This document shows, one piece after another, positions 1-64,000 of a stretch of DNA of 64,000 bases. Positions within the stretch are counted from its first letter, which is position 1, and every line of letters starts with the position of its first letter. Origin of the DNA: an uncultured Lachnospiraceae bacterium. Its GTDB lineage: Bacteria > Bacillota > Clostridia > Lachnospirales > Lachnospiraceae. The DNA lies in the NCBI GenBank assembly GCA_947177445.1, contig CAMWUL010000005.1:1-64000 (forward strand), written 5' to 3'. Position numbers and translations under genes: made by a program. The notes below the pieces were generated by a model, which had not been told where the DNA came from, did not search any database, and saw only the letters and a program-made list of their open reading frames with translations.

Positions 1-358
1 AGGCTGCTTCAGCAGCTTACCGAACCTACCGGCTTTAGCCGGTAGTGGTTCAGTTAATTAACGTTTGAATGAATAAAAAAACTTGTAAAAAGAACATGCA
101 TGAAAAAAATCAACAAAATTGGAAGAAATCCAATTACTGCCCTTCGTCCTATGTTTTTACACAGCAATTTATAACATTTCCCAGGTTTTGTATACTTCAT
201 AGTTGTAAATGCTTTTGGAAAATGTTATTATACATTTAAGCGCATTATGAACAGGTATTAAGGAGAAATCATTACAATACCTTAAGCGAAATAGGGCGCA
301 GGAAACAGGTATGGATTGGATTTGAAGACTCAATTATTTGAGAAAACAGGAGGCACAT
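1..358. other. Non-coding left edge with hairpins
   Basis: No supportable gene is seen here. The first 53 bases carry two hairpins: GCTGC-TTCA-GCAGC, and a longer one whose arms are CTACCGGCT and AGCCGGTAG, extended by GAAC/GTTC. There is no T-run after them, so a simple terminator is not evident; they could be the 3' end of an upstream unit or a short palindromic repeat. Further right are ATTGGA/TCCAAT and GGTATT/AATACC inverted repeats and a promoter-like element (listed separately) ahead of the first small gene. Confidence 0.5.
203..231 (+). promoter_or_regulatory. Candidate sigma-A promoter of the defence island
   Basis: TTGTAA and TATTAT hexamers are separated by exactly 17 bp, about 125 bp upstream of the first small gene. 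This is the best promoter-like match seen ahead of the RADAR island and could drive the small gene, the TPR gene, rdrA and rdrB together. It is inferred from sequence only. Confidence 0.45.
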
Positions 359-589
359 ATGGCAGATTTATATGGAATTGCATTTAATGTTGAGACCGCT
401 GAAGCGGATTGTGATCTTTCCGATTTTCCGGAGGTAGTAGTTGCCTCGACAGAAGAACAGGCGGTTGACTTTGCTAAAAGGATAAGTGCCTATTGCAAGT
501 TTGTTATACCGTTTAGAAATTCCGAGAGGCGAGAGAAGGTGGACTGGCATTATATTAAAGAGAATGAGATTGTAGCCAACGCAACCTGA
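359..589 (+). CDS. Small protein of unknown function, copy 1
   Basis: This encodes 76 residues and starts at MADLYG behind a clear AGGAGG; the ORF-track start 21 bases upstream lacks that spacing. I do not recognise the family. There is no signal peptide or membrane segment. The middle, from CDLSDFPEVVVAS through the FAKRISAYCKF segment to IPFRN, is almost identical to the second copy at 9289. It is the first gene of the defence island, 120 bp ahead of the TPR gene. It could be a small accessory or regulatory subunit, or a resident gene duplicated when the island was inserted; the sequence does not decide. The ORF is real by its RBS and by conservation of the paralogue. Confidence 0.75.
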   Translation: MADLYGIAFNVETAEADCDLSDFPEVVVASTEEQAVDFAKRISAYCKFVIPFRNSERREKVDWHYIKENEIVANAT

Positions 590-614
590 TGGATTTGAAT
601 ACGTCGACATTATG

Positions 615-655
615 GTGCACATAATAGTCCAATGAAATCGGAATGTTATGTGCAC
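615..655. repeat. Inverted repeat GTGCACATAA / TTATGTGCAC
   Basis: Perfect 10-bp arms are separated by 21 bases, between the first small gene and the TPR gene. There is no T-run downstream, so it is not an ordinary terminator. It could be an operator, an mRNA-stabilising stem or an attenuator that separates expression of the small gene from the RADAR genes. Confidence 0.55.
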
Positions 656-709
656 TTTCAAGGAGACTTGGCATATATTATGCTATAGGCCGGTATAAAG
701 AGGTATTGT

Positions 710-2161
710 ATGTTACGAATCCATTTTACGTATACCAGTTCAGAGATATGTCCAAGCGTATACTTTCTACTGTTTTTTCGACTGACCGGCGCTTATTTGT
801 ATGAAAGCTATTTTGACTCAGATGCGCAGAAGCAGGGTATGCTTTTGAATTGTCTTCCGGAGGATGCGGAAATAGAGAAAAGGCATGCGTATGATGCCTA
901 TGATCTTGAGTTGTATTATATAGCAAACAATGAAGAATATGAAAAATATGCCTGCGAAGTAATGGATATGCCGGAAAGGGATGCAGCAAGGCATATATTG
1001 GTGTGCTCACACGAAGTAAACAGAGCAGAGAGTCCGTTGCTGCCGGCAGAAGGCGGTTCTGTAAATCATTCAGCAGTGGTTCACAAAGCAGGCGCAGAGC
1101 TTGCAGCACTGCGGGATGTTCTGGATGAACTGCTGCGCAGAGAGATTATTTTCAGGGATGAATATGCTGATTTACGAGATTGCCTGCAGCTTTATGAAAA
1201 GTATAGAATATGGGAGCTGTCGCTGCAGGGAAGATTCTTTTATGCTGCAAAGGAAGATAAAGAAGATTATGTAAGAATACGGGGACGATTCGTGAAGGCG
1301 TCAAAAGCTTATTTTGAGGAGTTTATGAGTCGGGGAGGCTGGAGAAATGCAGCGACGCTTCATCTGCAATATGCATTTTTGAATCTGGCGTATGAAGGAA
1401 ATTTACACTGTATCAGAGGCGGAGGCCCAATGATCTATACGGCGGACAGTCTGGCTCATATGTGCAGGAGTTTGCTGCAGAGCTCGGACGAAGAGGGCTG
1501 GAAGGAAAGCTTCAGTCTATTATTGGCTCAGGTATATGATGATCTTTTAATGGATTATAATAAGGCTTTTGAGTATTACATTGAGTGCTGCAATGATTTT
1601 AACGCGTATGCATATTATCGCAAGGGAATTATTTTTCAGGATCAGGCAGGAGATTATGAAAAGGCGCTGAAGTATTATTTGATCAGTGTGCAAATTTACC
1701 CTGAATACTATCGAGCATGGTACAGAATCGGACGGTGCTATATGCTGCTGGATCGATATAGGGACGCGTTGGAAGCGTTTCGTAATATTATGCGGATTCT
1801 GGAGCCCCGGTTGAATGCAGATGTTTTGCGGCCTATGGAAATAGAATATTTATTTAAGGCACAGAATCAGTGCGCATATATTTGCAATAAGGCGTTGGGC
1901 AGACTGGGACAGTCGGTTATAGAGAATCAGATTGCCGTAAAGGTATGGAAGACGATCAACACCAGCAGTTTTTTTCAGCAGGCAGGTTATTCGAAAAGGC
2001 CGAGGCAGCTTTGGGAGAGGACAAAGAAAGAGCTCTGTGTAAGAAAGATATATGATGAGATTGTGAAGCTGGCAGTCAAATTGGAGGACGATCAGCTGAA
2101 AAGAAATACGCAGGAGGAGATGACGCTTTATGAGGGAGAGTGCAATGAGCGGTACGGATGA
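710..2161 (+). CDS. TPR-repeat protein linked to RADAR genes
   Basis: A 483-residue soluble protein starting at ATG 710 after AAAGAGG. Helical repeat character is clearest at about residues 280-370, where motifs such as GDYEKALKYY and DRYRDALEAF fit tetratricopeptide repeats. The N-terminal 250 residues are helical and unrecognised. Its 3' end overlaps the ATPase gene by 17 bp, so the two are probably translationally coupled. TPR proteins usually act as protein-binding scaffolds or sensors. Given the coupling I infer a partner or regulator of the RdrA/RdrB complex. Described RADAR accessory genes encode Csx27-like or SLATT membrane proteins; this one has neither character. Function is unproven. 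Confidence 0.75.
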   Translation: MLRIHFTYTSSEICPSVYFLLFFRLTGAYLYESYFDSDAQKQGMLLNCLPEDAEIEKRHAYDAYDLELYYIANNEEYEKYACEVMDMPERDAARHILVCSHEVNRAESPLLPAEGGSVNHSAVVHKAGAELAALRDVLDELLRREIIFRDEYADLRDCLQLYEKYRIWELSLQGRFFYAAKEDKEDYVRIRGRFVKASKAYFEEFMSRGGWRNAATLHLQYAFLNLAYEGNLHCIRGGGPMIYTADSLAHMCRSLLQSSDEEGWKESFSLLLAQVYDDLLMDYNKAFEYYIECCNDFNAYAYYRKGIIFQDQAGDYEKALKYYLISVQIYPEYYRAWYRIGRCYMLLDRYRDALEAFRNIMRILEPRLNADVLRPMEIEYLFKAQNQCAYICNKALGRLGQSVIENQIAVKVWKTINTSSFFQQAGYSKRPRQLWERTKKELCVRKIYDEIVKLAVKLEDDQLKRNTQEEMTLYEGECNERYG

Positions 2162-4736
2162 AATAATCAGGAGCAAAAGGCTGGATGCGGTTAACCGGAT
2201 TAAATATGAGCGTTATGAGGAATTTGAGGAATCTTTATTCGCAGATGTATATGAGAAGGCAGTTGTACTGACATCGTATATTGTTGATGCGAATTTGCGG
2301 GATGAGTGCGATAAAGCACTTGACGGAAGAGCCTGTATGGAAGAGCAATATAGTAATATTATTGCATTTTTAGGTGAGCGTGGCATGGGGAAATCCTCTG
2401 CCATGCTTTCCTTTGCTCTTTTTTTGAAAAAATATGACGACAAAAGAATAGAAGGACGATATAAGTTGTCTTGCAAAAGGGCCCGTAATATAAACCATCC
2501 GCTCAAGTTTTATGTATTGTCAAGAATTGATGCGGCCATGCTGGTGAAAGGCGAAAATCTGATCGACATTGTTCTTGCTAAAATGTGGAGCGAATTTCGC
2601 CAAAGGATCGATGAGAGTATGGGACAGCAGAGTGAGGGAAGGGAGACGAGAGAATGCTTTGAGGCTGTAAAAAAATCCTATGAGGTTTATCAGCGCGCTG
2701 TTTCAGGCAGGGATGATCGCAATATGACATCCATCAGGCAGATGGATGAGCTTGCACGGTGCTTGAATTTGCGGAATGATTTCAGGAAGCTTGTAAATGC
2801 GTATCTGGAGTATATGTCAGGCAGGTGCCGCAGTTCCTTTTTTGTTCTCACAATAGACGACTTGGATATAGTTTCCGGGCGCACGGATGAAATATTAGAG
2901 CAGATCAGATTGTTTTTGATGGTGCCCAGAGTGATTGTACTGGCGACGGCAGATTATGGCCGGCTTTTTTTGGAATGCAATAAGTCTCTGTCAAGCAGCC
3001 TGATATGTCCCGGCAATATTGAAGAGCGGGAAAAACGGCAGATCAGAGGCTATACGGAAAAGTATCTGGCAAAAATATTTCCCGGTAATATGAGAATACA
3101 TATGCCGCGGCTGAACGTGATAGGAGGTATTCCTTTTACACTTAATGTGCAGGAGCTGGGAATTATTGAACAGGAAAAGAATGCATCAACTACGATGGAT
3201 CAGACAGAGGACAAGCAGGCTCTATTTTGGATGATTGCGTATTATTCCGGAATTATGATGTATCCCTTTGACAATCATTTACATATCCTGCAGAAACAGT
3301 CGCTGCGTGCTATTGTCAATGAATTATTTGAGTTGAAAACTCTTAAGGATATGTCTGAGCAGAGCCGGTTTCGTGCTGTATGCCGATGGCTGCAGACTGC
3401 GCTGATCGATTATGGCAGAACGGTAACGGATAAAAAGACTTATGAACAAATTCAGATATTTTTGGGCAGGGAGGTGGAATCATTTTTTGACGTGACTGCG
3501 GAGGTGCTTTTGTCATGTATCGCTGAATTTGCACTTGAAAAAGCCAACAAATTCCGGCGGCGCATAAATTGGGCGGGCTATGGCAGAATCATGCTGTATC
3601 TGTATACCCTGGAGAAGGAGGGGTATCACGGCTTTGTCCAGTTTGTTTTAGTATGGTATTCGGTTCAGCTGAGTGAGGAGAAGAGACATATAGAAAATAT
3701 AAAGCAGGACGGAACAGATATATTTTATTCCATATTGGAAGAGAAAAACTACAGTGAGGCAAGAGGCAGGAATAGACTGAGCCCTGACAAGATAAGTACG
3801 ACGCATTTGCAGCTTGTGCTGGCGGTGTCGCCGGCAGAAGATGTCGAAAAGTGGATGCTGGATAATATGGATATGATCTGCGATGCATTTAGAGTCGCTA
3901 ATCTTGGGGAATGGAATTTGTGGGACAGTGACGGAGCGGATTATCTTCAATTATATGCAGAGAAAATAAGAGATAACAGTCCCATGTTCGAGATACAGGA
4001 TGCTGATTTGAGGGTGCGATATCGGGAAAAGCTTAGGGAAGGAAAAATTATTATAAAAATCACAGCTGGAAACGAGCTTGTAGAAACATCAAAATCATCC
4101 TTTGAGATAATGCTATACAATGCATTGGAATACAGAGAACATCTGGAGGGATTTTTGGCAAATATTTACAGTGCGTTGAGCAGGCTGGCCGAAAGGACTC
4201 AGCTGTCGGAAGAGTCATATAATTCAGAGGGCGAAGATGGTGCAGGGGATATAAAAGCTGTGGAAGGTGTGGGGAAGACGGCAAATCCAAAGGATATGAC
4301 GGATGTGCTGAATAGTATCATGCAAAATAAAGTATTTGAAGAAAGAATGCATCTGAAACAATTTGATGAATGGAAAAACGGAGAATTGTATTCGAAAGCT
4401 TTGGAGGAATGGCTGCCCGTAGAAAGCATGGAGGTAATGCTTCACCTGGCGGAGGAGATCTGTAAAATCAATGCCATGTATTACAGTGATAATCTATTAG
4501 AGAGGGTTATTCATTTTCAAAGCCGGCAGCTGGGAAAGATCATTGCAGAACTGGAAAAGGTGGAGAAGTATTATAGACCTGTAAAGGGAGAAAAACACGA
4601 GTATGCCGCCAGATGGAGAATGCTGCAGGAGATCGTTGATCCATATAACATCGGGAAATCATTTATCAGAATGGCACCTGATGTTGCCAGGAATGTGACG
4701 GATGCGAATGGGATAGGCGGGAATACGGAAGTTTAG
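2145..4736 (+). CDS. rdrA: RADAR-type ATPase RdrA
   Basis: An 863-residue P-loop ATPase. Walker A is GERGMGKSS at about residues 77-85, and a Walker B-like segment FFVLTIDDLD lies near 232-241, followed by VIVLATADY, which resembles a sensor strand. The long C-terminal part is helical with no recognised domain. RdrA proteins of RADAR systems are large ATPases that form rings and work with the deaminase RdrB during phage infection. The family call rests on size, the motif pair and direct pairing with the deaminase gene 16 bp downstream. ATG 2145 follows GAGGGAG with good spacing; ATG 2130, behind AGGAGGAG, is an alternative. The start lies inside the TPR gene. A generic STAND or AAA defence ATPase is the alternative reading. 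Confidence 0.82.
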   Translation: MSGTDEIIRSKRLDAVNRIKYERYEEFEESLFADVYEKAVVLTSYIVDANLRDECDKALDGRACMEEQYSNIIAFLGERGMGKSSAMLSFALFLKKYDDKRIEGRYKLSCKRARNINHPLKFYVLSRIDAAMLVKGENLIDIVLAKMWSEFRQRIDESMGQQSEGRETRECFEAVKKSYEVYQRAVSGRDDRNMTSIRQMDELARCLNLRNDFRKLVNAYLEYMSGRCRSSFFVLTIDDLDIVSGRTDEILEQIRLFLMVPRVIVLATADYGRLFLECNKSLSSSLICPGNIEEREKRQIRGYTEKYLAKIFPGNMRIHMPRLNVIGGIPFTLNVQELGIIEQEKNASTTMDQTEDKQALFWMIAYYSGIMMYPFDNHLHILQKQSLRAIVNELFELKTLKDMSEQSRFRAVCRWLQTALIDYGRTVTDKKTYEQIQIFLGREVESFFDVTAEVLLSCIAEFALEKANKFRRRINWAGYGRIMLYLYTLEKEGYHGFVQFVLVWYSVQLSEEKRHIENIKQDGTDIFYSILEEKNYSEARGRNRLSPDKISTTHLQLVLAVSPAEDVEKWMLDNMDMICDAFRVANLGEWNLWDSDGADYLQLYAEKIRDNSPMFEIQDADLRVRYREKLREGKIIIKITAGNELVETSKSSFEIMLYNALEYREHLEGFLANIYSALSRLAERTQLSEESYNSEGEDGAGDIKAVEGVGKTANPKDMTDVLNSIMQNKVFEERMHLKQFDEWKNGELYSKALEEWLPVESMEVMLHLAEEICKINAMYYSDNLLERVIHFQSRQLGKIIAELEKVEKYYRPVKGEKHEYAARWRMLQEIVDPYNIGKSFIRMAPDVARNVTDANGIGGNTEV

Positions 4737-4752
4737 ATACAGGGGAATACAT

Positions 4753-7578
4753 ATGGATAATTTGCGGGCAGTGATCAAAAATCTTTTTTGCTATGTGCCG
4801 CCGCAGGAGATATTGACGGGAAAGGTACAATATAACAAAATCAGTAAAGATCTGTTTCAGCAGCTTGGCAGCGGATACATATCGCGGTACTCTAACGATG
4901 AACTGATCAATATGTATCATTTTCTGGAGACGGAATTCTGGTGGCAGAACAAGAAGCTGAAGGGTGAGGTGCCTTTCGATGAAAAGCAGGGCAAGTCTCT
5001 GAATGTGTTTGATGCGCTGGTGGCTTTTGAATATGCAGTGCTGATTGAGGAAAACGGAGTGCCCTTGTGCCAGTATAGCCAGCTGCTGCGCTGGCGCGAT
5101 ATGATTACTGCCTTGGAGGAGGATTTGTTTATTGCTTCCTACTTTGCATATAAAGATATTCTCAATGGGAAAAAGAGGAAAAACTTTTTTTGGAAACCTG
5201 TGATCGGACATAATAACAGAGCGCTGAATCGTCTGGTATCCAAAGGTGTGGCGGAAAATCACTTTCACCTGAAGGGCTCCGCACCACATTTTCATCTTTC
5301 ATGGATCAGCCTTATGAATCAGCCGGACAAGCCGGAATTTGCCAAGGAGCTTAACAAATATGAAGAAAACCGGCTGCAGAAAAATCTGGAGCTTCATTCT
5401 GATGTCCCATCGGGAAAGCTGAGTTATCTGTGGCGTCAGGCTGTGCTTATCAGAGTTTTCCTGTTTTCCGTGTTAAAGGGAGACTGTCTTTCCTGGAGGG
5501 ATGTGTATGTTTCTGCGAATGTTATATTGGAGGCTGTAAGCGGGAGTGAGTTTTTTGATGAGGTTTTAAGAGCGATTGAGATGAGCGGGCCTGCCGATAC
5601 ACAGAAGGTCAGGCTGGATGCTTACAGGCGATATTTGGGCGAGAAAGCAAGAGACATAGAATGGCGCTGCACGGTGAATAAGGTAGGCGCGTTATTGAAG
5701 GATGATGCTGATCTGGCAAACCATGCAGGTGTTATTCAGGAGAACATTGACAGGTTTCAAAGAAAATATGCCAAACGGGATTTGGATTATATGATATGCG
5801 AGGGGTGGCTGGCATACAATGGGCCTGCCGATACCAATGGTCCGCTCAGCGGGGAAAGATGGTTTTTGTATCGGATGTTTAAAGCAGTATATGCAAGGGA
5901 AGCGGAGTTTGAACCCTATATTAACTGGTTTTATCTTTATCTGATTATTAAGGCGAATATCAGAAGGGAGCTGGTACAGGCAAATGCCAATGTTGGATTT
6001 GACAATTTCCTGCGGTATCAAAACAGAAAGGATGTTTTTGTAGAAAATAGTATATATGAGAAGGTATATATACGTATGGCCGTAAGGGATACTATATATA
6101 ATCAGCACATTAAAAGCCTGGAGGCCAGGATAGTGCCCAAAAGAACGGTTGATGAAAATATCAGGGCAATCAGAAAATATGACAGTTGGATCACGGATGC
6201 CTTGGATGATGAGCGCGAGAAAAGAGATTTGCAGGAAAAATATTTTTATGTATATCATTTTGTAAAGGATTCCGAGAGAATCGAGAGAAGTAGTCCGGAT
6301 CTGGAAAAATTTCGTCATTATGCAAAGCGCTGGGAGGTAAAGGAGCAGGCGCTGGCTATAGCGGGACTTCGGGAAAGAGGTGTGCCTGAATCGGCCCGGA
6401 TTAAAGGGATAGATGCGGCTTCTCCTGAAATTTGGTGCAGACCGGAGGTATTTGCGCAGGCATTTCGATTTCTCAAAAATCATTGGGTGGAGAGCGGGCG
6501 GTTTCCATTTGCAGAGACGGAGTGCAGCACCCTTCTGGCTACATACCATGTGGGAGAGGATTTTCTTGATATTCTGGATGGACTTCGGGCAATCGACGAG
6601 GCGATTCTATTTTTGAATCTGCGCTGTGGGGACCGGCTGGGTCATGCGTTAGCGCTGGGCGTAGATATTGATGAGTGGTATGAGAGCAAGTCAAACAGAA
6701 TCTTGATCAACAAGATGGGCTATTTGGATAATCTTGTCTGGATATATGGGAAGCTGAGGCAATTTAATATAGCGGGATGCGATAAAGCAAAAACTTATAT
6801 TGAAAAGCGATTTCATGAATATTTTCTCGAGATATATGAAAATAACATGAAAAGAGATATGATCGAGTCAGTTATAAGACAGGCAGAGCAATATTATGAT
6901 AAGCATGGTATCAAGCATAATTACGGGCATGATATGCTGTCTTTTAATATTGATGGATATTATGATGCCTGGAAGCTCCGCGGAGATGCTCCAGAGCTTT
7001 ATGAGGACGGCTTTTTTAAGATCCACAATACAATTATGGATGAGTGGGACGAATATGCTTTGAACAGCGAATTCCCGCTGAACTATAGAATTCGTTATGT
7101 TCCGGAGACTGCCCTGCTTTATCATTTGTACCATTTTAACCCTGATGTGAAGATTGCGGGGGATGAGATGGTGGAGATCAAGATTCGGCCCTGCATCATA
7201 GAGGCCGTCAAGAAGGTACGTGAAGCAATGCAAAGGGAAATCTGCCGTATGGGAATTGCTATTGAGACTAATCCTTCCTCGAATTATTTGATCGGTACTT
7301 TCAGGCGGTACGATAAGCATCCTATCATTCAATGGTACAACTATGGACTGACATTAAATCAGGAGGAGCTGCAGCGGTGTCCCCAAATGCAGGTGTCGAT
7401 TAATACGGATGATCAGGGGGTATTTTCCACTTACATTGAGAATGAATACGCTTACTTGGCTTTGGCGCTGGAGAAGCGGAAGGATGAAAACGGTAACTTT
7501 GTATATAACAGAACCATGATTCTGCAGTGGCTGGATCATATCAGATTAATGGGGATTGACCAAAGCTTTTGGAGATGA
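4753..7578 (+). CDS. rdrB: RADAR-type adenosine deaminase RdrB
   Basis: A 941-residue protein of the adenosine/AMP deaminase superfamily. The metal-binding HxH is at residues 170-172 (ENHFHLKGS), the catalytic YHVGED at 598-603, GDRLGH with His631, and SINTDD with Asp886-Asp887. The complete zinc site therefore seems intact. It is far longer than the roughly 350 residues of metabolic adenosine deaminases, because large insertions separate the motifs, as in RdrB. RdrB forms a large shell and converts adenosine to inosine in nucleotides or RNA during infection. It sits 16 bp after rdrA behind AGGGGAAT, so the genes are one operon. An ordinary purine-salvage deaminase is unlikely from size and context. 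Confidence 0.87.
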   Translation: MDNLRAVIKNLFCYVPPQEILTGKVQYNKISKDLFQQLGSGYISRYSNDELINMYHFLETEFWWQNKKLKGEVPFDEKQGKSLNVFDALVAFEYAVLIEENGVPLCQYSQLLRWRDMITALEEDLFIASYFAYKDILNGKKRKNFFWKPVIGHNNRALNRLVSKGVAENHFHLKGSAPHFHLSWISLMNQPDKPEFAKELNKYEENRLQKNLELHSDVPSGKLSYLWRQAVLIRVFLFSVLKGDCLSWRDVYVSANVILEAVSGSEFFDEVLRAIEMSGPADTQKVRLDAYRRYLGEKARDIEWRCTVNKVGALLKDDADLANHAGVIQENIDRFQRKYAKRDLDYMICEGWLAYNGPADTNGPLSGERWFLYRMFKAVYAREAEFEPYINWFYLYLIIKANIRRELVQANANVGFDNFLRYQNRKDVFVENSIYEKVYIRMAVRDTIYNQHIKSLEARIVPKRTVDENIRAIRKYDSWITDALDDEREKRDLQEKYFYVYHFVKDSERIERSSPDLEKFRHYAKRWEVKEQALAIAGLRERGVPESARIKGIDAASPEIWCRPEVFAQAFRFLKNHWVESGRFPFAETECSTLLATYHVGEDFLDILDGLRAIDEAILFLNLRCGDRLGHALALGVDIDEWYESKSNRILINKMGYLDNLVWIYGKLRQFNIAGCDKAKTYIEKRFHEYFLEIYENNMKRDMIESVIRQAEQYYDKHGIKHNYGHDMLSFNIDGYYDAWKLRGDAPELYEDGFFKIHNTIMDEWDEYALNSEFPLNYRIRYVPETALLYHLYHFNPDVKIAGDEMVEIKIRPCIIEAVKKVREAMQREICRMGIAIETNPSSNYLIGTFRRYDKHPIIQWYNYGLTLNQEELQRCPQMQVSINTDDQGVFSTYIENEYAYLALALEKRKDENGNFVYNRTMILQWLDHIRLMGIDQSFWR

Positions 7579-7591
7579 ATCGTGTTAAGAT

Positions 7592-9214
7592 ATGGATAAC
7601 TTTGAGAAATTGCGGATGTCGGGATCCTTTTATGTTGATAAGTCATCATTTATAAAAGAGTGGTGGGAACAGGATGACGATGTTACTTTAATTACACGTC
7701 CACGCCGTTTTGGAAAAACGTTAAACATGAGCATGATGGAATGCTTCTTTTCTATAAAGTATGCAGGACGAAGCGAGCTGTTTGAGGACCTGTCTGTTTG
7801 GAACGACGAGATTTTTCGGAAGCTTCAGGGGACATTTCCGGTGATATTTGTGAGCTTTGCAGGGGTAAAGGCAAACAATTTCCGCGGGGCTAAGGACGGT
7901 ATTATCAAAGCTATAGCTAATGCATATAATGCCTGTTCCTATGTAAAGGAAAGCGGGGTTTTGACAGAGGAGGAGAAATCTTTTTACGATATTTTTCAAG
8001 ACTATTCGGTTAATCCGTCTCCGGAAAAGAGGATTTCGGATCTTGTTGTAACTGCGTCGCTTCAGACGCTTGCGTTGTATATGGAGCGCCTTTACAGTAA
8101 AAAGGTTTTGATATTTTTGGATGAGTATGATACGCCGCTGCAGGAGGCGTATATATCAGGATATTGGGATGAACTGGCGGGCTTTGTCAGAGAATTATTC
8201 AATTTAACCTTTAAGGAAAATAAGGGGCTAGATCGCGCAATTATGACAGGAATCACCCGTGTAAGTAAGGAATCTATCTTCTCGGATTTAAACAATTTGG
8301 AAGTAGTAACTACGACGTCAGATAAATACTGTGAGTCGTTTGGATTTACAGAAGACGAAGTCAATGAGGCGCTGAACCAGTTGGGCAGGGAGCTATGCTG
8401 GGACGTGTGCGGCATTGGTATGACGGATTTCGATTTGGCAGTAGGGAAGGAATCTATAATCCCTGGTCAATTACAAAGTTTTTGGATACAGGCATGTTTG
8501 ATACGTATTGGGCAAACACGAGTTCCAACAGCTTGGCCGGGAGGCTTATTCGAGAGGGCGGAGCTGAAATAAAGATTGCAATGGAGGATTTGCTGGAGGG
8601 AAAGAGTATTGAAACTACGATAGATGAGGAAGTGGTGTTTGACCAATTGGAAGATAATAGCAGTGCAGTGTGGAGTCTGCTTCTTGCTGCGGGTTATCTA
8701 AAGGTGACGGGTATATCTGAAAGCAGTGATGAAGAGGATACTATGTACAGTCTGGCGTTAACTGATCTTGAGGTTAAAAAAGAATTTCGCAGAATGATAC
8801 GCAGCTGGTTCAGCAGATCTTCCGTGCGCTACAATGATTTTATAAAAGCACTTCAGGCGGACAATGTGAGCTATATGAATCAATATATGAACAGGGTGGC
8901 ATCGTCAGTGTTTAGCTTTTTCGACACAGGGAAGCATCCCTCGGGGCAGTCGGAGCCGGAGCGTTTTTATCATGGGTTTGTATTGGGGCTGATTGTTGAT
9001 TCGCAGTTGGATTATGTGATTACGTCTAACCGCGAAAGCGGCTTCGGAAACAACGTTGGAAGAAACCGTGCAGAGTGCTTTAAACCAGATTGATGAAAAA
9101 GGTTATAATAAAGTACTGATGGAAAGGGGAATACCTGAAGGCCGGATCCGGCATTATGGATTTGCGTTTGAGGGAAAGCAGGTGCTTATAGGGGACAGCC
9201 GAATGAGGCCCTAA
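7592..9214 (+). pseudogene. Broken AAA-ATPase-like / PD-(D/E)XK protein
   Basis: The N-terminal part (NFEKLRMSGSFYVDKS, then RPRRFGKTLNMSMM, then IFLDEYDTPL) is the AAA-ATPase-like family common in gut anaerobes; the C-terminal part (VRHWYDGFRF, YNPWSITKF, TSNRESGFG) is its usual continuation with a PDDEXK nuclease end. A frameshift near 8385-8395 splits the gene over two ORFs. Near 9044 the frame changes again: TSNRESGF is followed at once by ETTLEETVQSALNQI, so roughly 25-30 codons that normally hold the D...ExK nuclease core are missing. The terminal RIRHYGFAFEGKQVLIG is still readable. The first codons of the family (IGVSNFEKLR-like) are also lost. It begins 13 bp after rdrB and is probably non-functional. 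Confidence 0.8.
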
Positions 9215-9288
9215 AACAGCTGTTGCGCTAACGGGGAAGAGAGGGCTAGTCAGCTGAAATAACAGTAACGATACAGCAGGAGGAATAT

Positions 9289-9513
9289 ATGGCAGATTTA
9301 TATGGGGTTGCATTTGCGGTTGAGAACAATGAAGAGAATTGTGATCTTTCCGATTTTCCGGAGGTAGTGGTTGCTTCAACGGAAGAACAGGCAGTTGACT
9401 TTGCGAAAAGGATAAGCGCTTATTGCAAATTTGTTATACCATTTAGGAATCCTGAGAGACGTGAAAAGATGGATTGGCGCTACATTAAGGAGAATGAAAT
9501 TGCGAGTAAGTAA
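9289..9513 (+). CDS. Small protein of unknown function, copy 2
   Basis: A 74-residue paralogue of the gene at 359-589, identical at about 61 of the first 70 residues, with the central 40 residues essentially unchanged. Differences gather at residues 7-17 and at the extreme C terminus (IASK against IVANAT). It starts at ATG 9289 behind GGAGGAATAT. The flanking DNA is not shared between copies, so similarity is confined to the gene. It ends the defence island and is followed by a strong hairpin terminator. Function is unknown. Confidence 0.75.
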   Translation: MADLYGVAFAVENNEENCDLSDFPEVVVASTEEQAVDFAKRISAYCKFVIPFRNPERREKMDWRYIKENEIASK

Positions 9514-9561
9514 ATAGTGAAATGGCATGGGGTATTTCATCCCAATGGATCTTTTGAATGG

Positions 9562-9606
9562 TCTGCCGCACATCTGACAATTTCGTCATTTGTGCGGCAG
9601 ATTTTT
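9562..9606. terminator. Bidirectional terminator after small gene 2
   Basis: The arms TCTGCCGCACA and TGTGCGGCAGA are followed by TTTTT on the plus strand; the loop region carries further pairing (TGACAA/TTCGTCA). It lies between the small gene and the convergent XRE gene and can serve both. It marks the right boundary of the island's transcription unit. Confidence 0.8.
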
Positions 9607-9623
9607 CTATATCAAAGCCTATG

Positions 9624-10733
9624 TCAAAGCTTCCTGGACTCATTTTCATCCTCGTCCTCTTCCAGCGTTTCCCTGTATTTTTTCAAAATCTGATACGTAA
9701 ATTCATCTGCCTTGGAGCCGACTTTGGAGTATTTTGCTCCGGAGGAGTATTTTCTCAGCAGGCAGATGCACTTGATCTTATCCTCTGAAGATACCAGGTG
9801 ATTTGCCCGTATGGCAAGCTCTGATATCCGCATATAACAGCTTTTTCCTTGAATGAGTTTTTCCAGGTTATTTCTGTAATAGTCCGGAAGCTCGGGATCA
9901 GTCAGGAGCTGAGTCATATTTTCTTCTGAAAGCAGGATGTCCGAATGGTTTAGCAGCAGCTGTCCGGCCAGATAATGTTCTGCGATATTGTGGATTTTCT
10001 TCCGGCTGATCAGCATGCGGTGGACAGTAGGCAGGCGGTTGCCGCCGGCGGATGCGGTTGCCACCAGGGCCAGGCGGCAGACGAGATCCTCGTAATTGAT
10101 CTGGTCATAATGGAAGAGGAAGTAGCAGATTTCCCCGATTTCTTCACTTGTCAGGGTACAGTAAGCAGTGTTCATGGACGTAGAGATCACCATTTCACCA
10201 TGATATTTTTTCTGAATGGGGTTGCCGCGTTGGTCATTTTTCCCTGTTTCCAATATCAAATTGGCCAGGCAGCGGCTTCCGGTCTGAGATTTTTCCAGGT
10301 TCAAGAGTCCGTGGAGGATCACATCTTCGCTTGATATGGTGGAATAGAAATAACAGTGGTATGTCCCGAAATATCCGTGAAAAGCACGGTTGTCTCCGCG
10401 ATAAATCAGGGAAGAGACCGTATCGGTTATTTCTCTCCGATATCTGGGAGCATCGTCAGATAAAACCGCAGTAATATCTTCGTTCAGCGCCTTGCAGATC
10501 TGCAGCAGGTTTGGAAGGGAAATGGAAGTAGTTCCCTGCAGTATTCTGGACAATGTACCCTGGCTGATGAAATAGTTGTTTTCCGCACATTTTTTCTTGA
10601 GGTCGGCCTGAGAGATTCCTTTTTGTTTCATAATGGAATCAAGCTTTCCGGCAATAGTCTGATAGCAGTTTCGGCTGAATTCTTCGGTTGGTTTTTTTAG
10701 TAAGCTTTCTTCGTCGCTTTGCAGTTTTTTCAT
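9624..10733 (-). CDS. XRE-family regulator with large C-terminal domain
   Basis: A 369-residue protein with a helix-turn-helix of the Cro/CI type near residues 25-90 (KGISQADLKKKC, then ISQGTLSRILQGTTSISLPNLLQICKALN). The remaining 270 residues are an unrecognised, partly helical domain that could sense a ligand or partner. The ATG at 10733 follows AAGGAGG by six bases; the track's TTG start two codons upstream is less likely. It is divergent from the DUF697-like gene, and a 20-bp palindrome lies 27 bp upstream of its start, suggesting autoregulation. It is convergent with the defence island, so a role in controlling it is possible but unsupported. Confidence 0.75.
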   Translation of the reverse strand: MKKLQSDEESLLKKPTEEFSRNCYQTIAGKLDSIMKQKGISQADLKKKCAENNYFISQGTLSRILQGTTSISLPNLLQICKALNEDITAVLSDDAPRYRREITDTVSSLIYRGDNRAFHGYFGTYHCYFYSTISSEDVILHGLLNLEKSQTGSRCLANLILETGKNDQRGNPIQKKYHGEMVISTSMNTAYCTLTSEEIGEICYFLFHYDQINYEDLVCRLALVATASAGGNRLPTVHRMLISRKKIHNIAEHYLAGQLLLNHSDILLSEENMTQLLTDPELPDYYRNNLEKLIQGKSCYMRISELAIRANHLVSSEDKIKCICLLRKYSSGAKYSKVGSKADEFTYQILKKYRETLEEDEDENESRKL

Positions 10734-10760
10734 AGACAACCTCCTTTTTGTGTGTTTTGC

Positions 10761-10780
10761 CTAATTCGATTTTGAATTAG
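10761..10780. promoter_or_regulatory. Candidate XRE operator CTAATTC-N6-GAATTAG
   Basis: Perfect 7-bp arms (CTAATTC and GAATTAG) around a 6-bp centre lie directly upstream of the XRE gene's RBS. Size and position are typical of an autoregulatory site for a dimeric XRE repressor. This is inferred from symmetry only. Confidence 0.5.
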
Positions 10781-10883
10781 ACAGGCTAAACAATGAATGC
10801 CATATGTTTTTATGAATAAGACATATTGAAAAATATGGATAAAAATTGTAAAATCAAATCATAATAATCAATAAATGATTATC

Positions 10884-10901
10884 AAATATTGTACAATATT
10901 T
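10884..10901. promoter_or_regulatory. 18-bp perfect palindrome AAATATTGTACAATATTT
   Basis: A perfect 18-bp palindrome in the very AT-rich XRE/DUF697 intergenic region, 75 bp before the DUF697-like start. It overlaps a possible -35 (TTGTAC) with TAAATA 18 bp downstream. It may be a repressor site for the downstream gene. AT-rich background makes chance symmetry easier, but 18 bp without mismatch is notable. Confidence 0.5.
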
Positions 10902-10975
10902 TAATATAGATGTAAATATTTAATAATAATTTATATTATTCAAACCGGAGGTTTATAGCAAGAGGAGGGCGGATT

Positions 10976-11485
10976 ATGAGTAAGAAACAAGAAGCTGTAA
11001 AGTGTGTTTTGGTACATGCCGGTTTGGCAGCTACGGGATGCGGGGTATTTAAAGCGGTAGTGCCAGTTCCCTTCATTGAGGTGGGGGTGTTGACTATGGC
11101 AACAAAAAAGATGTGTAAAAAGCTGGCAAATATATATGGATACGATGGGATTGCAGGAGTGACAACATTGATTGGTGTGGCAGTAGGGGCAGGTTTCGGA
11201 GGAAGCCTTGCCACCCGGATCGGCGACTTTATACCAGGAATCAATGTTGCGGCAAATGTAGCATCAACAACTATCCTTCATCTGACTACCGGAGCCATCA
11301 TGATTGCAGCATTTGAGCTGATGAAGGACGGGTATATTGATCCTGCGTCTTTGACGAAATCCAGTTCGGTTTCTCTGGTGAATGAATTGGCAGTCTGCGC
11401 TACTGCCATGGTGGGAGGCGTATTGCGGGGAGGCAGTCTGGATGAGGTGGTTACAAGCATGAAGAACAAATACCAGCAGGCATAG
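10976..11485 (+). CDS. DUF697-like glycine-rich membrane protein
   Basis: 169 residues, starting after AGAGGAGGGCGG. The protein is rich in Gly/Ala/Val with hydrophobic stretches (for example VVPVPFIEVGVLTMATKKM and TTLIGVAVGAGFGGSLATRI) of the type seen in DUF697/YcjF-like proteins. A KLANIYGYDG segment follows the first hydrophobic block, as in that family. Such domains often accompany GTPases or stress proteins; none is adjacent here. It is divergent from the XRE gene and stands alone, with a terminator about 90 bp downstream. The family assignment is moderate; no specific function can be given. Confidence 0.6.
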   Translation: MSKKQEAVKCVLVHAGLAATGCGVFKAVVPVPFIEVGVLTMATKKMCKKLANIYGYDGIAGVTTLIGVAVGAGFGGSLATRIGDFIPGINVAANVASTTILHLTTGAIMIAAFELMKDGYIDPASLTKSSSVSLVNELAVCATAMVGGVLRGGSLDEVVTSMKNKYQQA

Positions 11486-12157
11486 AGGAATGTTTTGAAA
11501 GACGGATGTATAAGAGGATGCATTACATAGGGTAAATAGGTTTATCAGATGCAGAGAAATAGATCTGTTCAGGAAAAAGCTTTTGGGAGTCGTGTGCGGC
11601 TGCCTAGAGCTTTTTCTTTTGCAGGCAGACGTCATAGACTCAGAATCAAAATAGAATCGAATTTCAGAAGGTGAGGGCGCAGTGTGGGTAGTACTGTGAT
11701 CATGACAAACAAAACGATGTAGATGATCAGAAAACGGTATATAGAAGTAATGGGTAGTTCTTAATGACGTTGAGAAAAAGCTCCGAAGTAGCATTTCATT
11801 TATCTTTTGTATACTACGCCCCTGACATTATTATAAGACATACACAGAATGTCGTCAATATTCTTTTTAGTATAATTTAAAGTTTTTTAAATCTTTGCCA
11901 GGCAGCTTGTCTTGGGAAATATTTTATAGGAAAAAGCCTGTCTGGCTATGGACTGCTAATTCCTGTAAAATTTAAGTGACATTCCCAGTGGTTTTTTCAG
12001 GACAACTATGTTAAAATACAAGGGCAGTTTTAATGTGAGGGGCATCGCTTTCTCCGAAAGCGTATTGGAAAGCCAAAGGATTTCCGGGCGCTGAAAAGTC
12101 AGGAGGGGCGGGGCCGCAATAATGGTGGAGCGCTGCAGGCGCCGGTGAGGTAGATAG
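11486..12157. other. Long intergenic region before ricT
   Basis: About 670 bp without a convincing gene. It holds a terminator for the DUF697-like gene, a GACATT/AATGTC inverted repeat near 11824-11853, an imperfect long stem (GCCAGGCAG...CTGTCTGGC, about 11898-11947), and an extended -10 (TGTTAAAAT) at 12010-12017 that probably serves ricT, leaving a leader of about 140 nt. The leader matches no riboswitch that I recognise. Confidence 0.45.
11573..11620 (+). terminator. Terminator after DUF697-like gene
   Basis: The 9-bp perfect arms GAAAAAGCT and AGCTTTTTC enclose a GC-rich loop and are followed by TTTT. Located about 90 bp after the stop codon. Confidence 0.65.
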
Positions 12158-13453
12158 ATGATAAAAGTAATTGGTGTGAGATTTCGGACAGCGGGGAAAA
12201 TATATTTCTTTGATCCGCTGAATTTTGACATAAAGAGGGGCGACCACGTGATCGTGGAGACAGCCAGAGGGATTGAGTTTGGAACGGTGATGTCGGGAAT
12301 TACGGAGGTGGCGGATGACAAGGTCATTCAGCCGCTTAAGCCGGTGCTTCGTCTTGCCAATCAGCGTGACATGGAACAGGAGGCTTCCAACAAGCAGAAG
12401 GAGAAGGAAGCCTTTAAGGTGTGCCTGGAAAAGATTCGGAAGCATGGATTGGATATGAAGCTGATTGATGCGGAATATACCTTTGATAATAACAAGGTTC
12501 TTTTCTATTTTACGGCAGATGGCCGCATCGATTTCCGGGATCTGGTGAAGGATCTGGCGGGTGTGTTCAAAACCAGGATTGAACTGCGTCAGATCGGGGT
12601 CAGGGATGAGACGAAGATTGTGGGAGGGATCGGCATCTGCGGGCGCCCTCTATGCTGTCACAGCTATCTGGCCGATTTTGTGCCGGTATCCATCAAGATG
12701 GCAAAGGAACAGAACTTGTCTTTGAATCCCACAAAAATTTCGGGAATGTGCGGAAGGCTGATGTGCTGTCTGAAAAATGAGGAGGAAACCTACGAGGAGC
12801 TTAACAAAAAGCTTCCTGGTGTGGGTGATTATGTGACAACGGCAGACGGTCTGCGGGGAGAAGTGCAGAGCGTAAACGTGCTGCGTCAGCTGGTGAGAGT
12901 CATAGTGGACAAGGGCGACGAGAAGGAGATCAAGGAATATTCCGCCAATCAGCTTCAGCTGAAGCGCAAAAAGGGGAAGAAGGAAAAGCTGGATTTGTCC
13001 AGAGAGGAAATGCAGGAGCTGGAGCGGCTGGAGGAGGAAGAGCTGGAAGACGAGGAGGGCCAGGCGGCGGAGCGTAAGTCTGAGCCATCCCGCCGGCAAA
13101 ACAGGAATCGCCAGGGTGAAGGCCGTCAAAATGAAGGCCGTCAGGGCGAGGGGCGTCAGAACAGGAATCTGCATCATGAGGAGCTGAAAGAGGAGGGCAC
13201 AGCTCAGAATGTGGGAAACCAGGACGGAGAGCGGCTGCGGGAAGACAGGCGGAGTCGTGAAGGGTTCAGGCATCGTGACGACAGAAGAACTGATGAAGAG
13301 AGAAGAAGTGATAAAGAAAGTGAGTTCTATAGGGAGAACGAATCTTACAGGGAAGGCAGAAGCCGTCAGAACAACAGCCGCCGTTCCCGGGGAAGGAACC
13401 GGCATGGCAGGCCGCGGAATTATGAAGGGGCCGGGCAGGAAAGTCAGGAATGA
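12158..13453 (+). CDS. ricT: RicT/YaaT PSP1-domain protein
   Basis: 431 residues. The PSP1 domain spans about residues 1-260, opening with VIGVRFRTAGKIYFF. Two CxxxxCC clusters (GICGRPLCC and GMCGRLMCC) are those that RicT contributes to the iron-sulfur clusters of the RicAFT (Y-complex) that promotes RNase Y maturation of mRNAs in Bacillus. Beyond about residue 290 a long charged tail with repeated GEGRQNEGRQ- and RRxD-type segments extends the protein well past the usual size of about 275-300. It begins after GGTGAGG and overlaps trmN6 by 4 bp (ATGA). The core call is firm; the tail looks like a lineage-specific low-complexity expansion. Confidence 0.93.
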   Translation: MIKVIGVRFRTAGKIYFFDPLNFDIKRGDHVIVETARGIEFGTVMSGITEVADDKVIQPLKPVLRLANQRDMEQEASNKQKEKEAFKVCLEKIRKHGLDMKLIDAEYTFDNNKVLFYFTADGRIDFRDLVKDLAGVFKTRIELRQIGVRDETKIVGGIGICGRPLCCHSYLADFVPVSIKMAKEQNLSLNPTKISGMCGRLMCCLKNEEETYEELNKKLPGVGDYVTTADGLRGEVQSVNVLRQLVRVIVDKGDEKEIKEYSANQLQLKRKKGKKEKLDLSREEMQELERLEEEELEDEEGQAAERKSEPSRRQNRNRQGEGRQNEGRQGEGRQNRNLHHEELKEEGTAQNVGNQDGERLREDRRSREGFRHRDDRRTDEERRSDKESEFYRENESYREGRSRQNNSRRSRGRNRHGRPRNYEGAGQESQE

Positions 13454-14232
13454 ACGGTGAACAATTGGGGCGCATGCCGCATCCGGAACATATGATGTCT
13501 GTGGAATTGAAGGAAAACGAGCGGATAGACGATCTGCAGAGGAACGGATTTCGGATCATCCAGAACCCGGATAAATTCTGTTTCGGCATGGATGCGGTGC
13601 TGCTCACCGGGTTTGCCCATGCACGCAAGGAGGACAGGCTGTTGGATCTGGGAACGGGAACGGGTATTATTTTGCTGCTCATGGAAGCGAAATATCACCC
13701 TGCCGGTCTCACTGGCCTGGAAATCCAGGCGGAGAGCGCGGATATGGCCGCCAGAAGCGTTGCCCTTAACCGTCTTTCCCATAAGATTGATATTGTAACA
13801 GGAGATATCAGGGAGGCAGACCATATTTTCCAGTCTGCTTCTTTTGATTGTATTACCTGTAATCCGCCTTATATGGTGGGGCGGCATGGGCTTGCAAATC
13901 CGGAAGCGCCCAAAGCCATTGCCAGGCATGAAATTCTATGTACCCTTGAGGATGTGGTTCGACAGACGGCCATGTTGTTGAAGCCGGGCGGCCATTTTTT
14001 CCTGGTGCACAGGCCTTTTCGTCTGGCGGAGATTATGGCGCTTCTGGTGCGGTATAAGCTGGAGCCCAAAAGAATGCGTCTGGTATATCCTTTTCAGGAC
14101 AGAGAGCCCAATATGGTGCTTTTGGAGGCTGTCAGAGGAGGCAGGTCCCGCATGACAGTGGAGAAGCCCTTGATTGTGTTTCAAAATCCCGGAGTATATA
14201 CCCATGAGGTCAGTGAGCTGTACGGTTTTTAA
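13450..14232 (+). CDS. trmN6: tRNA1(Val) (adenine37-N6)-methyltransferase
   Basis: 260-residue class I SAM methyltransferase of the YfiC/TrmN6 family. It shows LLDLGTGTGIILLLM (motif I, SAM binding), LTGLEIQAE (motif II) and the catalytic NPPY, as in N6-adenine methyltransferases. The opening ERIDDLQRNGFRIIQNPDKFCFGMDAVLL is characteristic. ATG 13450 overlaps the ricT stop; an internal ATG at 13495 (MSVELKENER) is an alternative start closer to the family norm. It is co-transcribed with ricT and rsmI, a common clostridial arrangement. Confidence 0.9.
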   Translation: MNGEQLGRMPHPEHMMSVELKENERIDDLQRNGFRIIQNPDKFCFGMDAVLLTGFAHARKEDRLLDLGTGTGIILLLMEAKYHPAGLTGLEIQAESADMAARSVALNRLSHKIDIVTGDIREADHIFQSASFDCITCNPPYMVGRHGLANPEAPKAIARHEILCTLEDVVRQTAMLLKPGGHFFLVHRPFRLAEIMALLVRYKLEPKRMRLVYPFQDREPNMVLLEAVRGGRSRMTVEKPLIVFQNPGVYTHEVSELYGF

Positions 14233-14260
14233 GAAGAAATACGCAAAGAGGGGTATAGAA

Positions 14261-15109
14261 ATGGCGGGAACTTTATATTTGTGTGCCACACCTATCGGAA
14301 ATCTGCAGGATATGACGCCCCGGGTCGTAGAGACGCTTCGGTCAGTGGATGTGATTGCGGCGGAGGATACCCGCAACAGTATCCGTCTGCTGAATCATTT
14401 TGATATTCATACTCCCATGACAAGCTATCATGAGTATAATAAGGTGGAAAAGGCACAGCGGCTGATTGGACGGCTTCAGGAAGGGCAGAATATTGCGCTG
14501 ATTACAGACGCTGGAACCCCGGCCATTTCGGATCCCGGGGAGGTTCTGGTGCAGATGTGCCATGAAAATCATATTCCGGTGACTTCATTGCCGGGGCCGG
14601 CGGCCTGCATTACGGCGCTGACTCTTTCCGGGCTTTGCACCAGGAGATTTTGCTTTGAAGGATTTTTGCCGGCGGATAAAAAGGAGAGAAGGGCTGTGCT
14701 GGAGGAGCTGCGGGGGGAATCCCGCACGATGGTTCTTTATGAGGCGCCGCATCATTTGACCGGTACTCTGGAGGAGCTGTACGGGAGTCTGGGACAGCGG
14801 CGTATCACTCTTTGCCGGGAGCTGACCAAAAAATTTGAAACGGTTATGCCCACAACTCTGCGGGAAGCCCTGGAGTATTATGAAAATCAGGAACCCAGGG
14901 GAGAGTATGTTCTGGTGGTGGAGGGAAAGAGCCGGGAGGAAAAGCGGCAGGAGGAGATCGCTTCCTGGGAGGAAATGAGTATCAAAGAGCATATGGCATA
15001 TTATGAAAAGCTGGGAATGGACCGCAAGACGGCCATGAAGCAGACGGCAAAGGACCGGGGCGTGGGAAAGCGGGAGATATATGCATATTTGAATGGCAAT
15101 GAAGGGTGA
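14261..15109 (+). CDS. rsmI: 16S rRNA (cytidine1402-2'-O)-methyltransferase
   Basis: 282-residue tetrapyrrole-methylase-fold protein, full length. The N terminus LYLCATPIGNLQDMTPR, then IAAEDTRNSIRLLNHF, ITDAGTPAISDPG and the GFLPADKKER segment are hallmarks of RsmI, which methylates C1402 of 16S rRNA in the decoding centre. The start at 14261 (MAGTLYL) is set by AAAGAGGGG upstream; the ORF track begins 87 bp too early inside trmN6. It sits 28 bp after trmN6. Confidence 0.94.
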   Translation: MAGTLYLCATPIGNLQDMTPRVVETLRSVDVIAAEDTRNSIRLLNHFDIHTPMTSYHEYNKVEKAQRLIGRLQEGQNIALITDAGTPAISDPGEVLVQMCHENHIPVTSLPGPAACITALTLSGLCTRRFCFEGFLPADKKERRAVLEELRGESRTMVLYEAPHHLTGTLEELYGSLGQRRITLCRELTKKFETVMPTTLREALEYYENQEPRGEYVLVVEGKSREEKRQEEIASWEEMSIKEHMAYYEKLGMDRKTAMKQTAKDRGVGKREIYAYLNGNEG

Positions 15110-15122
15110 AGAGGAAGAATAT

Positions 15123-15302
15123 ATGGCAGCAGGGAGTTGTGACGCATGCGTCAATTATGTGTATGATGAGGATTGTGAATATTATTATTGTCTGGTAAAC
15201 CTGGATGAGGATGAAATGTATCGCTTTCTGTCAGGGACTCAGCGCGAGTGTCCTTATTTCAGACCAGACGATGAGTACGCGGTGGTCCGACATCAGATGT
15301 AG
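15123..15302 (+). CDS. DUF6472 family small Cys-rich protein
   Basis: 59 residues with two Cys pairs (SCDACVNYVYDEDCEYYYC and ECPYF) and an acidic middle; the series Cys, acidic/aromatic, Cys, then CPYFRPDDEY matches DUF6472, a small Lachnospiraceae protein usually found next to rsmI. It probably binds a metal, but no function is known. The start MAAGSCDAC follows GAGGAAG; the track start 30 bp upstream overlaps rsmI. Confidence 0.8.
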   Translation: MAAGSCDACVNYVYDEDCEYYYCLVNLDEDEMYRFLSGTQRECPYFRPDDEYAVVRHQM

Positions 15303-15311
15303 AGGACAAGG

Positions 15312-15368
15312 GGCAGGATCCGTCGGAGGCAGCGGGCAGGAGGCAGGATCCGACGGAAGCAGCGGGTA
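15312..15368 (+). repeat. Two 27-bp direct repeats, 30-bp period
   Basis: Two copies of a GGCAGGATCCG(T/A)CGGA(G/A)GCAGCGGG-type unit begin at 15312 and 15342 with three mismatches, just after the DUF6472 stop and before the lrgA RBS. It is probably a local slippage duplication. Confidence 0.7.
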
Positions 15369-15387
15369 CACCCCGGGAGGAGCGGAT

Positions 15388-15897
15388 ATGAAGTTTTTGA
15401 AGCAATTGTCAATCATTATGGGTATATCCTTTCTGGCGGAAATCATGGAATATTTGATACCGCTGCCGGTGGCGGCCAGCATTTATGGACTGGTGCTGAT
15501 GCTTGCCGGGCTGGCTACAGGGCTTATTCCGCTGGAAAAGGTGGAGGGCGCGGCGGATTTTCTGATAGAGATCATGCCGGTTGTATTTGTTCCCCCTGCA
15601 GTAAGTCTGATGGCCAACATAGAGGCACTGGCAGAGATGGCGGTGCCTCTTTTTGTAATCTGTATTGTTACAACGATTTTTGTTATGGGGGTAACGGGCA
15701 GAACTGCCCAATGGATTATTCGAAGCGGCAGGAAAAGTAAAGCTTCCCGAATGCGGGAATGTGGCGGGACCGGAACGGGAAAGGAAGCCGCCGGAGGCCA
15801 GGAAACAGGCATATTGCAGGGGACAGGCATATTGGAGGAAGCGGGCATATTGCAGGAAACAGGCATATTGCAGGGAACAGACCATAGGATAAAATGA
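15388..15897 (+). CDS. lrgA: LrgA/CidA holin-like protein
   Basis: 169 residues. The first 120 form four hydrophobic segments of the CidA/LrgA family (PLPVAASIYGLVLM, then LIPLEKVEGAADFLIEIMPVVFVPP), which modulate murein hydrolase release or export of small metabolites such as pyruvate. The start is ATG 15388 after GGGAGGAGCGG; the track start upstream lies in the direct-repeat region. The last 50 residues are an unusual hydrophilic tail with four hexapeptide repeats (GILQGT, GILEEA, GILQET, GILQGT). lrgB follows at once. Confidence 0.85.
   Translation: MKFLKQLSIIMGISFLAEIMEYLIPLPVAASIYGLVLMLAGLATGLIPLEKVEGAADFLIEIMPVVFVPPAVSLMANIEALAEMAVPLFVICIVTTIFVMGVTGRTAQWIIRSGRKSKASRMRECGGTGTGKEAAGGQETGILQGTGILEEAGILQETGILQGTDHRIK
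15808..15879 (+). repeat. Four 18-bp tandem repeats in lrgA tail
   Basis: Units beginning GGCATATTG at 15808, 15826, 15844 and 15862 (period 18 bp) encode the hexapeptide series at the LrgA C terminus. Array length may vary between strains. Confidence 0.75.
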
Positions 15898-15904
15898 GGC
15901 ATAT

Positions 15905-16600
15905 ATGAATGAGATTTTGGAAAAATCGGTGTTTTTTGGAATGTTTTTGACCTTGATCTGCTATCAGATCGGATTATGGGTGAAAAAGAAAGCAAAATGC
16001 TCTATTGCAAATCCGCTTTTGATAGCAGGCGTTCTGATTATCGCAGTTTTGCTGGTTTTTCGCATCGATTATAAAGTATATGATAATGGGGCGAAATATA
16101 TTCAATATTTTCTGACGCCGGCTACCGTGAGTCTGGCAGTGCCTCTGTACCGCCAGCTTTCCGTGCTGAAACGGTATCCCAAGGCCATATTCGGAGGGAT
16201 CGCTGCCGGAGTGCTGACGGCTATGGCAGGTATCTTTTTGTTAAGTCTGGCATTTGGACTGACTCATGAGCAATATATAACGCTTCTGCCCAAATCGATC
16301 ACTACCGCCATCGGAATGGGTATTTCTGAAAAAATGGGTGGCATACCGGCCATCACGGTGGTTTCTATTGTGATAACAGGTATATGCGGCGCGGTTCTGG
16401 CAGAGGGAGTTTTTAAGCTTTTGAAGATCCAGGAGCCTGTGGCCCGAGGGCTGGCCATCGGAACCGGCGCCCATGCACTGGGAACCTCCCGGGCCATGGA
16501 GCTGGGGGAGGTGGAGGGCGCCATGAGCAGCCTGTCCATTGTGGTGGCAGGGATCCTGACCGTGGCGGCGGTACCTGTTTTCGCGGGGCTGATTCCTTAG
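15905..16600 (+). CDS. lrgB: LrgB/CidB family membrane protein
   Basis: 231 residues with about six to seven membrane segments. Family signatures are visible: FLTPATVSLAVPLYRQ, LPKSITTAIGMGISEKMGG and TGAHALGTSRAMELGEVEGAMSSL. It partners LrgA in the murein-hydrolase/metabolite export system. It begins 7 bp after lrgA and closes this operon. Confidence 0.92.
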   Translation: MNEILEKSVFFGMFLTLICYQIGLWVKKKAKCSIANPLLIAGVLIIAVLLVFRIDYKVYDNGAKYIQYFLTPATVSLAVPLYRQLSVLKRYPKAIFGGIAAGVLTAMAGIFLLSLAFGLTHEQYITLLPKSITTAIGMGISEKMGGIPAITVVSIVITGICGAVLAEGVFKLLKIQEPVARGLAIGTGAHALGTSRAMELGEVEGAMSSLSIVVAGILTVAAVPVFAGLIP

Positions 16601-16665
16601 AGAAGGTGCGTAGCGCGATTCGTTACTTTACATGGAGTGGTTAACAAAATATAACAGGAAATCTA

Positions 16666-16694
16666 TTGACAAGGTATAGCAGGCCGCTTATAAT
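16666..16694 (+). promoter_or_regulatory. Consensus promoter of the TetR gene
   Basis: Exact TTGACA and TATAAT hexamers are separated by 17 bp, 40 bp upstream of the GTG start of the TetR gene. As a perfect sigma-A consensus it should be strong unless repressed. Confidence 0.85.
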
Positions 16695-16702
16695 GACTAT
16701 AC
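16674..16702. promoter_or_regulatory. Candidate TetR operator GTATAG...CTATAC
   Basis: Inverted 6-bp half-sites GTATAG (16674-16679) and CTATAC (16697-16702) flank the -10 element and start region of the TetR promoter. A dimer bound here would block RNA polymerase. Inferred from symmetry and position. Confidence 0.5.
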
Positions 16703-16733
16703 AGGCAAAAGCGGTCAAATAGGAGGCGTTAAA

Positions 16734-17324
16734 GTGCCAAAGAGCTATTCGGAGCAGGAACGGGAATATATTAAGAAGCGGTTGAAGGAAGAAGCGGCAA
16801 AATGTCTGGCCCAATACGGTGTTCGCCGCACGACGGTGGATGAAATCGTGAAGCGCGTTCATATTCCCAAAGGAACCTTCTATCTCTTTTATCAATCAAA
16901 GGAACTGCTTTTGTTTGATGTTATTCAGGAACAGCAGGAGATTATCAACCGTAAGCTGTATCAGTCCATTTCTGATATTGCCGACAGGTCGTTTTCAGCA
17001 GAAAAACTAACCGATGTGATCTTTGAGTTCTATAAAATGGCAGAAAAAATGCCGGTTTTGAAGCTGCTTGACACAAGCGAAGTGGAACTGCTTGTGCGCA
17101 AGCTGCCCCGGGAAACAGTAGAGGAGCATTTGCAGGATGATACGGATACCATTGAAAAAATGTTTATGCTGCTCCCTGTAAAAAAAGAAGCAGACATAAA
17201 GGTTATCAGTGCAGCATTCCATGCAATCTATTATGCAACGCTGCATAAAGCGGAGATTGGGGAAGAACAGTACGATGAGGCGCTGCGTACTTTGATTTAT
17301 GGTATTGTTGTGCAGGTTTTCTAA
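16734..17324 (+). CDS. TetR/AcrR-family repressor
   Basis: 196 residues starting at GTG behind AGGAGGCGTTAAA. The N-terminal helix-turn-helix is typical: CLAQYGVRRTTVDEIVKRVHIPKGTFYLFYQSKELLL. The C-terminal ligand domain is unassigned. It lies upstream of, and in the same direction as, an ABC exporter, separated by a hairpin, so it most likely represses itself and the exporter until an inducer is bound. Confidence 0.88.
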   Translation: MPKSYSEQEREYIKKRLKEEAAKCLAQYGVRRTTVDEIVKRVHIPKGTFYLFYQSKELLLFDVIQEQQEIINRKLYQSISDIADRSFSAEKLTDVIFEFYKMAEKMPVLKLLDTSEVELLVRKLPRETVEEHLQDDTDTIEKMFMLLPVKKEADIKVISAAFHAIYYATLHKAEIGEEQYDEALRTLIYGIVVQVF

Positions 17325-17325
17325 A

Positions 17326-17348
17326 AAGTCCGGCAAGGAGCCGGACTT
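17326..17348. terminator. Hairpin between TetR gene and exporter
   Basis: The perfect 9-bp arms AAGTCCGGC and GCCGGACTT surround a 5-base loop directly after the TetR stop codon. The T-run is present only when read on the minus strand; on the plus strand it may act as a weak or regulated terminator ahead of the ABC genes. TTGACT with a possible CATATA -10 lies just downstream. Confidence 0.5.
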
Positions 17349-17407
17349 AAAACAGGTCGTTAATTGACTATTAAGTTAAAAATGGTCATATAGTACAAGG
17401 AGGGCAT

Positions 17408-18253
17408 ATGATACAGGTCAGCAATCTTTCGTTCAGCTATACGAGGCAGCCTTTTATTTCCGACATGTCTTTTTTTGTTTCTTCGGGCGAAATCTTTGGA
17501 TTTTTAGGGCCCTCCGGGGCAGGCAAAAGCACATTGCAAAAAGTGCTGATAGGGATGCTCACTGCTTATCAGGGCTCTGCCATGGTAAACGGCATTGAGT
17601 GCAGGCATCGCACAAGGCGTTTCTATGAGGATATAGGAGTGGACTTTGAATTTTCAACCATGTATGAGAAATTGACTGCCAAAGAAAATCTGCAGTTTTT
17701 CTCATCGTTGTATGAAAAAAAGACGCGTCCGATCGATGAGCTTTTAGAAATGGTAGGATTGGAGCACGACGGGGATAAGCGCGTGGCCGATTATTCAAAG
17801 GGCATGAAATCCCGATTAAACTTTATAAAAGCATTGCTGCATGATCCTCTTTTGCTCTGCCTTGACGAGCCAACCAGCGGGCTTGATCCCACGAACAGCC
17901 GAATGATGAAGAATATGATTTTAGCTGAAAGGGCAAAAGGGAAAACGATTCTTTTGACCACACATAATATGCAGGACGCCGCCGAGCTTTGCGACAGAGT
18001 AGCGTTTATCGTCAATGGTAAAATATGCGCCCTTGACAGCCCGCATAATTTGATTATGTCAAAAGGCGCGGCAACCGTAACATATACATGGATTGACAAT
18101 GGGGAGCATAGTGCAAGCTGTCCCATTGACCGTTTATCTGACGATGAACAGTTGAAAAGGCTGATTGCGAATAACTGCCTGCAGTCCATTCATAGCAGCG
18201 AGCCAAATCTAAATGACATTTTTATGGATATTACGGGGAGAACATTATTATGA
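17408..18253 (+). CDS. ABC exporter ATP-binding protein
   Basis: 281 residues. Walker A is GPSGAGKSTL, the signature is YSKGMKSRLNF (a divergent LSGGQ), Walker B is LLCLDEPTSGLDP, and the H-loop is LLTTHNM. The C-terminal extension follows the pattern of drug-export ATPases of the ABC-2 class. It overlaps the next gene by 4 bp. With the two permeases it resembles the three-gene fluoroquinolone-type export systems of Firmicutes; the substrate is unknown. Confidence 0.88.
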   Translation: MIQVSNLSFSYTRQPFISDMSFFVSSGEIFGFLGPSGAGKSTLQKVLIGMLTAYQGSAMVNGIECRHRTRRFYEDIGVDFEFSTMYEKLTAKENLQFFSSLYEKKTRPIDELLEMVGLEHDGDKRVADYSKGMKSRLNFIKALLHDPLLLCLDEPTSGLDPTNSRMMKNMILAERAKGKTILLTTHNMQDAAELCDRVAFIVNGKICALDSPHNLIMSKGAATVTYTWIDNGEHSASCPIDRLSDDEQLKRLIANNCLQSIHSSEPNLNDIFMDITGRTLL

Positions 18254-18930
18254 GATTAGGCAGTTTGTTCTTATGGGATATACGCTTTCAGGCAAAACAT
18301 GGTTTTTACTTTTTGTATGCTGTCTTAACGGTTCTCTATGTGGCTGTCCTTTTTGCTGTTCCGGAAAGCTGGAAAGAAAAAACCGCGGCTATTTTGATTT
18401 TCTCTGATCCGGCTTCAATGGGCCTGTTCTTTATGGGAGCTATTATCCTTTTGGAAAAAAGTCAGCATACGCCATGTGCATTTGCGGTTTCTCCTGTTTG
18501 CCCAATGGAATACATTATTGCTGAGGTTAGTTCATTGTCTGCCATTTCACTTGCCGCAGCCGTGGTATTAGCGTCAGCTGCAGGTGCAGACAACTTACAT
18601 ATTGTACTGCTTGGTACGGCTATATCCAGCATGATATTTACGCTTTTTGGTATTATTATTGCAACAAAAATAAGCAGCCTGAATCAGTTTATTTTATGGA
18701 CTGTACCAATAGAAATTGTTTGCTTTGGCCCTGCAATATTGCACTTATTCAAAATTACTCCGGCCTGGCTTCGATATTATCCTGTCAATGTATGTATGGA
18801 AATGGTTTCAGGCGGTACCCCGTCCGCAATGGGAATTCTGATTGTAATGGCATTGCTGGCAATTCTATTTATTTTATCAAAACATTGTGTCTTGAAAATG
18901 TGGAGCAGTACGGGAGGCGTGAAGCTATGA
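18250..18930 (+). CDS. ABC-2 type export permease 1
   Basis: 226 residues with six hydrophobic segments (for example FYFLYAVLTVLYVAVLFAV and MGILIVMALLAILFILS). It fits the small permease subunit annotated as fluoroquinolone export permease in clostridia. Translation is coupled by 4-bp overlaps to the ATPase before it and the second permease after it. The drug specificity is not shown by sequence. Confidence 0.8.
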   Translation: MRLGSLFLWDIRFQAKHGFYFLYAVLTVLYVAVLFAVPESWKEKTAAILIFSDPASMGLFFMGAIILLEKSQHTPCAFAVSPVCPMEYIIAEVSSLSAISLAAAVVLASAAGADNLHIVLLGTAISSMIFTLFGIIIATKISSLNQFILWTVPIEIVCFGPAILHLFKITPAWLRYYPVNVCMEMVSGGTPSAMGILIVMALLAILFILSKHCVLKMWSSTGGVKL

Positions 18931-19637
18931 GAGCTATTCGGTCAAGTTTCTTCCAAATGCTGGCATATATGCGGCGCGACATGATGTTGTTTGCCGCCTG
19001 CCCTGCGCCAATTCTCGCAGGTCTTTTCTTTCGGTATGCCATACCTTTTTTAGAAGCTGTATTAGCAGACTATTTTCATATGCCGGCAATCATTTCTCCT
19101 TATTACAGGTTGATTGACGTATTGTTTGTAATGATAACGCCGACGATGTTTTGCTTTGTTTCGGCGATGGTTTCCTTAGAGGAAGCTGATGAAAAGACAG
19201 CTGCCTATCTATTTATTACGCCCTTAGGGAGAACGGGCTATCTATCTGCGCGGCTTGGCCTTCCTGCGGTGATCGCATTCCTGGTAACCGTTATTTTGCT
19301 GCCTGTCTTTAAACTGACAACATTCTCATCCATTGCCATTTTATTACTTGCAGCGTGTGGTACCTTACAAGGTGTGATTGTTGCACTGTTAGTTGCAGCA
19401 CTGTCTTCAAACAGGTTAGAGGGTATGGCGATAACAAAGCTGTCTATGCTGACTGTTTTTGGCGCCGTTATCCCGTTTTTTGTCAAGGACAGCATACAGT
19501 ATGCTTTGTGTCCATTGCCTTCTTTTTGGATAGGGAAGGCAGGCAGCGAGAATACATTGCTTTATATGTTTCCTGCATTTGCTTTATCGGCTATATGGAT
19601 TTGTTTTTTGCTAAAATGGTATTTGCGGAAAATGTAG
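18927..19637 (+). CDS. ABC-2 type export permease 2
   Basis: 236 residues with about six membrane segments; starts at MRAIRSSFFQML in an ATGA overlap with permease 1 (the track start at 18696 is an extension into that gene). The segments around YYRLIDVLFVMITPTMFCFVSAM and the GRTGYLSARLGLP loop resemble the paired permease of such exporters. It probably forms a heterodimer with permease 1. Confidence 0.8.
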   Translation: MRAIRSSFFQMLAYMRRDMMLFAACPAPILAGLFFRYAIPFLEAVLADYFHMPAIISPYYRLIDVLFVMITPTMFCFVSAMVSLEEADEKTAAYLFITPLGRTGYLSARLGLPAVIAFLVTVILLPVFKLTTFSSIAILLLAACGTLQGVIVALLVAALSSNRLEGMAITKLSMLTVFGAVIPFFVKDSIQYALCPLPSFWIGKAGSENTLLYMFPAFALSAIWICFLLKWYLRKM

Positions 19638-19758
19638 AAAAAATAATCCGAAAAAAGCAAAAGACCTGCTTCGTATATTTTTGGAGGGATGGTCAACAAT
19701 AAGGATACCTGAATTAAAAAAACGGAATCAGGTATGTAAAAATAAGGAGGTTACGGAT

Positions 19759-19944
19759 ATGAGCAATATTTCGGAGTTGGATCTGCAGAATCTGCGCCAT
19801 TTGATCGGCGGCTTTGACACCACACACTGTAAGATGCAGGCCTATGCCAAGGAGGCAACGGATCCTCAGATCAGGCAGTTTTTCGAGAAAGGTGCGAAAT
19901 CTGCAATGGACAATAAGCAGCAGCTTATGAAGTTTTTGGGGTAA
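19759..19944 (+). CDS. Small spore-coat-like protein
   Basis: 61 residues, starting MSNISELDLQNLRHLIGG behind AAGGAGG with nine bases spacing; the track start 78 bp upstream has no RBS. The HLIGGFDTTHCKMQAYAKEATDPQIRQFF pattern resembles the N-terminal half of CotF-like coat proteins. It pairs with the next small gene, which resembles the other half. Probably a spore coat or forespore protein; moderate confidence. Confidence 0.65.
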   Translation: MSNISELDLQNLRHLIGGFDTTHCKMQAYAKEATDPQIRQFFEKGAKSAMDNKQQLMKFLG

Positions 19945-20019
19945 GTCCTGAAGACCAAAAAGCGGAAAACGTAAAATCGAGAGATCAATAGACCGGAAGA
20001 CGGTGGAAGTGAGGTAAAT

Positions 20020-20274
20020 ATGCAGGAAAAAACTATGGTGGCAGATACCCTTGCAGGTATCAACGGAGAATTAACCCGCTACGCGGGAATGATCGCGCAG
20101 TCTGAAAACAAGGAGCTGAAGCAGACTCTGAAGCAGCTCCGCAATGCATGTGAGCAGTCTCAGGAGGAGCTGTATCAGATTGCAAGGGCAAAGTCTTACT
20201 ATGTGCCGGCCAGCAAGGCCACGGATGAGGAAGTGGCACATGTGAAGGAATTGTTTACCCAGGGAACTTTATAA
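20020..20274 (+). CDS. CotF-like spore coat protein
   Basis: 84 residues of helical character: DTLAGINGELTRYAGMIAQSENKELKQTLKQLRN followed by LYQIARAKSYYVPASKATDEEV. The KSYYVPASKA ending is typical of CotF-family proteins of clostridia. It is the second gene of a two-gene coat unit and is followed by a GC-rich hairpin. Confidence 0.78.
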   Translation: MQEKTMVADTLAGINGELTRYAGMIAQSENKELKQTLKQLRNACEQSQEELYQIARAKSYYVPASKATDEEVAHVKELFTQGTL

Positions 20275-20287
20275 TTCAGTGACCCTT

Positions 20288-20318
20288 GAAGGGCGGCGTG
20301 GAGAAAGCGCCGCCCTTC
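20288..20318 (+). terminator. GC-rich hairpin after coat genes
   Basis: Perfect 11-bp arms GAAGGGCGGCG and CGCCGCCCTTC around a 9-base loop, 13 bp after the stop codon. No T-run follows, so it may be a weak or protein-dependent terminator. Confidence 0.6.
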
Positions 20319-20458
20319 AGGCTTGAGCACCTTCTTTTACAGCGATTTCAAGCATTTTCTCTGGCATAGGAGGGAGGCTGGTTCCATAGACTGTAATAAG
20401 GGATGGTTACGGCCCGGCCGTGAGGACGACGGGCGGTAACGGCAAGGCGGAGGCAGTT

Positions 20459-21355
20459 ATGCTGAATGCAATATGGGCGATAATGATATTGGCGGCTGTG
20501 ATCTTTGGGGCCTGTACGGGAAGGATGAGCGAGGTGACCAACGCGGCACTGGACAGCGCGGGGGAAGCTCTGTCGCTGTGCTTTACCATGGCCGGTGTGG
20601 TGGCTTTGTGGATGGGGCTGATGGAGATAGCTTCCAGCGCCGGATTGATTCGGAAATTGACAAAAGGGATTTCTCCCTTTCTGAGGTTTCTGTTTCCGCG
20701 GATACCCAAGGACCACCCCGCGGGAGAATACATAGCGACCAATGTGATTGCCAATATACTGGGTCTGGGCTGGGCCTGCACTCCCGCGGGGCTTAAGGCC
20801 ATGGAGGAACTGGCAAAGCTGGAGGCCCAGCGGGGAAACCCGGAATATCTGGAAGCGGGACCCGGGGAGGCCGGTTATGGCCGGGGAAGCTTAAAAGGCC
20901 GGGAGGCCGGACGAAGGGAAAGCGCGGTCAGGGGCAGGCGCGCCAGCAATGAGATGTGTAATTTCCTGATTTTAAATATTTCATCCCTGCAGCTGATTCC
21001 TGTGAATATGATTGCCTACAGAAGCCAGTACGGCAGTGCCAATCCCACGGCGATTATTGCGCCGGCCATTGCGGCTACACTGGTCAGCACACTGGTGGCG
21101 GTGGTATACTGCAAAATCAAGGATTGCGTTAGCGCAGACTACATAAGCGGAAACAGCATAAATAGAAATCACATAGATAGAAGCCGCACAGACAAAAGCC
21201 GTATAGACAAAAAAGCAGTGAGGCATGCCGGAAGCGTTGATTTGACAGCCAGTGAAGCCCGCGGGATATCAGAGAGAGCAAGGGGGTTCCGTCAGGCTGA
21301 CACGCCAGACACATTGTCGGATAAAAGAAATAGCAGAGGAGGGAGAGCAGTATGA
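20459..21355 (+). CDS. spmA: Spore maturation protein A
   Basis: 298 residues, longer than the usual 190-200. The start MLNAIWAIMILAAVIFG and blocks GEALSLCFTMAGVVALWMG, PAGEYIATNVIANILGLGWACTPAGLKAM and SLQLIPVNMIAYRSQYGSANPT are SpmA hallmarks (nucleoside-recognition-type membrane domain, spore core dehydration). Extra sequence appears as an Arg/Gly-rich insert (about residues 135-165) and a hydrophilic tail of about 75 residues with SRTDKSRIDKK-type repetition. It overlaps spmB by 4 bp. Confidence 0.9.
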   Translation: MLNAIWAIMILAAVIFGACTGRMSEVTNAALDSAGEALSLCFTMAGVVALWMGLMEIASSAGLIRKLTKGISPFLRFLFPRIPKDHPAGEYIATNVIANILGLGWACTPAGLKAMEELAKLEAQRGNPEYLEAGPGEAGYGRGSLKGREAGRRESAVRGRRASNEMCNFLILNISSLQLIPVNMIAYRSQYGSANPTAIIAPAIAATLVSTLVAVVYCKIKDCVSADYISGNSINRNHIDRSRTDKSRIDKKAVRHAGSVDLTASEARGISERARGFRQADTPDTLSDKRNSRGGRAV

Positions 21356-21879
21356 ATGCATTGGCTCATTTATCGGATATTGTCATTCCCATCCTGATTT
21401 TCTTTATCGTTGGCTATGGTTATGTTTCCAAAGTAAAAGTGTATGAGACTTTTTTGAAGGGGGCAAAAGACGGCCTTAAGATTGTGGTAGATATTGTACC
21501 TACGCTGATCGGTCTGCTGGTGGCGGTGGGGATGCTGCGTGCCTCGGGATTTTTTGATGTGCTGGGCAAGCTGCTGGGGCCTGCCGCGGCAGCGGTTGGT
21601 CTGCCTGCCCAACTGATGCCGCTGTTGGTGGTGAAGCTGTTTTCGTCCTCCGCGGCTACGGGACTGGTGCTGGACATTTTCCGCACCTCCGGACCGGATT
21701 CCTACGCGGGGATGCTGACCTCGATTCTCATGAGCTGCACGGAGACGGTGTTCTACACCATGAGCGTATATTTTCTGGCAGCCAAGGTGACCAAGACAAG
21801 ATATACCCTGACTGGGGCATTGCTGGCTACGCTGGCGGGGACGGCGGCAAGCGTGGTGCTGGCGAGAATGATGGTGTAA
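21352..21879 (+). CDS. spmB: Spore maturation protein B
   Basis: 175 residues of the usual family length. It shows SDIVIPILIFFIVGYGYVSKVKVYETFLKGAKDGL and VKLFSSSAATGLVLDIF, then SILMSCTETVFYTMSVYF. It acts with SpmA in spore core dehydration. Its last 53 bp overlap the 3' end of the convergent AraC gene. Confidence 0.93.
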   Translation: MNALAHLSDIVIPILIFFIVGYGYVSKVKVYETFLKGAKDGLKIVVDIVPTLIGLLVAVGMLRASGFFDVLGKLLGPAAAAVGLPAQLMPLLVVKLFSSSAATGLVLDIFRTSGPDSYAGMLTSILMSCTETVFYTMSVYFLAAKVTKTRYTLTGALLATLAGTAASVVLARMMV

Positions 21880-22759
21880 TACGCCTTTCCCTGTACTCCG
21901 TCGGGGTGCACCCCAGGATTTTTTTGAAATGATGGATAAGATGATTTACGTTTTCATAGCCTACTTCATAGCTGATTTCGTGTATCTTCACGGTGGTTTC
22001 CGCTAACAGCTCCGCGGAGGCCTGAATACGCATTTTGTGCAGATGCTGCATGGGAGAGCTTAGGTAATGTTCTTTGAATTCCCGGCAGATGCGGTACCTG
22101 TTTATTTTATATTTTCGTTCGAACTGTTCCAGAGTATGTTTTTTATAATATTGTGTATCTAATTCTTTTTTTATCTCTTTCAAATAGGGCGGTATTTTCC
22201 GGATTGGGGCGGCGCCGTCCAGAATCATCTGCGTCAACAGCTTTGTCAGAAGCAGATGGCAGACCAGGGGTTCCTCCTGCCTGTTCTCAAAAAGAGACAG
22301 CAGTTCTGAAGGGAGCCCTGTCATGGGATGCCACTGAAAGAAGGAGGATAGAGTCAGGAGCTTTCCAATGTACCAGGGGATACTGTGGCCATCAAATAGA
22401 AGCACAGTATAGTCTGACGGCGCGGATACTGTGATGCGGCGTGGCATATCGCACCGAAATAGCAGCAGAGAGCCTTCTGCCGGGGAAATGGTTTCTTCCA
22501 CAGAGGACATGCCAGGTGGAGTGTTCTGCTCTGTGGGGAAGAGCCGAAGCTGCAGGCGGCCTGCCCTCAGGCAGAGCAGTCCCAGTCCCGGACTGGCTGC
22601 TGCGCTGTAGGACATAGGAACCCGGAGGGCGGCGCTTTCCAGGGCTGTCCGATGCAGCAGATATTGCGCTGTCTCCTGGTCCGGTGTAAAAGATGTAAAG
22701 GTATATCCGAGATTTGACAATATGGTAAGGCTTGGTGTGTATATATTTTCCCAGTTCAT
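21827..22759 (-). CDS. AraC-family regulator
   Basis: 310 residues. Two helix-turn-helix motifs lie at the C terminus (FERKYKINRYRICREFKEHY, then EISYEVGYENVNHLIHHFKKILGCTPTEYR). The N-terminal half resembles a cupin-like sensor but lacks a recognisable specificity signature. A Pro-rich tail of about 20 residues extends into spmB on the opposite strand. It is divergent from the mannan locus with 384 bp between, so it may regulate the first enzyme genes in answer to a carbohydrate; that link is inferred from position. Confidence 0.85.
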   Translation of the reverse strand: MNWENIYTPSLTILSNLGYTFTSFTPDQETAQYLLHRTALESAALRVPMSYSAAASPGLGLLCLRAGRLQLRLFPTEQNTPPGMSSVEETISPAEGSLLLFRCDMPRRITVSAPSDYTVLLFDGHSIPWYIGKLLTLSSFFQWHPMTGLPSELLSLFENRQEEPLVCHLLLTKLLTQMILDGAAPIRKIPPYLKEIKKELDTQYYKKHTLEQFERKYKINRYRICREFKEHYLSSPMQHLHKMRIQASAELLAETTVKIHEISYEVGYENVNHLIHHFKKILGCTPTEYRERRITPSFSPAPRLPPSPPA

Positions 22760-23143
22760 TATCCTATTCCCTGTTTTCTGCAGATTTATTTCTTCCTGCG
22801 AATATCACTATTTTAGTTTTTTTTAAGTGCTCCTGTTTTTCAGCTGCAGCTGCTCTTTGGGCTGTACACTATAAATTATAATAGGGAGAAAGCAATATTC
22901 CCATAGTTAAATCAGCTGAAAAACTTTTTTAAAATTTGTGTAAATAGATGAAAAAACGAAATTGTCAAAAATTATATATAGAAATCAAGAATAATGGATG
23001 ACTAAATTAACCACGTGTGTGAGAATTAAATCAGAATTTAAGAAAAGGATTCTAAAGCGAGGAAATAGAAAAAGGAAAATAGAGAAGGAAAATAGAAAGA
23101 AAAATAGATAAGAAAATAGGAAAGAAAATAGAAAGGAAATCAG
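22760..23143. other. Regulatory gap upstream of the mannan locus
   Basis: 384 bp, AT-rich, no gene. TATAAT lies at 22877-22882 with weak -35 options. CTAAATTAA at 23002-23010 recurs upstream of the GH26 gene (30477-30485) and, as CTAAATTTAA, after the LacI gene (30305-30314), so it may be a shared regulator half-site. The final 90 bases are an almost pure purine tract (listed separately). Confidence 0.45.
23055..23143 (+). repeat. Polypurine leader with six ATAG repeats
   Basis: About 89 bases immediately before the esterase ATG consist of A and G, broken only by the T of six regularly placed ATAG units (GAAAATAGAAA-like, spacing about 11-14 bases) and the last few bases. The weak ribosome site GAAAGGAAATCAG is part of it. 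It could act as an unstructured translation enhancer or have grown by slippage. Confidence 0.65.
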
Positions 23144-25459
23144 ATGAAAGCAGAAGATATTTTGAAAGATTACATAGCGAATGATGAGTGTCCGGTGCTG
23201 CCGGAGGATTCTCACCTTCAGTACGAGGGCAGGATTGATTTTGGGAAGGAGGAAGGACCTTTGTGGACCTATCCGGCTACCAGCGTAAGACTCCGATTCC
23301 GGGGCAGCAGCCTGAAGGTGGTGTTGTCCAATTATCGTGCCTACTGGGACAATTTCCTGGGATATGTGTTGGATGGGGTGGAGCATTGTGTGAAGCTGAA
23401 TGAGAGCGGGATTACTGTTATTCGTCTGTTTGAGGGAGAATCAGAAGAGGAAGCAGAACAGGAAGCAGAACAGGGCGGCGCTTTTACCTGCCGGGAAGGA
23501 GAGGCTGGGAGAATCCATGATCTTTTGCTGTTCAAGCGTCAGGATTCCTGCCATATGGTGCAGATTCACGGCTTTATCGGCAGCGGGGACTTTGAATTAC
23601 ATTCCTGTCCACCTCTTTCCTCCAGAAGAATTGAGGTCTATGGGGACTCTGTGTCTGCAGGGGAGGTGTCTGAGGCGGTGGAGTACTGCGGGGAACCGGA
23701 TCCGCCGCACAACGGAGAGTATTCCAACAGCTACTATTCTTATGCATGGCTGACAGCCAGGAAGCTGGGGGCAAGGATTCATGATATTGCTCAGGGAGGC
23801 ATCGCTCTTATGGACGGCACAGGGTATTTTATGGAGCCGGAGCAGCAGGGCATAGAGCGTATTTACGATAAGGTGCAGTATCAACCGCAGATTTTAAACC
23901 AGTCCGCCTGTCCTTTGGGCGCAGACGGGGGAAGAGATCCTTTGAAGTGGGACTTTTCCCGGTATGAGCCGCAGGTGGTGATTGTGGCAGTGGGGCAGAA
24001 CGATGCCCATCCGATGGATTTCGCCGGGGAGGACTACGAGGGGGAGCGGATGCGCCAGTGGAAGAAGCAGTATATGGTTTTTCTGGACAGGCTGAGGAGG
24101 GTGCATCCCTGTGCCCACATTATCTGCATGACCACCATATTGGGGCATCACGAGAACTGGGATCGTGCCATTGAGGAAGTATGCCGCAGCACGGGAGACA
24201 GCAGAGTGTACCATTTCCTTTTCAGCAATAACGGAAGGGGGACCAGAGGGCATATTCGCAGGCCTGAGGCGGAGCGGATGGCAGAGGAGCTGTCTGCTTA
24301 CATCGAAGGGCTGGGGGAGCAGATCTGGAGAGACACTTATCGGATGGAGGCGGCATTTGCAAAAGCAAGCGCCGGAGAGAGCTTGACCGCAGGTTTTTTA
24401 GGAGGCTCCATCACTCAGGGAAGCCTGGCTTCTGTGCCGGAGAACTGTTATGCCAGTCGGGTCTGCAGGTGGTGGCAGGAGAAGTTTCCTGGCACAAAGA
24501 TTCGGTATGTCAATGCAGGCATCGGGGGCACTACATCTCATTTCGGCGTGGCCAGAGCCTGGGAGGATTTGCTGTTCACCAGGCCGGATGTGGTGTTTGT
24601 GGAGTTCTCTGTCAACGACGAAGACACGGAGCATTTCAGGGAATGCTATGAGGGGCTGCTGCGGCGGATTTTGAACTGTGACTGGAATCCCGCGGTGGTG
24701 CTGCTTCATAATCGCTTTTACAGTGACGGGCGCAGCGCCCAGAGGATTCATGATGAACTGGGGAGGTATTATTGTCTTCCCAGAGTGTGCATGGGAGACG
24801 CTATTTACCCCAGGATTGCTTCTGGGGAGCTGGCCATGGAGGAGATTACCCCTGATGGACTTCATCCCAATGACAGAGGTCATGCCATGCTGGCGGATTG
24901 TATTGATGCCATGCTGGAGCGGGTATATCATGGCTTCTGTGAGAGGAAGGATTTTTGGAAGGCCGGGGACAGAATTGCAGGGAAGGTTCCGGCTGGTTTT
25001 AACGAGGAGGATGTATCAGGCTGTGCGTTCCCCTCCCCTATGACGAGGAACCGCTATGAGAGTGCCCGCAGGCTCAGAAATGAGACGGTTACGGTGTATT
25101 GCAGGGGATTTGAGGCGGATTATGAGGTGCAGGGGGGAATTAAGGATGTTTTTAAAAAGGGCTGGCAGGCTGGCCATGCGGGAGCGGAGATTTGTTTTGA
25201 GGTTGAGGCCGCTTGTATTGGGATTCAATACCGCAGAACAGTGAGGAAGCCCGCGCCCAAGGCCGTGGCTGTGATAGACGGCAATGAAGAGGGAGCTGTG
25301 GTGCTGGACGGCAATTTTGATGAGGATTGGGGGGATTGTCTTGCCCTGCAGCTGCTGCTGGAGGATGCGGAAGCCGGGCATCACACAGTCACGGTCAGAA
25401 TTGTGGAAGCGGAGGAGGTTGTGACACCGTTTTATCTGGTGTCTCTGATCGTGGCCTGA
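23144..25459 (+). CDS. Two-domain acetylesterase (CE2-like + CE17-like)
   Basis: 771 residues, no signal peptide, so cytoplasmic. Residues 1 to about 340 look like CE2: a beta-rich N-terminal domain, then an SGNH hydrolase with GDSVSAGE (Ser169), VGQNDAHP and a late His in HIRRPEAE. From about 350 a second SGNH hydrolase begins, with GFLGGSITQGS (Ser422), NAGIGGTTS, FSVNDE and DGLHPNDRGH. A terminal beta-rich region of about 150 residues resembles the CBM35 domain of CE17 mannan esterases. In Roseburia intestinalis CE2 and CE17 are separate enzymes that together remove acetyl groups from all positions of mannooligosaccharides. Here both appear fused. First gene of the locus. Confidence 0.83.
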   Translation: MKAEDILKDYIANDECPVLPEDSHLQYEGRIDFGKEEGPLWTYPATSVRLRFRGSSLKVVLSNYRAYWDNFLGYVLDGVEHCVKLNESGITVIRLFEGESEEEAEQEAEQGGAFTCREGEAGRIHDLLLFKRQDSCHMVQIHGFIGSGDFELHSCPPLSSRRIEVYGDSVSAGEVSEAVEYCGEPDPPHNGEYSNSYYSYAWLTARKLGARIHDIAQGGIALMDGTGYFMEPEQQGIERIYDKVQYQPQILNQSACPLGADGGRDPLKWDFSRYEPQVVIVAVGQNDAHPMDFAGEDYEGERMRQWKKQYMVFLDRLRRVHPCAHIICMTTILGHHENWDRAIEEVCRSTGDSRVYHFLFSNNGRGTRGHIRRPEAERMAEELSAYIEGLGEQIWRDTYRMEAAFAKASAGESLTAGFLGGSITQGSLASVPENCYASRVCRWWQEKFPGTKIRYVNAGIGGTTSHFGVARAWEDLLFTRPDVVFVEFSVNDEDTEHFRECYEGLLRRILNCDWNPAVVLLHNRFYSDGRSAQRIHDELGRYYCLPRVCMGDAIYPRIASGELAMEEITPDGLHPNDRGHAMLADCIDAMLERVYHGFCERKDFWKAGDRIAGKVPAGFNEEDVSGCAFPSPMTRNRYESARRLRNETVTVYCRGFEADYEVQGGIKDVFKKGWQAGHAGAEICFEVEAACIGIQYRRTVRKPAPKAVAVIDGNEEGAVVLDGNFDEDWGDCLALQLLLEDAEAGHHTVTVRIVEAEEVVTPFYLVSLIVA

Positions 25460-25572
25460 GGGCTGGACGCTGAACGATGAATGGGATATCAGAGGTTATT
25501 CGGCAGAAGCGGATAGAGTGTGATGCAGTGTGAGATTTGGCAGATGATGATACAGGAGGATAGGAGGCAAAG

Positions 25573-26928
25573 ATGAGGAGAAGAACGGCAGCTGTAATTC
25601 TGGCGGTGGTGCTGGCTTTGGCGGGCTGTGCAAAAACAGATCACGCAGAGGGAGACGGCATGACGGAAGGAAGCGGCGCGGGAGCGGAAGATTCAGGCAG
25701 CGCGAACGGCGGGAACACGGGCGGAAGTGGGGAAGGCAGCGCAGAAGAATATGCTTCGGAGGAAGGAGAAGCCGGGGCGGAAGGGGATGAGACGGCACAA
25801 TATGAGATCGTGAAGGTGCCGGACTGGAAGGAAGTGGAGATCCCGGAGAGTGAGGCTCTGGCCTTCGTGGAGGACATGCAGCTGGGCTGGAGCCTGGGCA
25901 ACACCTTTGACGCATCCAACTGTAATGCGGCAAATGAGCTTGACTATGAGAAGGCCTGGAATGGCGTGATGACGGAAAAGGAGATGATCCACGCGGTGGC
26001 GGAAGCGGGCTTTCGAACCATCCGCATTCCGGTTTCGTGGCACAACCATGTGGACGAGAATGACCAGATCAGCCAGGCGTGGATGAACCGCGTCCAGGAG
26101 GTTGTGGACTGGGCGGTGGAGGAAGAATTGTATGTGATCCTGAATATTCACCACGATAATGAGGAGGGCTTTTTGTACCCCTCCTATGACCAGCTGGAGC
26201 GGTCAAAAGAATATGTGGGGAATGTGTGGGGGCAGATCGCGGAGCGGTTTGCGGACTATGACGAAAAGCTGATTTTTGAGGTGATGAATGAGCCCAGACA
26301 GGTGGAGACGGATCATGAGTGGTGGATTAATGTAAATACAGAGACGGGCAAGGAGTGCATAGACGCGGTGAATCAGCTGAATCAGGCAGGGGTGGATGCG
26401 ATCCGTGGAAATGGAGAAGGCTATAATTCTTCTCGTTATATCATGGTTCCCGGATATTGCGCGTCACCTGAATTCGCCCTGGCGGATGGTTTTGTACTGC
26501 CTGTGGATACCGGCATTGCCCAGAACAGGATTCTGGTGTCGGTTCATGCCTATACTCCCTACAATTTTGCGTTGGCGGGGGAGAATGACCAAAACAGCAC
26601 GGATGCTTTTTCCGTTTCAGACAGCAAGGGGACGGGGGATATTGATTCTTTTATGTTCAGACTCTATGAGAAGTATGTATCCAAGGGAATCGGTGTGGTC
26701 ATCGGGGAGTTCGGCGCAAGGGCGAAGCAGAACAATGTGGAGGCGCGGAAGGAATATGCCGCTTATTATGTGGCGGCAGCCAGACATTATGGTATGACTG
26801 CGTGCTGGTGGGACAATAATGCCTTTGGAGGCAGCGGAGAGAATTTCGGGCTTCTGCGCAGACTCAAAAGCGAGTTCCTTTTCCCGGAGATTGTAGCGCA
26901 GATGGTGTATTACAGCGAGAATAGATAA
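25573..26928 (+). CDS. Lipoprotein GH5 endo-glycanase
   Basis: 451 residues. Lipoprotein signal (LAVVLALAGC) and an acidic Gly/Ser linker to about residue 85 place it on the cell surface. The GH5 domain opens with LGWSLGNTFDA, has IRIPVSWHNH and NIHHDN, the acid/base Glu240 in MNEPR and the nucleophile Glu379 in IGEFGA; WWDNN follows. The pattern is that of GH5_4-type endo-beta-1,4-glucanases/mannanases. With GH26 it is a candidate for extracellular cleavage of (gluco)mannan. Starts after GGAGGCAAAG. Confidence 0.87.
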   Translation: MRRRTAAVILAVVLALAGCAKTDHAEGDGMTEGSGAGAEDSGSANGGNTGGSGEGSAEEYASEEGEAGAEGDETAQYEIVKVPDWKEVEIPESEALAFVEDMQLGWSLGNTFDASNCNAANELDYEKAWNGVMTEKEMIHAVAEAGFRTIRIPVSWHNHVDENDQISQAWMNRVQEVVDWAVEEELYVILNIHHDNEEGFLYPSYDQLERSKEYVGNVWGQIAERFADYDEKLIFEVMNEPRQVETDHEWWINVNTETGKECIDAVNQLNQAGVDAIRGNGEGYNSSRYIMVPGYCASPEFALADGFVLPVDTGIAQNRILVSVHAYTPYNFALAGENDQNSTDAFSVSDSKGTGDIDSFMFRLYEKYVSKGIGVVIGEFGARAKQNNVEARKEYAAYYVAAARHYGMTACWWDNNAFGGSGENFGLLRRLKSEFLFPEIVAQMVYYSENR

Positions 26929-27044
26929 GCAGACATATCTTTAAAATCGATTAAATGTGTGTTAAAATACAAAATTGATTTGTGGATTTTAGCTATTTTA
27001 AAATCATGAAATTTCCCCTATTATAAGTATGGAAGAAGGGAGAG

Positions 27045-29276
27045 ATGAGTGACATGAATATTTCGTATGACGAGAAAACGAGAATTTTTAAGCTGGATAC
27101 AGCCCGCACCAGCTATCTGATTGGAATCGTGGATGATGAGGGCTTTATTGGTCATGTGTATTATGGGAAGATCATCAGTGACAGCAGTGCCTCATATTTG
27201 ATGCGGACAGGGGAGGCACCTTTTGTACCCTCCCAAAACAGCAGGGACAGAAGCTCCTTCTTCGATGCCTTCCCCATGGAGTTTCCCAGCTGCAACACAG
27301 GGGACTACAGGGAGAGCGCAATAGAGCTGCTGGATGCCAGGGGACATAATGGCGTTGAAATCGTGTATCAGGCGCACCGGATCCTGAAAGGCAAGCCGGG
27401 CCTTTCGGGGCTGCCTGCTACCTTCGGCGGCGAGACGGAGTGCATGACCCTGGAGATCGACGGGATGGACAAGGTGCTGGGGCTTAAAGTAACATTGCGC
27501 TACAGTATCTTTGAGGATGTGGATGTGGTGGCCAGGAGTGTGTCTGTGAAAAATATGTCAGAAGAAAGTTTTTTTCTCACCAGACTGATGTCCGCCAGCA
27601 TTGACATGGATCAGGAGGATTACCGCCTGCTGACTCTTCATGGCTCATGGGCCAGGGAACGGCATATGGAATCCCGGGAGATTGGCTGCGGGAAGACAAG
27701 TGTGGGCTCCACGAGAGGTGAGTCCTCCCATCAGGAGCATCCCTTTATGGCGCTGGTATCTGAGACAGCTGCCCAGGAGCGAGGCAGCGTTTACGGCTTT
27801 CATTTTATATATTCCGGCAACTTTATTGCTCAGGTGGAGAGGACCCAGTTTGACAGTCTTCGGGTGCAGATGGGAATTCACCCGAAGAATTTCTGTTATC
27901 AGGTGAAGCCGGGAGAAGTGTTCCAGGCACCGGAGGTGATTCTGACATACTCTGACGAGGGGCTGGGGGGGATGAGCAGAACTCTTCATGATCTGTACCG
28001 GAACCATTTGATCAGAAGTCCTTATAAGGATAAAAAGCGTCCCATACTCATTAACAACTGGGAAGCCACTTATTTTAACTTTAACACGGAAAAGCTGCTG
28101 GATATTGCCAGAGAGGCCAGGAAGGCCGGCATCGAGATGCTGGTTATGGACGACGGCTGGTTTGGCCGCCGGAATGATGACAATACCAGCCTGGGTGACT
28201 GGAAGGTGAATGAAGAGAAGCTGAAGGGCGGCTTAAAGCCTCTGGTGGATCAGGTGAACCGGATTGGCTTGAAATTCGGCATCTGGTTTGAGCCGGAGAT
28301 GGTGTCTCCGGATTCTGATCTGTACCGGACCCACCCGGACTGGGCGATTGCCATACCGGGCCGTACTCCCTGCCGCTCCAGGAATCAGTTCGTCCTGGAT
28401 CTGACCAGGCGGGAGGTGCTGGAGTATGTCTACAACTCTGTGGCGGAGGTGCTGCACAGCGCCAATATCGAGTATGTGAAATGGGACATGAACCGTCAGC
28501 TTACGGATCTGGGCAGTCTGTATCTGGGCCGTGAGAATCAGGGCGAGCTCAGCCACCGTTATGTGCTGGCGGTGTATGAGCTGCAGGAGAGACTTATAAA
28601 GGAGTTCCCTGATCTGCTTCTGGAGAACTGCTCCGGCGGCGGTGCAAGGTTCGATCCGGGTATGCTTTATTACAGTCCGCAGATCTGGTGTTCTGATGAT
28701 ACGGATGCCATTGAGCGTCTGGTCATCCAGGAGGGGACGGCGTTGATTTATCCTCTTTCCGCCATAGGCGCCCATGTGTCGGATTGCCCCAACCATACAG
28801 TGGGCAGGAGTACGCCCTTTTCTACCAGAGGGAACGTGGCACTGGCGGGGACTTTCGGCTATGAGCTGGATATTACGAAGATTTCTGAAGAAGACAAGGC
28901 GCAGATTCCGGAGCAGGTGGCCCTGTACCATAGATACAATGACCTGGTAAGAGAGGGAGACTACTATCGTATTGCCTCATATCGGCAGAACCATTTCTAT
29001 GACTGCTGGGCGGTGGTGTCTAAGGATAAGAAAGAGGCGCTGGTCACATTTGTGCAGGTGCTCAGGCGTCCGAATCATCACAGCAGGATGATAAAGCTGA
29101 AAGGGCTGAATCCTGAGATGCGGTACAAAGTCTGTGAAGGGACAAATCCGGATGAAGGGGTGGGATGTGTGTACTATGGGGATACCCTGATGAACGCCGG
29201 AATTCCAATGGAAGAAATGTGGGGGGATTGTCAGTCCAGACTGATCTTTCTTGCGGCAGAAGGGAGCGGCGTATGA
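27045..29276 (+). CDS. GH36 alpha-galactosidase
   Basis: 743 residues, the length of bacterial group I GH36 enzymes. The nucleophile Asp481 is in VKWDMNR, the acid/base Asp551 in WCSDDTDAIER, and MDDGWFGRRNDD and NCSGGGARFDPGML are signature blocks. There is no signal peptide, so it would remove alpha-1,6-galactose from imported galactomannan oligosaccharides. ATG 27045 abuts the GGGAGAG; ATG 27054 is the better-spaced alternative. It overlaps the LacI gene by 4 bp. The 116-bp gap upstream is AT-rich, with TATAAG as a possible -10. Confidence 0.93.
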   Translation: MSDMNISYDEKTRIFKLDTARTSYLIGIVDDEGFIGHVYYGKIISDSSASYLMRTGEAPFVPSQNSRDRSSFFDAFPMEFPSCNTGDYRESAIELLDARGHNGVEIVYQAHRILKGKPGLSGLPATFGGETECMTLEIDGMDKVLGLKVTLRYSIFEDVDVVARSVSVKNMSEESFFLTRLMSASIDMDQEDYRLLTLHGSWARERHMESREIGCGKTSVGSTRGESSHQEHPFMALVSETAAQERGSVYGFHFIYSGNFIAQVERTQFDSLRVQMGIHPKNFCYQVKPGEVFQAPEVILTYSDEGLGGMSRTLHDLYRNHLIRSPYKDKKRPILINNWEATYFNFNTEKLLDIAREARKAGIEMLVMDDGWFGRRNDDNTSLGDWKVNEEKLKGGLKPLVDQVNRIGLKFGIWFEPEMVSPDSDLYRTHPDWAIAIPGRTPCRSRNQFVLDLTRREVLEYVYNSVAEVLHSANIEYVKWDMNRQLTDLGSLYLGRENQGELSHRYVLAVYELQERLIKEFPDLLLENCSGGGARFDPGMLYYSPQIWCSDDTDAIERLVIQEGTALIYPLSAIGAHVSDCPNHTVGRSTPFSTRGNVALAGTFGYELDITKISEEDKAQIPEQVALYHRYNDLVREGDYYRIASYRQNHFYDCWAVVSKDKKEALVTFVQVLRRPNHHSRMIKLKGLNPEMRYKVCEGTNPDEGVGCVYYGDTLMNAGIPMEEMWGDCQSRLIFLAAEGSGV

Positions 29277-30298
29277 CAAAATCGGTAAAACTTGCGGATA
29301 TCGCACAGAAGGTGGGAGTCAGCGTGGTAACTGTCTCCAAGGCGCTGTCCGACCAGAAGGGCGTCAGCGAGGAGATGCGTGAGAGAATAAAGAAGCTGGC
29401 GGAAGAGATGGGATACAGGCCGCCCTCCGCGGTGAAAAAGGAATCTGCCAAGCCGCGGAGCTACAATATTGGCGTGCTGATAGAGGAAGAATACCTGGAC
29501 AATTACGAATCCTTCTACTGGAAGATCTATCAGCAGATATCCATCTATGCCCTGCAGCAGGAATGCTTTGCCATGATGGAAGTGGTGAGCGGTTCTATGG
29601 AGGAGCAGATGGAGCTGCCGAAGCTGGTAAGGGAGCGTAAGGCTCACGGCATCATTGTCTTGGGCAGGATGCCGGACAGATATTTAAAGCTGCTGAAGGA
29701 GGACGAATCTGTCCCTGTGGTATACATTGATTTTACAGACGATGATCCGGACACGGATGCGGTAGTTTCCGACAGCTATTATGGTGCCTGCCGCCTGGTT
29801 AATTATCTCATCGGACAGGGACATACCAGGATTGCTTATGTGGGAACGCTGCTGGCTACCAGTTCTATCACGGACAGGTATTTCGGCTATGCGAAGGCGC
29901 TGATGGAGCATGATATTCCTCAGAGGGAGGACTGGAGGTTGGACGACAGACATGTGTCCAGCGGTTTTATTCAGGAGGGGTTGATGCAGATACCGGAGGA
30001 AATGCCTACCGCATTTTTCTGCAACTGTGACCTGACGGCAGGCAAGCTGATCCAGAAATTGCGTCAGGGAGGCTATCAGGTGCCTGAGGATATTTCCGTG
30101 GTGGGCTTCGACAACTATATCTATCCGGGAGTCTGTGACTTAGGGATCACCACCTATGAGGTGGATCAGGCAGAGATGGCGGCCCAGGCGGTGAAGATAC
30201 TGATAAAACGGATGGGAAACGAAGTAGACCGTCCCAGAACTTATATGGTTGAAGGCCGTATTGTTGTAAAGGATAGCGTAAAGAAAATAGAAAGTTAA
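29273..30298 (+). CDS. LacI-family regulator of the mannan locus
   Basis: 341 residues. Helix-turn-helix and hinge at the N terminus: VKLADIAQKVGVSVVTVSKALSDQKGVSEEMRERI; then a periplasmic-binding-like effector domain (VPVVYIDF, GHTRIAYVG, DISVVGFDNY). True start is ATG 29273 in an ATGA overlap with GH36; the track start lies inside that gene. It should repress mannan genes until an oligosaccharide binds. Two palindromes ahead of the GH26 operon are candidate sites. Confidence 0.92.
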   Translation: MTKSVKLADIAQKVGVSVVTVSKALSDQKGVSEEMRERIKKLAEEMGYRPPSAVKKESAKPRSYNIGVLIEEEYLDNYESFYWKIYQQISIYALQQECFAMMEVVSGSMEEQMELPKLVRERKAHGIIVLGRMPDRYLKLLKEDESVPVVYIDFTDDDPDTDAVVSDSYYGACRLVNYLIGQGHTRIAYVGTLLATSSITDRYFGYAKALMEHDIPQREDWRLDDRHVSSGFIQEGLMQIPEEMPTAFFCNCDLTAGKLIQKLRQGGYQVPEDISVVGFDNYIYPGVCDLGITTYEVDQAEMAAQAVKILIKRMGNEVDRPRTYMVEGRIVVKDSVKKIES

Positions 30299-30322
30299 AA
30301 TTGGCTAAATTTAATCAACGCG

Positions 30323-30359
30323 AAAATGCCGGTTTCTCAGGAGTGGGAAATCGGCATTT
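30323..30359 (+). terminator. Terminator after LacI gene
   Basis: The arms AAATGCCG and CGGCATTT, extended by GTTTC/GAAAT pairing, lie 25 bp after the stop codon, followed by TGTGTATTTG. It separates the esterase-GH5-GH36-lacI block from the GH26 unit. Confidence 0.7.
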
Positions 30360-30431
30360 GTGTATTTGTCACAAAAATATGGGCGTAAAATTGGTAACAT
30401 GGTAGAAATAACCAAATAATAACATAAAAAG

Positions 30432-30447
30432 GTTGAATTAATTTAAC
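30432..30447. promoter_or_regulatory. Candidate LacI operator GTTGAATTAATTTAAC
   Basis: A 16-bp near-palindrome (one mismatched pair) about 80 bp before the GH26 start. Size and AT-centred symmetry fit LacI-family sites. TTGGTA and AATAAT 18 bp apart just upstream could be the promoter it controls. Confidence 0.5.
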
Positions 30448-30460
30448 AAGAGGTTTATTA

Positions 30461-30480
30461 TTAGCTTAATAAGAAGCTAA
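30461..30480. promoter_or_regulatory. Inverted repeat TTAGCTT-N6-AAGCTAA
   Basis: Perfect 7-bp arms around a 6-bp centre, 46 bp upstream of the GH26 ATG. It may be a second regulator site or an mRNA leader hairpin. Confidence 0.5.
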
Positions 30481-30525
30481 ATTAAAGAGCGGATTTAGCA
30501 ATAAGCTTTTATGGGGAGCGCGGAT

Positions 30526-32031
30526 ATGAAAAGATGGAGGAGAACAGCGGCATATCTGATAGTGCTGGCTTTATCCGGCGGACAGCTTACAGGCTGTGGA
30601 CGTGATGTGCCCGGGGAGTCTGATGAAGCGGAGGAATTTACTGCGGAGGTCATCGCTGTCTATGAAGCGGAGGAGGCTGTCTTTGCGGGAAAGGTTCATG
30701 AGGAAATGGGCAAAGAGGAGTGCAGCGGAGGCGGATATGCCACCGGCTTCCAGGATGATGGGGATTCCTGCATGTTCAGTGTTGAGATACCTGAGGACGG
30801 CTTTTACGATCTGCAGTTTGGCAGCGCGGCCAGCGATTACAAGGAAAATTATGTGCATGTAGATGGAGAACCCATGGGGAATCTGGTGACGGACAGCAAG
30901 GCTTTTGCGGAGTCGGGAATCAGCAGAGTCTACATGACGGCCGGTGCCCATGAGGTTTCGGTTTTCAAGTTCTGGGGGTGGATTGACTTGGATTATCTGA
31001 AAATAATGACATCGAAGCCCATACCTGCCTCCACCTATCAGGTTTCCGCAGAGCTTGTCAATGAGAACGCTATTGATAACGCAAAGCGGCTGATGAGCTA
31101 TCTGGCGGACAACTATGGAACCAAAATTCTCTCCGGACAATACTGCGACACCGGAATCAACGGCAAAGAATTCCAGGTCATCAAAAAAGTGACCGAAAAG
31201 CTGCCGGCGGTGCTGGGATTGGATTTTATGGAATATACACCCTCCTTTGTGGAGCATGGAAGTACGGGACATTCCACGGATTTGGCTATTCAATGCTGGG
31301 AACAGGGGGGGATCGTAACCTTTTGCTGGCATTGGAATGCCCCGACGAAGTACCTGACCGGGAACTGGTACAGCGGTTTTTATACAGAATACACCAATCT
31401 GGATCTGGCAAAGGTGATGAACGGGGAGGATGCGGAAGGGTACGCTCTGCTGATGCAGGATATTGATGCAATTGCCAGTCAGCTATCCATTCTGCAGGAG
31501 GAGGGAGTCCCCGTCCTCTGGAGGCCTCTTCATGAGGCCAGCGGCGGCTGGTTCTGGTGGGGAGCCGCGGGGCCGGAAGCCTATATACAGCTCTACAGAC
31601 TGCTCTATGACAGGCTGGTCAACGAACATGGGCTGAATAACTTGATCTGGGTTTGGAACGGCCAGGACAAGGACTGGTATCCCGGGGATGAGTACGTTGA
31701 CATCATCGGCGAGGACATTTATCCCGGAGAGCGGGTGTACACTTCCCAGGTCAATAAGTATTTGGAGGCGGTGGAATACACAGAGGCAGGGAAGATGGTG
31801 GTTCTCTCGGAGAATGGCTGTGTGTTCGACCCGGATCTGGCGGTGAGAGACGGAGCTATGTGGGGGTTCTGGTGTACATGGAGCGGTGAATTTGTGGCAA
31901 AGGACACAGCCGTTTTCACCTACAGCGATCAGTACACGGAAAGCGACGCACTGAAGCGCTTCTATGAGGCAGAGGTGGTAGTTACTCTGGATGAGCTGCC
32001 CAATCTGAAAGAATATCCGATCCGGAATTAA
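30526..32031 (+). CDS. Lipoprotein GH26 beta-mannanase with CBM
   Basis: 501 residues. Lipoprotein signal (LTGC), then a beta-sandwich domain at about residues 35-165 (YEAEEAVFAG...AGAHEVSVFKFWGWIDLDYLKI) of the CBM35/CBM23-like type, then the GH26 catalytic domain. Acid/base Glu337 lies in RPLHEASGGWFWWG and nucleophile Glu429 in LSENG; FCWHWNAP and WVWNGQDKDWYPGD are family blocks. It would hydrolyse beta-1,4-mannan on the cell surface. ATG 30526 is favoured over 30511 by the GGGGAG spacing. First gene of the central operon. Confidence 0.93.
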   Translation: MKRWRRTAAYLIVLALSGGQLTGCGRDVPGESDEAEEFTAEVIAVYEAEEAVFAGKVHEEMGKEECSGGGYATGFQDDGDSCMFSVEIPEDGFYDLQFGSAASDYKENYVHVDGEPMGNLVTDSKAFAESGISRVYMTAGAHEVSVFKFWGWIDLDYLKIMTSKPIPASTYQVSAELVNENAIDNAKRLMSYLADNYGTKILSGQYCDTGINGKEFQVIKKVTEKLPAVLGLDFMEYTPSFVEHGSTGHSTDLAIQCWEQGGIVTFCWHWNAPTKYLTGNWYSGFYTEYTNLDLAKVMNGEDAEGYALLMQDIDAIASQLSILQEEGVPVLWRPLHEASGGWFWWGAAGPEAYIQLYRLLYDRLVNEHGLNNLIWVWNGQDKDWYPGDEYVDIIGEDIYPGERVYTSQVNKYLEAVEYTEAGKMVVLSENGCVFDPDLAVRDGAMWGFWCTWSGEFVAKDTAVFTYSDQYTESDALKRFYEAEVVVTLDELPNLKEYPIRN

Positions 32032-32088
32032 GGAGTCGGGCACCAGACATGGAGAAAGAGAGTATCTGAAAATGGTTCGGAAGAAGCG

Positions 32089-32775
32089 ATGGGATACGGG
32101 GGAAATGGCAGGGGTATGAAGAAAAAGAATTCCGGCGGCCTGCTGGCCAATGAAGGAAAAATCGTAGGTCTGCTGAACAAATCGGGGGAGATCATTCTGC
32201 TGAATATGGCTTTTCTGCTGTGCTGCCTGCCGGTCGTTACCATAGGGCCGGCCCTGGCTTCACTGTATTATGCCACCATGAAGAGCATCCGGCGGGAGCG
32301 AGGGTATCCGGTGCGGGAGTTTTTCTCATCTGTGAGGAGGACGCTTAAAAAAGGAATTCTGCTTACTTTGCTGGCTGCCGCCTGGCTGGGATGTCTGTTC
32401 TTCGGCAGGTATTACGCCAGGACGGGGCAGTGGAAGGCGTCGCCGGGTGCAGGGCTGTATGATGCGTTCATCATCGTCAGTATCTGTGTATTGATTTACA
32501 TTTTTCCGGTGCTTTCCAGGTTCGAGATGAAGCTGACCGGAATCATAAAGCTCAGCTTTCTGATGAGCATACGATTCCTGCCGTTGACGGTTATCAGCAT
32601 TGCAGGCTTGGCGGCGGGAGTTTTACTGATGATTTACGTTCTTCCGATTCCCTGCATTTTCTTTGTGCCGGGACTGTGGTGTCTGGCGCTGACCTTTTTG
32701 ACAGAGAGGGCGCTGCAGGCCTATACGCCTGAGGCGGGGCCGGGAGAAGAACAATGGTTTGACAAAGAGCCTTAA
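32089..32775 (+). CDS. DUF624 (YesL-like) membrane protein
   Basis: 228 residues with five or so membrane segments. The LLNMAFLLCCLPVVTIGPALASLYYATM block is the signature of DUF624/YesL proteins, which almost always accompany Firmicutes carbohydrate ABC importers and are of unknown role. ATG 32089 lacks a strong RBS; the later ATG 32116 (MKKKNSGG), which follows GGCAGGGGT, may be the true start. Confidence 0.85.
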   Translation: MGYGGNGRGMKKKNSGGLLANEGKIVGLLNKSGEIILLNMAFLLCCLPVVTIGPALASLYYATMKSIRRERGYPVREFFSSVRRTLKKGILLTLLAAAWLGCLFFGRYYARTGQWKASPGAGLYDAFIIVSICVLIYIFPVLSRFEMKLTGIIKLSFLMSIRFLPLTVISIAGLAAGVLLMIYVLPIPCIFFVPGLWCLALTFLTERALQAYTPEAGPGEEQWFDKEP

Positions 32776-32807
32776 AATATGTGCATGGCGCGGAAAAGGG
32801 GAAAACA

Positions 32808-35804
32808 ATGAAGCGAGATAAAGTTTTGAGAAAGTCGATAGCAGCCGTTCTTCTTGCATCAATGGTGCTTGCTATGCTGCCTGCTGCGGGCATGGAGGCA
32901 ATGGCAAAGACAGACTGCTCCATGGATGAGTTTGACGAGATGATAAGCACCTACAATGTGGATGACTCCATTCCTTCCTACAATGAGTACAAGACATTGC
33001 ACTCGGATGCCGCTTATCCCGACACCGTGGTGGAGATTCCCGCTTCGGGCTTCGTCAGGTATGAGGAGAGCGATGTACCTGCGGCGCCGGAGGTTTATTC
33101 TGATTATGAGGGGATGGCGGGAGACAGCGTGCTGACAGGAGAGGACTCCCTGATTGAGTTTGAAGTGAATGTGGCTCAGAGCGGCATGTACAATCTCTCG
33201 GTGGTCTATTATCCCACAGAGGGCAAAAACTCTGATATTCAGAGAAGTCTGTTTGTGGATGGCGCGCTGCCTTTTGAGGAGATGGCGCTGCTGAGCTTCC
33301 CCAGAGTGTGGACTAATTATGTGGCGGACACCGGGACAGACGAGAACGGCATCACGGTCATGAACTGGGAGAAGGATAATCAGGGCAATGATGTGAAGCC
33401 GAAGACAATGGAGATACCGGAGTGGCAGACCAGATACCTGTATGACAGCGACGGCTATGTCACCGAGCCCCTCTCCGTTTATCTGGAGGCGGGAGAACAT
33501 ACCATCAGCATCGTATCGCTGCGGGAGCCCATGATGATTAACAAGCTGGTTTTAAGCAATGCCCAGGAGGTTAAAAGCTACGCGGAGGTAAAGGCGGGAT
33601 GGGATGCGGCGGGAGCTTCAGATACTACCGGCACCCACATCCTTCTGGAGGGAGAATATGCCACCAAGACATCCTCCCAGATGCTTTATCCCCAGCAGGA
33701 CCAGTCCTCCCCGGCAGTGTCACCCTCCAGCGCCAAGGCTCTTCTGAACAACTCCATCGGCGGCAATTCCTGGAGACTGGTAGGACAGTGGATTGAGTGG
33801 GAGTTTGACATCCTGGCGGATGGTTATTACTGCATTTCCTTTTATGACAAGCAGAATTTCTCCAGAGGTATTCACGTATCCCGCCGTATCACTATCGATG
33901 GTGAGGTGCCCTTTGCGGAAATGAATGATTACGCCTTCGATTACAGCCAGAACTGGCGTGAAGATAAGCTGTCGGACGCAAGCGGCGAACCTTACCGCTT
34001 CTACATGAAGGAAGGGCACCATGTACTCCGCATGGAGGTAGTGCTGGGCGAGTTCTCCGAGATTGTAGGCCTGGTGGAAGATGCAGTGCAGCAGCTGAAC
34101 AGTATTTACCGCCAGGTCATCAAGGTCACCGGCGTGGCGCCCGACACCTACCGGAGCTATCAGCTGGAGGCAACCCTTCCGGATTTACATAACCAACTGG
34201 TGGAAGCCAGAGATACTCTGAACGAGGCTCTGGAAAAGCTGGAAGCGGTGGCGGGCAGCAATACAGACAAAAAGGCTGTGCTTCTGACTATGAGAGACCA
34301 GCTTGACGATTTGATTAAGGACGGAGAGTACTTTGTCAGGGTCATCAGCGCTTACAAGATAAATGTCCGTGCCCTGGGCACATGGATTACCAACGTAATC
34401 AGCCAGCCCCTCCAGATAGACCGCATCAATATCTATTCTCCTGATGTGAAGATAAAGTATGACAAAACCGGATTCTTCAGCCAGGCGGGATATGAAATCA
34501 GCCGACTATACTATTCGTTTGTAATTGATTATAACAACATAGGAAGTGTGAATGAGAGCAGCGGCAAGGACAATGCGGCGCTGACTCTGTGGGTTGGTTC
34601 CGGACGTGACCAGGCAAATGTAATCAAGGGGCTGATAGATGATACCTTTACCAGCGAAACAGGTATCAGCGTCAATGTACAGCTGGTGGATATGAACACC
34701 CTGCTGAAGGCAACGCTGGTGGGAGAGGGTCCCGACGTGGCAATTCAGGTGGCAAACACCAACGGCGCGGCCGGAGCGGTGCTTTACACCGGCAACGATA
34801 CGCCGGTGAACTACGGAATCAGAAACGCGGTGCTGGATTTGACTCAGTTTGATGACTATAAAGAGGTGCTGGCGCGGTTTCCTGAAGCGGCAAACACCCA
34901 GTTCACCTACGATGGAGCGGTGTATGCCCTGCCGGAGACCATCACCTACCCGGTTATGTTTTACCGGAAAGATATTCTGAAGGAAATCGGAATGGAGGTT
35001 CCCGAGACCTGGGACGACGTGAAGGTTGCAATGACCGTGCTGGCAAAGAACCAGATGGAGTTCGGCATGCTGGCAAACGAGCAGATTTTTGCCTCCCTGC
35101 TGTACCAGAACGGAGGCCGTTATTACAACGACGATGGCAGCGCTTCAGATTTGGATTCCGACATTGCGGTAAACACCTTCAAGGATTTCTGCGAGTACTA
35201 CACGGACTACAAGCTGGATAAGGAGACCAGCGTGGAAGAGCGGTTCAGAACAGGTGAGTGTCCCATCATCATATCGGACTACACCACCTACAACAACTTT
35301 GCCGTGTCCGCGCCGGATATTGCGGGACTGTGGAGCTTTACCCAGATTCCCGGAACCGTGCAGGCGGACGGCAGTGTGGACCACTCCGTGGCAGGCACCG
35401 GACTGGCCAGCATGATTATGGCGGACACCGATTATCCGGACGCAAGCTGGGAGTTTATCAAGTGGTGGACCAGTGCAGACACCCAGACCCGGTACGGACG
35501 GGAGATGGAATCCCTGATGGGCTCTGCGGCCAGAGTTCCCACCGCAAACTATGAGGCGTTTCTGAATATGCCCTGGCCGGTGGATGATTTTGAAGCTCTG
35601 AAGGAGGCTATGGAGAGCGTCAGGGGAATTCCCCAGGTGCCCGGCGGATATTATTCCTGGCGTAATGTTTACAACGCGTTTTATACGGTGGTCAACGATA
35701 TCGACACGGCGCTTCCCAGGGAGGAGCTGATGGATAAGGTTATTTACATCAACGCGGAGATTGACTATAAGCGCGAAGAGCTGGAACTGGACAAGAAGAA
35801 ATAA
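32808..35804 (+). CDS. CBM-fused ABC solute-binding protein
   Basis: 998 residues with a signal peptide (ending near AMEAMAKT) but no lipobox Cys. Two beta-sandwich, CBM35-like regions are seen at about residues 65-255 and 278-420 (GEYATKTSS...GHHVLRMEV), then a helical segment to about 540, then a family 1 sugar-binding domain from about 590 (ALTLWVGSGRDQANVIKGLIDD; PVMFYRKDILKEIGMEVPETWDD). Ordinary binding proteins have 400-450 residues. It precedes a permease pair by 17 bp and probably presents mannan fragments to it. How it stays attached without a lipid anchor is unclear. ATG 32808 follows AAAGGGG. Confidence 0.82.
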   Translation: MKRDKVLRKSIAAVLLASMVLAMLPAAGMEAMAKTDCSMDEFDEMISTYNVDDSIPSYNEYKTLHSDAAYPDTVVEIPASGFVRYEESDVPAAPEVYSDYEGMAGDSVLTGEDSLIEFEVNVAQSGMYNLSVVYYPTEGKNSDIQRSLFVDGALPFEEMALLSFPRVWTNYVADTGTDENGITVMNWEKDNQGNDVKPKTMEIPEWQTRYLYDSDGYVTEPLSVYLEAGEHTISIVSLREPMMINKLVLSNAQEVKSYAEVKAGWDAAGASDTTGTHILLEGEYATKTSSQMLYPQQDQSSPAVSPSSAKALLNNSIGGNSWRLVGQWIEWEFDILADGYYCISFYDKQNFSRGIHVSRRITIDGEVPFAEMNDYAFDYSQNWREDKLSDASGEPYRFYMKEGHHVLRMEVVLGEFSEIVGLVEDAVQQLNSIYRQVIKVTGVAPDTYRSYQLEATLPDLHNQLVEARDTLNEALEKLEAVAGSNTDKKAVLLTMRDQLDDLIKDGEYFVRVISAYKINVRALGTWITNVISQPLQIDRINIYSPDVKIKYDKTGFFSQAGYEISRLYYSFVIDYNNIGSVNESSGKDNAALTLWVGSGRDQANVIKGLIDDTFTSETGISVNVQLVDMNTLLKATLVGEGPDVAIQVANTNGAAGAVLYTGNDTPVNYGIRNAVLDLTQFDDYKEVLARFPEAANTQFTYDGAVYALPETITYPVMFYRKDILKEIGMEVPETWDDVKVAMTVLAKNQMEFGMLANEQIFASLLYQNGGRYYNDDGSASDLDSDIAVNTFKDFCEYYTDYKLDKETSVEERFRTGECPIIISDYTTYNNFAVSAPDIAGLWSFTQIPGTVQADGSVDHSVAGTGLASMIMADTDYPDASWEFIKWWTSADTQTRYGREMESLMGSAARVPTANYEAFLNMPWPVDDFEALKEAMESVRGIPQVPGGYYSWRNVYNAFYTVVNDIDTALPREELMDKVIYINAEIDYKREELELDKKK

Positions 35805-35821
35805 CAGAAAGGGGCATATAA

Positions 35822-36787
35822 ATGGCAGAGCAAACGCAAGCGTCCGCCAAGACGGCGGGTGTATCCCAGGAGACCCTGGATCTGATTAAAAGGCAGGGAA
35901 CCTTGGGGTATCAGATTAAGAAAAGTAAATCATCCTATTTCATGCTGGCTCCATACTTTATTTTGTTTTTCTTCTTCACCGTGCTGCCGGTGGTGATGAG
36001 TGTGGCATTCAGCTTTACCTACTACAACATGCTGGAGATGCCTGAGTTTGTGGGCTGGAAGAATTACATCAAGCTGTTTTTGGAAGATGATATTTTCATG
36101 ATTTCCCTGAAGAACACGCTGATTCTGGCATTGGTTACGGGACCGGTCAGCTACTTCCTGTGTCTGCTGTTCGCCTGGATTATCAATGAGTTCAAGGGAT
36201 GGCTGAGAGCCTTCCTGACCCTGATTTTCTACGCGCCCAGCATCTGCGGTAACGCCTATGTGGTCTGGAATCTGATTCTCTCCGGAGACAGATACGGTTA
36301 CCTGAACGGTATTCTCCTGAGGCTTGGCATTATGGATGAGGCCGTGATATGGATGAAGACGGAAAAGTATGTGCTGCCCATGCTGATTGTGGTACAGCTG
36401 TGGCTGAGTCTTGGCACCGGCTTCCTGTCCTTTATCGCGGGACTTCAGACCGTAGATAAGAGTCTGTATGAGGCGGCCGCCCTGGACGGCGTCAAAAACC
36501 GCTGGCAGGAGCTGTGGCATGTGACGCTTCCGGCCATGAAGCCTCAGCTGATGTTCGGCGCGGTCATGCAGATTACCCAGTCCTTCGCCATCGCGGACGT
36601 GTCCATTCAGCTGGCGGGCAACCCTTCCGTGAACTATTCGGGAGCCACTGTGGTTACTCACCTTCTGGACTATGGCACCGTGCGATTTGAAATGGGTTAT
36701 GCGTCGGCGATAGCCACGGTGCTGTTCCTGCTGATGGTAGGCAGTAACAAACTGGTACAGAGACTCTTAAGGAGGGTTGGCGAATAA
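35822..36787 (+). CDS. Sugar ABC permease, MalF type (system 1)
   Basis: 321 residues, six membrane segments, with the inner-membrane loop EAAALDGVKNRWQELWHVTLPAMKP that docks the ATPase (EAA motif). The start follows GAAAGGGGCATATAA. It ends in a TAATG overlap with the second permease. With the CBM-fused binding protein it forms importer system 1. Confidence 0.93.
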   Translation: MAEQTQASAKTAGVSQETLDLIKRQGTLGYQIKKSKSSYFMLAPYFILFFFFTVLPVVMSVAFSFTYYNMLEMPEFVGWKNYIKLFLEDDIFMISLKNTLILALVTGPVSYFLCLLFAWIINEFKGWLRAFLTLIFYAPSICGNAYVVWNLILSGDRYGYLNGILLRLGIMDEAVIWMKTEKYVLPMLIVVQLWLSLGTGFLSFIAGLQTVDKSLYEAAALDGVKNRWQELWHVTLPAMKPQLMFGAVMQITQSFAIADVSIQLAGNPSVNYSGATVVTHLLDYGTVRFEMGYASAIATVLFLLMVGSNKLVQRLLRRVGE

Positions 36788-37665
36788 TGAAAAATAAGAA
36801 AAAAAGATTTTTCAAGCCAAAGGAGAAAAGACTGAATCGTTCCATGGCGGGAAATACCCTGTTGTTTGTGCTGATGTTTATCTGCGGCCTGGCGATGATT
36901 CTTCCTCTGGTGATGGTAATCAACAACTGCCTGAAGCCTCTGGATGAGCTGTATCAGTTCCCGCCCAGAATATTTGTGAGAAACCCTACCTTTGAGAACT
37001 TTTCGGATTTGTTCACACTGATGAGCGATTCCTGGGTGCCTTTCTCCCGTTACGTGCTGAATACTGTCATTATCACCGGAGGCGGTATGGTGGGGCACGT
37101 CGTTGTTGCATCCCTGGCGGCTTATCCTCTGGCGAAGCACCGGTTCCCCGGCAAGAACATTCTGTTCAGCATGGTGGTGCTCTCCATGATGTTTTCCTGG
37201 ACGGTTACCCAGACGCCTCAGTATATGATTATTTCCTGGCTGCACATCAACAATACATACCTGGCCCTGATTCTGCCGGCGTTTTCCTTTGGAATGGGAC
37301 TCTATCTGATGAAGCAGTTTATGGAGCAGCTGCCGGATTCCCTGATGGAGTCGGCCAGACTGGATGGAGCCAGCGAGTGGAAGATATTCTGGAATATCGT
37401 TATGCCTAACGTAAAGCCCGCATGGCTGACACTGGCTATCTTCCAGTTCCAGCAGATGTGGGGCAATACGGGAAGCACCTTCCTGCGTGACGAGGAGCTG
37501 AAGCCTCTGCAGTATGCTTTGCAGCAGGTTTCCGCAGGCGGTATGGCGAGAGCCGGTGCTGCGGCGGCAGTAACCTTTATCATTGCGGCGGTGCCCATTA
37601 CCTTCTTCCTGATCTGTCAGAAGAACGTATTGGAGACCATGACATCTTCAGGTATGAAAGACTAG
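36787..37665 (+). CDS. Sugar ABC permease, MalG type (system 1)
   Basis: 292 residues with six membrane segments and the EAA-like loop ESARLDGASEWKIFWNIVMPNVKPAW. It starts in a one-base TAATG overlap with its partner. No ATPase gene is present in the operon, so a shared MsmK-type ATPase elsewhere is presumed. Confidence 0.93.
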   Translation: MKNKKKRFFKPKEKRLNRSMAGNTLLFVLMFICGLAMILPLVMVINNCLKPLDELYQFPPRIFVRNPTFENFSDLFTLMSDSWVPFSRYVLNTVIITGGGMVGHVVVASLAAYPLAKHRFPGKNILFSMVVLSMMFSWTVTQTPQYMIISWLHINNTYLALILPAFSFGMGLYLMKQFMEQLPDSLMESARLDGASEWKIFWNIVMPNVKPAWLTLAIFQFQQMWGNTGSTFLRDEELKPLQYALQQVSAGGMARAGAAAAVTFIIAAVPITFFLICQKNVLETMTSSGMKD

Positions 37666-37690
37666 GCTGCAGAAAGGCAGGGTAATATTA

Positions 37691-39184
37691 ATGAAAAAAT
37701 TCCGGAAATTTATGCGGGGCCTGTCCCTTTGTCTGGCATCCTTGCTGCTGGCGGGCATGATCGCAGGGGACGTATATGCGACTTCCATTCCCTACGATAC
37801 TTACAATTACGATTACAGAAACTACATCCATTTTACCCCCGCGGCCTATGTGCCGGAGAGGACCATCCGCGGGAATTCCTTTACCTACAACGGGGAGCCT
37901 CTGGGAAACTTTGTGACGCCTCAGGATTTGTGCCAGGCGGACGACGGCAGGATTTATGTGGCGGACACCGGCAATAACCGCATTGTGGTGCTGGATGAGA
38001 AAATGAGACAGGTTCTCAATGTTATCACGGTTTTTGACAACAATGGAACGGAGGACAGCTTCAAGCAGCCTTATGGTGTGTTTGTATCCGAAAAGAATGA
38101 AATCTACATAGCGGATTCCCAGAACAACCGCATTGTGGTGCTGAGTCAGGAGGGAAAGCTGATAAAAATTGTGGCGAATCCACAGTCGGAGAGCCTGGAA
38201 GATGATTATGTATTCGTTCCATTAAAGGTTGCGGTGGATTACGCGGACAGAATATATTGTATCGCACAGAACATGTTTGAAGGAATCATGGTGTTTGAGA
38301 GCAACGGAAGCTTTTCCACCTTCTTCGGCACCATAGACGTGGAAATCAGCGCCTGGGAAAAATTCTGGGCAAGGCTGGCGTCCAAGGAGGAGAGAGCAAA
38401 GCAGCTGCTGTTTATTCCCACGGAGTTTACGGGAATCGACATTGATCCGGATGGGTTTGTGTATGCCTCCAATATCGACCCCAATGGGGAGCAGGGCGTG
38501 AGACGTCTAAACCCCAGAGGAGAGGACGTCATCAAAAAGGGCGAGAATAAAAATGTGGGCGGAGACCTGTGGATTAACAGCAGCACCGAGTATGCAGGGC
38601 CCTCCCAGTTCACAGATGTAGTGTATCGTGACAACGGCATATACTCCTGCCTGGACAGAAAGAGAGGGCGTATTTTTACCTACGACCATGAGGGCAATCT
38701 GCTTTATATCTTCGGCGGACTGGGCAGCCAGGAGGGAACCTTCGCACTGCCGGTGGCGGTTGAGGATATCGGCGATAGGATTGTGGTGCTGGACGCCACC
38801 AGGGGAGAGATTTCCTGCTTTGAGATGACCGAGTACGGCAGGTTAATCAATGAGGCGGTGGGCCTTCGCTACGACGGTGACGAGGCGTCCGCGGTGGCTA
38901 TCTGGGAAAGAGTTCTGGAGCTTGACGAGAATAACGAGCTGGCGAATACCGGTATCGGGAAGGCCTACCTGACGGCGGGAGATTACGAGCAGGCCATGAA
39001 ATATCTGAAGCTGGGCATGAACAGAGACCACTATTCCGTCGCCTTCAGACGCTACCGAAATGATATGCTGACAGCAAACGCCAGCTATTTCCTGACAGGA
39101 ATTGCGGTGCTTCTTATAGTCTGGTTTGTCTATAAGCAGTGGAAAAAGAAAAAGGGTAAAAAAGGAGGTGCGGCAAATGGGTAA
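37691..39184 (+). CDS. Secreted NHL-propeller/TPR membrane protein
   Basis: 497 residues. Signal peptide or N-terminal anchor, then NHL-type beta-propeller repeats (GRIYVADTGNNRIVVLD; NEIYIADSQNNRIVVLS; DRIVVLDATRG), then two TPR-like helices (WERVLELDENNELANTGIGKAYLTAGDYEQAMKYL) and a C-terminal membrane helix with a Lys-rich end. The bulk lies outside the cell. Propeller proteins bind glycans or proteins; here it sits between importer genes and a Yip1-like protein, so a surface scaffold or assembly factor for uptake is plausible. Function is unproven. Confidence 0.78.
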   Translation: MKKFRKFMRGLSLCLASLLLAGMIAGDVYATSIPYDTYNYDYRNYIHFTPAAYVPERTIRGNSFTYNGEPLGNFVTPQDLCQADDGRIYVADTGNNRIVVLDEKMRQVLNVITVFDNNGTEDSFKQPYGVFVSEKNEIYIADSQNNRIVVLSQEGKLIKIVANPQSESLEDDYVFVPLKVAVDYADRIYCIAQNMFEGIMVFESNGSFSTFFGTIDVEISAWEKFWARLASKEERAKQLLFIPTEFTGIDIDPDGFVYASNIDPNGEQGVRRLNPRGEDVIKKGENKNVGGDLWINSSTEYAGPSQFTDVVYRDNGIYSCLDRKRGRIFTYDHEGNLLYIFGGLGSQEGTFALPVAVEDIGDRIVVLDATRGEISCFEMTEYGRLINEAVGLRYDGDEASAVAIWERVLELDENNELANTGIGKAYLTAGDYEQAMKYLKLGMNRDHYSVAFRRYRNDMLTANASYFLTGIAVLLIVWFVYKQWKKKKGKKGGAANG

Positions 39185-39809
39185 ATACTTTTCAAAGGAA
39201 AAATGGAAATACATGTTTTACACCGTTACCCACCCCATGGACGGATATTACTGGATTCGCCACCAGGACAGGGGCAGTGTGCCCATGGCCATTCTGATGA
39301 TAGTACTGTTTTCCGCCAGCTTTTCAGCCAACCGGCTGCTGGCGTCCTTCGTGGTAAATGATGTGGATCCGAGAGCTGTTGACAGCTTGTATGAGTTGAT
39401 CGGCGTTCTGGCGGCCTATCTGCTGCTCTGCGTCAGCAATTGGTCCATCACCTGCCTGATGAACGGAGAGGGCAGAATGAAGGATATTGCCATAGCGGTC
39501 GGGTACGGCTCGGTGCCAATCACAATTATGATGTTTTTGGGAACTCTTGTGAGCCAGTTTGTGGCGGATGACGAACAGGCATTTTATGTCATGATACTTG
39601 CAGTGGGTATCGCCTACGGTGTGATTATGGTACTGGTGGGCATTATGCAGGTACACAATTACACTCTTGGCAAGACACTGATTACCCTGTTTCTCACTTT
39701 GGTGGCAATGTTTATCATCATCTTTCTGCTGCTTCTGCTGAGCAATCTTTTGGGTATGGTGGTGAATTTCTTCAGAAGCATCTACATGGAAATTATATTT
39801 AGGACGTAG
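39177..39809 (+). CDS. Yip1-like integral membrane protein
   Basis: 210 residues with five membrane segments. MFYTVTHPMDGYYWIRHQDRGS and the CLMNGEGRMKDIAIAVGYGSVP loop fit the Yip1/YIF1 domain of bacteria. ATG 39177 is fixed by AAGGAGGTGCGGCAA and overlaps the propeller gene by 8 bp, so the two are coupled. Role unknown; the conserved neighbourhood suggests one complex with the propeller and DUF5696 proteins. Confidence 0.78.
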   Translation: MGKYFSKEKWKYMFYTVTHPMDGYYWIRHQDRGSVPMAILMIVLFSASFSANRLLASFVVNDVDPRAVDSLYELIGVLAAYLLLCVSNWSITCLMNGEGRMKDIAIAVGYGSVPITIMMFLGTLVSQFVADDEQAFYVMILAVGIAYGVIMVLVGIMQVHNYTLGKTLITLFLTLVAMFIIIFLLLLLSNLLGMVVNFFRSIYMEIIFRT

Positions 39810-39820
39810 GAGGCAGGAGC

Positions 39821-42169
39821 ATGAAATCTTCCAAGGAAAAGAAAATTAAAAAGCCCATGAGCCTGAAGAAAAAGGTGGTGCTTGGCCTTCTGTGTCTGGC
39901 GGCAGTGCTGGTGCTGGCTTATCTGCTGTACTACTTCATCCATTATACATGGTATGACAAGTACAAGACATACCTTTCCGGCTACGAGTACGAGACAGGA
40001 AGCCCTTTTACCCCAAAGCAGGAGGCGTCCAGTGATGTGCCGGGCTTTTTGCTGGTGGACGAGAATGAATACCTGAAGCTTTACACTGATACGGCCACGG
40101 CCAATGTGGCGGTGTATGACAAGAGGAACGGCAGTGTCACATACTCCAATCCCGTAAACGCGGATGAGGACAGCATTGCAAACAAGGCGAACATCAATTA
40201 TTTAAAGTCCCAGTTCATCCTGCAGTACTATAACGCGGATGTAAAGTCCAACAATCTGGATTCCTACAGCCAGGCGGTGGCAAAGGGACAGTTCTCCGCG
40301 GAGAGCATCGGAAACGGTATCCGATACATCTATCAGGTGGGAGATTTGACAGAGGGCCAGATTCACTTTGACATTCCTCTGGAGTACCGCCTGAACGGCG
40401 ACAAGCTGGAGGTTTCCGTCCCGGTCTGCGGCATCGGCGAGTACGGCGGCGGATATATCTACCGCGTTCAGCTGCTGCGCTACATGGGCGCCGCCCACAA
40501 CACCGAGGAGGGGTATCTGGTGGTGCCCAACGGCTCCGGCTCCCTGATACGGTTTAACAACGGCAAAACCTCGGCGGCCAATTACACACAATATGTTTAC
40601 GATATCGACCCCCTGGCGGCCAACTATACCACCATCGAGAACACCTACAGCGCAAAGCTGCCGGTCTTCGGTATCTGCCGGGAGGACAGAAGCCTGCTGG
40701 TGACGGTGGAGAACGGTGCCACAACCGCGGTGATTACAGCGGGCGTGTCCGGAAACTATAACGATTATAATTATGCGTATCCTACATTTGTTCTCAGAAA
40801 CATTGACAACCTGCGTATGTTCGGCAATTCCGCCACGGATGTATTCGTCATGGAGCCGGATATGTATGACATCAATATGAAAGTGAGTTACAGCTTTCCG
40901 GGAGAGGAATATAAGGGCTATTCAGGGCTTGCCAACTATTACAGGGAGCGCCTGATCGCAGAAGGGCTGCTCACACCTCAGACCACGGGAGGGGACATTC
41001 CCTTCTACTATGACGTGATTGCCGGGGTGAAGGAGACTGCCCACTTCCTGGGAGTACAGTATCTCCACACCTTCGTCATGACAGATTTTGACGACGCGGA
41101 AGCCATGGCAAGGGAACTGTCAGAGGCGGGCATCACCAATCAGGTGATGAACCTGCAGGGCTGGTTTAACGGCGGCTATTACCATGATGTGGCTGACAAG
41201 GTGAAGATCATGGGAAAGCTGGGCGGCAAATCCGGTCTGGAGGACTTGAATAAAACCCTGGCTGACCTGGGCGGCAGACTCTATGCGGATGTGGCCTTCC
41301 AGCAGGTAACCTTTGCGGACGATGACTTCAATTATAACGCAGAGGGTTCCCGGTACTACGGCGCGGGCTTTGTGGCTTCCTTCGGCCAGGTAAATCCTAC
41401 AACCCTCAGAAACACCTCGGGGCTGGATTACTATGAGACAAGGTACGATTTGCTCTCACCCAAATTCCTGCCCAGATATGTGGGCAAGTTTGCTGAGAAG
41501 ATAGAGAAATATGAGCTTTACGGTGTTTCCCTGCGGGATATGGGCAATGTGCTCGTCTCAGACAAGAAGCGGACGGAGATTATCAACAGGGAAGAGGCTC
41601 TGGATGTGCTTTTAGCGCAGTTTGATGTGTTGGAGAACACGGGTAAGAAGCTGATGACCAACGGGGCAAACGCTTACAGCTTCCCCTACAGCACAGACAT
41701 CATCAATGTGCCCATAGAGTCCAACAAATATCAGATAGTGGATGAGAGCATTCCTTTCTATGAGATGGTTATCCACGGCTGTATATCCTACTCCACTGAC
41801 CTGTTAAATTTTCAGGACGAGGAGGATATGACCGGCATTGTCCTGAAAATGATAGAGGCGGGAGCCTCCCCCCATTACGTCTTCACCTGGGAGGAGTCCA
41901 GCAGGATGAAGGACACCGGCATGAACCGCTACTATGCAACAACCTTTGACGTGTGGAAGGGCGAGGCAGCTGACATCTACAGCCGGGTAAACGGCGCGCT
42001 GAAATATGTGTCCGGCGCCATGATGACAGGACACGAGATTTTGGAGAGCGGCGTCAGAAAGATTACCTACGATAACGGCGTGATTTTCTATATCAACTAC
42101 GATGACGAGGCGCAGATGGCGGACGGCATGGAGATACCTGCAATGTCCTGCAGAACGGAGGGGATGTAA
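39821..42169 (+). CDS. DUF5696 membrane-anchored surface protein
   Basis: 782 residues with one N-terminal membrane helix (VVLGLLCLAAVLVLAYLLYYF) and a large extracellular part. An N-terminal beta-rich region to about 370 is followed by a TIM-barrel-like region (VMTDFDDAEAMARELSEAGITNQVMNLQGWFNGGY; LRDMGNVLVSD) of the DUF5696 type, distantly like glycoside hydrolases of the alpha-galactosidase clan. No catalytic pair can be assigned by eye. Directly abuts the next permease gene, so it belongs to the transport operon. Confidence 0.8.
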   Translation: MKSSKEKKIKKPMSLKKKVVLGLLCLAAVLVLAYLLYYFIHYTWYDKYKTYLSGYEYETGSPFTPKQEASSDVPGFLLVDENEYLKLYTDTATANVAVYDKRNGSVTYSNPVNADEDSIANKANINYLKSQFILQYYNADVKSNNLDSYSQAVAKGQFSAESIGNGIRYIYQVGDLTEGQIHFDIPLEYRLNGDKLEVSVPVCGIGEYGGGYIYRVQLLRYMGAAHNTEEGYLVVPNGSGSLIRFNNGKTSAANYTQYVYDIDPLAANYTTIENTYSAKLPVFGICREDRSLLVTVENGATTAVITAGVSGNYNDYNYAYPTFVLRNIDNLRMFGNSATDVFVMEPDMYDINMKVSYSFPGEEYKGYSGLANYYRERLIAEGLLTPQTTGGDIPFYYDVIAGVKETAHFLGVQYLHTFVMTDFDDAEAMARELSEAGITNQVMNLQGWFNGGYYHDVADKVKIMGKLGGKSGLEDLNKTLADLGGRLYADVAFQQVTFADDDFNYNAEGSRYYGAGFVASFGQVNPTTLRNTSGLDYYETRYDLLSPKFLPRYVGKFAEKIEKYELYGVSLRDMGNVLVSDKKRTEIINREEALDVLLAQFDVLENTGKKLMTNGANAYSFPYSTDIINVPIESNKYQIVDESIPFYEMVIHGCISYSTDLLNFQDEEDMTGIVLKMIEAGASPHYVFTWEESSRMKDTGMNRYYATTFDVWKGEAADIYSRVNGALKYVSGAMMTGHEILESGVRKITYDNGVIFYINYDDEAQMADGMEIPAMSCRTEGM

Positions 42170-43093
42170 ATGAAAAAAAAGAAAAAAATGACTCTTCTCC
42201 AAAAGCGCAGTATGATGGGATGGCTTTTCATTCTGCCGTGGCTGGTGGGGTTCCTGGTTTTCTACGTGAGGAGTCTGTTCATGACAGGGCAGTTTGCCTT
42301 CAGTACCATGACAATAGACGCGATCAACGGAGGTTACACTCTGGACTTTGCAGGGATTGAAAATTTTCGTTATGCCTTTATGGTACATCCCAGCTTTAAG
42401 CAGGAACTGACAACCTCTGTGATGAACATGCTGATTGACGTGCCGCTTATCACCTTTTTCAGTCTGTTCATGGCTATGCTGCTGAACAAGAAGTTCCCCG
42501 GCAGGACACTGGTCAGAGCGATTTTCTTCCTGCCGATTATCTTGAATTCCGGCGCCATCACGGCGGCAATGGAACTGAGCCAGCAGATGATGAACGGAGG
42601 AATTTCCACTCAGGCGGCGGATGCGGCAGTCACGGCAGGTACCACATTGGCTTTGGACGTGGATTACCTGATAAGCATGTTTATGAACCTGGGTCTGCCC
42701 GCCTCCATTCTGGATTACATTGTTCAGGCGGTGGCCCGAATCAATGACATTATCTCCGCCAGCGGCGTACAGATTATTATCTTTATCGCAGCCCTCCAGT
42801 CCATTCCGGGCTCCATGTACGAGGTGGCGAAGATTGAAGGCGCAACGGGGTATGAGACCTTCTGGAAGGTGACGTTCCCAATGGTGATGCCTCATATCAT
42901 CACGAACGTGGTCTACACCATTGTGGACAGCTTTACGGAGAGCAGTGTGGTGAATCTGGCATATGAAACGACTTTGACACAGTTCAATTACGGACTTGGC
43001 TCCGTATTCAGTCTGGTGTCCACAGTGGTCACCTGTGTGATTCTCGTTGTTGTATGCGGCTTTATCCAAAAGCGTGCATTCTACTATAACTAG
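42170..43093 (+). CDS. Sugar ABC permease, MalF type (system 2)
   Basis: 307 residues with six membrane segments. The ATPase-docking loop is YEVAKIEGATGYETFWKVTFPMVMP. An insert (QQMMNGGISTQAADAAVTAGTTLALDVDYL) lies in a periplasmic-side loop. ATG directly follows the DUF5696 stop codon. Confidence 0.92.
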   Translation: MKKKKKMTLLQKRSMMGWLFILPWLVGFLVFYVRSLFMTGQFAFSTMTIDAINGGYTLDFAGIENFRYAFMVHPSFKQELTTSVMNMLIDVPLITFFSLFMAMLLNKKFPGRTLVRAIFFLPIILNSGAITAAMELSQQMMNGGISTQAADAAVTAGTTLALDVDYLISMFMNLGLPASILDYIVQAVARINDIISASGVQIIIFIAALQSIPGSMYEVAKIEGATGYETFWKVTFPMVMPHIITNVVYTIVDSFTESSVVNLAYETTLTQFNYGLGSVFSLVSTVVTCVILVVVCGFIQKRAFYYN

Positions 43094-43110
43094 TGAAGGA
43101 GGAGAGGAAA

Positions 43111-44103
43111 ATGCAAAAGGTAATAGCTCAAAACAAGCTGTTAAAGAAACTTAAAGCCTCCATGCAGGATGCCGACCAGCGGAAGAGCCTTGGAAACGAC
43201 ATCAAGAATATTGCCCTGATTATCCTAAAGGCTGCTATCATCATAGGCGTCGGATATGTCATCCTTTCCCCTGTGATAGGAATGCTGGTGAATTCCTTCT
43301 CCTCAGACATGGATGCCGTGGATCCCATGGTGTTCGTGCTGCCGAAGAAGCCGACGCTGGAGAGATATTCCCTGGCGGCGCTGAGGATGAATTATCTTCC
43401 AACCATGGCAAAGGATTTGATATACACGCTGACCCTGACCCTGCTGCAGCTTTTGATCTGCTCCATGGTAGGGTACGGCTTTGCCAGGTTTGATTTCCCG
43501 CTGAAGAAGCTTCTGTTCGGCTGTGTGGTGGTGATGATTGTCATTCCTGCCCACACCATCATGCTTCCCCTGTACCTGTCTTTTCGGGAGTTCAACCCTT
43601 TTGGACTGGTAAAGCTGATCACCGGTTCAACCATAAACCTGATGGGCACGCCCATCCCTATGTACATTATGACGCTGCTGGGCTGCGGCGTCCGCTCCGG
43701 ACTGTATATCTATATTTTCAATCAGTTCTTCCGGGGACTGCCCAAGGAAATTGAGGAGGCAGCGCTGGTGGACGGTGCCGGGGTATGGTACACCTACTTC
43801 CGGATTATGCTGCGAAATGCAATGCCCTCTGTCATTACGGTGGCTGTGTTCTCCATCGTTTGGCAGTTCAACGATACTTTTTACGCAAAGTTATTTTTGA
43901 TCAGCGAGGACGTGGTAATCAGTAAGAAGATAGCTACATTACAGGCAGTGATTGCAAACCAGGATAAGATTTTGTCGGTCACCATTCAGGAGCTGTATCT
44001 GGATGCCGGTATCATTCTGGTATTGCTGCCCATCGTACTGATTTATGTCTTCCTGCAGAAATACTTTATAGAAGGTGTGGAGAGAAGCGGTATCGTGGGA
44101 TAA
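43111..44103 (+). CDS. Sugar ABC permease, MalG type (system 2)
   Basis: 330 residues with six membrane segments and docking loop EEAALVDGAGVWYTYFRIMLRNAMP. ATG 43111 is set by GGAGGAGAGGAAA; the track's GTG start at 43093 is upstream of that RBS. Partner of the preceding permease; the binding protein is probably the one at 46182. Confidence 0.92.
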   Translation: MQKVIAQNKLLKKLKASMQDADQRKSLGNDIKNIALIILKAAIIIGVGYVILSPVIGMLVNSFSSDMDAVDPMVFVLPKKPTLERYSLAALRMNYLPTMAKDLIYTLTLTLLQLLICSMVGYGFARFDFPLKKLLFGCVVVMIVIPAHTIMLPLYLSFREFNPFGLVKLITGSTINLMGTPIPMYIMTLLGCGVRSGLYIYIFNQFFRGLPKEIEEAALVDGAGVWYTYFRIMLRNAMPSVITVAVFSIVWQFNDTFYAKLFLISEDVVISKKIATLQAVIANQDKILSVTIQELYLDAGIILVLLPIVLIYVFLQKYFIEGVERSGIVG

Positions 44104-44170
44104 TGAAAACGATAACGACTCTTTGCAAAACTAATCAACTTTTAACACACAAAAAAGGAGGATGAAAAAG

Positions 44171-46093
44171 TTGAAGAAAAAATTTTTAGCCTGCTTTTTA
44201 GCGGGCACCATGGCGCTGGCCATGGCAGCGTGCGGCGATGACAGCCAGCAGGCTTCAGACAGTACTCCTTCAGAGGATGTGAGCCAATCTTCTGAGAGTG
44301 AGTCTGAGAGTCCCTCTGCATCCGAGCCTGAGGTACAGGAGCCGGCGGCAGAAGATGCAAGCATTGACTTTGAAGATGGAAATATGGGCTTTGTGTCCGT
44401 ATATTCCCAGCCTGCGGATGCAGCCGGCATAGAGATGTCTATTGTGGATTTTGCCGGCAGCAAGGCTCTGGAGGTAAAGAATCTGACGGGAAAGGTTCCC
44501 TATGTAGCCATTGACGCAACCAGTCTGCTGGGCGCAGACGTGGCAAAGGTGGCCAGCATTGAACTGACCATGGGCGTGTCCTATGAGGACGGCAGCTTTA
44601 ATGCCTGCTCCGGTACACTGATTGCCTGGAGCGGCCAGGATTTGGTGGAAAGCACGGACGACTGGTCTGTCTATCTGGAGAAGGCAAATCCCAGAAAGGT
44701 AGTGGCAACTCTGTCAGAAGGGGAAGAGTTCGTTGCAGACGCAGGCAATATGCTGGTGGTACAGTTAAAGACTGACAACGGTGTGGATGCAGGCGCAGGC
44801 AATGCTACCCTGTACATCGACAACATTCGTTTTCTGGATGCATCCGGCAATCTGCTGACTGCAGACAGCTCCGTGACTTTTGCGGCAAACAGCATGTTTG
44901 AGAGCAGCGGTCCTGATTATATCAATCTGGCATATCTGGCAAATCCTGTGACCTTTGAGGGTTTTGCATGTACAGGCGGCGGCTGGGGACAGAACGGCTT
45001 TGAAGTACCTCAGGAGGTTCTGGATGCCATGGTGCCCGGTTCTGTAGTAGAGATTGAGTACAAGTCTGAATCCGGTAATATGTGGATGCTGATGAATGCT
45101 GCTCAGGCAGGCTGGATTCGCGTAGGCTGCGGTCCGGTGGACGGTGTTGCGGAAGACGGCAGCCCGGATACCTCTTCCTTCTACAACAGCAGCAGGACGA
45201 AATGCCAGATTACTTATGAACAGCTGGCAGCCGCTTATGGCGATGATGTGTCCACCTGGGGAAACAGTATGCAGTGCGAATCTGACTCCGACTGGGAAGT
45301 ATTCTCCGTAAAGGTGGGCCAGGCAGCTCCTTACTATGCTCCGGCGGGCAGCGAAGCAGTAGAATTTTCCGGCTTTGCATGCAGCGGCGACGGCTGGGCA
45401 CAGAACGGCTTTGATATGCCTCAGGAGATTCTGGACGCACTGGTTCCCGGTTCTGTGGTTGAAATCAGCTACTCTTCCGAAAATGGTGATATGTGGATTG
45501 TAATGCCCGATTCCGCACAGGGCTGGAAGAGAGTTGCACAGAGCAATGAGAACGGCGAGGGCTGGGCAACCTGCGACGGCAGCAAGTGCTATGTGACATA
45601 TGAGCAGCTGGCAGCGGTTTGCGGCGATGACGTATCCGCCTGGGGTGCGAGAATGCAGTGTGAAGCTTCCGGTGCATGGGAGGTATTTGCCGTAAAGGTA
45701 GGACCCGCCAAGGAATTCAAGATGATGCGTGATCCTGTTGAGTTTGAAGGTTTTGCATGCAGCGGCGACGGCTGGGCACAGAACGGCTTTGATATGCCTC
45801 AGGAGATTCTGGACGCACTGGTTCCCGGTTCTGTGGTTGAAATCAGCTACTCTTCCGAAAATGGTGATATGTGGATTGTAATGCCCGATTCCGCACAGGG
45901 CTGGAAGAGAGTTGCACAGAGCAATGAGAACGGTGAAGGCTGGGCGGCAAGCAACGGAAATGTCTGCCAGATAACCTATGAGCAGATCGCAGCAGTCTGC
46001 GGCGGCGACGTATCCACCTGGGGCGCAAGGATGCAGTGCGAGTCTTCCGGCGCATGGGAGGTATTCAACGTAAAAGTCGGCTTTGTCCAGTAA
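44171..46093 (+). CDS. Lipoprotein with three carbohydrate-binding-like repeats
   Basis: About 640 residues. Lipobox MAAC and an acidic Ser-rich linker to about residue 55, a beta-rich module (about 55-250; VAIDATSLLGADVAKVASIEL, LYIDNIRFLD), then three tandem modules of about 125 residues (FACxGxGWxQNGFxxPQExLDAxVPGSVVEI). I know no named family; aromatic-rich beta modules suggest glycan binding. Modules 2 and 3 share 182 identical bases. AGGAGG ends right at ATG 44162, which is too close, whereas TTG 44171 has nine bases of spacing and gives a normal signal peptide (MKKKFLACFLAG). Likely a surface polysaccharide-capturing protein. Confidence 0.78.
   Translation: MKKKFLACFLAGTMALAMAACGDDSQQASDSTPSEDVSQSSESESESPSASEPEVQEPAAEDASIDFEDGNMGFVSVYSQPADAAGIEMSIVDFAGSKALEVKNLTGKVPYVAIDATSLLGADVAKVASIELTMGVSYEDGSFNACSGTLIAWSGQDLVESTDDWSVYLEKANPRKVVATLSEGEEFVADAGNMLVVQLKTDNGVDAGAGNATLYIDNIRFLDASGNLLTADSSVTFAANSMFESSGPDYINLAYLANPVTFEGFACTGGGWGQNGFEVPQEVLDAMVPGSVVEIEYKSESGNMWMLMNAAQAGWIRVGCGPVDGVAEDGSPDTSSFYNSSRTKCQITYEQLAAAYGDDVSTWGNSMQCESDSDWEVFSVKVGQAAPYYAPAGSEAVEFSGFACSGDGWAQNGFDMPQEILDALVPGSVVEISYSSENGDMWIVMPDSAQGWKRVAQSNENGEGWATCDGSKCYVTYEQLAAVCGDDVSAWGARMQCEASGAWEVFAVKVGPAKEFKMMRDPVEFEGFACSGDGWAQNGFDMPQEILDALVPGSVVEISYSSENGDMWIVMPDSAQGWKRVAQSNENGEGWAASNGNVCQITYEQIAAVCGGDVSTWGARMQCESSGAWEVFNVKVGFVQ
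45374..45555 (+). repeat. 182-bp exact repeat, copy A
   Basis: Identical base for base to 45752-45933 (offset 378 bp, 126 codons); encodes the first half of binding module 2 of the lipoprotein. Confidence 0.9.
45752..45933 (+). repeat. 182-bp exact repeat, copy B
   Basis: Second copy of the repeat at 45374-45555, in module 3. Identity includes third codon positions, so duplication or gene conversion is recent. Confidence 0.9.
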
Positions 46094-46117
46094 GGATTTT
46101 GGTGCAGAAAGGATTAT

Positions 46118-46153
46118 GCAGACCGGCTGAGCTTCCCGGCTGAGCCGGTCTGC
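46118..46153 (+). other. Stem-loop between lipoprotein and binding protein
   Basis: Perfect 11-bp arms GCAGACCGGCT and AGCCGGTCTGC with a 14-base loop that can pair further. No T-run follows, and the next gene starts 29 bp downstream. It may act as a processing or stabilising element that raises expression of the binding protein relative to the upstream genes. Confidence 0.6.
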
Positions 46154-46181
46154 CTCAAAGAATAGGAGGAAATATTCTAAC

Positions 46182-47795
46182 ATGAAAAACATCAAAAAAA
46201 TTATGGCTCTGGGACTTGCAACAGTCATGACTCTGTCTGTGGCAGCCTGCGGAAATGGTGAGAGCGGCAGCAGCCAGAGCGGCAATCAGGGCGATCAGGG
46301 AAATTCCGGCAGCCAGGGCGATTCCGGCAATCAGGGCAGCGGCAGCGGAACCGTTGACACAGATAAGGCTTTCGGCACCGGCGACGGCAGCATAGAGATT
46401 GGCGCCTGGTGGGTACAATACTATGACAGCAAAAATTATGCCGGGGGCGATATGTTTGTCAACCCTGACTGGGAAAATGCTCAGCCTTCCGACAGTGACG
46501 ATGAAGACACCGCAGCGCAGAAGGAGGTCAACAGGAATGTCGCACAGATGAAGTGGGACAATGTAAAGCTTATTGAAGAGAAGTACGGCGTGACTTTCTC
46601 CTGGGAAAATCTGACCTACGCCGGAGTTCAGGACTCCATTAATACATCCATCATCGCGGGATCCCCCGACTGTGAGGTGTATCTGGTGGAAGCTCAGATG
46701 GCAATTCCCGCACAGATGAACGGTCTGGCAGTGGATTTAAAGACGATCCTGCCCGCTGACGACGATTTGCTGACCGACCAGTCCAACATGGGTTATCTGG
46801 ATCTGGGAGACGGAAAAGCCTGCATTCTGTATCAGAAGTCAGGACAGAGCAACATAGAAGGTACTTATCCTCTGGGCTTCAACATGCAGCTTCTGGAGGA
46901 AAACAATCTGGAGGATCCCAGAGACCTTTGGGAGCGCGGTGAGTGGACCTGGGATAAGTTCATCGAATACTGCCAGATTCTGACACAGGACACCGACGGC
47001 GACGGACAGGTTGACCAGTACGGCTACTGCGGATACGAGCAGGAGACCTTTGAGCAGCTGATGATGTCCAACGGCGCAAATATTGCCTCCGGCACCACAG
47101 AGAATCTTTCCTCTGCTGCAACCGGCGAGGCTCTGCAGATGATGTACGATATGTACAACACCTATAAGTCCACAGACGGATACAGCATCTGCTATCCCTA
47201 TGACTATGACGGCAGCCCCTCCGACAGCATGAGAACCCAATACTGCCAGGGCAATATCGGTTTCTTCCCCATCGCAGTGTGGATTGCAAACGGCCAGAAC
47301 AACTATTCACCCAACACGGACCAGAACGACTACAGCGCGAAGCATCTGACCTTTGACACTGCATATGTGCGCTGGCCTGTAGGTTACTCGGGAGACAAGG
47401 ATACCAACCCCGGCAAGAACGCCGCATCCGGCACCAGCTATTATATCATCGCTGCAGGCAGCCAGAATCCCGGCACCGCATACAATGTGCTGGCTGATTT
47501 CTTTAACTGGTATCACGATGATGTTGAAATCCGTGATGACAAGGCAACTCTGAACTGGTGGTACAACGAGAACGCTTTTGAGCCGGAACTGCAGCAGGAG
47601 AACTATGATGTGATGTTCGACTGTGGTTCTCACTCAACGGTTGACTTCTGGAATTCTCTGGGAACCGAAACATACAGCACTGATGCCGGAAACGGTATTC
47701 AGCTTCTGATGAAGGGTGAGATGACTCCCGCACAGTTCCAGGAGAGCTTCAAGCAGAGAGTGCAGGATGCTCTGGATTCCACCTATGGCAACTAA
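46182..47795 (+). CDS. Sugar ABC solute-binding lipoprotein (system 2)
   Basis: 537 residues. Lipobox (SVAAC), then a Gly/Ser/Gln-rich linker of repeated GNQGDQG/GSQGDSG units, then a family 1 extracellular binding domain (SIEIGAWWVQYYDSKN; FNMQLLEENNLEDPRDLWERGEWTWDKF). A DTDGDGQVDQYG segment looks like a calcium-binding loop. Probably delivers oligosaccharides to the permeases at 42170 and 43111. RBS is ATAGGAGG. Confidence 0.9.
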   Translation: MKNIKKIMALGLATVMTLSVAACGNGESGSSQSGNQGDQGNSGSQGDSGNQGSGSGTVDTDKAFGTGDGSIEIGAWWVQYYDSKNYAGGDMFVNPDWENAQPSDSDDEDTAAQKEVNRNVAQMKWDNVKLIEEKYGVTFSWENLTYAGVQDSINTSIIAGSPDCEVYLVEAQMAIPAQMNGLAVDLKTILPADDDLLTDQSNMGYLDLGDGKACILYQKSGQSNIEGTYPLGFNMQLLEENNLEDPRDLWERGEWTWDKFIEYCQILTQDTDGDGQVDQYGYCGYEQETFEQLMMSNGANIASGTTENLSSAATGEALQMMYDMYNTYKSTDGYSICYPYDYDGSPSDSMRTQYCQGNIGFFPIAVWIANGQNNYSPNTDQNDYSAKHLTFDTAYVRWPVGYSGDKDTNPGKNAASGTSYYIIAAGSQNPGTAYNVLADFFNWYHDDVEIRDDKATLNWWYNENAFEPELQQENYDVMFDCGSHSTVDFWNSLGTETYSTDAGNGIQLLMKGEMTPAQFQESFKQRVQDALDSTYGN

Positions 47796-47813
47796 TTTGT
47801 GTGAGGTATATTT

Positions 47814-48836
47814 ATGAGCAATATTAAGATGATTTCACCTGCAGTGCCCAATGTGCCCTGGCAGGAAAAGCCCGAAGGGCTTAAGGGAGCGCCTATCTGG
47901 AGATATACGGAGAATCCCATTATCGGGAGAAATCCCCTGGAGGGTGTGGCCCGTATCTTCAACAGCGCGGTGATGCCCTATGAGGGAAAGTTTATCGGCG
48001 TGTTCCGCGGAGAGCAGACCAACGGTATTCCCTATATTTATCTGGGGAGAAGCGAGGATGCTGTCCACTGGGAGTTTGATAAGGAAAAGATTCCTTTTGT
48101 GAACGAGGCAGGAGAGTCCTTTATGCCGATTTATGCCTATGATCCCAGGCTGGTAAAGGTGGAGGATACCTATTACATCATCTGGTGTCAGGACTTTTAC
48201 GGGGCGTCCATCGGCATGGCGAAGACCACGGATTTCAAGACCTTTACCAGACTGGAGAATCCGTTCCTTCCCTTTAACCGCAATGCGGTTCTGTTCCCCA
48301 GAAAGATTAACGGCAACTTTATGCTGCTGAGCCGGCCTTCGGATTCCGGTCATACGCCCTTCGGCGATATTTTTATCAGCGAGAGCCCGGATCTGGTATA
48401 CTGGGGCAGGCACAGGCATGTGATGAGCCGGGGAAACGAATGGTGGGAGTCCTTAAAAATCGGCGGAGGCGCAGCTCCTATTGAGACCAATGAGGGCTGG
48501 CTGCTGTTCTACCACGGCGTCAGCGGAACCTGTAACGGATATGTGTATTCTATCGGGGGAGCCATCCTTGATCTGGAGAATCCCTCCAAGGTGCTGTACC
48601 GCTGTGAGAACTTCCTGCTGACCCCTGAAGAGTGGTACGAAGAGAGAGGATTTGTTCCCAATGTTACTTTCCCCTGCGCTACCATCCACGATTCTGAGAG
48701 CGGAAAGATTGCTGTCTATTACGGCTGCGCGGACAGCTATGTGGGGCTGGCGTTTACCACGCTGGATGAGATCGTTTCCTATATCAAGGAACACAGCGTG
48801 ACCAACGAAACTGACAGAGAAATTGGAAAGAGATAG
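47814..48836 (+). CDS. GH130_2 beta-1,4-mannooligosaccharide phosphorylase
   Basis: 340 residues. GH130 five-bladed propeller signatures: RIFNSAVMPYEGKFIGVFRGE, YAYDPRLVKVEDTYYIIWCQD (with the conserved Asp of the catalytic site), KIGGGAAPIETNEGWLLFYHG and YYGCADSYVGLA. The length and lack of the GH130_1 N-terminal extension point to subfamily 2, which phosphorolyses mannooligosaccharides to mannose 1-phosphate. Cytoplasmic. Last gene before a strong terminator. Confidence 0.9.
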   Translation: MSNIKMISPAVPNVPWQEKPEGLKGAPIWRYTENPIIGRNPLEGVARIFNSAVMPYEGKFIGVFRGEQTNGIPYIYLGRSEDAVHWEFDKEKIPFVNEAGESFMPIYAYDPRLVKVEDTYYIIWCQDFYGASIGMAKTTDFKTFTRLENPFLPFNRNAVLFPRKINGNFMLLSRPSDSGHTPFGDIFISESPDLVYWGRHRHVMSRGNEWWESLKIGGGAAPIETNEGWLLFYHGVSGTCNGYVYSIGGAILDLENPSKVLYRCENFLLTPEEWYEERGFVPNVTFPCATIHDSESGKIAVYYGCADSYVGLAFTTLDEIVSYIKEHSVTNETDREIGKR

Positions 48837-48841
48837 TTTAG

Positions 48842-48885
48842 AGGGCCGTTGTAAATGAATTAAAATTTGTAACGGCCCTTTTTTA
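48842..48885 (+). terminator. Strong terminator after GH130_2
   Basis: The arms AGGGCCGTT and AACGGCCCT are followed by TTTTTT, six bases after the stop codon. It closes the central operon that begins with GH26. Confidence 0.88.
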
Positions 48886-48937
48886 TATGTGTGGTTGGGC
48901 GGCTGCATGGAAAAGATAATTTTTGGAGGATATAACT

Positions 48938-49981
48938 ATGGCAGAAGCAATGAATTTTGTGAAAGGGATTAAAGCTGGCATCAGCATCGGGGATACACTG
49001 GACGCCGTGGATGCGTCAATCCCCCGGGATGCGGCGCCAAGCGCCTTTGAGACAGCCTGGCGCAATCCCGTTATCACACAGGAGCTGGTGGATGCCATGC
49101 TGCAGTCCGGCTTTAACATGATTCGGTTTCCGGTGTCATGGACCAATCATCTGTGGCCGGAGCCTGATTTCCTGATACAGGAAAGCTGGCTGGACAGGAT
49201 ACAGGAGGTGGTGGATTACGCTTATCGCAGGAGTGCTTATGTCATTCTGAATCTCCACCACGAGAACTGGAATTATCCCTATTATGACAACTGTCAGGCG
49301 GCTTGTGAGAAGATGAAGACGGTGTGGGAGCAGATTTGTGAACGGTTCGCGGACTATGATGAGCATCTGATTTTTGAAGCCCAGAACGAACCCAGAAAAG
49401 TAGGGACGGAAATGGAATGGAACGGCGGTGACGAAGAGGGCTGGGAGGTAGTAAATGCCACCAACCGCGCATTTTTGGCGACTGTAAGGGCGGGGGGCGG
49501 ATACAATCCAAAACGCTATGTCATGCTTCCCGGATATGCGGCAAATTGCACGGTGGGCATCCGGCATATTCAGGTGCCGGAGGATGAAAGGGTAATCATC
49601 TCCGTACATGCCTACGAGCCTTACGAGTTTGCGCTGGAGTTTCCCGGAAGGAGAACCTGGAATCACGACACGGAAATGATCGATTCTCTTATGGAGAGCC
49701 TGAAGGAGCTGTTTACAGACAAGGGTATTCCGGTTATCATCGGTGAGTTCGGGGCGAGAAATAAGGATGGAAACGAGGATGAGCGGGCGGAGTGGGTAAA
49801 ATATTACGTGACTGCCGCTGCAGCCGTGGGAATCCCCTGCGCCTGGTGGGATAACGGTTTGTTCGAGGGCAGCGGAGAACTGTTCGGCCTGTTTGACAGA
49901 TATAATTATTCATGCGTCTATCCGAAGGTTTTGGCCGGGATCATGTATGGGAAATCACTGAGTTCAGGAACAGCCCATTAA
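48938..49981 (+). CDS. Cytoplasmic GH5 glycanase
   Basis: 347 residues without signal peptide. GH5 blocks: GISIGDTLDAVDAS, IRFPVSWTNH, LNLHHEN, acid/base Glu151 in QNEPR, nucleophile Glu270 in IGEFGARN, and WWDNG. It resembles the lipoprotein GH5 at 25573 over its whole domain but acts on imported oligosaccharides. Start ATG 48938 follows TTTTGGAGGA; the track's earlier start is inside the RBS. First gene of a unit continuing with the epimerase, GH130_1 and GH2. Confidence 0.88.
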   Translation: MAEAMNFVKGIKAGISIGDTLDAVDASIPRDAAPSAFETAWRNPVITQELVDAMLQSGFNMIRFPVSWTNHLWPEPDFLIQESWLDRIQEVVDYAYRRSAYVILNLHHENWNYPYYDNCQAACEKMKTVWEQICERFADYDEHLIFEAQNEPRKVGTEMEWNGGDEEGWEVVNATNRAFLATVRAGGGYNPKRYVMLPGYAANCTVGIRHIQVPEDERVIISVHAYEPYEFALEFPGRRTWNHDTEMIDSLMESLKELFTDKGIPVIIGEFGARNKDGNEDERAEWVKYYVTAAAAVGIPCAWWDNGLFEGSGELFGLFDRYNYSCVYPKVLAGIMYGKSLSSGTAH

Positions 49982-50054
49982 GGGGCGGCATGCTTTCCGG
50001 TGCGGGAAAGCCGCACGTATTGTGAGAAAGCCTTTCATGGAAGAAGGAGATAAA

Positions 50055-51290
50055 ATGACGGAATTGACAAGACTTGCGGGGGAGACAAAGGAGCATATGC
50101 TGGGGAAAATCGTCCCCTTTTGGCGAAGCCTGCGGGATGATGAGCGGGGAGGCTGGTACGGCTATGTGTCCTTTGATTTGGAGACGGATCCTGAGGCAGT
50201 GAAAGGCTGTATCTTGAACAGCAGGATTACCTGGTTTTTTTCCAATGTATATAAGGGCTGTCTGGAAGGCCTGATTTCGGAGGAGGACTGCCGCCGCCAC
50301 GGGTTTTCACCGGAGGACTTAAAGGCAGAGGCAGCGCATGGCTATGAGTTCCTGAAAGGACACTGTCTGGATAGGAGAAATGGGGGGATTTACTGGTCCC
50401 TGCAGGCAGACGGCACTCCGGAGGATACCACAAAACATACTTATAATCAGGCATTTGCCATCTATGCTCTTTCCTCCTGTTATGAAGCTTTGGGTGAAAA
50501 GGAAGCGCTGAAGACTGCCATGGAGCTGTTTGACCTGATTGAAGAAAAATGCAGGGACGAGGCGGGATATCTGGAGGCTTTTACCGAGGATTTCCAGCCG
50601 GAGTCCAATGAAAAGCTTTCAGAGAACGGTGTTCTGGCGGCCAGGACCATGAATACGCTGCTTCATGTATTTGAAGCCTACACACAGTTGTATAAAGTTT
50701 CCCGGGAAAAAAGGGTGGAAAGGCGTCTGGAATGGATTCTGGACACTTTTACGGATAAGATATACAACCCGGAACGGCATCGTCAGGAGGTTTTTTTTGA
50801 CGAAAGCTATCACTCACTGATTGATCTGCATTCCTACGGGCACGACATTGAGGCGGCTTGGCTTGTGGATCTTGGGGTGAAGATTCTGGATAGTCCAGAT
50901 TATGAGAGGAAGCTTGCGCCTGTTACAAGAGATTTGACGGAGCAGATATACAGGGTTGCTTTTGACGGTCATTCCCTGGCAAACGAATGCGAAAAAGGCG
51001 TAGTTAATTCCCATCGCATCTGGTGGGTTCAGGCAGAAGGCGTAGTAGGTTTTTTGAACGGCTTCCAGAAGGACGGCGGGCACAGGGAGTATTTGGAGGC
51101 GGCACTGAGACAGTGGGAATTTATTCAGGAGCACGTGGTTGATATGCGAGCCGGCTCTGAGTGGTTCTGGGAGGTGGACGAGAAAGGAAGGCCTTATCCG
51201 GACAGACCCTTGGTGGAACCATGGAAGTGTCCTTACCATAACGGCAGAATGTGCCTTGAGATACTGAAGCGGGTACGTGAATTGAAATAG
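50055..51290 (+). CDS. Cellobiose 2-epimerase
   Basis: 411 residues, an (alpha/alpha)6-barrel of the AGE family. Motifs include FWRSLRDDERGGWYGYVSFD, RITWFFSNVY, YNQAFAIYALSSCYEA, SYGHDIEAAWL, NSHRIWWVQAEGVVGF and WFWEVDEKGRP, as in cellobiose/mannobiose 2-epimerases. It converts beta-1,4-mannobiose to mannosyl-glucose for the GH130_1 phosphorylase encoded next. ATG 50055 lies after AAGGAGA; the track start is 33 bp early. Confidence 0.92.
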   Translation: MTELTRLAGETKEHMLGKIVPFWRSLRDDERGGWYGYVSFDLETDPEAVKGCILNSRITWFFSNVYKGCLEGLISEEDCRRHGFSPEDLKAEAAHGYEFLKGHCLDRRNGGIYWSLQADGTPEDTTKHTYNQAFAIYALSSCYEALGEKEALKTAMELFDLIEEKCRDEAGYLEAFTEDFQPESNEKLSENGVLAARTMNTLLHVFEAYTQLYKVSREKRVERRLEWILDTFTDKIYNPERHRQEVFFDESYHSLIDLHSYGHDIEAAWLVDLGVKILDSPDYERKLAPVTRDLTEQIYRVAFDGHSLANECEKGVVNSHRIWWVQAEGVVGFLNGFQKDGGHREYLEAALRQWEFIQEHVVDMRAGSEWFWEVDEKGRPYPDRPLVEPWKCPYHNGRMCLEILKRVRELK

Positions 51291-51305
51291 AGAGGGATGC
51301 AGACA

Positions 51306-52502
51306 ATGATACATGAAAAATATTATGAAATGAGCAGGGAGCAGGAAAAGATCCTTGGCAGAAAAAACGTGAAAGACGCTTCTTTTTACAATGGCATTTA
51401 TGACCGTTATGTTCATCCTGTGCTGACAAGGGAGCATATTCCCCTGGCATGGCAGTACGATCTGAATAAGGAGAGCAACCCTTATTTTATGGAGCGTCTG
51501 GGTGTAAACGCAGTGATGAATTCCGGCGCGATCTATTTAAACGGGAAATATTATCTGGTAGCCCGCATAGAGGGGAATGACAGGAAATCCTTCTTCGGCG
51601 TGGCGGAGAGCGACAATGGGGTGGATGGGTTCCGGTTCTGGGATTACCCGATTTTGTTTGAGGATACCTGCCCGGAGGAGACCAATGTGTATGATATGCG
51701 CCTGACACAGCATGAGGATGGCTACATCTATGGTGTGTTCTGTTCCGAGAGCAAGGACAGGACGGCGGAGGATCTGTCCGCTGCTGTGGCTGCGGCGGGA
51801 ATCGTGCGCACAAAGGATTTGAAGCGCTGGGAGAGGCTGGACAATCTTGTGACGCTGCACTCTCCCCAGCAGAGGAATGTAGTGCTGCACCCGGAGTTTG
51901 TGGACGGCAAGTATGCTCTTTACACCAGGCCTATGGATGATTTTATAGAGACGGGAAGCGGAGGCGGTATCGGCTTCGGGTTATGCGGCGATATTACCCA
52001 TGCGGTGGTGGATGTGGAGAAGATAACCAGCCTTCGCAAGTACCACACCATTACCGAGTCCAAGAACGGCGCAGGCGCGGTTCCCATCAAGACAGATCTC
52101 GGCTGGATCCATATTGCCCATGGAGTGAGAAATACGGCGGCAGGACTGCGGTATGTGATTTATGCCTTTGCTACGGCGTTGGAGGATCCTTCCAAAGTCA
52201 TCGCTGAGCCTTCCGGCTTGCTGATCGGACCCAGAGGGGACGAGAGAGTGGGTGATGTCTCCAATGTAGTGTTCACCAACGGCGCTATTGTCAATGAGAA
52301 GGAAGAGGTATTTATCTATTATGCTTCCTGTGACACAAGGCTTCATGTGGCCGTTACCACACTGGACAGGCTGAAGGACTATGTGTTCCATACCCCCGCA
52401 GACCCTGGCAGGAGTGTGGAGTGTGTGGCACAGAGATGCGGCCTGATTCGGAAGAACCTGGAGCTGCTGTCGAGAGACGGTATTGCCAAAAGCCAGCCGT
52501 GA
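51306..52502 (+). CDS. GH130_1 mannosyl-glucose phosphorylase
   Basis: 398 residues. Family blocks: [48 protein letters not shown] (catalytic Asp), [38 protein letters not shown] and [11 protein letters not shown]. This pattern is that of 4-O-beta-D-mannosyl-D-glucose phosphorylase, giving mannose 1-phosphate and glucose. AGAGGG abuts the ATG at 51297, so the in-frame ATG at 51306 is preferred. It follows the epimerase by 15 bp. Confidence 0.92.
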
Positions 52503-52554
52503 AGGAAGCTCATATATCATTGGAACTGGAGTAAAAAGAAAGAGATAGTACATT

Positions 52555-55500
52555 ATGAGCAAAAAGACACTATTGTGTGACCAGTGGGAGTTTTCTAAAA
52601 ATCCAATCGGAACAAAATACGCAGATGGACTTGACTGGAGAAAGGTAGACATTCCTCACGACTGGCTTATCTATGATACCCGCAATTTATATGAAACTTC
52701 AACCGGCTGGTACAGAAGAAAGCTGTATGTAGAGAAAAAGCAGACAAAATGTATGTCGCTTCGTTTTGAGGGCGTCTATATGGATAGTTCCGTCTATGTG
52801 AATGGAGCGCTGGCAGGAGAGTGGAAGTACGGCTACTCCACCTTTGAGTTTGATATCACAGATTTTCTTTCTGACGGTGAAAATGAAATCTCGGTATGCG
52901 TGGATTACCACAGTCCAAATTCACGCTGGTATTCCGGTGCGGGGATTTACCGCCGTGTCTGGCTGAAGGAATATTCTGAATGTCATATAACAAATGACGG
53001 GATTTACATAAGCGCCGATATGGAGGGAAACGTGACTGTCACTACAGAGGTTGAACGTCCGCAAGGCGTTTCCGTAAGCGAGCTTTCAGTTCACTGTGCC
53101 ATTGTGGAAGGGGATAGGGTGCTTGCAGAAACGACTTCTCCCTGCTGTGCCTTTGATAAAAGCAGAATTTCAGAAAATATTTACAGAGAAGGGTGTTCTT
53201 ATTCCGTGAATACCAGTCTCTTAAAAGTTGCAGACCCGATATTATGGGATATCGAAAATCCAAAGCTTTATATGTGTGTATGTGAGATATTGCAAAACGG
53301 CAGGATTGTAGACCGGGAGGAGAGCAGCTTCGGTTTCCGGAAAATAGAATTCACTGCAGACAGAGGATTTTTCCTGAATGAAAGACATGTCAAGCTTCAT
53401 GGCAGCTGCGAACATCATGATTTAGGTTCTCTGGGCGCGGCGGTAAACCGCGCCGCTGTCAGGAGAAAGCTGGAAAAGCTCCGCACCATGGGGGTGAATG
53501 CCATCCGTACCAGTCACAATATGCCGGCTGTTGAGCTGATGGAGCTGGCAGATGAGATGGGGTTTCTTGTTTTATCAGAGGGTTTCGATATGTGGGAGAG
53601 ACATAAAACAGATTGCGACTATGCATTGTTTTTCCCAAAATGGATCCGCAAAGATGTTGCATCATGGATTCGCCGAGACCGCAATCATCCAAGCATAATC
53701 GGATGGAGTATAGGAAACGAAATTTATGATACGCATGCGGATGACCGTGGGCAGGAGATTACCTCTATGCTTTCAGGCCTTGTCAGGGAGCATGATTTCA
53801 GATCCAATGGGTATATCACCATTGGCTCAAACTATATGCAGTGGAGCAATGGCCAGAGATGCGCCGACATCCTGAAGCTGGCAGGCTACAATTATGGTGA
53901 GCGGCTTTATGAAGAGCAGCACGAAAAGCATCCTGATTGGATGATTTACGGCAGTGAGACAGCATCCGTTGTTCAGAGCCGGGGGATTTATCACTTTCCG
54001 CTTTCCCAGTCAGTCCTTATGGATGATGATGAGCAGTGTTCATCGCTTGGCAACAGCGCTACCGGCTGGGGGGCAAAAAACACGGAGGCTTGTATTATCT
54101 CTGATCGTGATGCGGAATTCTGCGCTGGGCAGTTTATTTGGACTGGTTTTGATTATATTGGCGAGCCTACACCCTATTCTACGAAAAACAGTTATTTCGG
54201 CCAGATTGACACGGCAGGCTTTTCGAAGGACAGCGCTTATATTTTCCGGGCGGAATGGACTTCCTGTGAAAGTGCGCCTTTTGTGCATATTTTCCCTTAC
54301 TGGGATTTTAACGAGGGACAGAGCATAGATGTGCGTGTTGCCAGCAATGCGCCTAAGGTGGCTCTTTTCTTTAATGATGAAAGGATTGCCGAAAAAGAGA
54401 TTGACCACAGACACGGCGTTGAGCTTACGCTGGATACCGTCATTGAGTATGTGCCTGGCGAACTGATGGCGATTGCCTATGATGAAGATGGGGCTGAAAT
54501 TGCCCGTGATGTCCAACGTTCCTTTGGAGACGCTGTGGAAATCCGTCTGCAGCCTGATAAAAATGAGTTAAAGGCAGATGGCGTCGATCTCATTTTTGTT
54601 GAAATTGCCGCTTATGATAAAGGGGGAACTTTTGTTGCCAATGCAAACAATCGTGTATTCGTAAAGGTTTCCGGAGCGGGACGACTTGTGGGACTGGATA
54701 ATGGCGATTCTACAGATTATGAACAATATAAGGGTACATCCCGCAGACTTTTTTCAGGAAAGCTGCTGGCTGTCATTGCGGCAAAGACAGAGGAGGGAGA
54801 TATCAATATGAAAGTGACATCTCCTACGCTGCCCGATAGAGAACTGATCCTGAAAGCGGTTCCCGCTGAGGCTCAGAAAGGAATAGCAGCGGAGGCGGAA
54901 AATTTCCACAGATTTGCGGAATGTCCTGACGAAGAAAATGATATTCCAGTGCGAAAAATCTCTTTTTTGGGAGAAGATCGTGTATTTACCTCTGATAGAA
55001 AAGTCATTACGTTTAAAACAGAGGTCTATCCTGCAAATGCTTCCTATGGAAACGAGATAGAATATAAACTTACAAATGTTCTCGGGATTGAATCCAATTT
55101 AGGGGAGATTGTAGCTGCTGAAAACGGCAATGTAACAGTTCGGTGCAATGGGGACGGCGAATTCTTTCTGCGTGCGCTCTGCAAAAACGGAACAAAAAAA
55201 TACCATGTTATGTCGATGCTTCCCCTGAAAGGCGAGGGGGTGGGATCGGCTTTCATCGACCCGTACAGCTTTGTTGCAGGCGGCTTGTTTACTGTCCAGA
55301 GCGGAAATGCAGGAAATGGCATTCAGCACGGTGCGGCATTTGCGGGAGAAAACAGCTGGTTCGGGTTTGAAAACGTGGATTTCGGAAGTCTTGGCAGCGA
55401 TACGGTGACAGTGCCTGTCTACGCCAATTGTACGACCCCGGTCAAGATTCGCTTTTACGATGGCATTCCGGGACAAGGAGGCGAACTCATCGGAGATTTC

Positions 55501-56010
55501 GTTTACCATGAACCGCCGCGATGGTTAACCTATATTCCAAATACTTTTCAACTTTCAAAGGTTCTTAGAGGAGTACACACCTTGGTTATGGAATCCGACG
55601 ACGGTTTCCAGGTACAGGGCTTCTGCTTTTTAAAGACCCGCAGGGAATTTTCTTTAATACGGGCTGTTGACAGTGAGCGCATTTATGGAGACAAATTTAC
55701 CAGTGAGGACGATGCAGTTACGGGGATAGGCAATAATGTAATACTGGATTTCGGAGAGTTTGATTTTACGGAGAGAAGGCCGACGGCAGTTGTTATCACG
55801 GGAAAGTCCGCTCTGTCCGTAAACAGTATCCACATTATATTTTCGGCGGACACGGAGATGAGGGTGCTTGCGGAATTTGAGGGTTCAGAGGTATATACGC
55901 AAAGATCCTTTAGTCTGGATGGACTGGATGGAATAAAGGGAAGGTGTAAAGTTTCATTTGTCTTTCTGCCTGGCAGCAATTTCGACTTTAAGTCTTTTGA
56001 ATTTATATAA
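52555..56010 (+). CDS. GH2 beta-glycosidase
   Basis: 1151 residues, no signal peptide. The sugar-binding jelly roll (CDQWEFSKNP...VDIPHDWLIYD), immunoglobulin-like and TIM-barrel domains are those of GH2. Acid/base Glu389 is in SIGNEIYD and nucleophile Glu468 in YGSETAS. After about residue 610 come DUF4982-like and Ig-like regions, a beta domain near 890-1020 and a further C-terminal beta region. Sequence pattern is beta-galactosidase-like; beta-mannosidase activity is possible from context. Base composition looks more AT-rich than its neighbours and the RBS is weak (AAAGAGA), so it may be a later addition to the locus. Confidence 0.85.
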   Translation: MSKKTLLCDQWEFSKNPIGTKYADGLDWRKVDIPHDWLIYDTRNLYETSTGWYRRKLYVEKKQTKCMSLRFEGVYMDSSVYVNGALAGEWKYGYSTFEFDITDFLSDGENEISVCVDYHSPNSRWYSGAGIYRRVWLKEYSECHITNDGIYISADMEGNVTVTTEVERPQGVSVSELSVHCAIVEGDRVLAETTSPCCAFDKSRISENIYREGCSYSVNTSLLKVADPILWDIENPKLYMCVCEILQNGRIVDREESSFGFRKIEFTADRGFFLNERHVKLHGSCEHHDLGSLGAAVNRAAVRRKLEKLRTMGVNAIRTSHNMPAVELMELADEMGFLVLSEGFDMWERHKTDCDYALFFPKWIRKDVASWIRRDRNHPSIIGWSIGNEIYDTHADDRGQEITSMLSGLVREHDFRSNGYITIGSNYMQWSNGQRCADILKLAGYNYGERLYEEQHEKHPDWMIYGSETASVVQSRGIYHFPLSQSVLMDDDEQCSSLGNSATGWGAKNTEACIISDRDAEFCAGQFIWTGFDYIGEPTPYSTKNSYFGQIDTAGFSKDSAYIFRAEWTSCESAPFVHIFPYWDFNEGQSIDVRVASNAPKVALFFNDERIAEKEIDHRHGVELTLDTVIEYVPGELMAIAYDEDGAEIARDVQRSFGDAVEIRLQPDKNELKADGVDLIFVEIAAYDKGGTFVANANNRVFVKVSGAGRLVGLDNGDSTDYEQYKGTSRRLFSGKLLAVIAAKTEEGDINMKVTSPTLPDRELILKAVPAEAQKGIAAEAENFHRFAECPDEENDIPVRKISFLGEDRVFTSDRKVITFKTEVYPANASYGNEIEYKLTNVLGIESNLGEIVAAENGNVTVRCNGDGEFFLRALCKNGTKKYHVMSMLPLKGEGVGSAFIDPYSFVAGGLFTVQSGNAGNGIQHGAAFAGENSWFGFENVDFGSLGSDTVTVPVYANCTTPVKIRFYDGIPGQGGELIGDFVYHEPPRWLTYIPNTFQLSKVLRGVHTLVMESDDGFQVQGFCFLKTRREFSLIRAVDSERIYGDKFTSEDDAVTGIGNNVILDFGEFDFTERRPTAVVITGKSALSVNSIHIIFSADTEMRVLAEFEGSEVYTQRSFSLDGLDGIKGRCKVSFVFLPGSNFDFKSFEFI

Positions 56011-56074
56011 GGCGATAGTATGTTTATCGTCTTGCTGTCAGCTTTGGCGGCATTGCGCGGCTGCGCTGGAACCA

Positions 56075-56107
56075 GGCTGCAGCAGGCTGTTACAGCCTAT
56101 TGCAGCC
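56075..56107. terminator. Bulged hairpin between convergent genes
   Basis: GGCTGCA/TGCAGCC and AGGCTG/CAGCCT arms are separated by a 2-base internal loop, between the convergent GH2 and hemerythrin genes. No T-run on either side, so terminator function is tentative. Confidence 0.45.
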
Positions 56108-56114
56108 CGACGGC

Positions 56115-56996
56115 TTATTCCAATTTGACACAAAAAGCAAAATAACCATGCCCGGTATTGAACAATAAGCTATAATCAAAGATCTCCGAATAAAACGCTT
56201 TTCTGAACTGGTCGCTTGTCATGATATGACTGCTTTCCAACTGATATTGTGAGGACAGGCGGCAATGCATACCAAGCTGTTCCGCGATCCGAAGTGAGAG
56301 CTCTTTACCTGCATTCATGACCAGCTTATCCATTTTTGTCAGCGGAATATCCAGCGCAGCGCTGACTGCTTTCAATACCAGGCTTTTTTCCAGAACCATG
56401 TAAATCTGTATCTTTTTTTGAGTATCTGACAAGTATGTCAATCGGACGATCAGGCTGGTTCCGAAATCTTCTCCACTGTAATGCTCGCTCATAATTTCCG
56501 TCTGCAATCTGAAAATTTCCTGTATTGTGACAGTCAGAGCATTTTCCAGGGCATTCATATCAGCACCGTTGTTGTCCGCTTTCCATCTGTTTGCAATTTT
56601 ACCTGTAATGGCCCGATCCTCAATTAGAATATGCGCAGTAAGCCATCCGAGGCAGATACCAAGAAAGTGCTGGATGGATTCCTGCGAATAGTTGGATTCA
56701 GTGAGCTCATTTTCCAGTGCGGGAAGTGTTTTATACTGCATGTCATCATGCAGGCGTTTGTGCATCTCATATCCTTTATAGCCAATTGACCGCATATAGG
56801 CTTCCTCATCGGCAAAGTGCTGCATGGCATAGCTTTTGAAGTATTTGATGCCCTCGGCACATGCCCAGTGTCCGTTATTTTCATCTCTGCTCAGATGGAT
56901 CAGTCTGTGCACAATTGAAAAGAGCTTTCGGTGTGCATTGTCGATGGAATCAACTCCGATGTTAAAGTGTTTGTTCCATTCAGTTTCTTTCAGCAT
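56115..56996 (-). CDS. Bacteriohemerythrin with CheX-like domain
   Basis: 293 residues. Residues 1-135 carry the hemerythrin di-iron pattern: WNKHFNIGVDSIDNAHRKLF, HFADEEAYM, HKRLHDDM and HILIEDRAI. The C-terminal half (IVRLTYLSDTQKKIQIYMVLEKSLVLKAVSAAL...) resembles CheX-like/chemotaxis phosphatase-fold domains. Such proteins sense or carry oxygen, or signal. Start follows AAGGAG. It interrupts the carbohydrate genes on the opposite strand and has no evident functional tie to them. Confidence 0.8.
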   Translation of the reverse strand: MLKETEWNKHFNIGVDSIDNAHRKLFSIVHRLIHLSRDENNGHWACAEGIKYFKSYAMQHFADEEAYMRSIGYKGYEMHKRLHDDMQYKTLPALENELTESNYSQESIQHFLGICLGWLTAHILIEDRAITGKIANRWKADNNGADMNALENALTVTIQEIFRLQTEIMSEHYSGEDFGTSLIVRLTYLSDTQKKIQIYMVLEKSLVLKAVSAALDIPLTKMDKLVMNAGKELSLRIAEQLGMHCRLSSQYQLESSHIMTSDQFRKAFYSEIFDYSLLFNTGHGYFAFCVKLE

Positions 56997-57260
56997 GGCG
57001 CTCCTTGATCGGGTAGGAAATATCCCAAAGCTTCAGAATAGATTTGCTGATAATATATGTCGAAAAATACAATAAGGTGACGATTTTGGGGGATTGATCC
57101 TGAAAGCCGGAAGAGATAACAGCTCGGAGGAGATTGCTGTATACAAGAAAGGACTGGAAGTGTATAATAAGGGTCAGAAAAAAGCGGGGTGTCAACGGAA
57201 ATTTCGAAAGCTGACACAAAATTTGCAACAGCCCGGCAAAGGTTCAGGAGGATGATGAAT

Positions 57261-58901
57261 ATGGAAGAAAAAGAAAGAACAGACAAAGGCAAATGGTGGA
57301 AGAGGGCCGTGATTTATCAGATTTATCCCCGCAGCTTTGCGGACAGCAATCAGGACGGCATAGGCGATCTGCAGGGAATCATCTCGAAGCTGGATTATCT
57401 GGAGAACCTGGGAATAGATGCCATCTGGCTTTCCCCGGTATGCAGGTCTCCCCAGGATGACAACGGGTATGATATATCTGATTATCGGGACATCGATCCC
57501 ATGTTCGGAACCCTGGCGGACATGGAGGAGTTGATTGTGGAGGCAGGAAAGCGCCATATCCGTATTATTATGGATTTGGTTCTGAACCATTCCTCGGACG
57601 AGCATCCCTGGTTTCAGGAAGCCAAAAAGAGCAGGGAAAATCCATATCATGATTATTATGTCTGGAGGGACGGCAGAGAAGGCGAGCTTCCCAATGACAT
57701 GCGGGCGGCATTCGGGGGGCCGGCCTGGGAGTGGGTGCCGGAGGTACAGCAGTACTATTTTCATCAGTTTTCCGTAAAACAGCCGGATTTGAACTGGGAG
57801 AATCCGAAGCTGCGCCGTGAAATTTATGATATGATTAATTGGTGGGTCGGAAAGGGTGTGGGCGGCTTCCGGCTGGATGTGATCGATCAGATCGCCAAGG
57901 AGCCGGACCGGAAGATCACCTGCAATGGACCAAGGCTTCACGAATATCTGCGGGAGCTGAGCCGGGAGACCTTTCAGAAGGCAGATCTGGTCACGGTGGG
58001 TGAAGCGTGGGGAGCCACGCTGGAGCTTGCAAAGCTATACAGTAATCCGGACAATAGTGAACTGTCTATGGTATTTCAGTTCGAACATATCTGCCTGGAT
58101 CAGATGGCGGGAAAGGAGAAATGGGATTTGGCGCCGCTGCCTTTTCTGAAGCTGAAGGAGGTTTTCGAGCGCTGGCAGACGCAGCTGTACGGAAAAGGGT
58201 GGAACAGTCTTTTCTGGAACAATCATGATCTGCCCAGAATTGTTTCCCGCTGGGGAAATGACGATGAATACCGGGTGGAATCCGCGAAAATGCTGGCGAT
58301 TCTCCTGCATGGAATGCAGGGAACACCTTATATTTATCAGGGGGAAGAGCTGGGAATGACAAATGTCCGGTATAAAATGGAAGAATACCGGGATATTGAA
58401 ACCTTGAATCTGTATCAGGAGCGTCTTGAGAAGGGCTATAAAGAAGAGGAAATCATGGCTTCCATTTATGCAAAAAGCCGGGATAACGCCAGGACTCCCA
58501 TGCAGTGGGACGACGGAGAAAATGCGGGCTTTACGGCTGCGGCGCCCTGGATTCGGGTGAATCCCAACTACAAGGAGATCAATGCGGCGGCACAGACGGC
58601 GGATGAGGATTCCGTTTTCGGCTGCTACCGGAAATTGATCCGCCTGCGCAAGGAATATCCTGTTTTTGTGGACGGAGAATTTCGGATGCTGCTGAAGGAG
58701 GATGAAAATATTTTTGCTTATACCAGGACAGATTCCGGGTCGCAGCTTCTTGTGGTCTGCAATTTCTATGATAAAACCGCAGATATATCCCTGGAAGAGC
58801 TTGACAATGCCGGGGAGCTTCTTGTGTGCAGCTATAAGGATGCGGGTCAGACAACCGTTCTGCGTCCTTATGAGGCCAGAATGTATTGGAAGAAAAGCTG
58901 A
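57261..58901 (+). CDS. GH13 oligo-1,6-glucosidase/alpha-glucosidase
   Basis: 546 residues, cytoplasmic. GH13_31-type blocks: AVIYQIYPRSFADSNQDGIGDL, MDLVLNHSSDEHPWF, nucleophile Asp206 in GGFRLDVID, acid/base Glu248 in TVGEAW and Asp323 in NNHDLPR. It would hydrolyse isomaltose-type or maltose-type oligosaccharides. AGGAGG directly abuts ATG 57252, so ATG 57261 (MEEKERTDKG) with nine bases of spacing is the start; the track ORF begins far upstream. TATAAT at 57163-57168 is a possible -10. Confidence 0.93.
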   Translation: MEEKERTDKGKWWKRAVIYQIYPRSFADSNQDGIGDLQGIISKLDYLENLGIDAIWLSPVCRSPQDDNGYDISDYRDIDPMFGTLADMEELIVEAGKRHIRIIMDLVLNHSSDEHPWFQEAKKSRENPYHDYYVWRDGREGELPNDMRAAFGGPAWEWVPEVQQYYFHQFSVKQPDLNWENPKLRREIYDMINWWVGKGVGGFRLDVIDQIAKEPDRKITCNGPRLHEYLRELSRETFQKADLVTVGEAWGATLELAKLYSNPDNSELSMVFQFEHICLDQMAGKEKWDLAPLPFLKLKEVFERWQTQLYGKGWNSLFWNNHDLPRIVSRWGNDDEYRVESAKMLAILLHGMQGTPYIYQGEELGMTNVRYKMEEYRDIETLNLYQERLEKGYKEEEIMASIYAKSRDNARTPMQWDDGENAGFTAAAPWIRVNPNYKEINAAAQTADEDSVFGCYRKLIRLRKEYPVFVDGEFRMLLKEDENIFAYTRTDSGSQLLVVCNFYDKTADISLEELDNAGELLVCSYKDAGQTTVLRPYEARMYWKKS

Positions 58902-58923
58902 TAAAAGGCTTTTTCTCCCCGGC

Positions 58924-59829
58924 TTATGTCTGGCCGGATTCCATGGTGCCTTTTTCTTTTAAATGCGTCTCTCTTCGGTATGCCAATGGGGTTTTCTGAT
59001 ATTTTTTCCGAAAAGCCCTGGTAAAATATGACTGGTTATGGAAACCGCAGTTTGTCGCCACATCTATTACCTTCAGCTCTGTGGCTGACAACTGCCGGGC
59101 GGCCAGCTCCAGCCGGTAATTGACCAGATAGGCATTGAAGCTCATCCCCGTAAATTCCCGAAACAATTTCATGAAATGACTTTCTGAAAAGCCGCATCGA
59201 CTGGCGGCTGTCTTCACGGAAACATCCTGATCATAAAAATGCTGGACATAATAAAGAGAATCCTTCAGCCGGCTGTAGGCCAACTGCAGAAAGCGGTGCT
59301 CCCGGAGGGTCGTACTCTGCTGATTCATGTGGTGGAGAAGCAAAAACAGGTTGGACTTGATCAGCAGCTCATGGGTGGAGGCGCTGTCTCTGCGGTGCTC
59401 CAGCATGGATAAAATGCAGGGAGTTATGGTCTGGTTAAAATCGGAACCTGCCGGATGGAAGCATTCTATGGATCGTTCCCCGTTTAGGAAGGGTTGAACG
59501 TATTTTTCATAGCAGGGATCCTCCCCGGCGCCCTTGAAAAGGGCAGGTTGGAACATAATGTTAAAATACTTCCCGGTTTCGCTGCCGCACTGATCGATGG
59601 AATGTACCGCCCGGGGAAGAATCACCAGGAGATCTTCGGCGCAGAGAGTATATGACTGTCCCCATACGGTGGCCTGAATCTGTCCCTGGACGCAATAGAT
59701 CAGTTCAAAATCATCATGCCAGTGCAGAGGAAAGGACCGAATGAGATCGGGAATGATTCCCCGATAAACTGTGAACGGGAAAGCGGCAGTCCCATGAGTT
59801 TTGGTTTCGTGGACGGGCGTATGATCCAT
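58924..59829 (-). CDS. AraC-family regulator with cupin domain
   Basis: 301 residues. N-terminal cupin (FPLHWHDDFELIYCVQGQIQATVWG) and two C-terminal helix-turn-helix motifs (VKTAASRCGFSESHFMKLFREFTG; VIDVATNCGFHNQSYFTRAFRKKYQKTP). Start MDHTPVHETK at 59829 is fixed by GGAGG seven bases upstream. It lies divergently from the GH13 gene at 60009 and convergent with the one at 57261; it probably activates one or both in response to an alpha-glucan sugar. Confidence 0.9.
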   Translation of the reverse strand: MDHTPVHETKTHGTAAFPFTVYRGIIPDLIRSFPLHWHDDFELIYCVQGQIQATVWGQSYTLCAEDLLVILPRAVHSIDQCGSETGKYFNIMFQPALFKGAGEDPCYEKYVQPFLNGERSIECFHPAGSDFNQTITPCILSMLEHRRDSASTHELLIKSNLFLLLHHMNQQSTTLREHRFLQLAYSRLKDSLYYVQHFYDQDVSVKTAASRCGFSESHFMKLFREFTGMSFNAYLVNYRLELAARQLSATELKVIDVATNCGFHNQSYFTRAFRKKYQKTPLAYRRETHLKEKGTMESGQT

Positions 59830-60008
59830 AAGGTACCTCCGAAGGCTTTTTGTACACATAAAAAATAGGATTATGTCAAAATGAAAGGATTATTTTACAA
59901 GAATTCTAGCATGCATAAGAGTATAATGCAAGTAAGCGGAGCCGCAGACAAAGCAGGCGGCAGACGCGGGCAGGGCTGCTGCGGCAGCAGAAAGGAACGG
60001 GAGGCAAT

Positions 60009-61730
60009 ATGGAATACGCGGCAATCAGACATTTTGCGGATAAAAGATACTGTTATGCTATGACCAAGGGGCATTTTTTGATCAGGCTCGAAGTAAAGCG
60101 GGGGGATGCGGCAAAGGTCATTCTTCATACCCAGAATAAATATCTGCCCCTTCGGTACATGGATACGAGGCAGGAATGTGCAATGTCAATTGCCTGTTCC
60201 GACAAATACATAGATTATTACGAAGCAGAGATTGACATAGATGTAGTTTGTCTCAGATATTTTTTTCAGATAGAGGATCGATCGGGAAATGTGGTCTATT
60301 ATGGCAATCACGGTTTTTATGACCAATGTATTACGGATATTGACAGAATGTTTGACTGTCCCCAGACACTTCGGGAGGAGGAGACATTCCGGCTGCCGGC
60401 ATGGGCTGAAAACAAGGTGGTCTACCAGATTTTTCCGTCCCGTTTTGCCGCGGATCAGGAAGTGGCAAGGGAGGAATGGTATCAGGCGCCCATCGGTCAT
60501 AAAGCCGATTTGAAGGGCTCGCTGAGAGGCATAATCAATCATTTTGATCATATCAGGAAGCTGGGAGTGGATATCCTTTACATGACTCCCATTTTTTGCT
60601 CCGATTCCACTCATAAATACAATATTGACGATTATTACAGGATTGATCCGTCCTTTGGGGACAAGGAGGATTTAAAGGAGCTTGTAGGGCTGGCTCATGA
60701 GGCGGGAATGTATGTGATTTTGGACGGTGTGTTCAACCATACGGGAATCAATTTTTTTGCCTTTAAGGATATCCGGGAAAAGCAGGAGCAGTCCCCATAT
60801 CTGGACTGGTATTACATCGAAAGCCTTCCTGTGGTGGCGGAGCGGGGGAAAAGGCCCGGCTACAAGACCTTCAGTTATGCCGGCTACATGCCGAAGCTGA
60901 ATCTCCAAAACCCGGAGACTGCAGATTATGTGATTGATGTGGCGGCATATTGGATCCGGGAATGTGATATCGACGGCTGGCGGCTGGATGTGGCGGATGA
61001 AATCAGCCACGGCTTCTGGAAGCGGTTCCGCAGAGAGATGAAGGCGGTAAAGAAGGATATTTTGCTGGTGGGAGAGATCTGGCATTATGCCGGCGATTTC
61101 CTGGAGGGGGATGAGTGGGACAGCGTAATGAATTATCCTTTTTACGATTCGGCCATGGATCTGATTGCCCTGGAAAAATGTGCTCCTTCGGCTTTTTGGG
61201 AAAACCTGAATTTTGTGAAGGGGAATTTGAATAAATGTCTGGAGGGATATCTGTGGAATATGATAGACAGTCATGACACGGCCAGATTTTTGCACAGCGC
61301 CGGAAATGATATCAGGAAACAGAAGCTGGCGGCGGCTCTGCAGCTTCTGCTTCCCGGCATGCCTATGATTTATTACGGAGATGAGGTGGGAATGGAGGGC
61401 GGCCCGGACCCGGACTGCAGACGGGGGATGCTCTGGGATGAAAGCAGACAGAACAGAGAATGTCTGACATATTATCGGAGGCTGATTCAGATCAGACACC
61501 GATATCCGGCGCTGACAAAGGGAAGGATAACAAGACAGTACGCAGACGATGACGCAGGAGTTCTTTATATGGAAAGAAGCCGGGAGGGACGGCGCGTCAT
61601 CCTGATTTTTCATGTAAGACAGGGAAGCGCTGCCCTGCCGGAGCTGGAAGGCTGGCGGAATCTGATAAGCGAAGAGCCCTTTTCGGGCAGCCTGGGGGAT
61701 TATGAGGCGGCGGTGCTTGTGGGGGCGTAA
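60009..61730 (+). CDS. GH13 neopullulanase/cyclomaltodextrinase-type enzyme
   Basis: 573 residues. An N-terminal beta domain (about 1-125, CBM34-like) precedes the GH13 barrel, the layout of GH13_20 enzymes. Motifs: VVYQIFPSRFA, LDGVFNHTG, nucleophile Asp327 in DGWRLDVAD, acid/base Glu356 in LVGEIWH, Asp423 in IDSHDTAR and YYGDEVGMEGGPDPDCR. No signal peptide, so it cleaves imported maltodextrins or cyclodextrins. RBS is GAACGGGAGGCAAT. Confidence 0.92.
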   Translation: MEYAAIRHFADKRYCYAMTKGHFLIRLEVKRGDAAKVILHTQNKYLPLRYMDTRQECAMSIACSDKYIDYYEAEIDIDVVCLRYFFQIEDRSGNVVYYGNHGFYDQCITDIDRMFDCPQTLREEETFRLPAWAENKVVYQIFPSRFAADQEVAREEWYQAPIGHKADLKGSLRGIINHFDHIRKLGVDILYMTPIFCSDSTHKYNIDDYYRIDPSFGDKEDLKELVGLAHEAGMYVILDGVFNHTGINFFAFKDIREKQEQSPYLDWYYIESLPVVAERGKRPGYKTFSYAGYMPKLNLQNPETADYVIDVAAYWIRECDIDGWRLDVADEISHGFWKRFRREMKAVKKDILLVGEIWHYAGDFLEGDEWDSVMNYPFYDSAMDLIALEKCAPSAFWENLNFVKGNLNKCLEGYLWNMIDSHDTARFLHSAGNDIRKQKLAAALQLLLPGMPMIYYGDEVGMEGGPDPDCRRGMLWDESRQNRECLTYYRRLIQIRHRYPALTKGRITRQYADDDAGVLYMERSREGRRVILIFHVRQGSAALPELEGWRNLISEEPFSGSLGDYEAAVLVGA

Positions 61731-61814
61731 GGATCAGCTGGCCGGCAGTGCTTATGGAGGCGTGAGCCGGCGTGGAAATTATGAAAATTTGTTCAGGACA
61801 GGCATAGAAACAGG

Positions 61815-62375
61815 ATGATTATGGAAAAAGCATATGAAAATAAAAGAATGCTGGTAAACGAAAAGGAATATAAAATCCGAAGGCTTCTGGGGAAGGGAAA
61901 AGGCGGATATTCCTATCTGGCGCAGGACGGGTCAAAGGAATATGTTTTGAAGCAGATTCATCATGAGCCCTGTGACTATTATCAGTTTGGAAATAAGCTG
62001 GAGGCGGAGATAAACGATTATCACCGATTGAAGAAAGTCGGCATAAAAATGCCGGTCATGATTGATGTGGATTCGAAAAGTGAGCGTATTTTGAAGGAGT
62101 ATATTGAGGGGAGAACAATTTACGAATTGATTTTGCGGGACGAGATGCAGCCTGCGTATATGGAGCAGGTACGGGATATGTGCACGGCGCTGTATGCGGC
62201 CAATATAAATATCGATTATTTTCCAACTAATTTTGTGGTTCGAAACGGTGAAATCTATTATATTGATTTTGAGTGCAATGAGTATACGGAGGAATGGAAT
62301 TTCGAGAATTGGGGCATAAGCTACTGGTCGAAAACACCGGAGTTTCTGCAGTATGCGAAAAAAACAGGTGACTAG
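61815..62375 (+). CDS. Minimal protein-kinase-like protein
   Basis: 186 residues. A glycine-rich loop LLGKGKGGYSYLA, a Lys in YVLKQI, a Glu in LEAEINDYHRL, a catalytic-loop-like IDYFPTNFVV (D...N) and a metal-binding IYYIDFECNEY (in place of DFG) suggest a compact kinase fold (RIO/aminoglycoside phosphotransferase-like). About 70-100 residues of a normal C-lobe are absent. ATG 61821 is an alternative start with better spacing. Substrate unknown; it may phosphorylate a small molecule or be a pseudokinase. Confidence 0.7.
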   Translation: MIMEKAYENKRMLVNEKEYKIRRLLGKGKGGYSYLAQDGSKEYVLKQIHHEPCDYYQFGNKLEAEINDYHRLKKVGIKMPVMIDVDSKSERILKEYIEGRTIYELILRDEMQPAYMEQVRDMCTALYAANINIDYFPTNFVVRNGEIYYIDFECNEYTEEWNFENWGISYWSKTPEFLQYAKKTGD

Positions 62376-62390
62376 CCTGTTTTTCGCATA
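62351..62390. terminator. Bidirectional terminator overlapping kinase stop
   Basis: The arms TATGCGAAAAA and TTTTTCGCATA enclose an inner ACAGG/CCTGT stem; the stop codon of the kinase-like gene lies in the loop. A-run and T-run on both sides allow termination in either direction for the convergent EFR1 gene. Confidence 0.75.
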
Positions 62391-62435
62391 TTGCAGATAT
62401 GACCGGTGTTTCTGCCGTGTCTTTTGCTTCACAAA

Positions 62436-63203
62436 TCAGATAAACAGCTGATTTTCTTTTCTTGTGGAACAGGCCTTTTTAATTGCCAGTGCGGCGACGG
62501 AAACCATGGCTCCATTTACTTTGCGGGCCGACTGCGGGCAATGTACAACACAGCGCATACATGAAATACATTTGCCGCTGTCTGTAATTTTCGGATTTTC
62601 TTTGTTTATTGCCTGCGCGGGACACTGTTTGGCGCAAAGGCCGCAGCTGGTACAGCTATTGTTCGCCTTTGGAACTAAGCCGGCTCCGCCTGCCTTTTTA
62701 TAGGGGCGGTTTCCCGGAATTTGCGGTGCGGAAACAGCATTTAAGCTTCCGTTTATTTTATCTAAAATCTTCTTTGCAAAACAGTTCAGCTGGCTTATGT
62801 CATTATCGTCGGGCCGGCCCGCCGCATACTGGTGCATGATGGAATGCTCTGCGATGGCAGCGATGGCGGCGATTACCCTGAAACCGCTTTTTTCTGCTGC
62901 ATCCTTTAATTCAATCAGGGTATCTTCATATGCCCTGTTGCCATATACGCAGACAATGACACAGGGAGCTTGATCGGCGTGAATGTTTGAAATTCTCTGG
63001 ACGGCAAGACCTGGGACGCGTCCTCCATAAGAAGGAACCGCAATAATTGCAATATCCTCTTTCTCAATGTCAAGTGAGGAATAATCCGTTTGCGCATTGG
63101 ACAAATCAATTTTATTGACAGGCATTCCCCAGGCTTTTGTTATGATTTCTGCAACCTTTCCGGTTCCTCCGGTGGGGCTGAAAACAATTTGTGAGACTTT
63201 CAT
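62436..63203 (-). CDS. EFR1-type flavodoxin-ferredoxin fusion
   Basis: 255 residues. The N-terminal flavodoxin-like domain has the FMN loop FSPTGGTGKVAEI and AVPSYGGRVPG; the C terminus has two 4Fe-4S motifs, CTSCGLCAKQCP and CISCMRCVVHCP. Such EFR1-family proteins are electron carriers of anaerobes with unknown partners. ATG 63203 (MKVSQIVFSP) is the start; the 50-residue upstream extension of the track ORF is promoter sequence. Divergent from an Rrf2 regulator that very likely controls it. Confidence 0.9.
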   Translation of the reverse strand: MKVSQIVFSPTGGTGKVAEIITKAWGMPVNKIDLSNAQTDYSSLDIEKEDIAIIAVPSYGGRVPGLAVQRISNIHADQAPCVIVCVYGNRAYEDTLIELKDAAEKSGFRVIAAIAAIAEHSIMHQYAAGRPDDNDISQLNCFAKKILDKINGSLNAVSAPQIPGNRPYKKAGGAGLVPKANNSCTSCGLCAKQCPAQAINKENPKITDSGKCISCMRCVVHCPQSARKVNGAMVSVAALAIKKACSTRKENQLFI

Positions 63204-63229
63204 AGCTGTCTTCCATGTAATTTTTAAAT

Positions 63230-63259
63230 TTACACCATTATAGCAAGAGCGTGGTGTAA
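63230..63259. promoter_or_regulatory. Candidate Rrf2 operator TTACACCA...TGGTGTAA
   Basis: Perfect 8-bp inverted arms (63230-63237 and 63252-63259) overlap the -10 and directly follow the -35 of the EFR1 promoter. Further GTTACAC copies occur near 63290 and 63319, closer to the Rrf2 gene. This is a natural binding site set for a repressor. Confidence 0.6.
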
Positions 63260-63265
63260 TGTCAA
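63237..63265 (-). promoter_or_regulatory. Consensus promoter of the EFR1 gene
   Basis: On the minus strand TTGACA and TATAAT stand 17 bp apart, about 35 bp upstream of the EFR1 start, an exact sigma-A consensus. Confidence 0.85.
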
Positions 63266-63347
63266 GATTTACAGCAGTACATGTATATGTTACACTATTG
63301 CTGTTGTTACTTTTCACGTTACACTTGAAACGGAAAGGGGAGTTGTC

Positions 63348-63773
63348 ATGCATATCAGCACAAAATGTTCAATTGCCATTCATTGCCTGATTTTTATTTA
63401 TGAATATGGAGACAAGCGAAAGGTAACCAGCGACCTTTTAGCACTATCTACCGGAAGTAATCCTGTTACAATCCGAAATATTTTAAGCGCATTAAAAAAA
63501 GACGGCATTATATCTGTTAAATTTGGAACAGGCGGCGCAGCGCTGAGCTGTCCGTTAGACGAAATAACCTTATATCGCATATGCAGGGCCATAGAACCGG
63601 ATTTTGGCACTAAGCTGATCGGTGTCCACCCATTGCCCTCGCCGCTGTGCCCCATAGGAAAAAATATTCATAGTGTATTGGACTGCTCTTATCAGAAAAT
63701 CAGAAATGATTTATATAAAAGTTTAAGGAATATTACATTGAAAAATATTGTTTTCGATTATCATAACGTTTAA
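63348..63773 (+). CDS. Rrf2-family regulator
   Basis: 141 residues. The winged helix of Rrf2 proteins is clear: ISTKCSIAIHCLIFIYEY, then VTSDLLALSTGSNPVTIRNILSALKKDGIISVKFGTGGAAL. Rrf2 proteins often bind iron-sulfur clusters with three Cys in the C-terminal part; here only one Cys (PSPLCPIG) and a late one (VLDCSY) are seen there, so another signal may be used. RBS is GAAAGGGGAGTTGTC. Divergent from EFR1, its probable target. Confidence 0.9.
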   Translation: MHISTKCSIAIHCLIFIYEYGDKRKVTSDLLALSTGSNPVTIRNILSALKKDGIISVKFGTGGAALSCPLDEITLYRICRAIEPDFGTKLIGVHPLPSPLCPIGKNIHSVLDCSYQKIRNDLYKSLRNITLKNIVFDYHNV

Positions 63774-63789
63774 AATAGAGCTGTCAGAT

Positions 63790-63815
63790 CTTTCCGGTCA
63801 GGAAAGTTGTTTTAA
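63790..63815 (+). terminator. Short hairpin after Rrf2 gene
   Basis: CTTTCC and GGAAAG arms with a 5-base loop, followed by TTGTTTT, about 17 bp after the stop codon. Weak terminator candidate. Confidence 0.5.
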
Positions 63816-63836
63816 GAAAAATTACGGAGGAGAGTC

Positions 63837-64000
63837 ATGGACGTAAAGGAGTTGACAGAGCTGCTGGTGGAATCCAGCGAAAAATTTAACCGGGCCAGGT
63901 TTATTCCCTGGTGGGAGGGCAATCACAAAGATGCCACCTACCGGTATGACATGCTTGAGGAAAAAACCATAAAGGAGGCGGAAGAATGCCTGGCGGAATG
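63837..64000 (+). CDS. Partial gene at window edge, unknown
   Basis: ATG 63837 follows GGAGGAGAGTC. The 54 visible codons (MDVKELTELLVESSEKFNRA, RFIPWWEGNHKD, then an acidic helix) run open to the end of the window. The N-terminal fragment is too short for a family call. It begins about 60 bp after the Rrf2 gene, past a weak hairpin. Confidence 0.6.
   Translation, partial: MDVKELTELLVESSEKFNRARFIPWWEGNHKDATYRYDMLEEKTIKEAEECLAE

Follow-up and report, generated by a model that had tools for sequence, protein, structure and literature searches.

A gene in a beta-mannan utilisation locus of an uncultured Lachnospiraceae bacterium joins two carbohydrate esterases, CE2 and CE17, and, judged from its sequence, very probably encodes a bifunctional acetylesterase that acts in the cytoplasm on beta-manno-oligosaccharides and would remove all acetyl groups from imported chains. 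It lies in the window, meaning here the whole stretch of 64,000 nucleotides that was analysed (Table 1). The initial annotation had proposed that the two esterases are fused in one protein, and this holds: a single 771-residue ORF matches both families and carries both full catalytic sets. Both families are known, but their union in one protein is a new architecture, for which the fused CE6-CE1 esterases provide a precedent. The open-access literature yielded no description of a CE2-CE17 fusion; CAZy and subscription papers lay outside this scope, and a database entry may exist.

Table 1. The fusion gene, its parts and its mannan-locus neighbours, in window coordinates.
Feature	Position	Strand	Basis or remark
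CE2-CE17 fusion gene	23144..25459	+	ATG start, 771 aa, one uninterrupted frame
CE2_N beta domain, residues ~27-155, low-complexity insert ~99-120	23222..23608	+	Pfam, model strands
CE2 SGNH catalytic domain, residues ~160-395	23621..24328	+	folds 2WAO/2WAA/3U37
Ser169, CE2 nucleophile (GDSVSAGE)	23648..23650	+	aligned to CtCE2 nucleophile GDS
His370, CE2 catalytic base, putative Ser-His dyad partner	24251..24253	+	conserved in relatives
Junction: CE2 end GLGEQIW (Trp395), four residues, CE17 helix from Arg400; linker absent	24326..24346	+	
CE17 SGNH catalytic domain, residues ~398-600	24335..24943	+	6HFZ match
Ser422, CE17 nucleophile (GGSITQGS)	24407..24409	+	
Asp571-x-x-His574 (DGLH) of CE17	24854..24865	+	
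CBM35-like CE17 cap, residues ~630-771, contains Trp729	25031..25456	+	6HFZ alignment
GH5 lipoprotein, next gene downstream	25573..26928	+	Pfam PF00150
GH36 alpha-galactosidase	27045..29276	+	
LacI regulator	29267..30298	+	
CBM35-GH26 mannanase lipoprotein	30511..32031	+	
GH130 mannooligosaccharide phosphorylase, intracellular GH5, AGE-type 2-epimerase, second GH130	47814..52502	+	cytoplasmic mannan catabolism

Residues 24-396 of the protein form a CE2 esterase and residues 396-771 a CE17 esterase with a CBM35-like cap. The N-terminus, MKAEDILKDYIANDECP, has no signal peptide and no hydrophobic stretch, and because of the latter the protein is probably cytoplasmic. Pfam detects two SGNH/GDSL domains and a CE2_N match (PF17996, residues 27-103, E 7e-17), which bears out the CE2-type beta domain that had been placed ahead of the first SGNH site. 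The C-terminal end receives no Pfam call; its proposed CBM35-like character agrees with the 6HFZ alignment and with Foldseek matches to solved CBM35s. The AlphaFold2 model, built from 41 window and locus sequences, reached pLDDT 84 and pTM 0.78 with the deeper alignment (the earlier model had pLDDT 75), with modest pLDDT in the CE2-site loops (~171-290, block means mostly 56-82) and low pLDDT at 113-116, inside the CE2_N domain insert. At the junction the model places helices at 373-389, 392-395 and 399-409, and the boundary between the halves comes at a single residue. A 12-base repeat present three times at window 23438-23474, in the CE2 beta domain, encodes the Glu/Gln-rich low-confidence insert; in the L013 sequence the insert at this position is longer. 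Directly 5' of the start codon, at window 23063-23139, a purine-rich unit of 12 bases (AAAGGAAAATAG) occurs about six times.

Sequence comparison and structure prediction both assign each half to the family named for it. Against solved structures, E is 1.5e-104 for the C-terminal half with RiCE17 of Roseburia intestinalis (6HFZ) and 2.3e-18 for the N-terminal half with CtCE2 (2WAO). Model residues 396-771 superpose on 6HFZ with Z 44.4, rmsd 2.2 and 347 aligned positions at 48% identity, and similarity to RiCE17 extends over the whole length, with the SGNH domain followed by the CBM35-like cap. RiCE17 (6HFZ/6HH9), 47-48% identical to this half and of the same build, shares the Ser/Asn/Asp/His set and the stacking Trp, but it is a stand-alone protein, whereas the CE17 half of the window protein lacks the first residues and is joined directly to CE2. 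A search of the genus around a Roseburia-named MAG returned no RiCE17 match above 58%.

Model residues 24-396 superpose on 2WAO (Z 33.5, rmsd 2.5, 310 aligned) and on 2WAA (Z 33.9), the whole N-terminal half giving Z 33.9-32.5 against the 2WAO, 2WAA and 3U37 folds. Its CE2_N-type jelly-roll domain precedes an SGNH domain, the order found in CtCE2 (2WAO), CjCE2A (2WAA) and BpEst2A (3U37), with which it also shares a Ser-His pair and a Gly/Asn oxyanion hole. However, identity to these enzymes is only 20-30%, the closest structurally characterised CE2 being CtCE2 (~25-30%), and the half falls, unlike all three, in a Lachnospiraceae mannan-locus CE2 subgroup. CtCE2 is, moreover, fused to a cellulase instead of a second esterase, and CjCE2A has a full catalytic triad. 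A CE2 from a Faecalibacterium genome, taken as FpCE2 type, is 30% identical, so that CE2 positional specificity is transferred at a distance. The NCBIfam equivalog AxeC2, a CE2 enzyme, scores 72.5 bits against a curated cut-off of 500, and on this score the CE2 half is related to AxeC2 but is not that equivalog.

The fusion was searched for in 138 genomes of the genus, in a family sample (n=397) and in a class sample (n=391). It is present in six of the 138 (the window's own, G080, G039, G083, G918 and G023), although in G023, whose gene is cut by contig ends, the CE2 tail and the CE17 half stand together in a single frame of 452 residues. The two-domain ORFs of the five other genomes are ~53-70% identical to the window protein. 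Separate CE2 genes directly adjoin CE17 in 56 of 86 CE2 rows from Lachnospiraceae, a set enriched by the search, and in Faecalicatena faecalis, among others, CE2 and CE17 share a reading frame that is interrupted by a single stop codon, after which comes Arg-Met.

Two Butyrivibrio genomes (L054 and L056) encode a fusion of 701-705 residues within a mannan locus of the order epimerase-GH130-GH130 that also has a LacI regulator. The L054 protein begins with an Est2A-type CE2 (E 6e-65 against BpEst2A, 3U37) and ends with a CE17 (E 1.6e-85 against 6HFZ). As in the window protein, CE2 comes before CE17 in a single linker-free frame within a mannan locus, but the CE2 belongs to the Est2A subgroup. 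This other CE2 subgroup, together with a separate position in the CE17 tree, makes the Butyrivibrio fusion an independent one. Two more Butyrivibrio genomes keep Est2A-type CE2 and CE17 genes adjacent and separate.

No other single-frame CE2-CE17 was seen among the matches in the family (397) and class (391) samples, at thresholds that may miss distant fusions. Long frames of the family sample that were considered as further examples proved to be other fusions (GH1-CE2, GH130-CE2, CE17-CE17, CE17-phosphomannose isomerase, PGA_cap-CE17 and GGDEF-CE17) or separate ORFs. CE2 is thus found fused to other mannan-locus enzymes, to GH130 in L080:1504-3735 (-), where GH130 was assigned by similarity to that of the window, and to GH1 in L104:4187-6628 (+). 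CE17 carries a C-terminal phosphomannose isomerase in L111:3691-5751 (-) and L107:1603-3705 (-). Tandem proteins with two CE17-like SGNH domains, a CE2_N-like stretch between them and a lipoprotein-like signal (L103:8816-11224, L105:1570-4005 and L118:1649-4144) may be extracellular double esterases. In L109:1611-4448 a CE17 lies in frame downstream of a GGDEF/PAS protein, and L108:2324-3976 has a shorter related leader; this appears to be an in-frame fusion of recent date within a mannan locus.

The joint is the same in all six fused proteins of the genus: GLGE-x-x-Trp (TLGE or SLGE in two), four residues and Arg-Leu/Met, with zero indels, while the Asn-Arg-Gly-Asn leader common in separate CE17 proteins is missing. 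Alignments A2 and A5, which were anchored by in-frame tandem genes read through their stops, replaced a plain MAFFT alignment of the half-length proteins with the fusion, discarded for placing CE17 rows onto the CE2 half. A quick CE2 tree scattered the fusions, as several independent events within the genus would, but this idea was set aside in view of better-fitting constrained trees and the identical joint: the best tree grouping the fused CE17 halves is 12.7 log-units better than the free tree, and the gain is 30.9 log-units for the best tree in which four CE2-only relatives group with the fused CE2 halves. Holding the fused CE2 halves as their own clade costs 22 log-units and is not rejected (p-AU 0.249). 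The CE2-only genomes (G904, G005, G035 and G086) have the gene order GH36-LacI-CE2-phosphomannose isomerase and the fused G083 has GH36-LacI-CE2-CE17-isomerase, the isomerase in these loci being assigned by similarity to Pfam-called isomerases. Two of the CE2-only genomes hold a CE17 of another lineage elsewhere. The simplest reading, supported though not proven, is one fusion in the genus followed by loss of the CE17 half in one subclade. The fusion probably arose once, from adjacent CE2-CE17 genes: these operon neighbours may have lost the stop codon and the start region of the second gene, which would leave the last CE2 helix nearly continuous with the first CE17 helix.

The surroundings of the gene constitute a full beta-mannan utilisation locus of the Roseburia/Faecalibacterium type. 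Beyond the CBM35-GH26 mannanase come DUF624, a solute-binding protein with permeases, further permeases, a CBM65 lipoprotein and a second solute-binding protein, and then GH130, an intracellular GH5, an AGE-family epimerase, the second GH130 and GH2. The lipoprotein, at window 44162-46093, has three CBM65 domains and no called catalytic domain, and is probably a surface glycan-binding protein. A solute-binding protein of 1007 residues (window 32781-35804) has some 600 residues ahead of its binding fold without a Pfam call.

Acetyl groups limit the use of mannan by gut bacteria, and their full removal has so far required an enzyme pair (CE2 and CE17, or CE7 and CE25 in Bacteroides). The separate enzymes RiCE17 and FpCE17 remove 2-O-acetyls, while RiCE2 and FpCE2 act on the 3-O, 4-O and 6-O positions, so that together they strip the chain; on doubly acetylated mannose, according to a review, CE17 is needed first. 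The statement that the two are separate and complementary in acetyl position in Roseburia agrees with this literature. Since the specificities of the separate enzymes are complementary, their fusion should act as a complete deacetylase in a single polypeptide. The same two activities are expected as in the RiCE2 + RiCE17 and FpCE2 + FpCE17 pairs, in the same kind of locus, but those pairs are two separate proteins.

In the proposed pathway, surface GH26 and GH5 mannanases would cut mannan, and ABC transporters would bring in the acetylated oligosaccharides. The C-terminal CE17 half would take off axial 2-O-acetyls, with the CBM35-like cap holding the sugar through Trp729, and the N-terminal CE2 half would take off 3-O-, 4-O- and 6-O-acetyls through the Ser169-His370 dyad. 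The deacetylated chain would then pass to GH36, GH5, GH130 and the epimerase. The two activities and their acetyl positions we infer, and the fusion would mainly fix a 1:1 dose and the co-location of enzymes that were already operon neighbours.

A stronger proposal is that the enzyme channels, the seamless joint setting the 2-O and 3/4/6-O sites in fixed register so that facing sites pass the chain, or an acetyl migrated from O-2 to O-3/O-6, from CE17 to CE2 without release. Doubly acetylated units and migrating acetyls would then be cleared in order, and selection for this would have made the fusion twice. The helix-to-helix joint, free of a linker and of equal length in all six homologues, and the same order of halves in the convergent Butyrivibrio fusion speak for it, as does the CE6-CE1 fusion esterase of Bacteroides ovatus, for which intramolecular synergy has been documented. 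The CE6-CE1 acetyl-feruloyl esterases of that species and of Flavobacterium johnsoniae likewise unite two esterase families of complementary action in one polypeptide, but they concern xylan, other families and other bonds. Against channelling, full deacetylation is already reached by separate enzymes, and the published kinetics of the separate Faecalibacterium enzymes FpCE2 and FpCE17 show competition, not synergy. Additionally, the linkage appears dispensable, because one subclade of the genus lost the CE17 half and kept CE2. On balance, channelling is unlikely, and co-location of two complementary sites is the preferred reading.

That both halves are esterases depends on their active sites, two of which had been proposed, with Ser169 in GDSVSAGE and Ser422 in GFLGGSITQGS; both lie as claimed. 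In the CE17 half, all 109 aligned relatives share Ser422, the oxyanion residue Asn491, Asp571, His574 and Trp729, giving the nucleophile, Asp, His, oxyanion Asn and cap stacking Trp together. Trp729 aligns with Trp326 of RiCE17, the aromatic residue linked to 2-O specificity. In the CE2 half, Ser169, Gly219 and Asn286 are invariant in all 86 aligned relatives, and His370 in all 84 with that column filled. Column 368, two before His370, holds P/K/H/Q/S, mostly Pro or Lys; Asp is absent there from the window protein and from the five commonest residues among the aligned relatives. As Asp is missing at 368 while Ser169 and His370 are invariant, this CE2 group probably uses a Ser-His dyad. The Asp is optional in CE2, many characterised members of which, CtCE2 and CjCE2B among them, use such a dyad; CtCE2 D789 mutants keep significant activity, and the residue is absent in 14 of 26 members surveyed (PMC2661963, PMC9487903).

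The missing Block V Asp, together with the second role of CtCE2 as a cellulose-binding module, which makes a CE2 site usable for binding, could suggest that one half alone is active while the other has a binding or structural role. This is highly improbable: the CE2 site keeps its Ser, His, Gly and Asn without variation, the lack of the Asp extends to this whole CE2 group, CtCE2 can do without that residue, and CtCE2 is itself catalytically active. Both sites are complete for their families; neither half fails to match its family, and neither site lacks part of its catalytic set.

The fusion is also maintained as one protein. For the pairs in which both halves were measured in full, dN/dS of the window protein (CE2 half, then CE17 half) is ~0.13 and 0.21 against L013, ~0.18 in both against L014, and ~0.27 and 0.18 against L150; the figures are rough because synonymous sites are near saturation. 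Both halves are under purifying selection (dN/dS ~0.13-0.27), and this, with the presence of the fusion in five more genomes, argues against chance or an assembly fault. One frame with both sites complete is thus an architecture kept by selection in other species. A separate CE17 product could start at Met401, whose ATG at 24344 follows a GGAGAG ending 11 bases before, but the chance of this is slighter still, because Met401 is a Leu codon (CTG, CTC or TTG) in the other five fused proteins and the ORF stays a single conserved frame. A stop codon hidden by sequencing or assembly error is scarcely credible even in a draft genome (87% complete, 123 contigs), given the same joint in five further genomes at ~53-70% identity, in public records from more than one study.

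As a natural two-site enzyme, the fusion makes it possible to test directly if deacetylation runs faster, or acetyl migration is dealt with, when complementary esterases are linked; it is also a candidate one-step biocatalyst. With tandem, fused and half-lost forms in one genus and a second independent fusion, it presents a clear case of operon neighbours becoming one enzyme.
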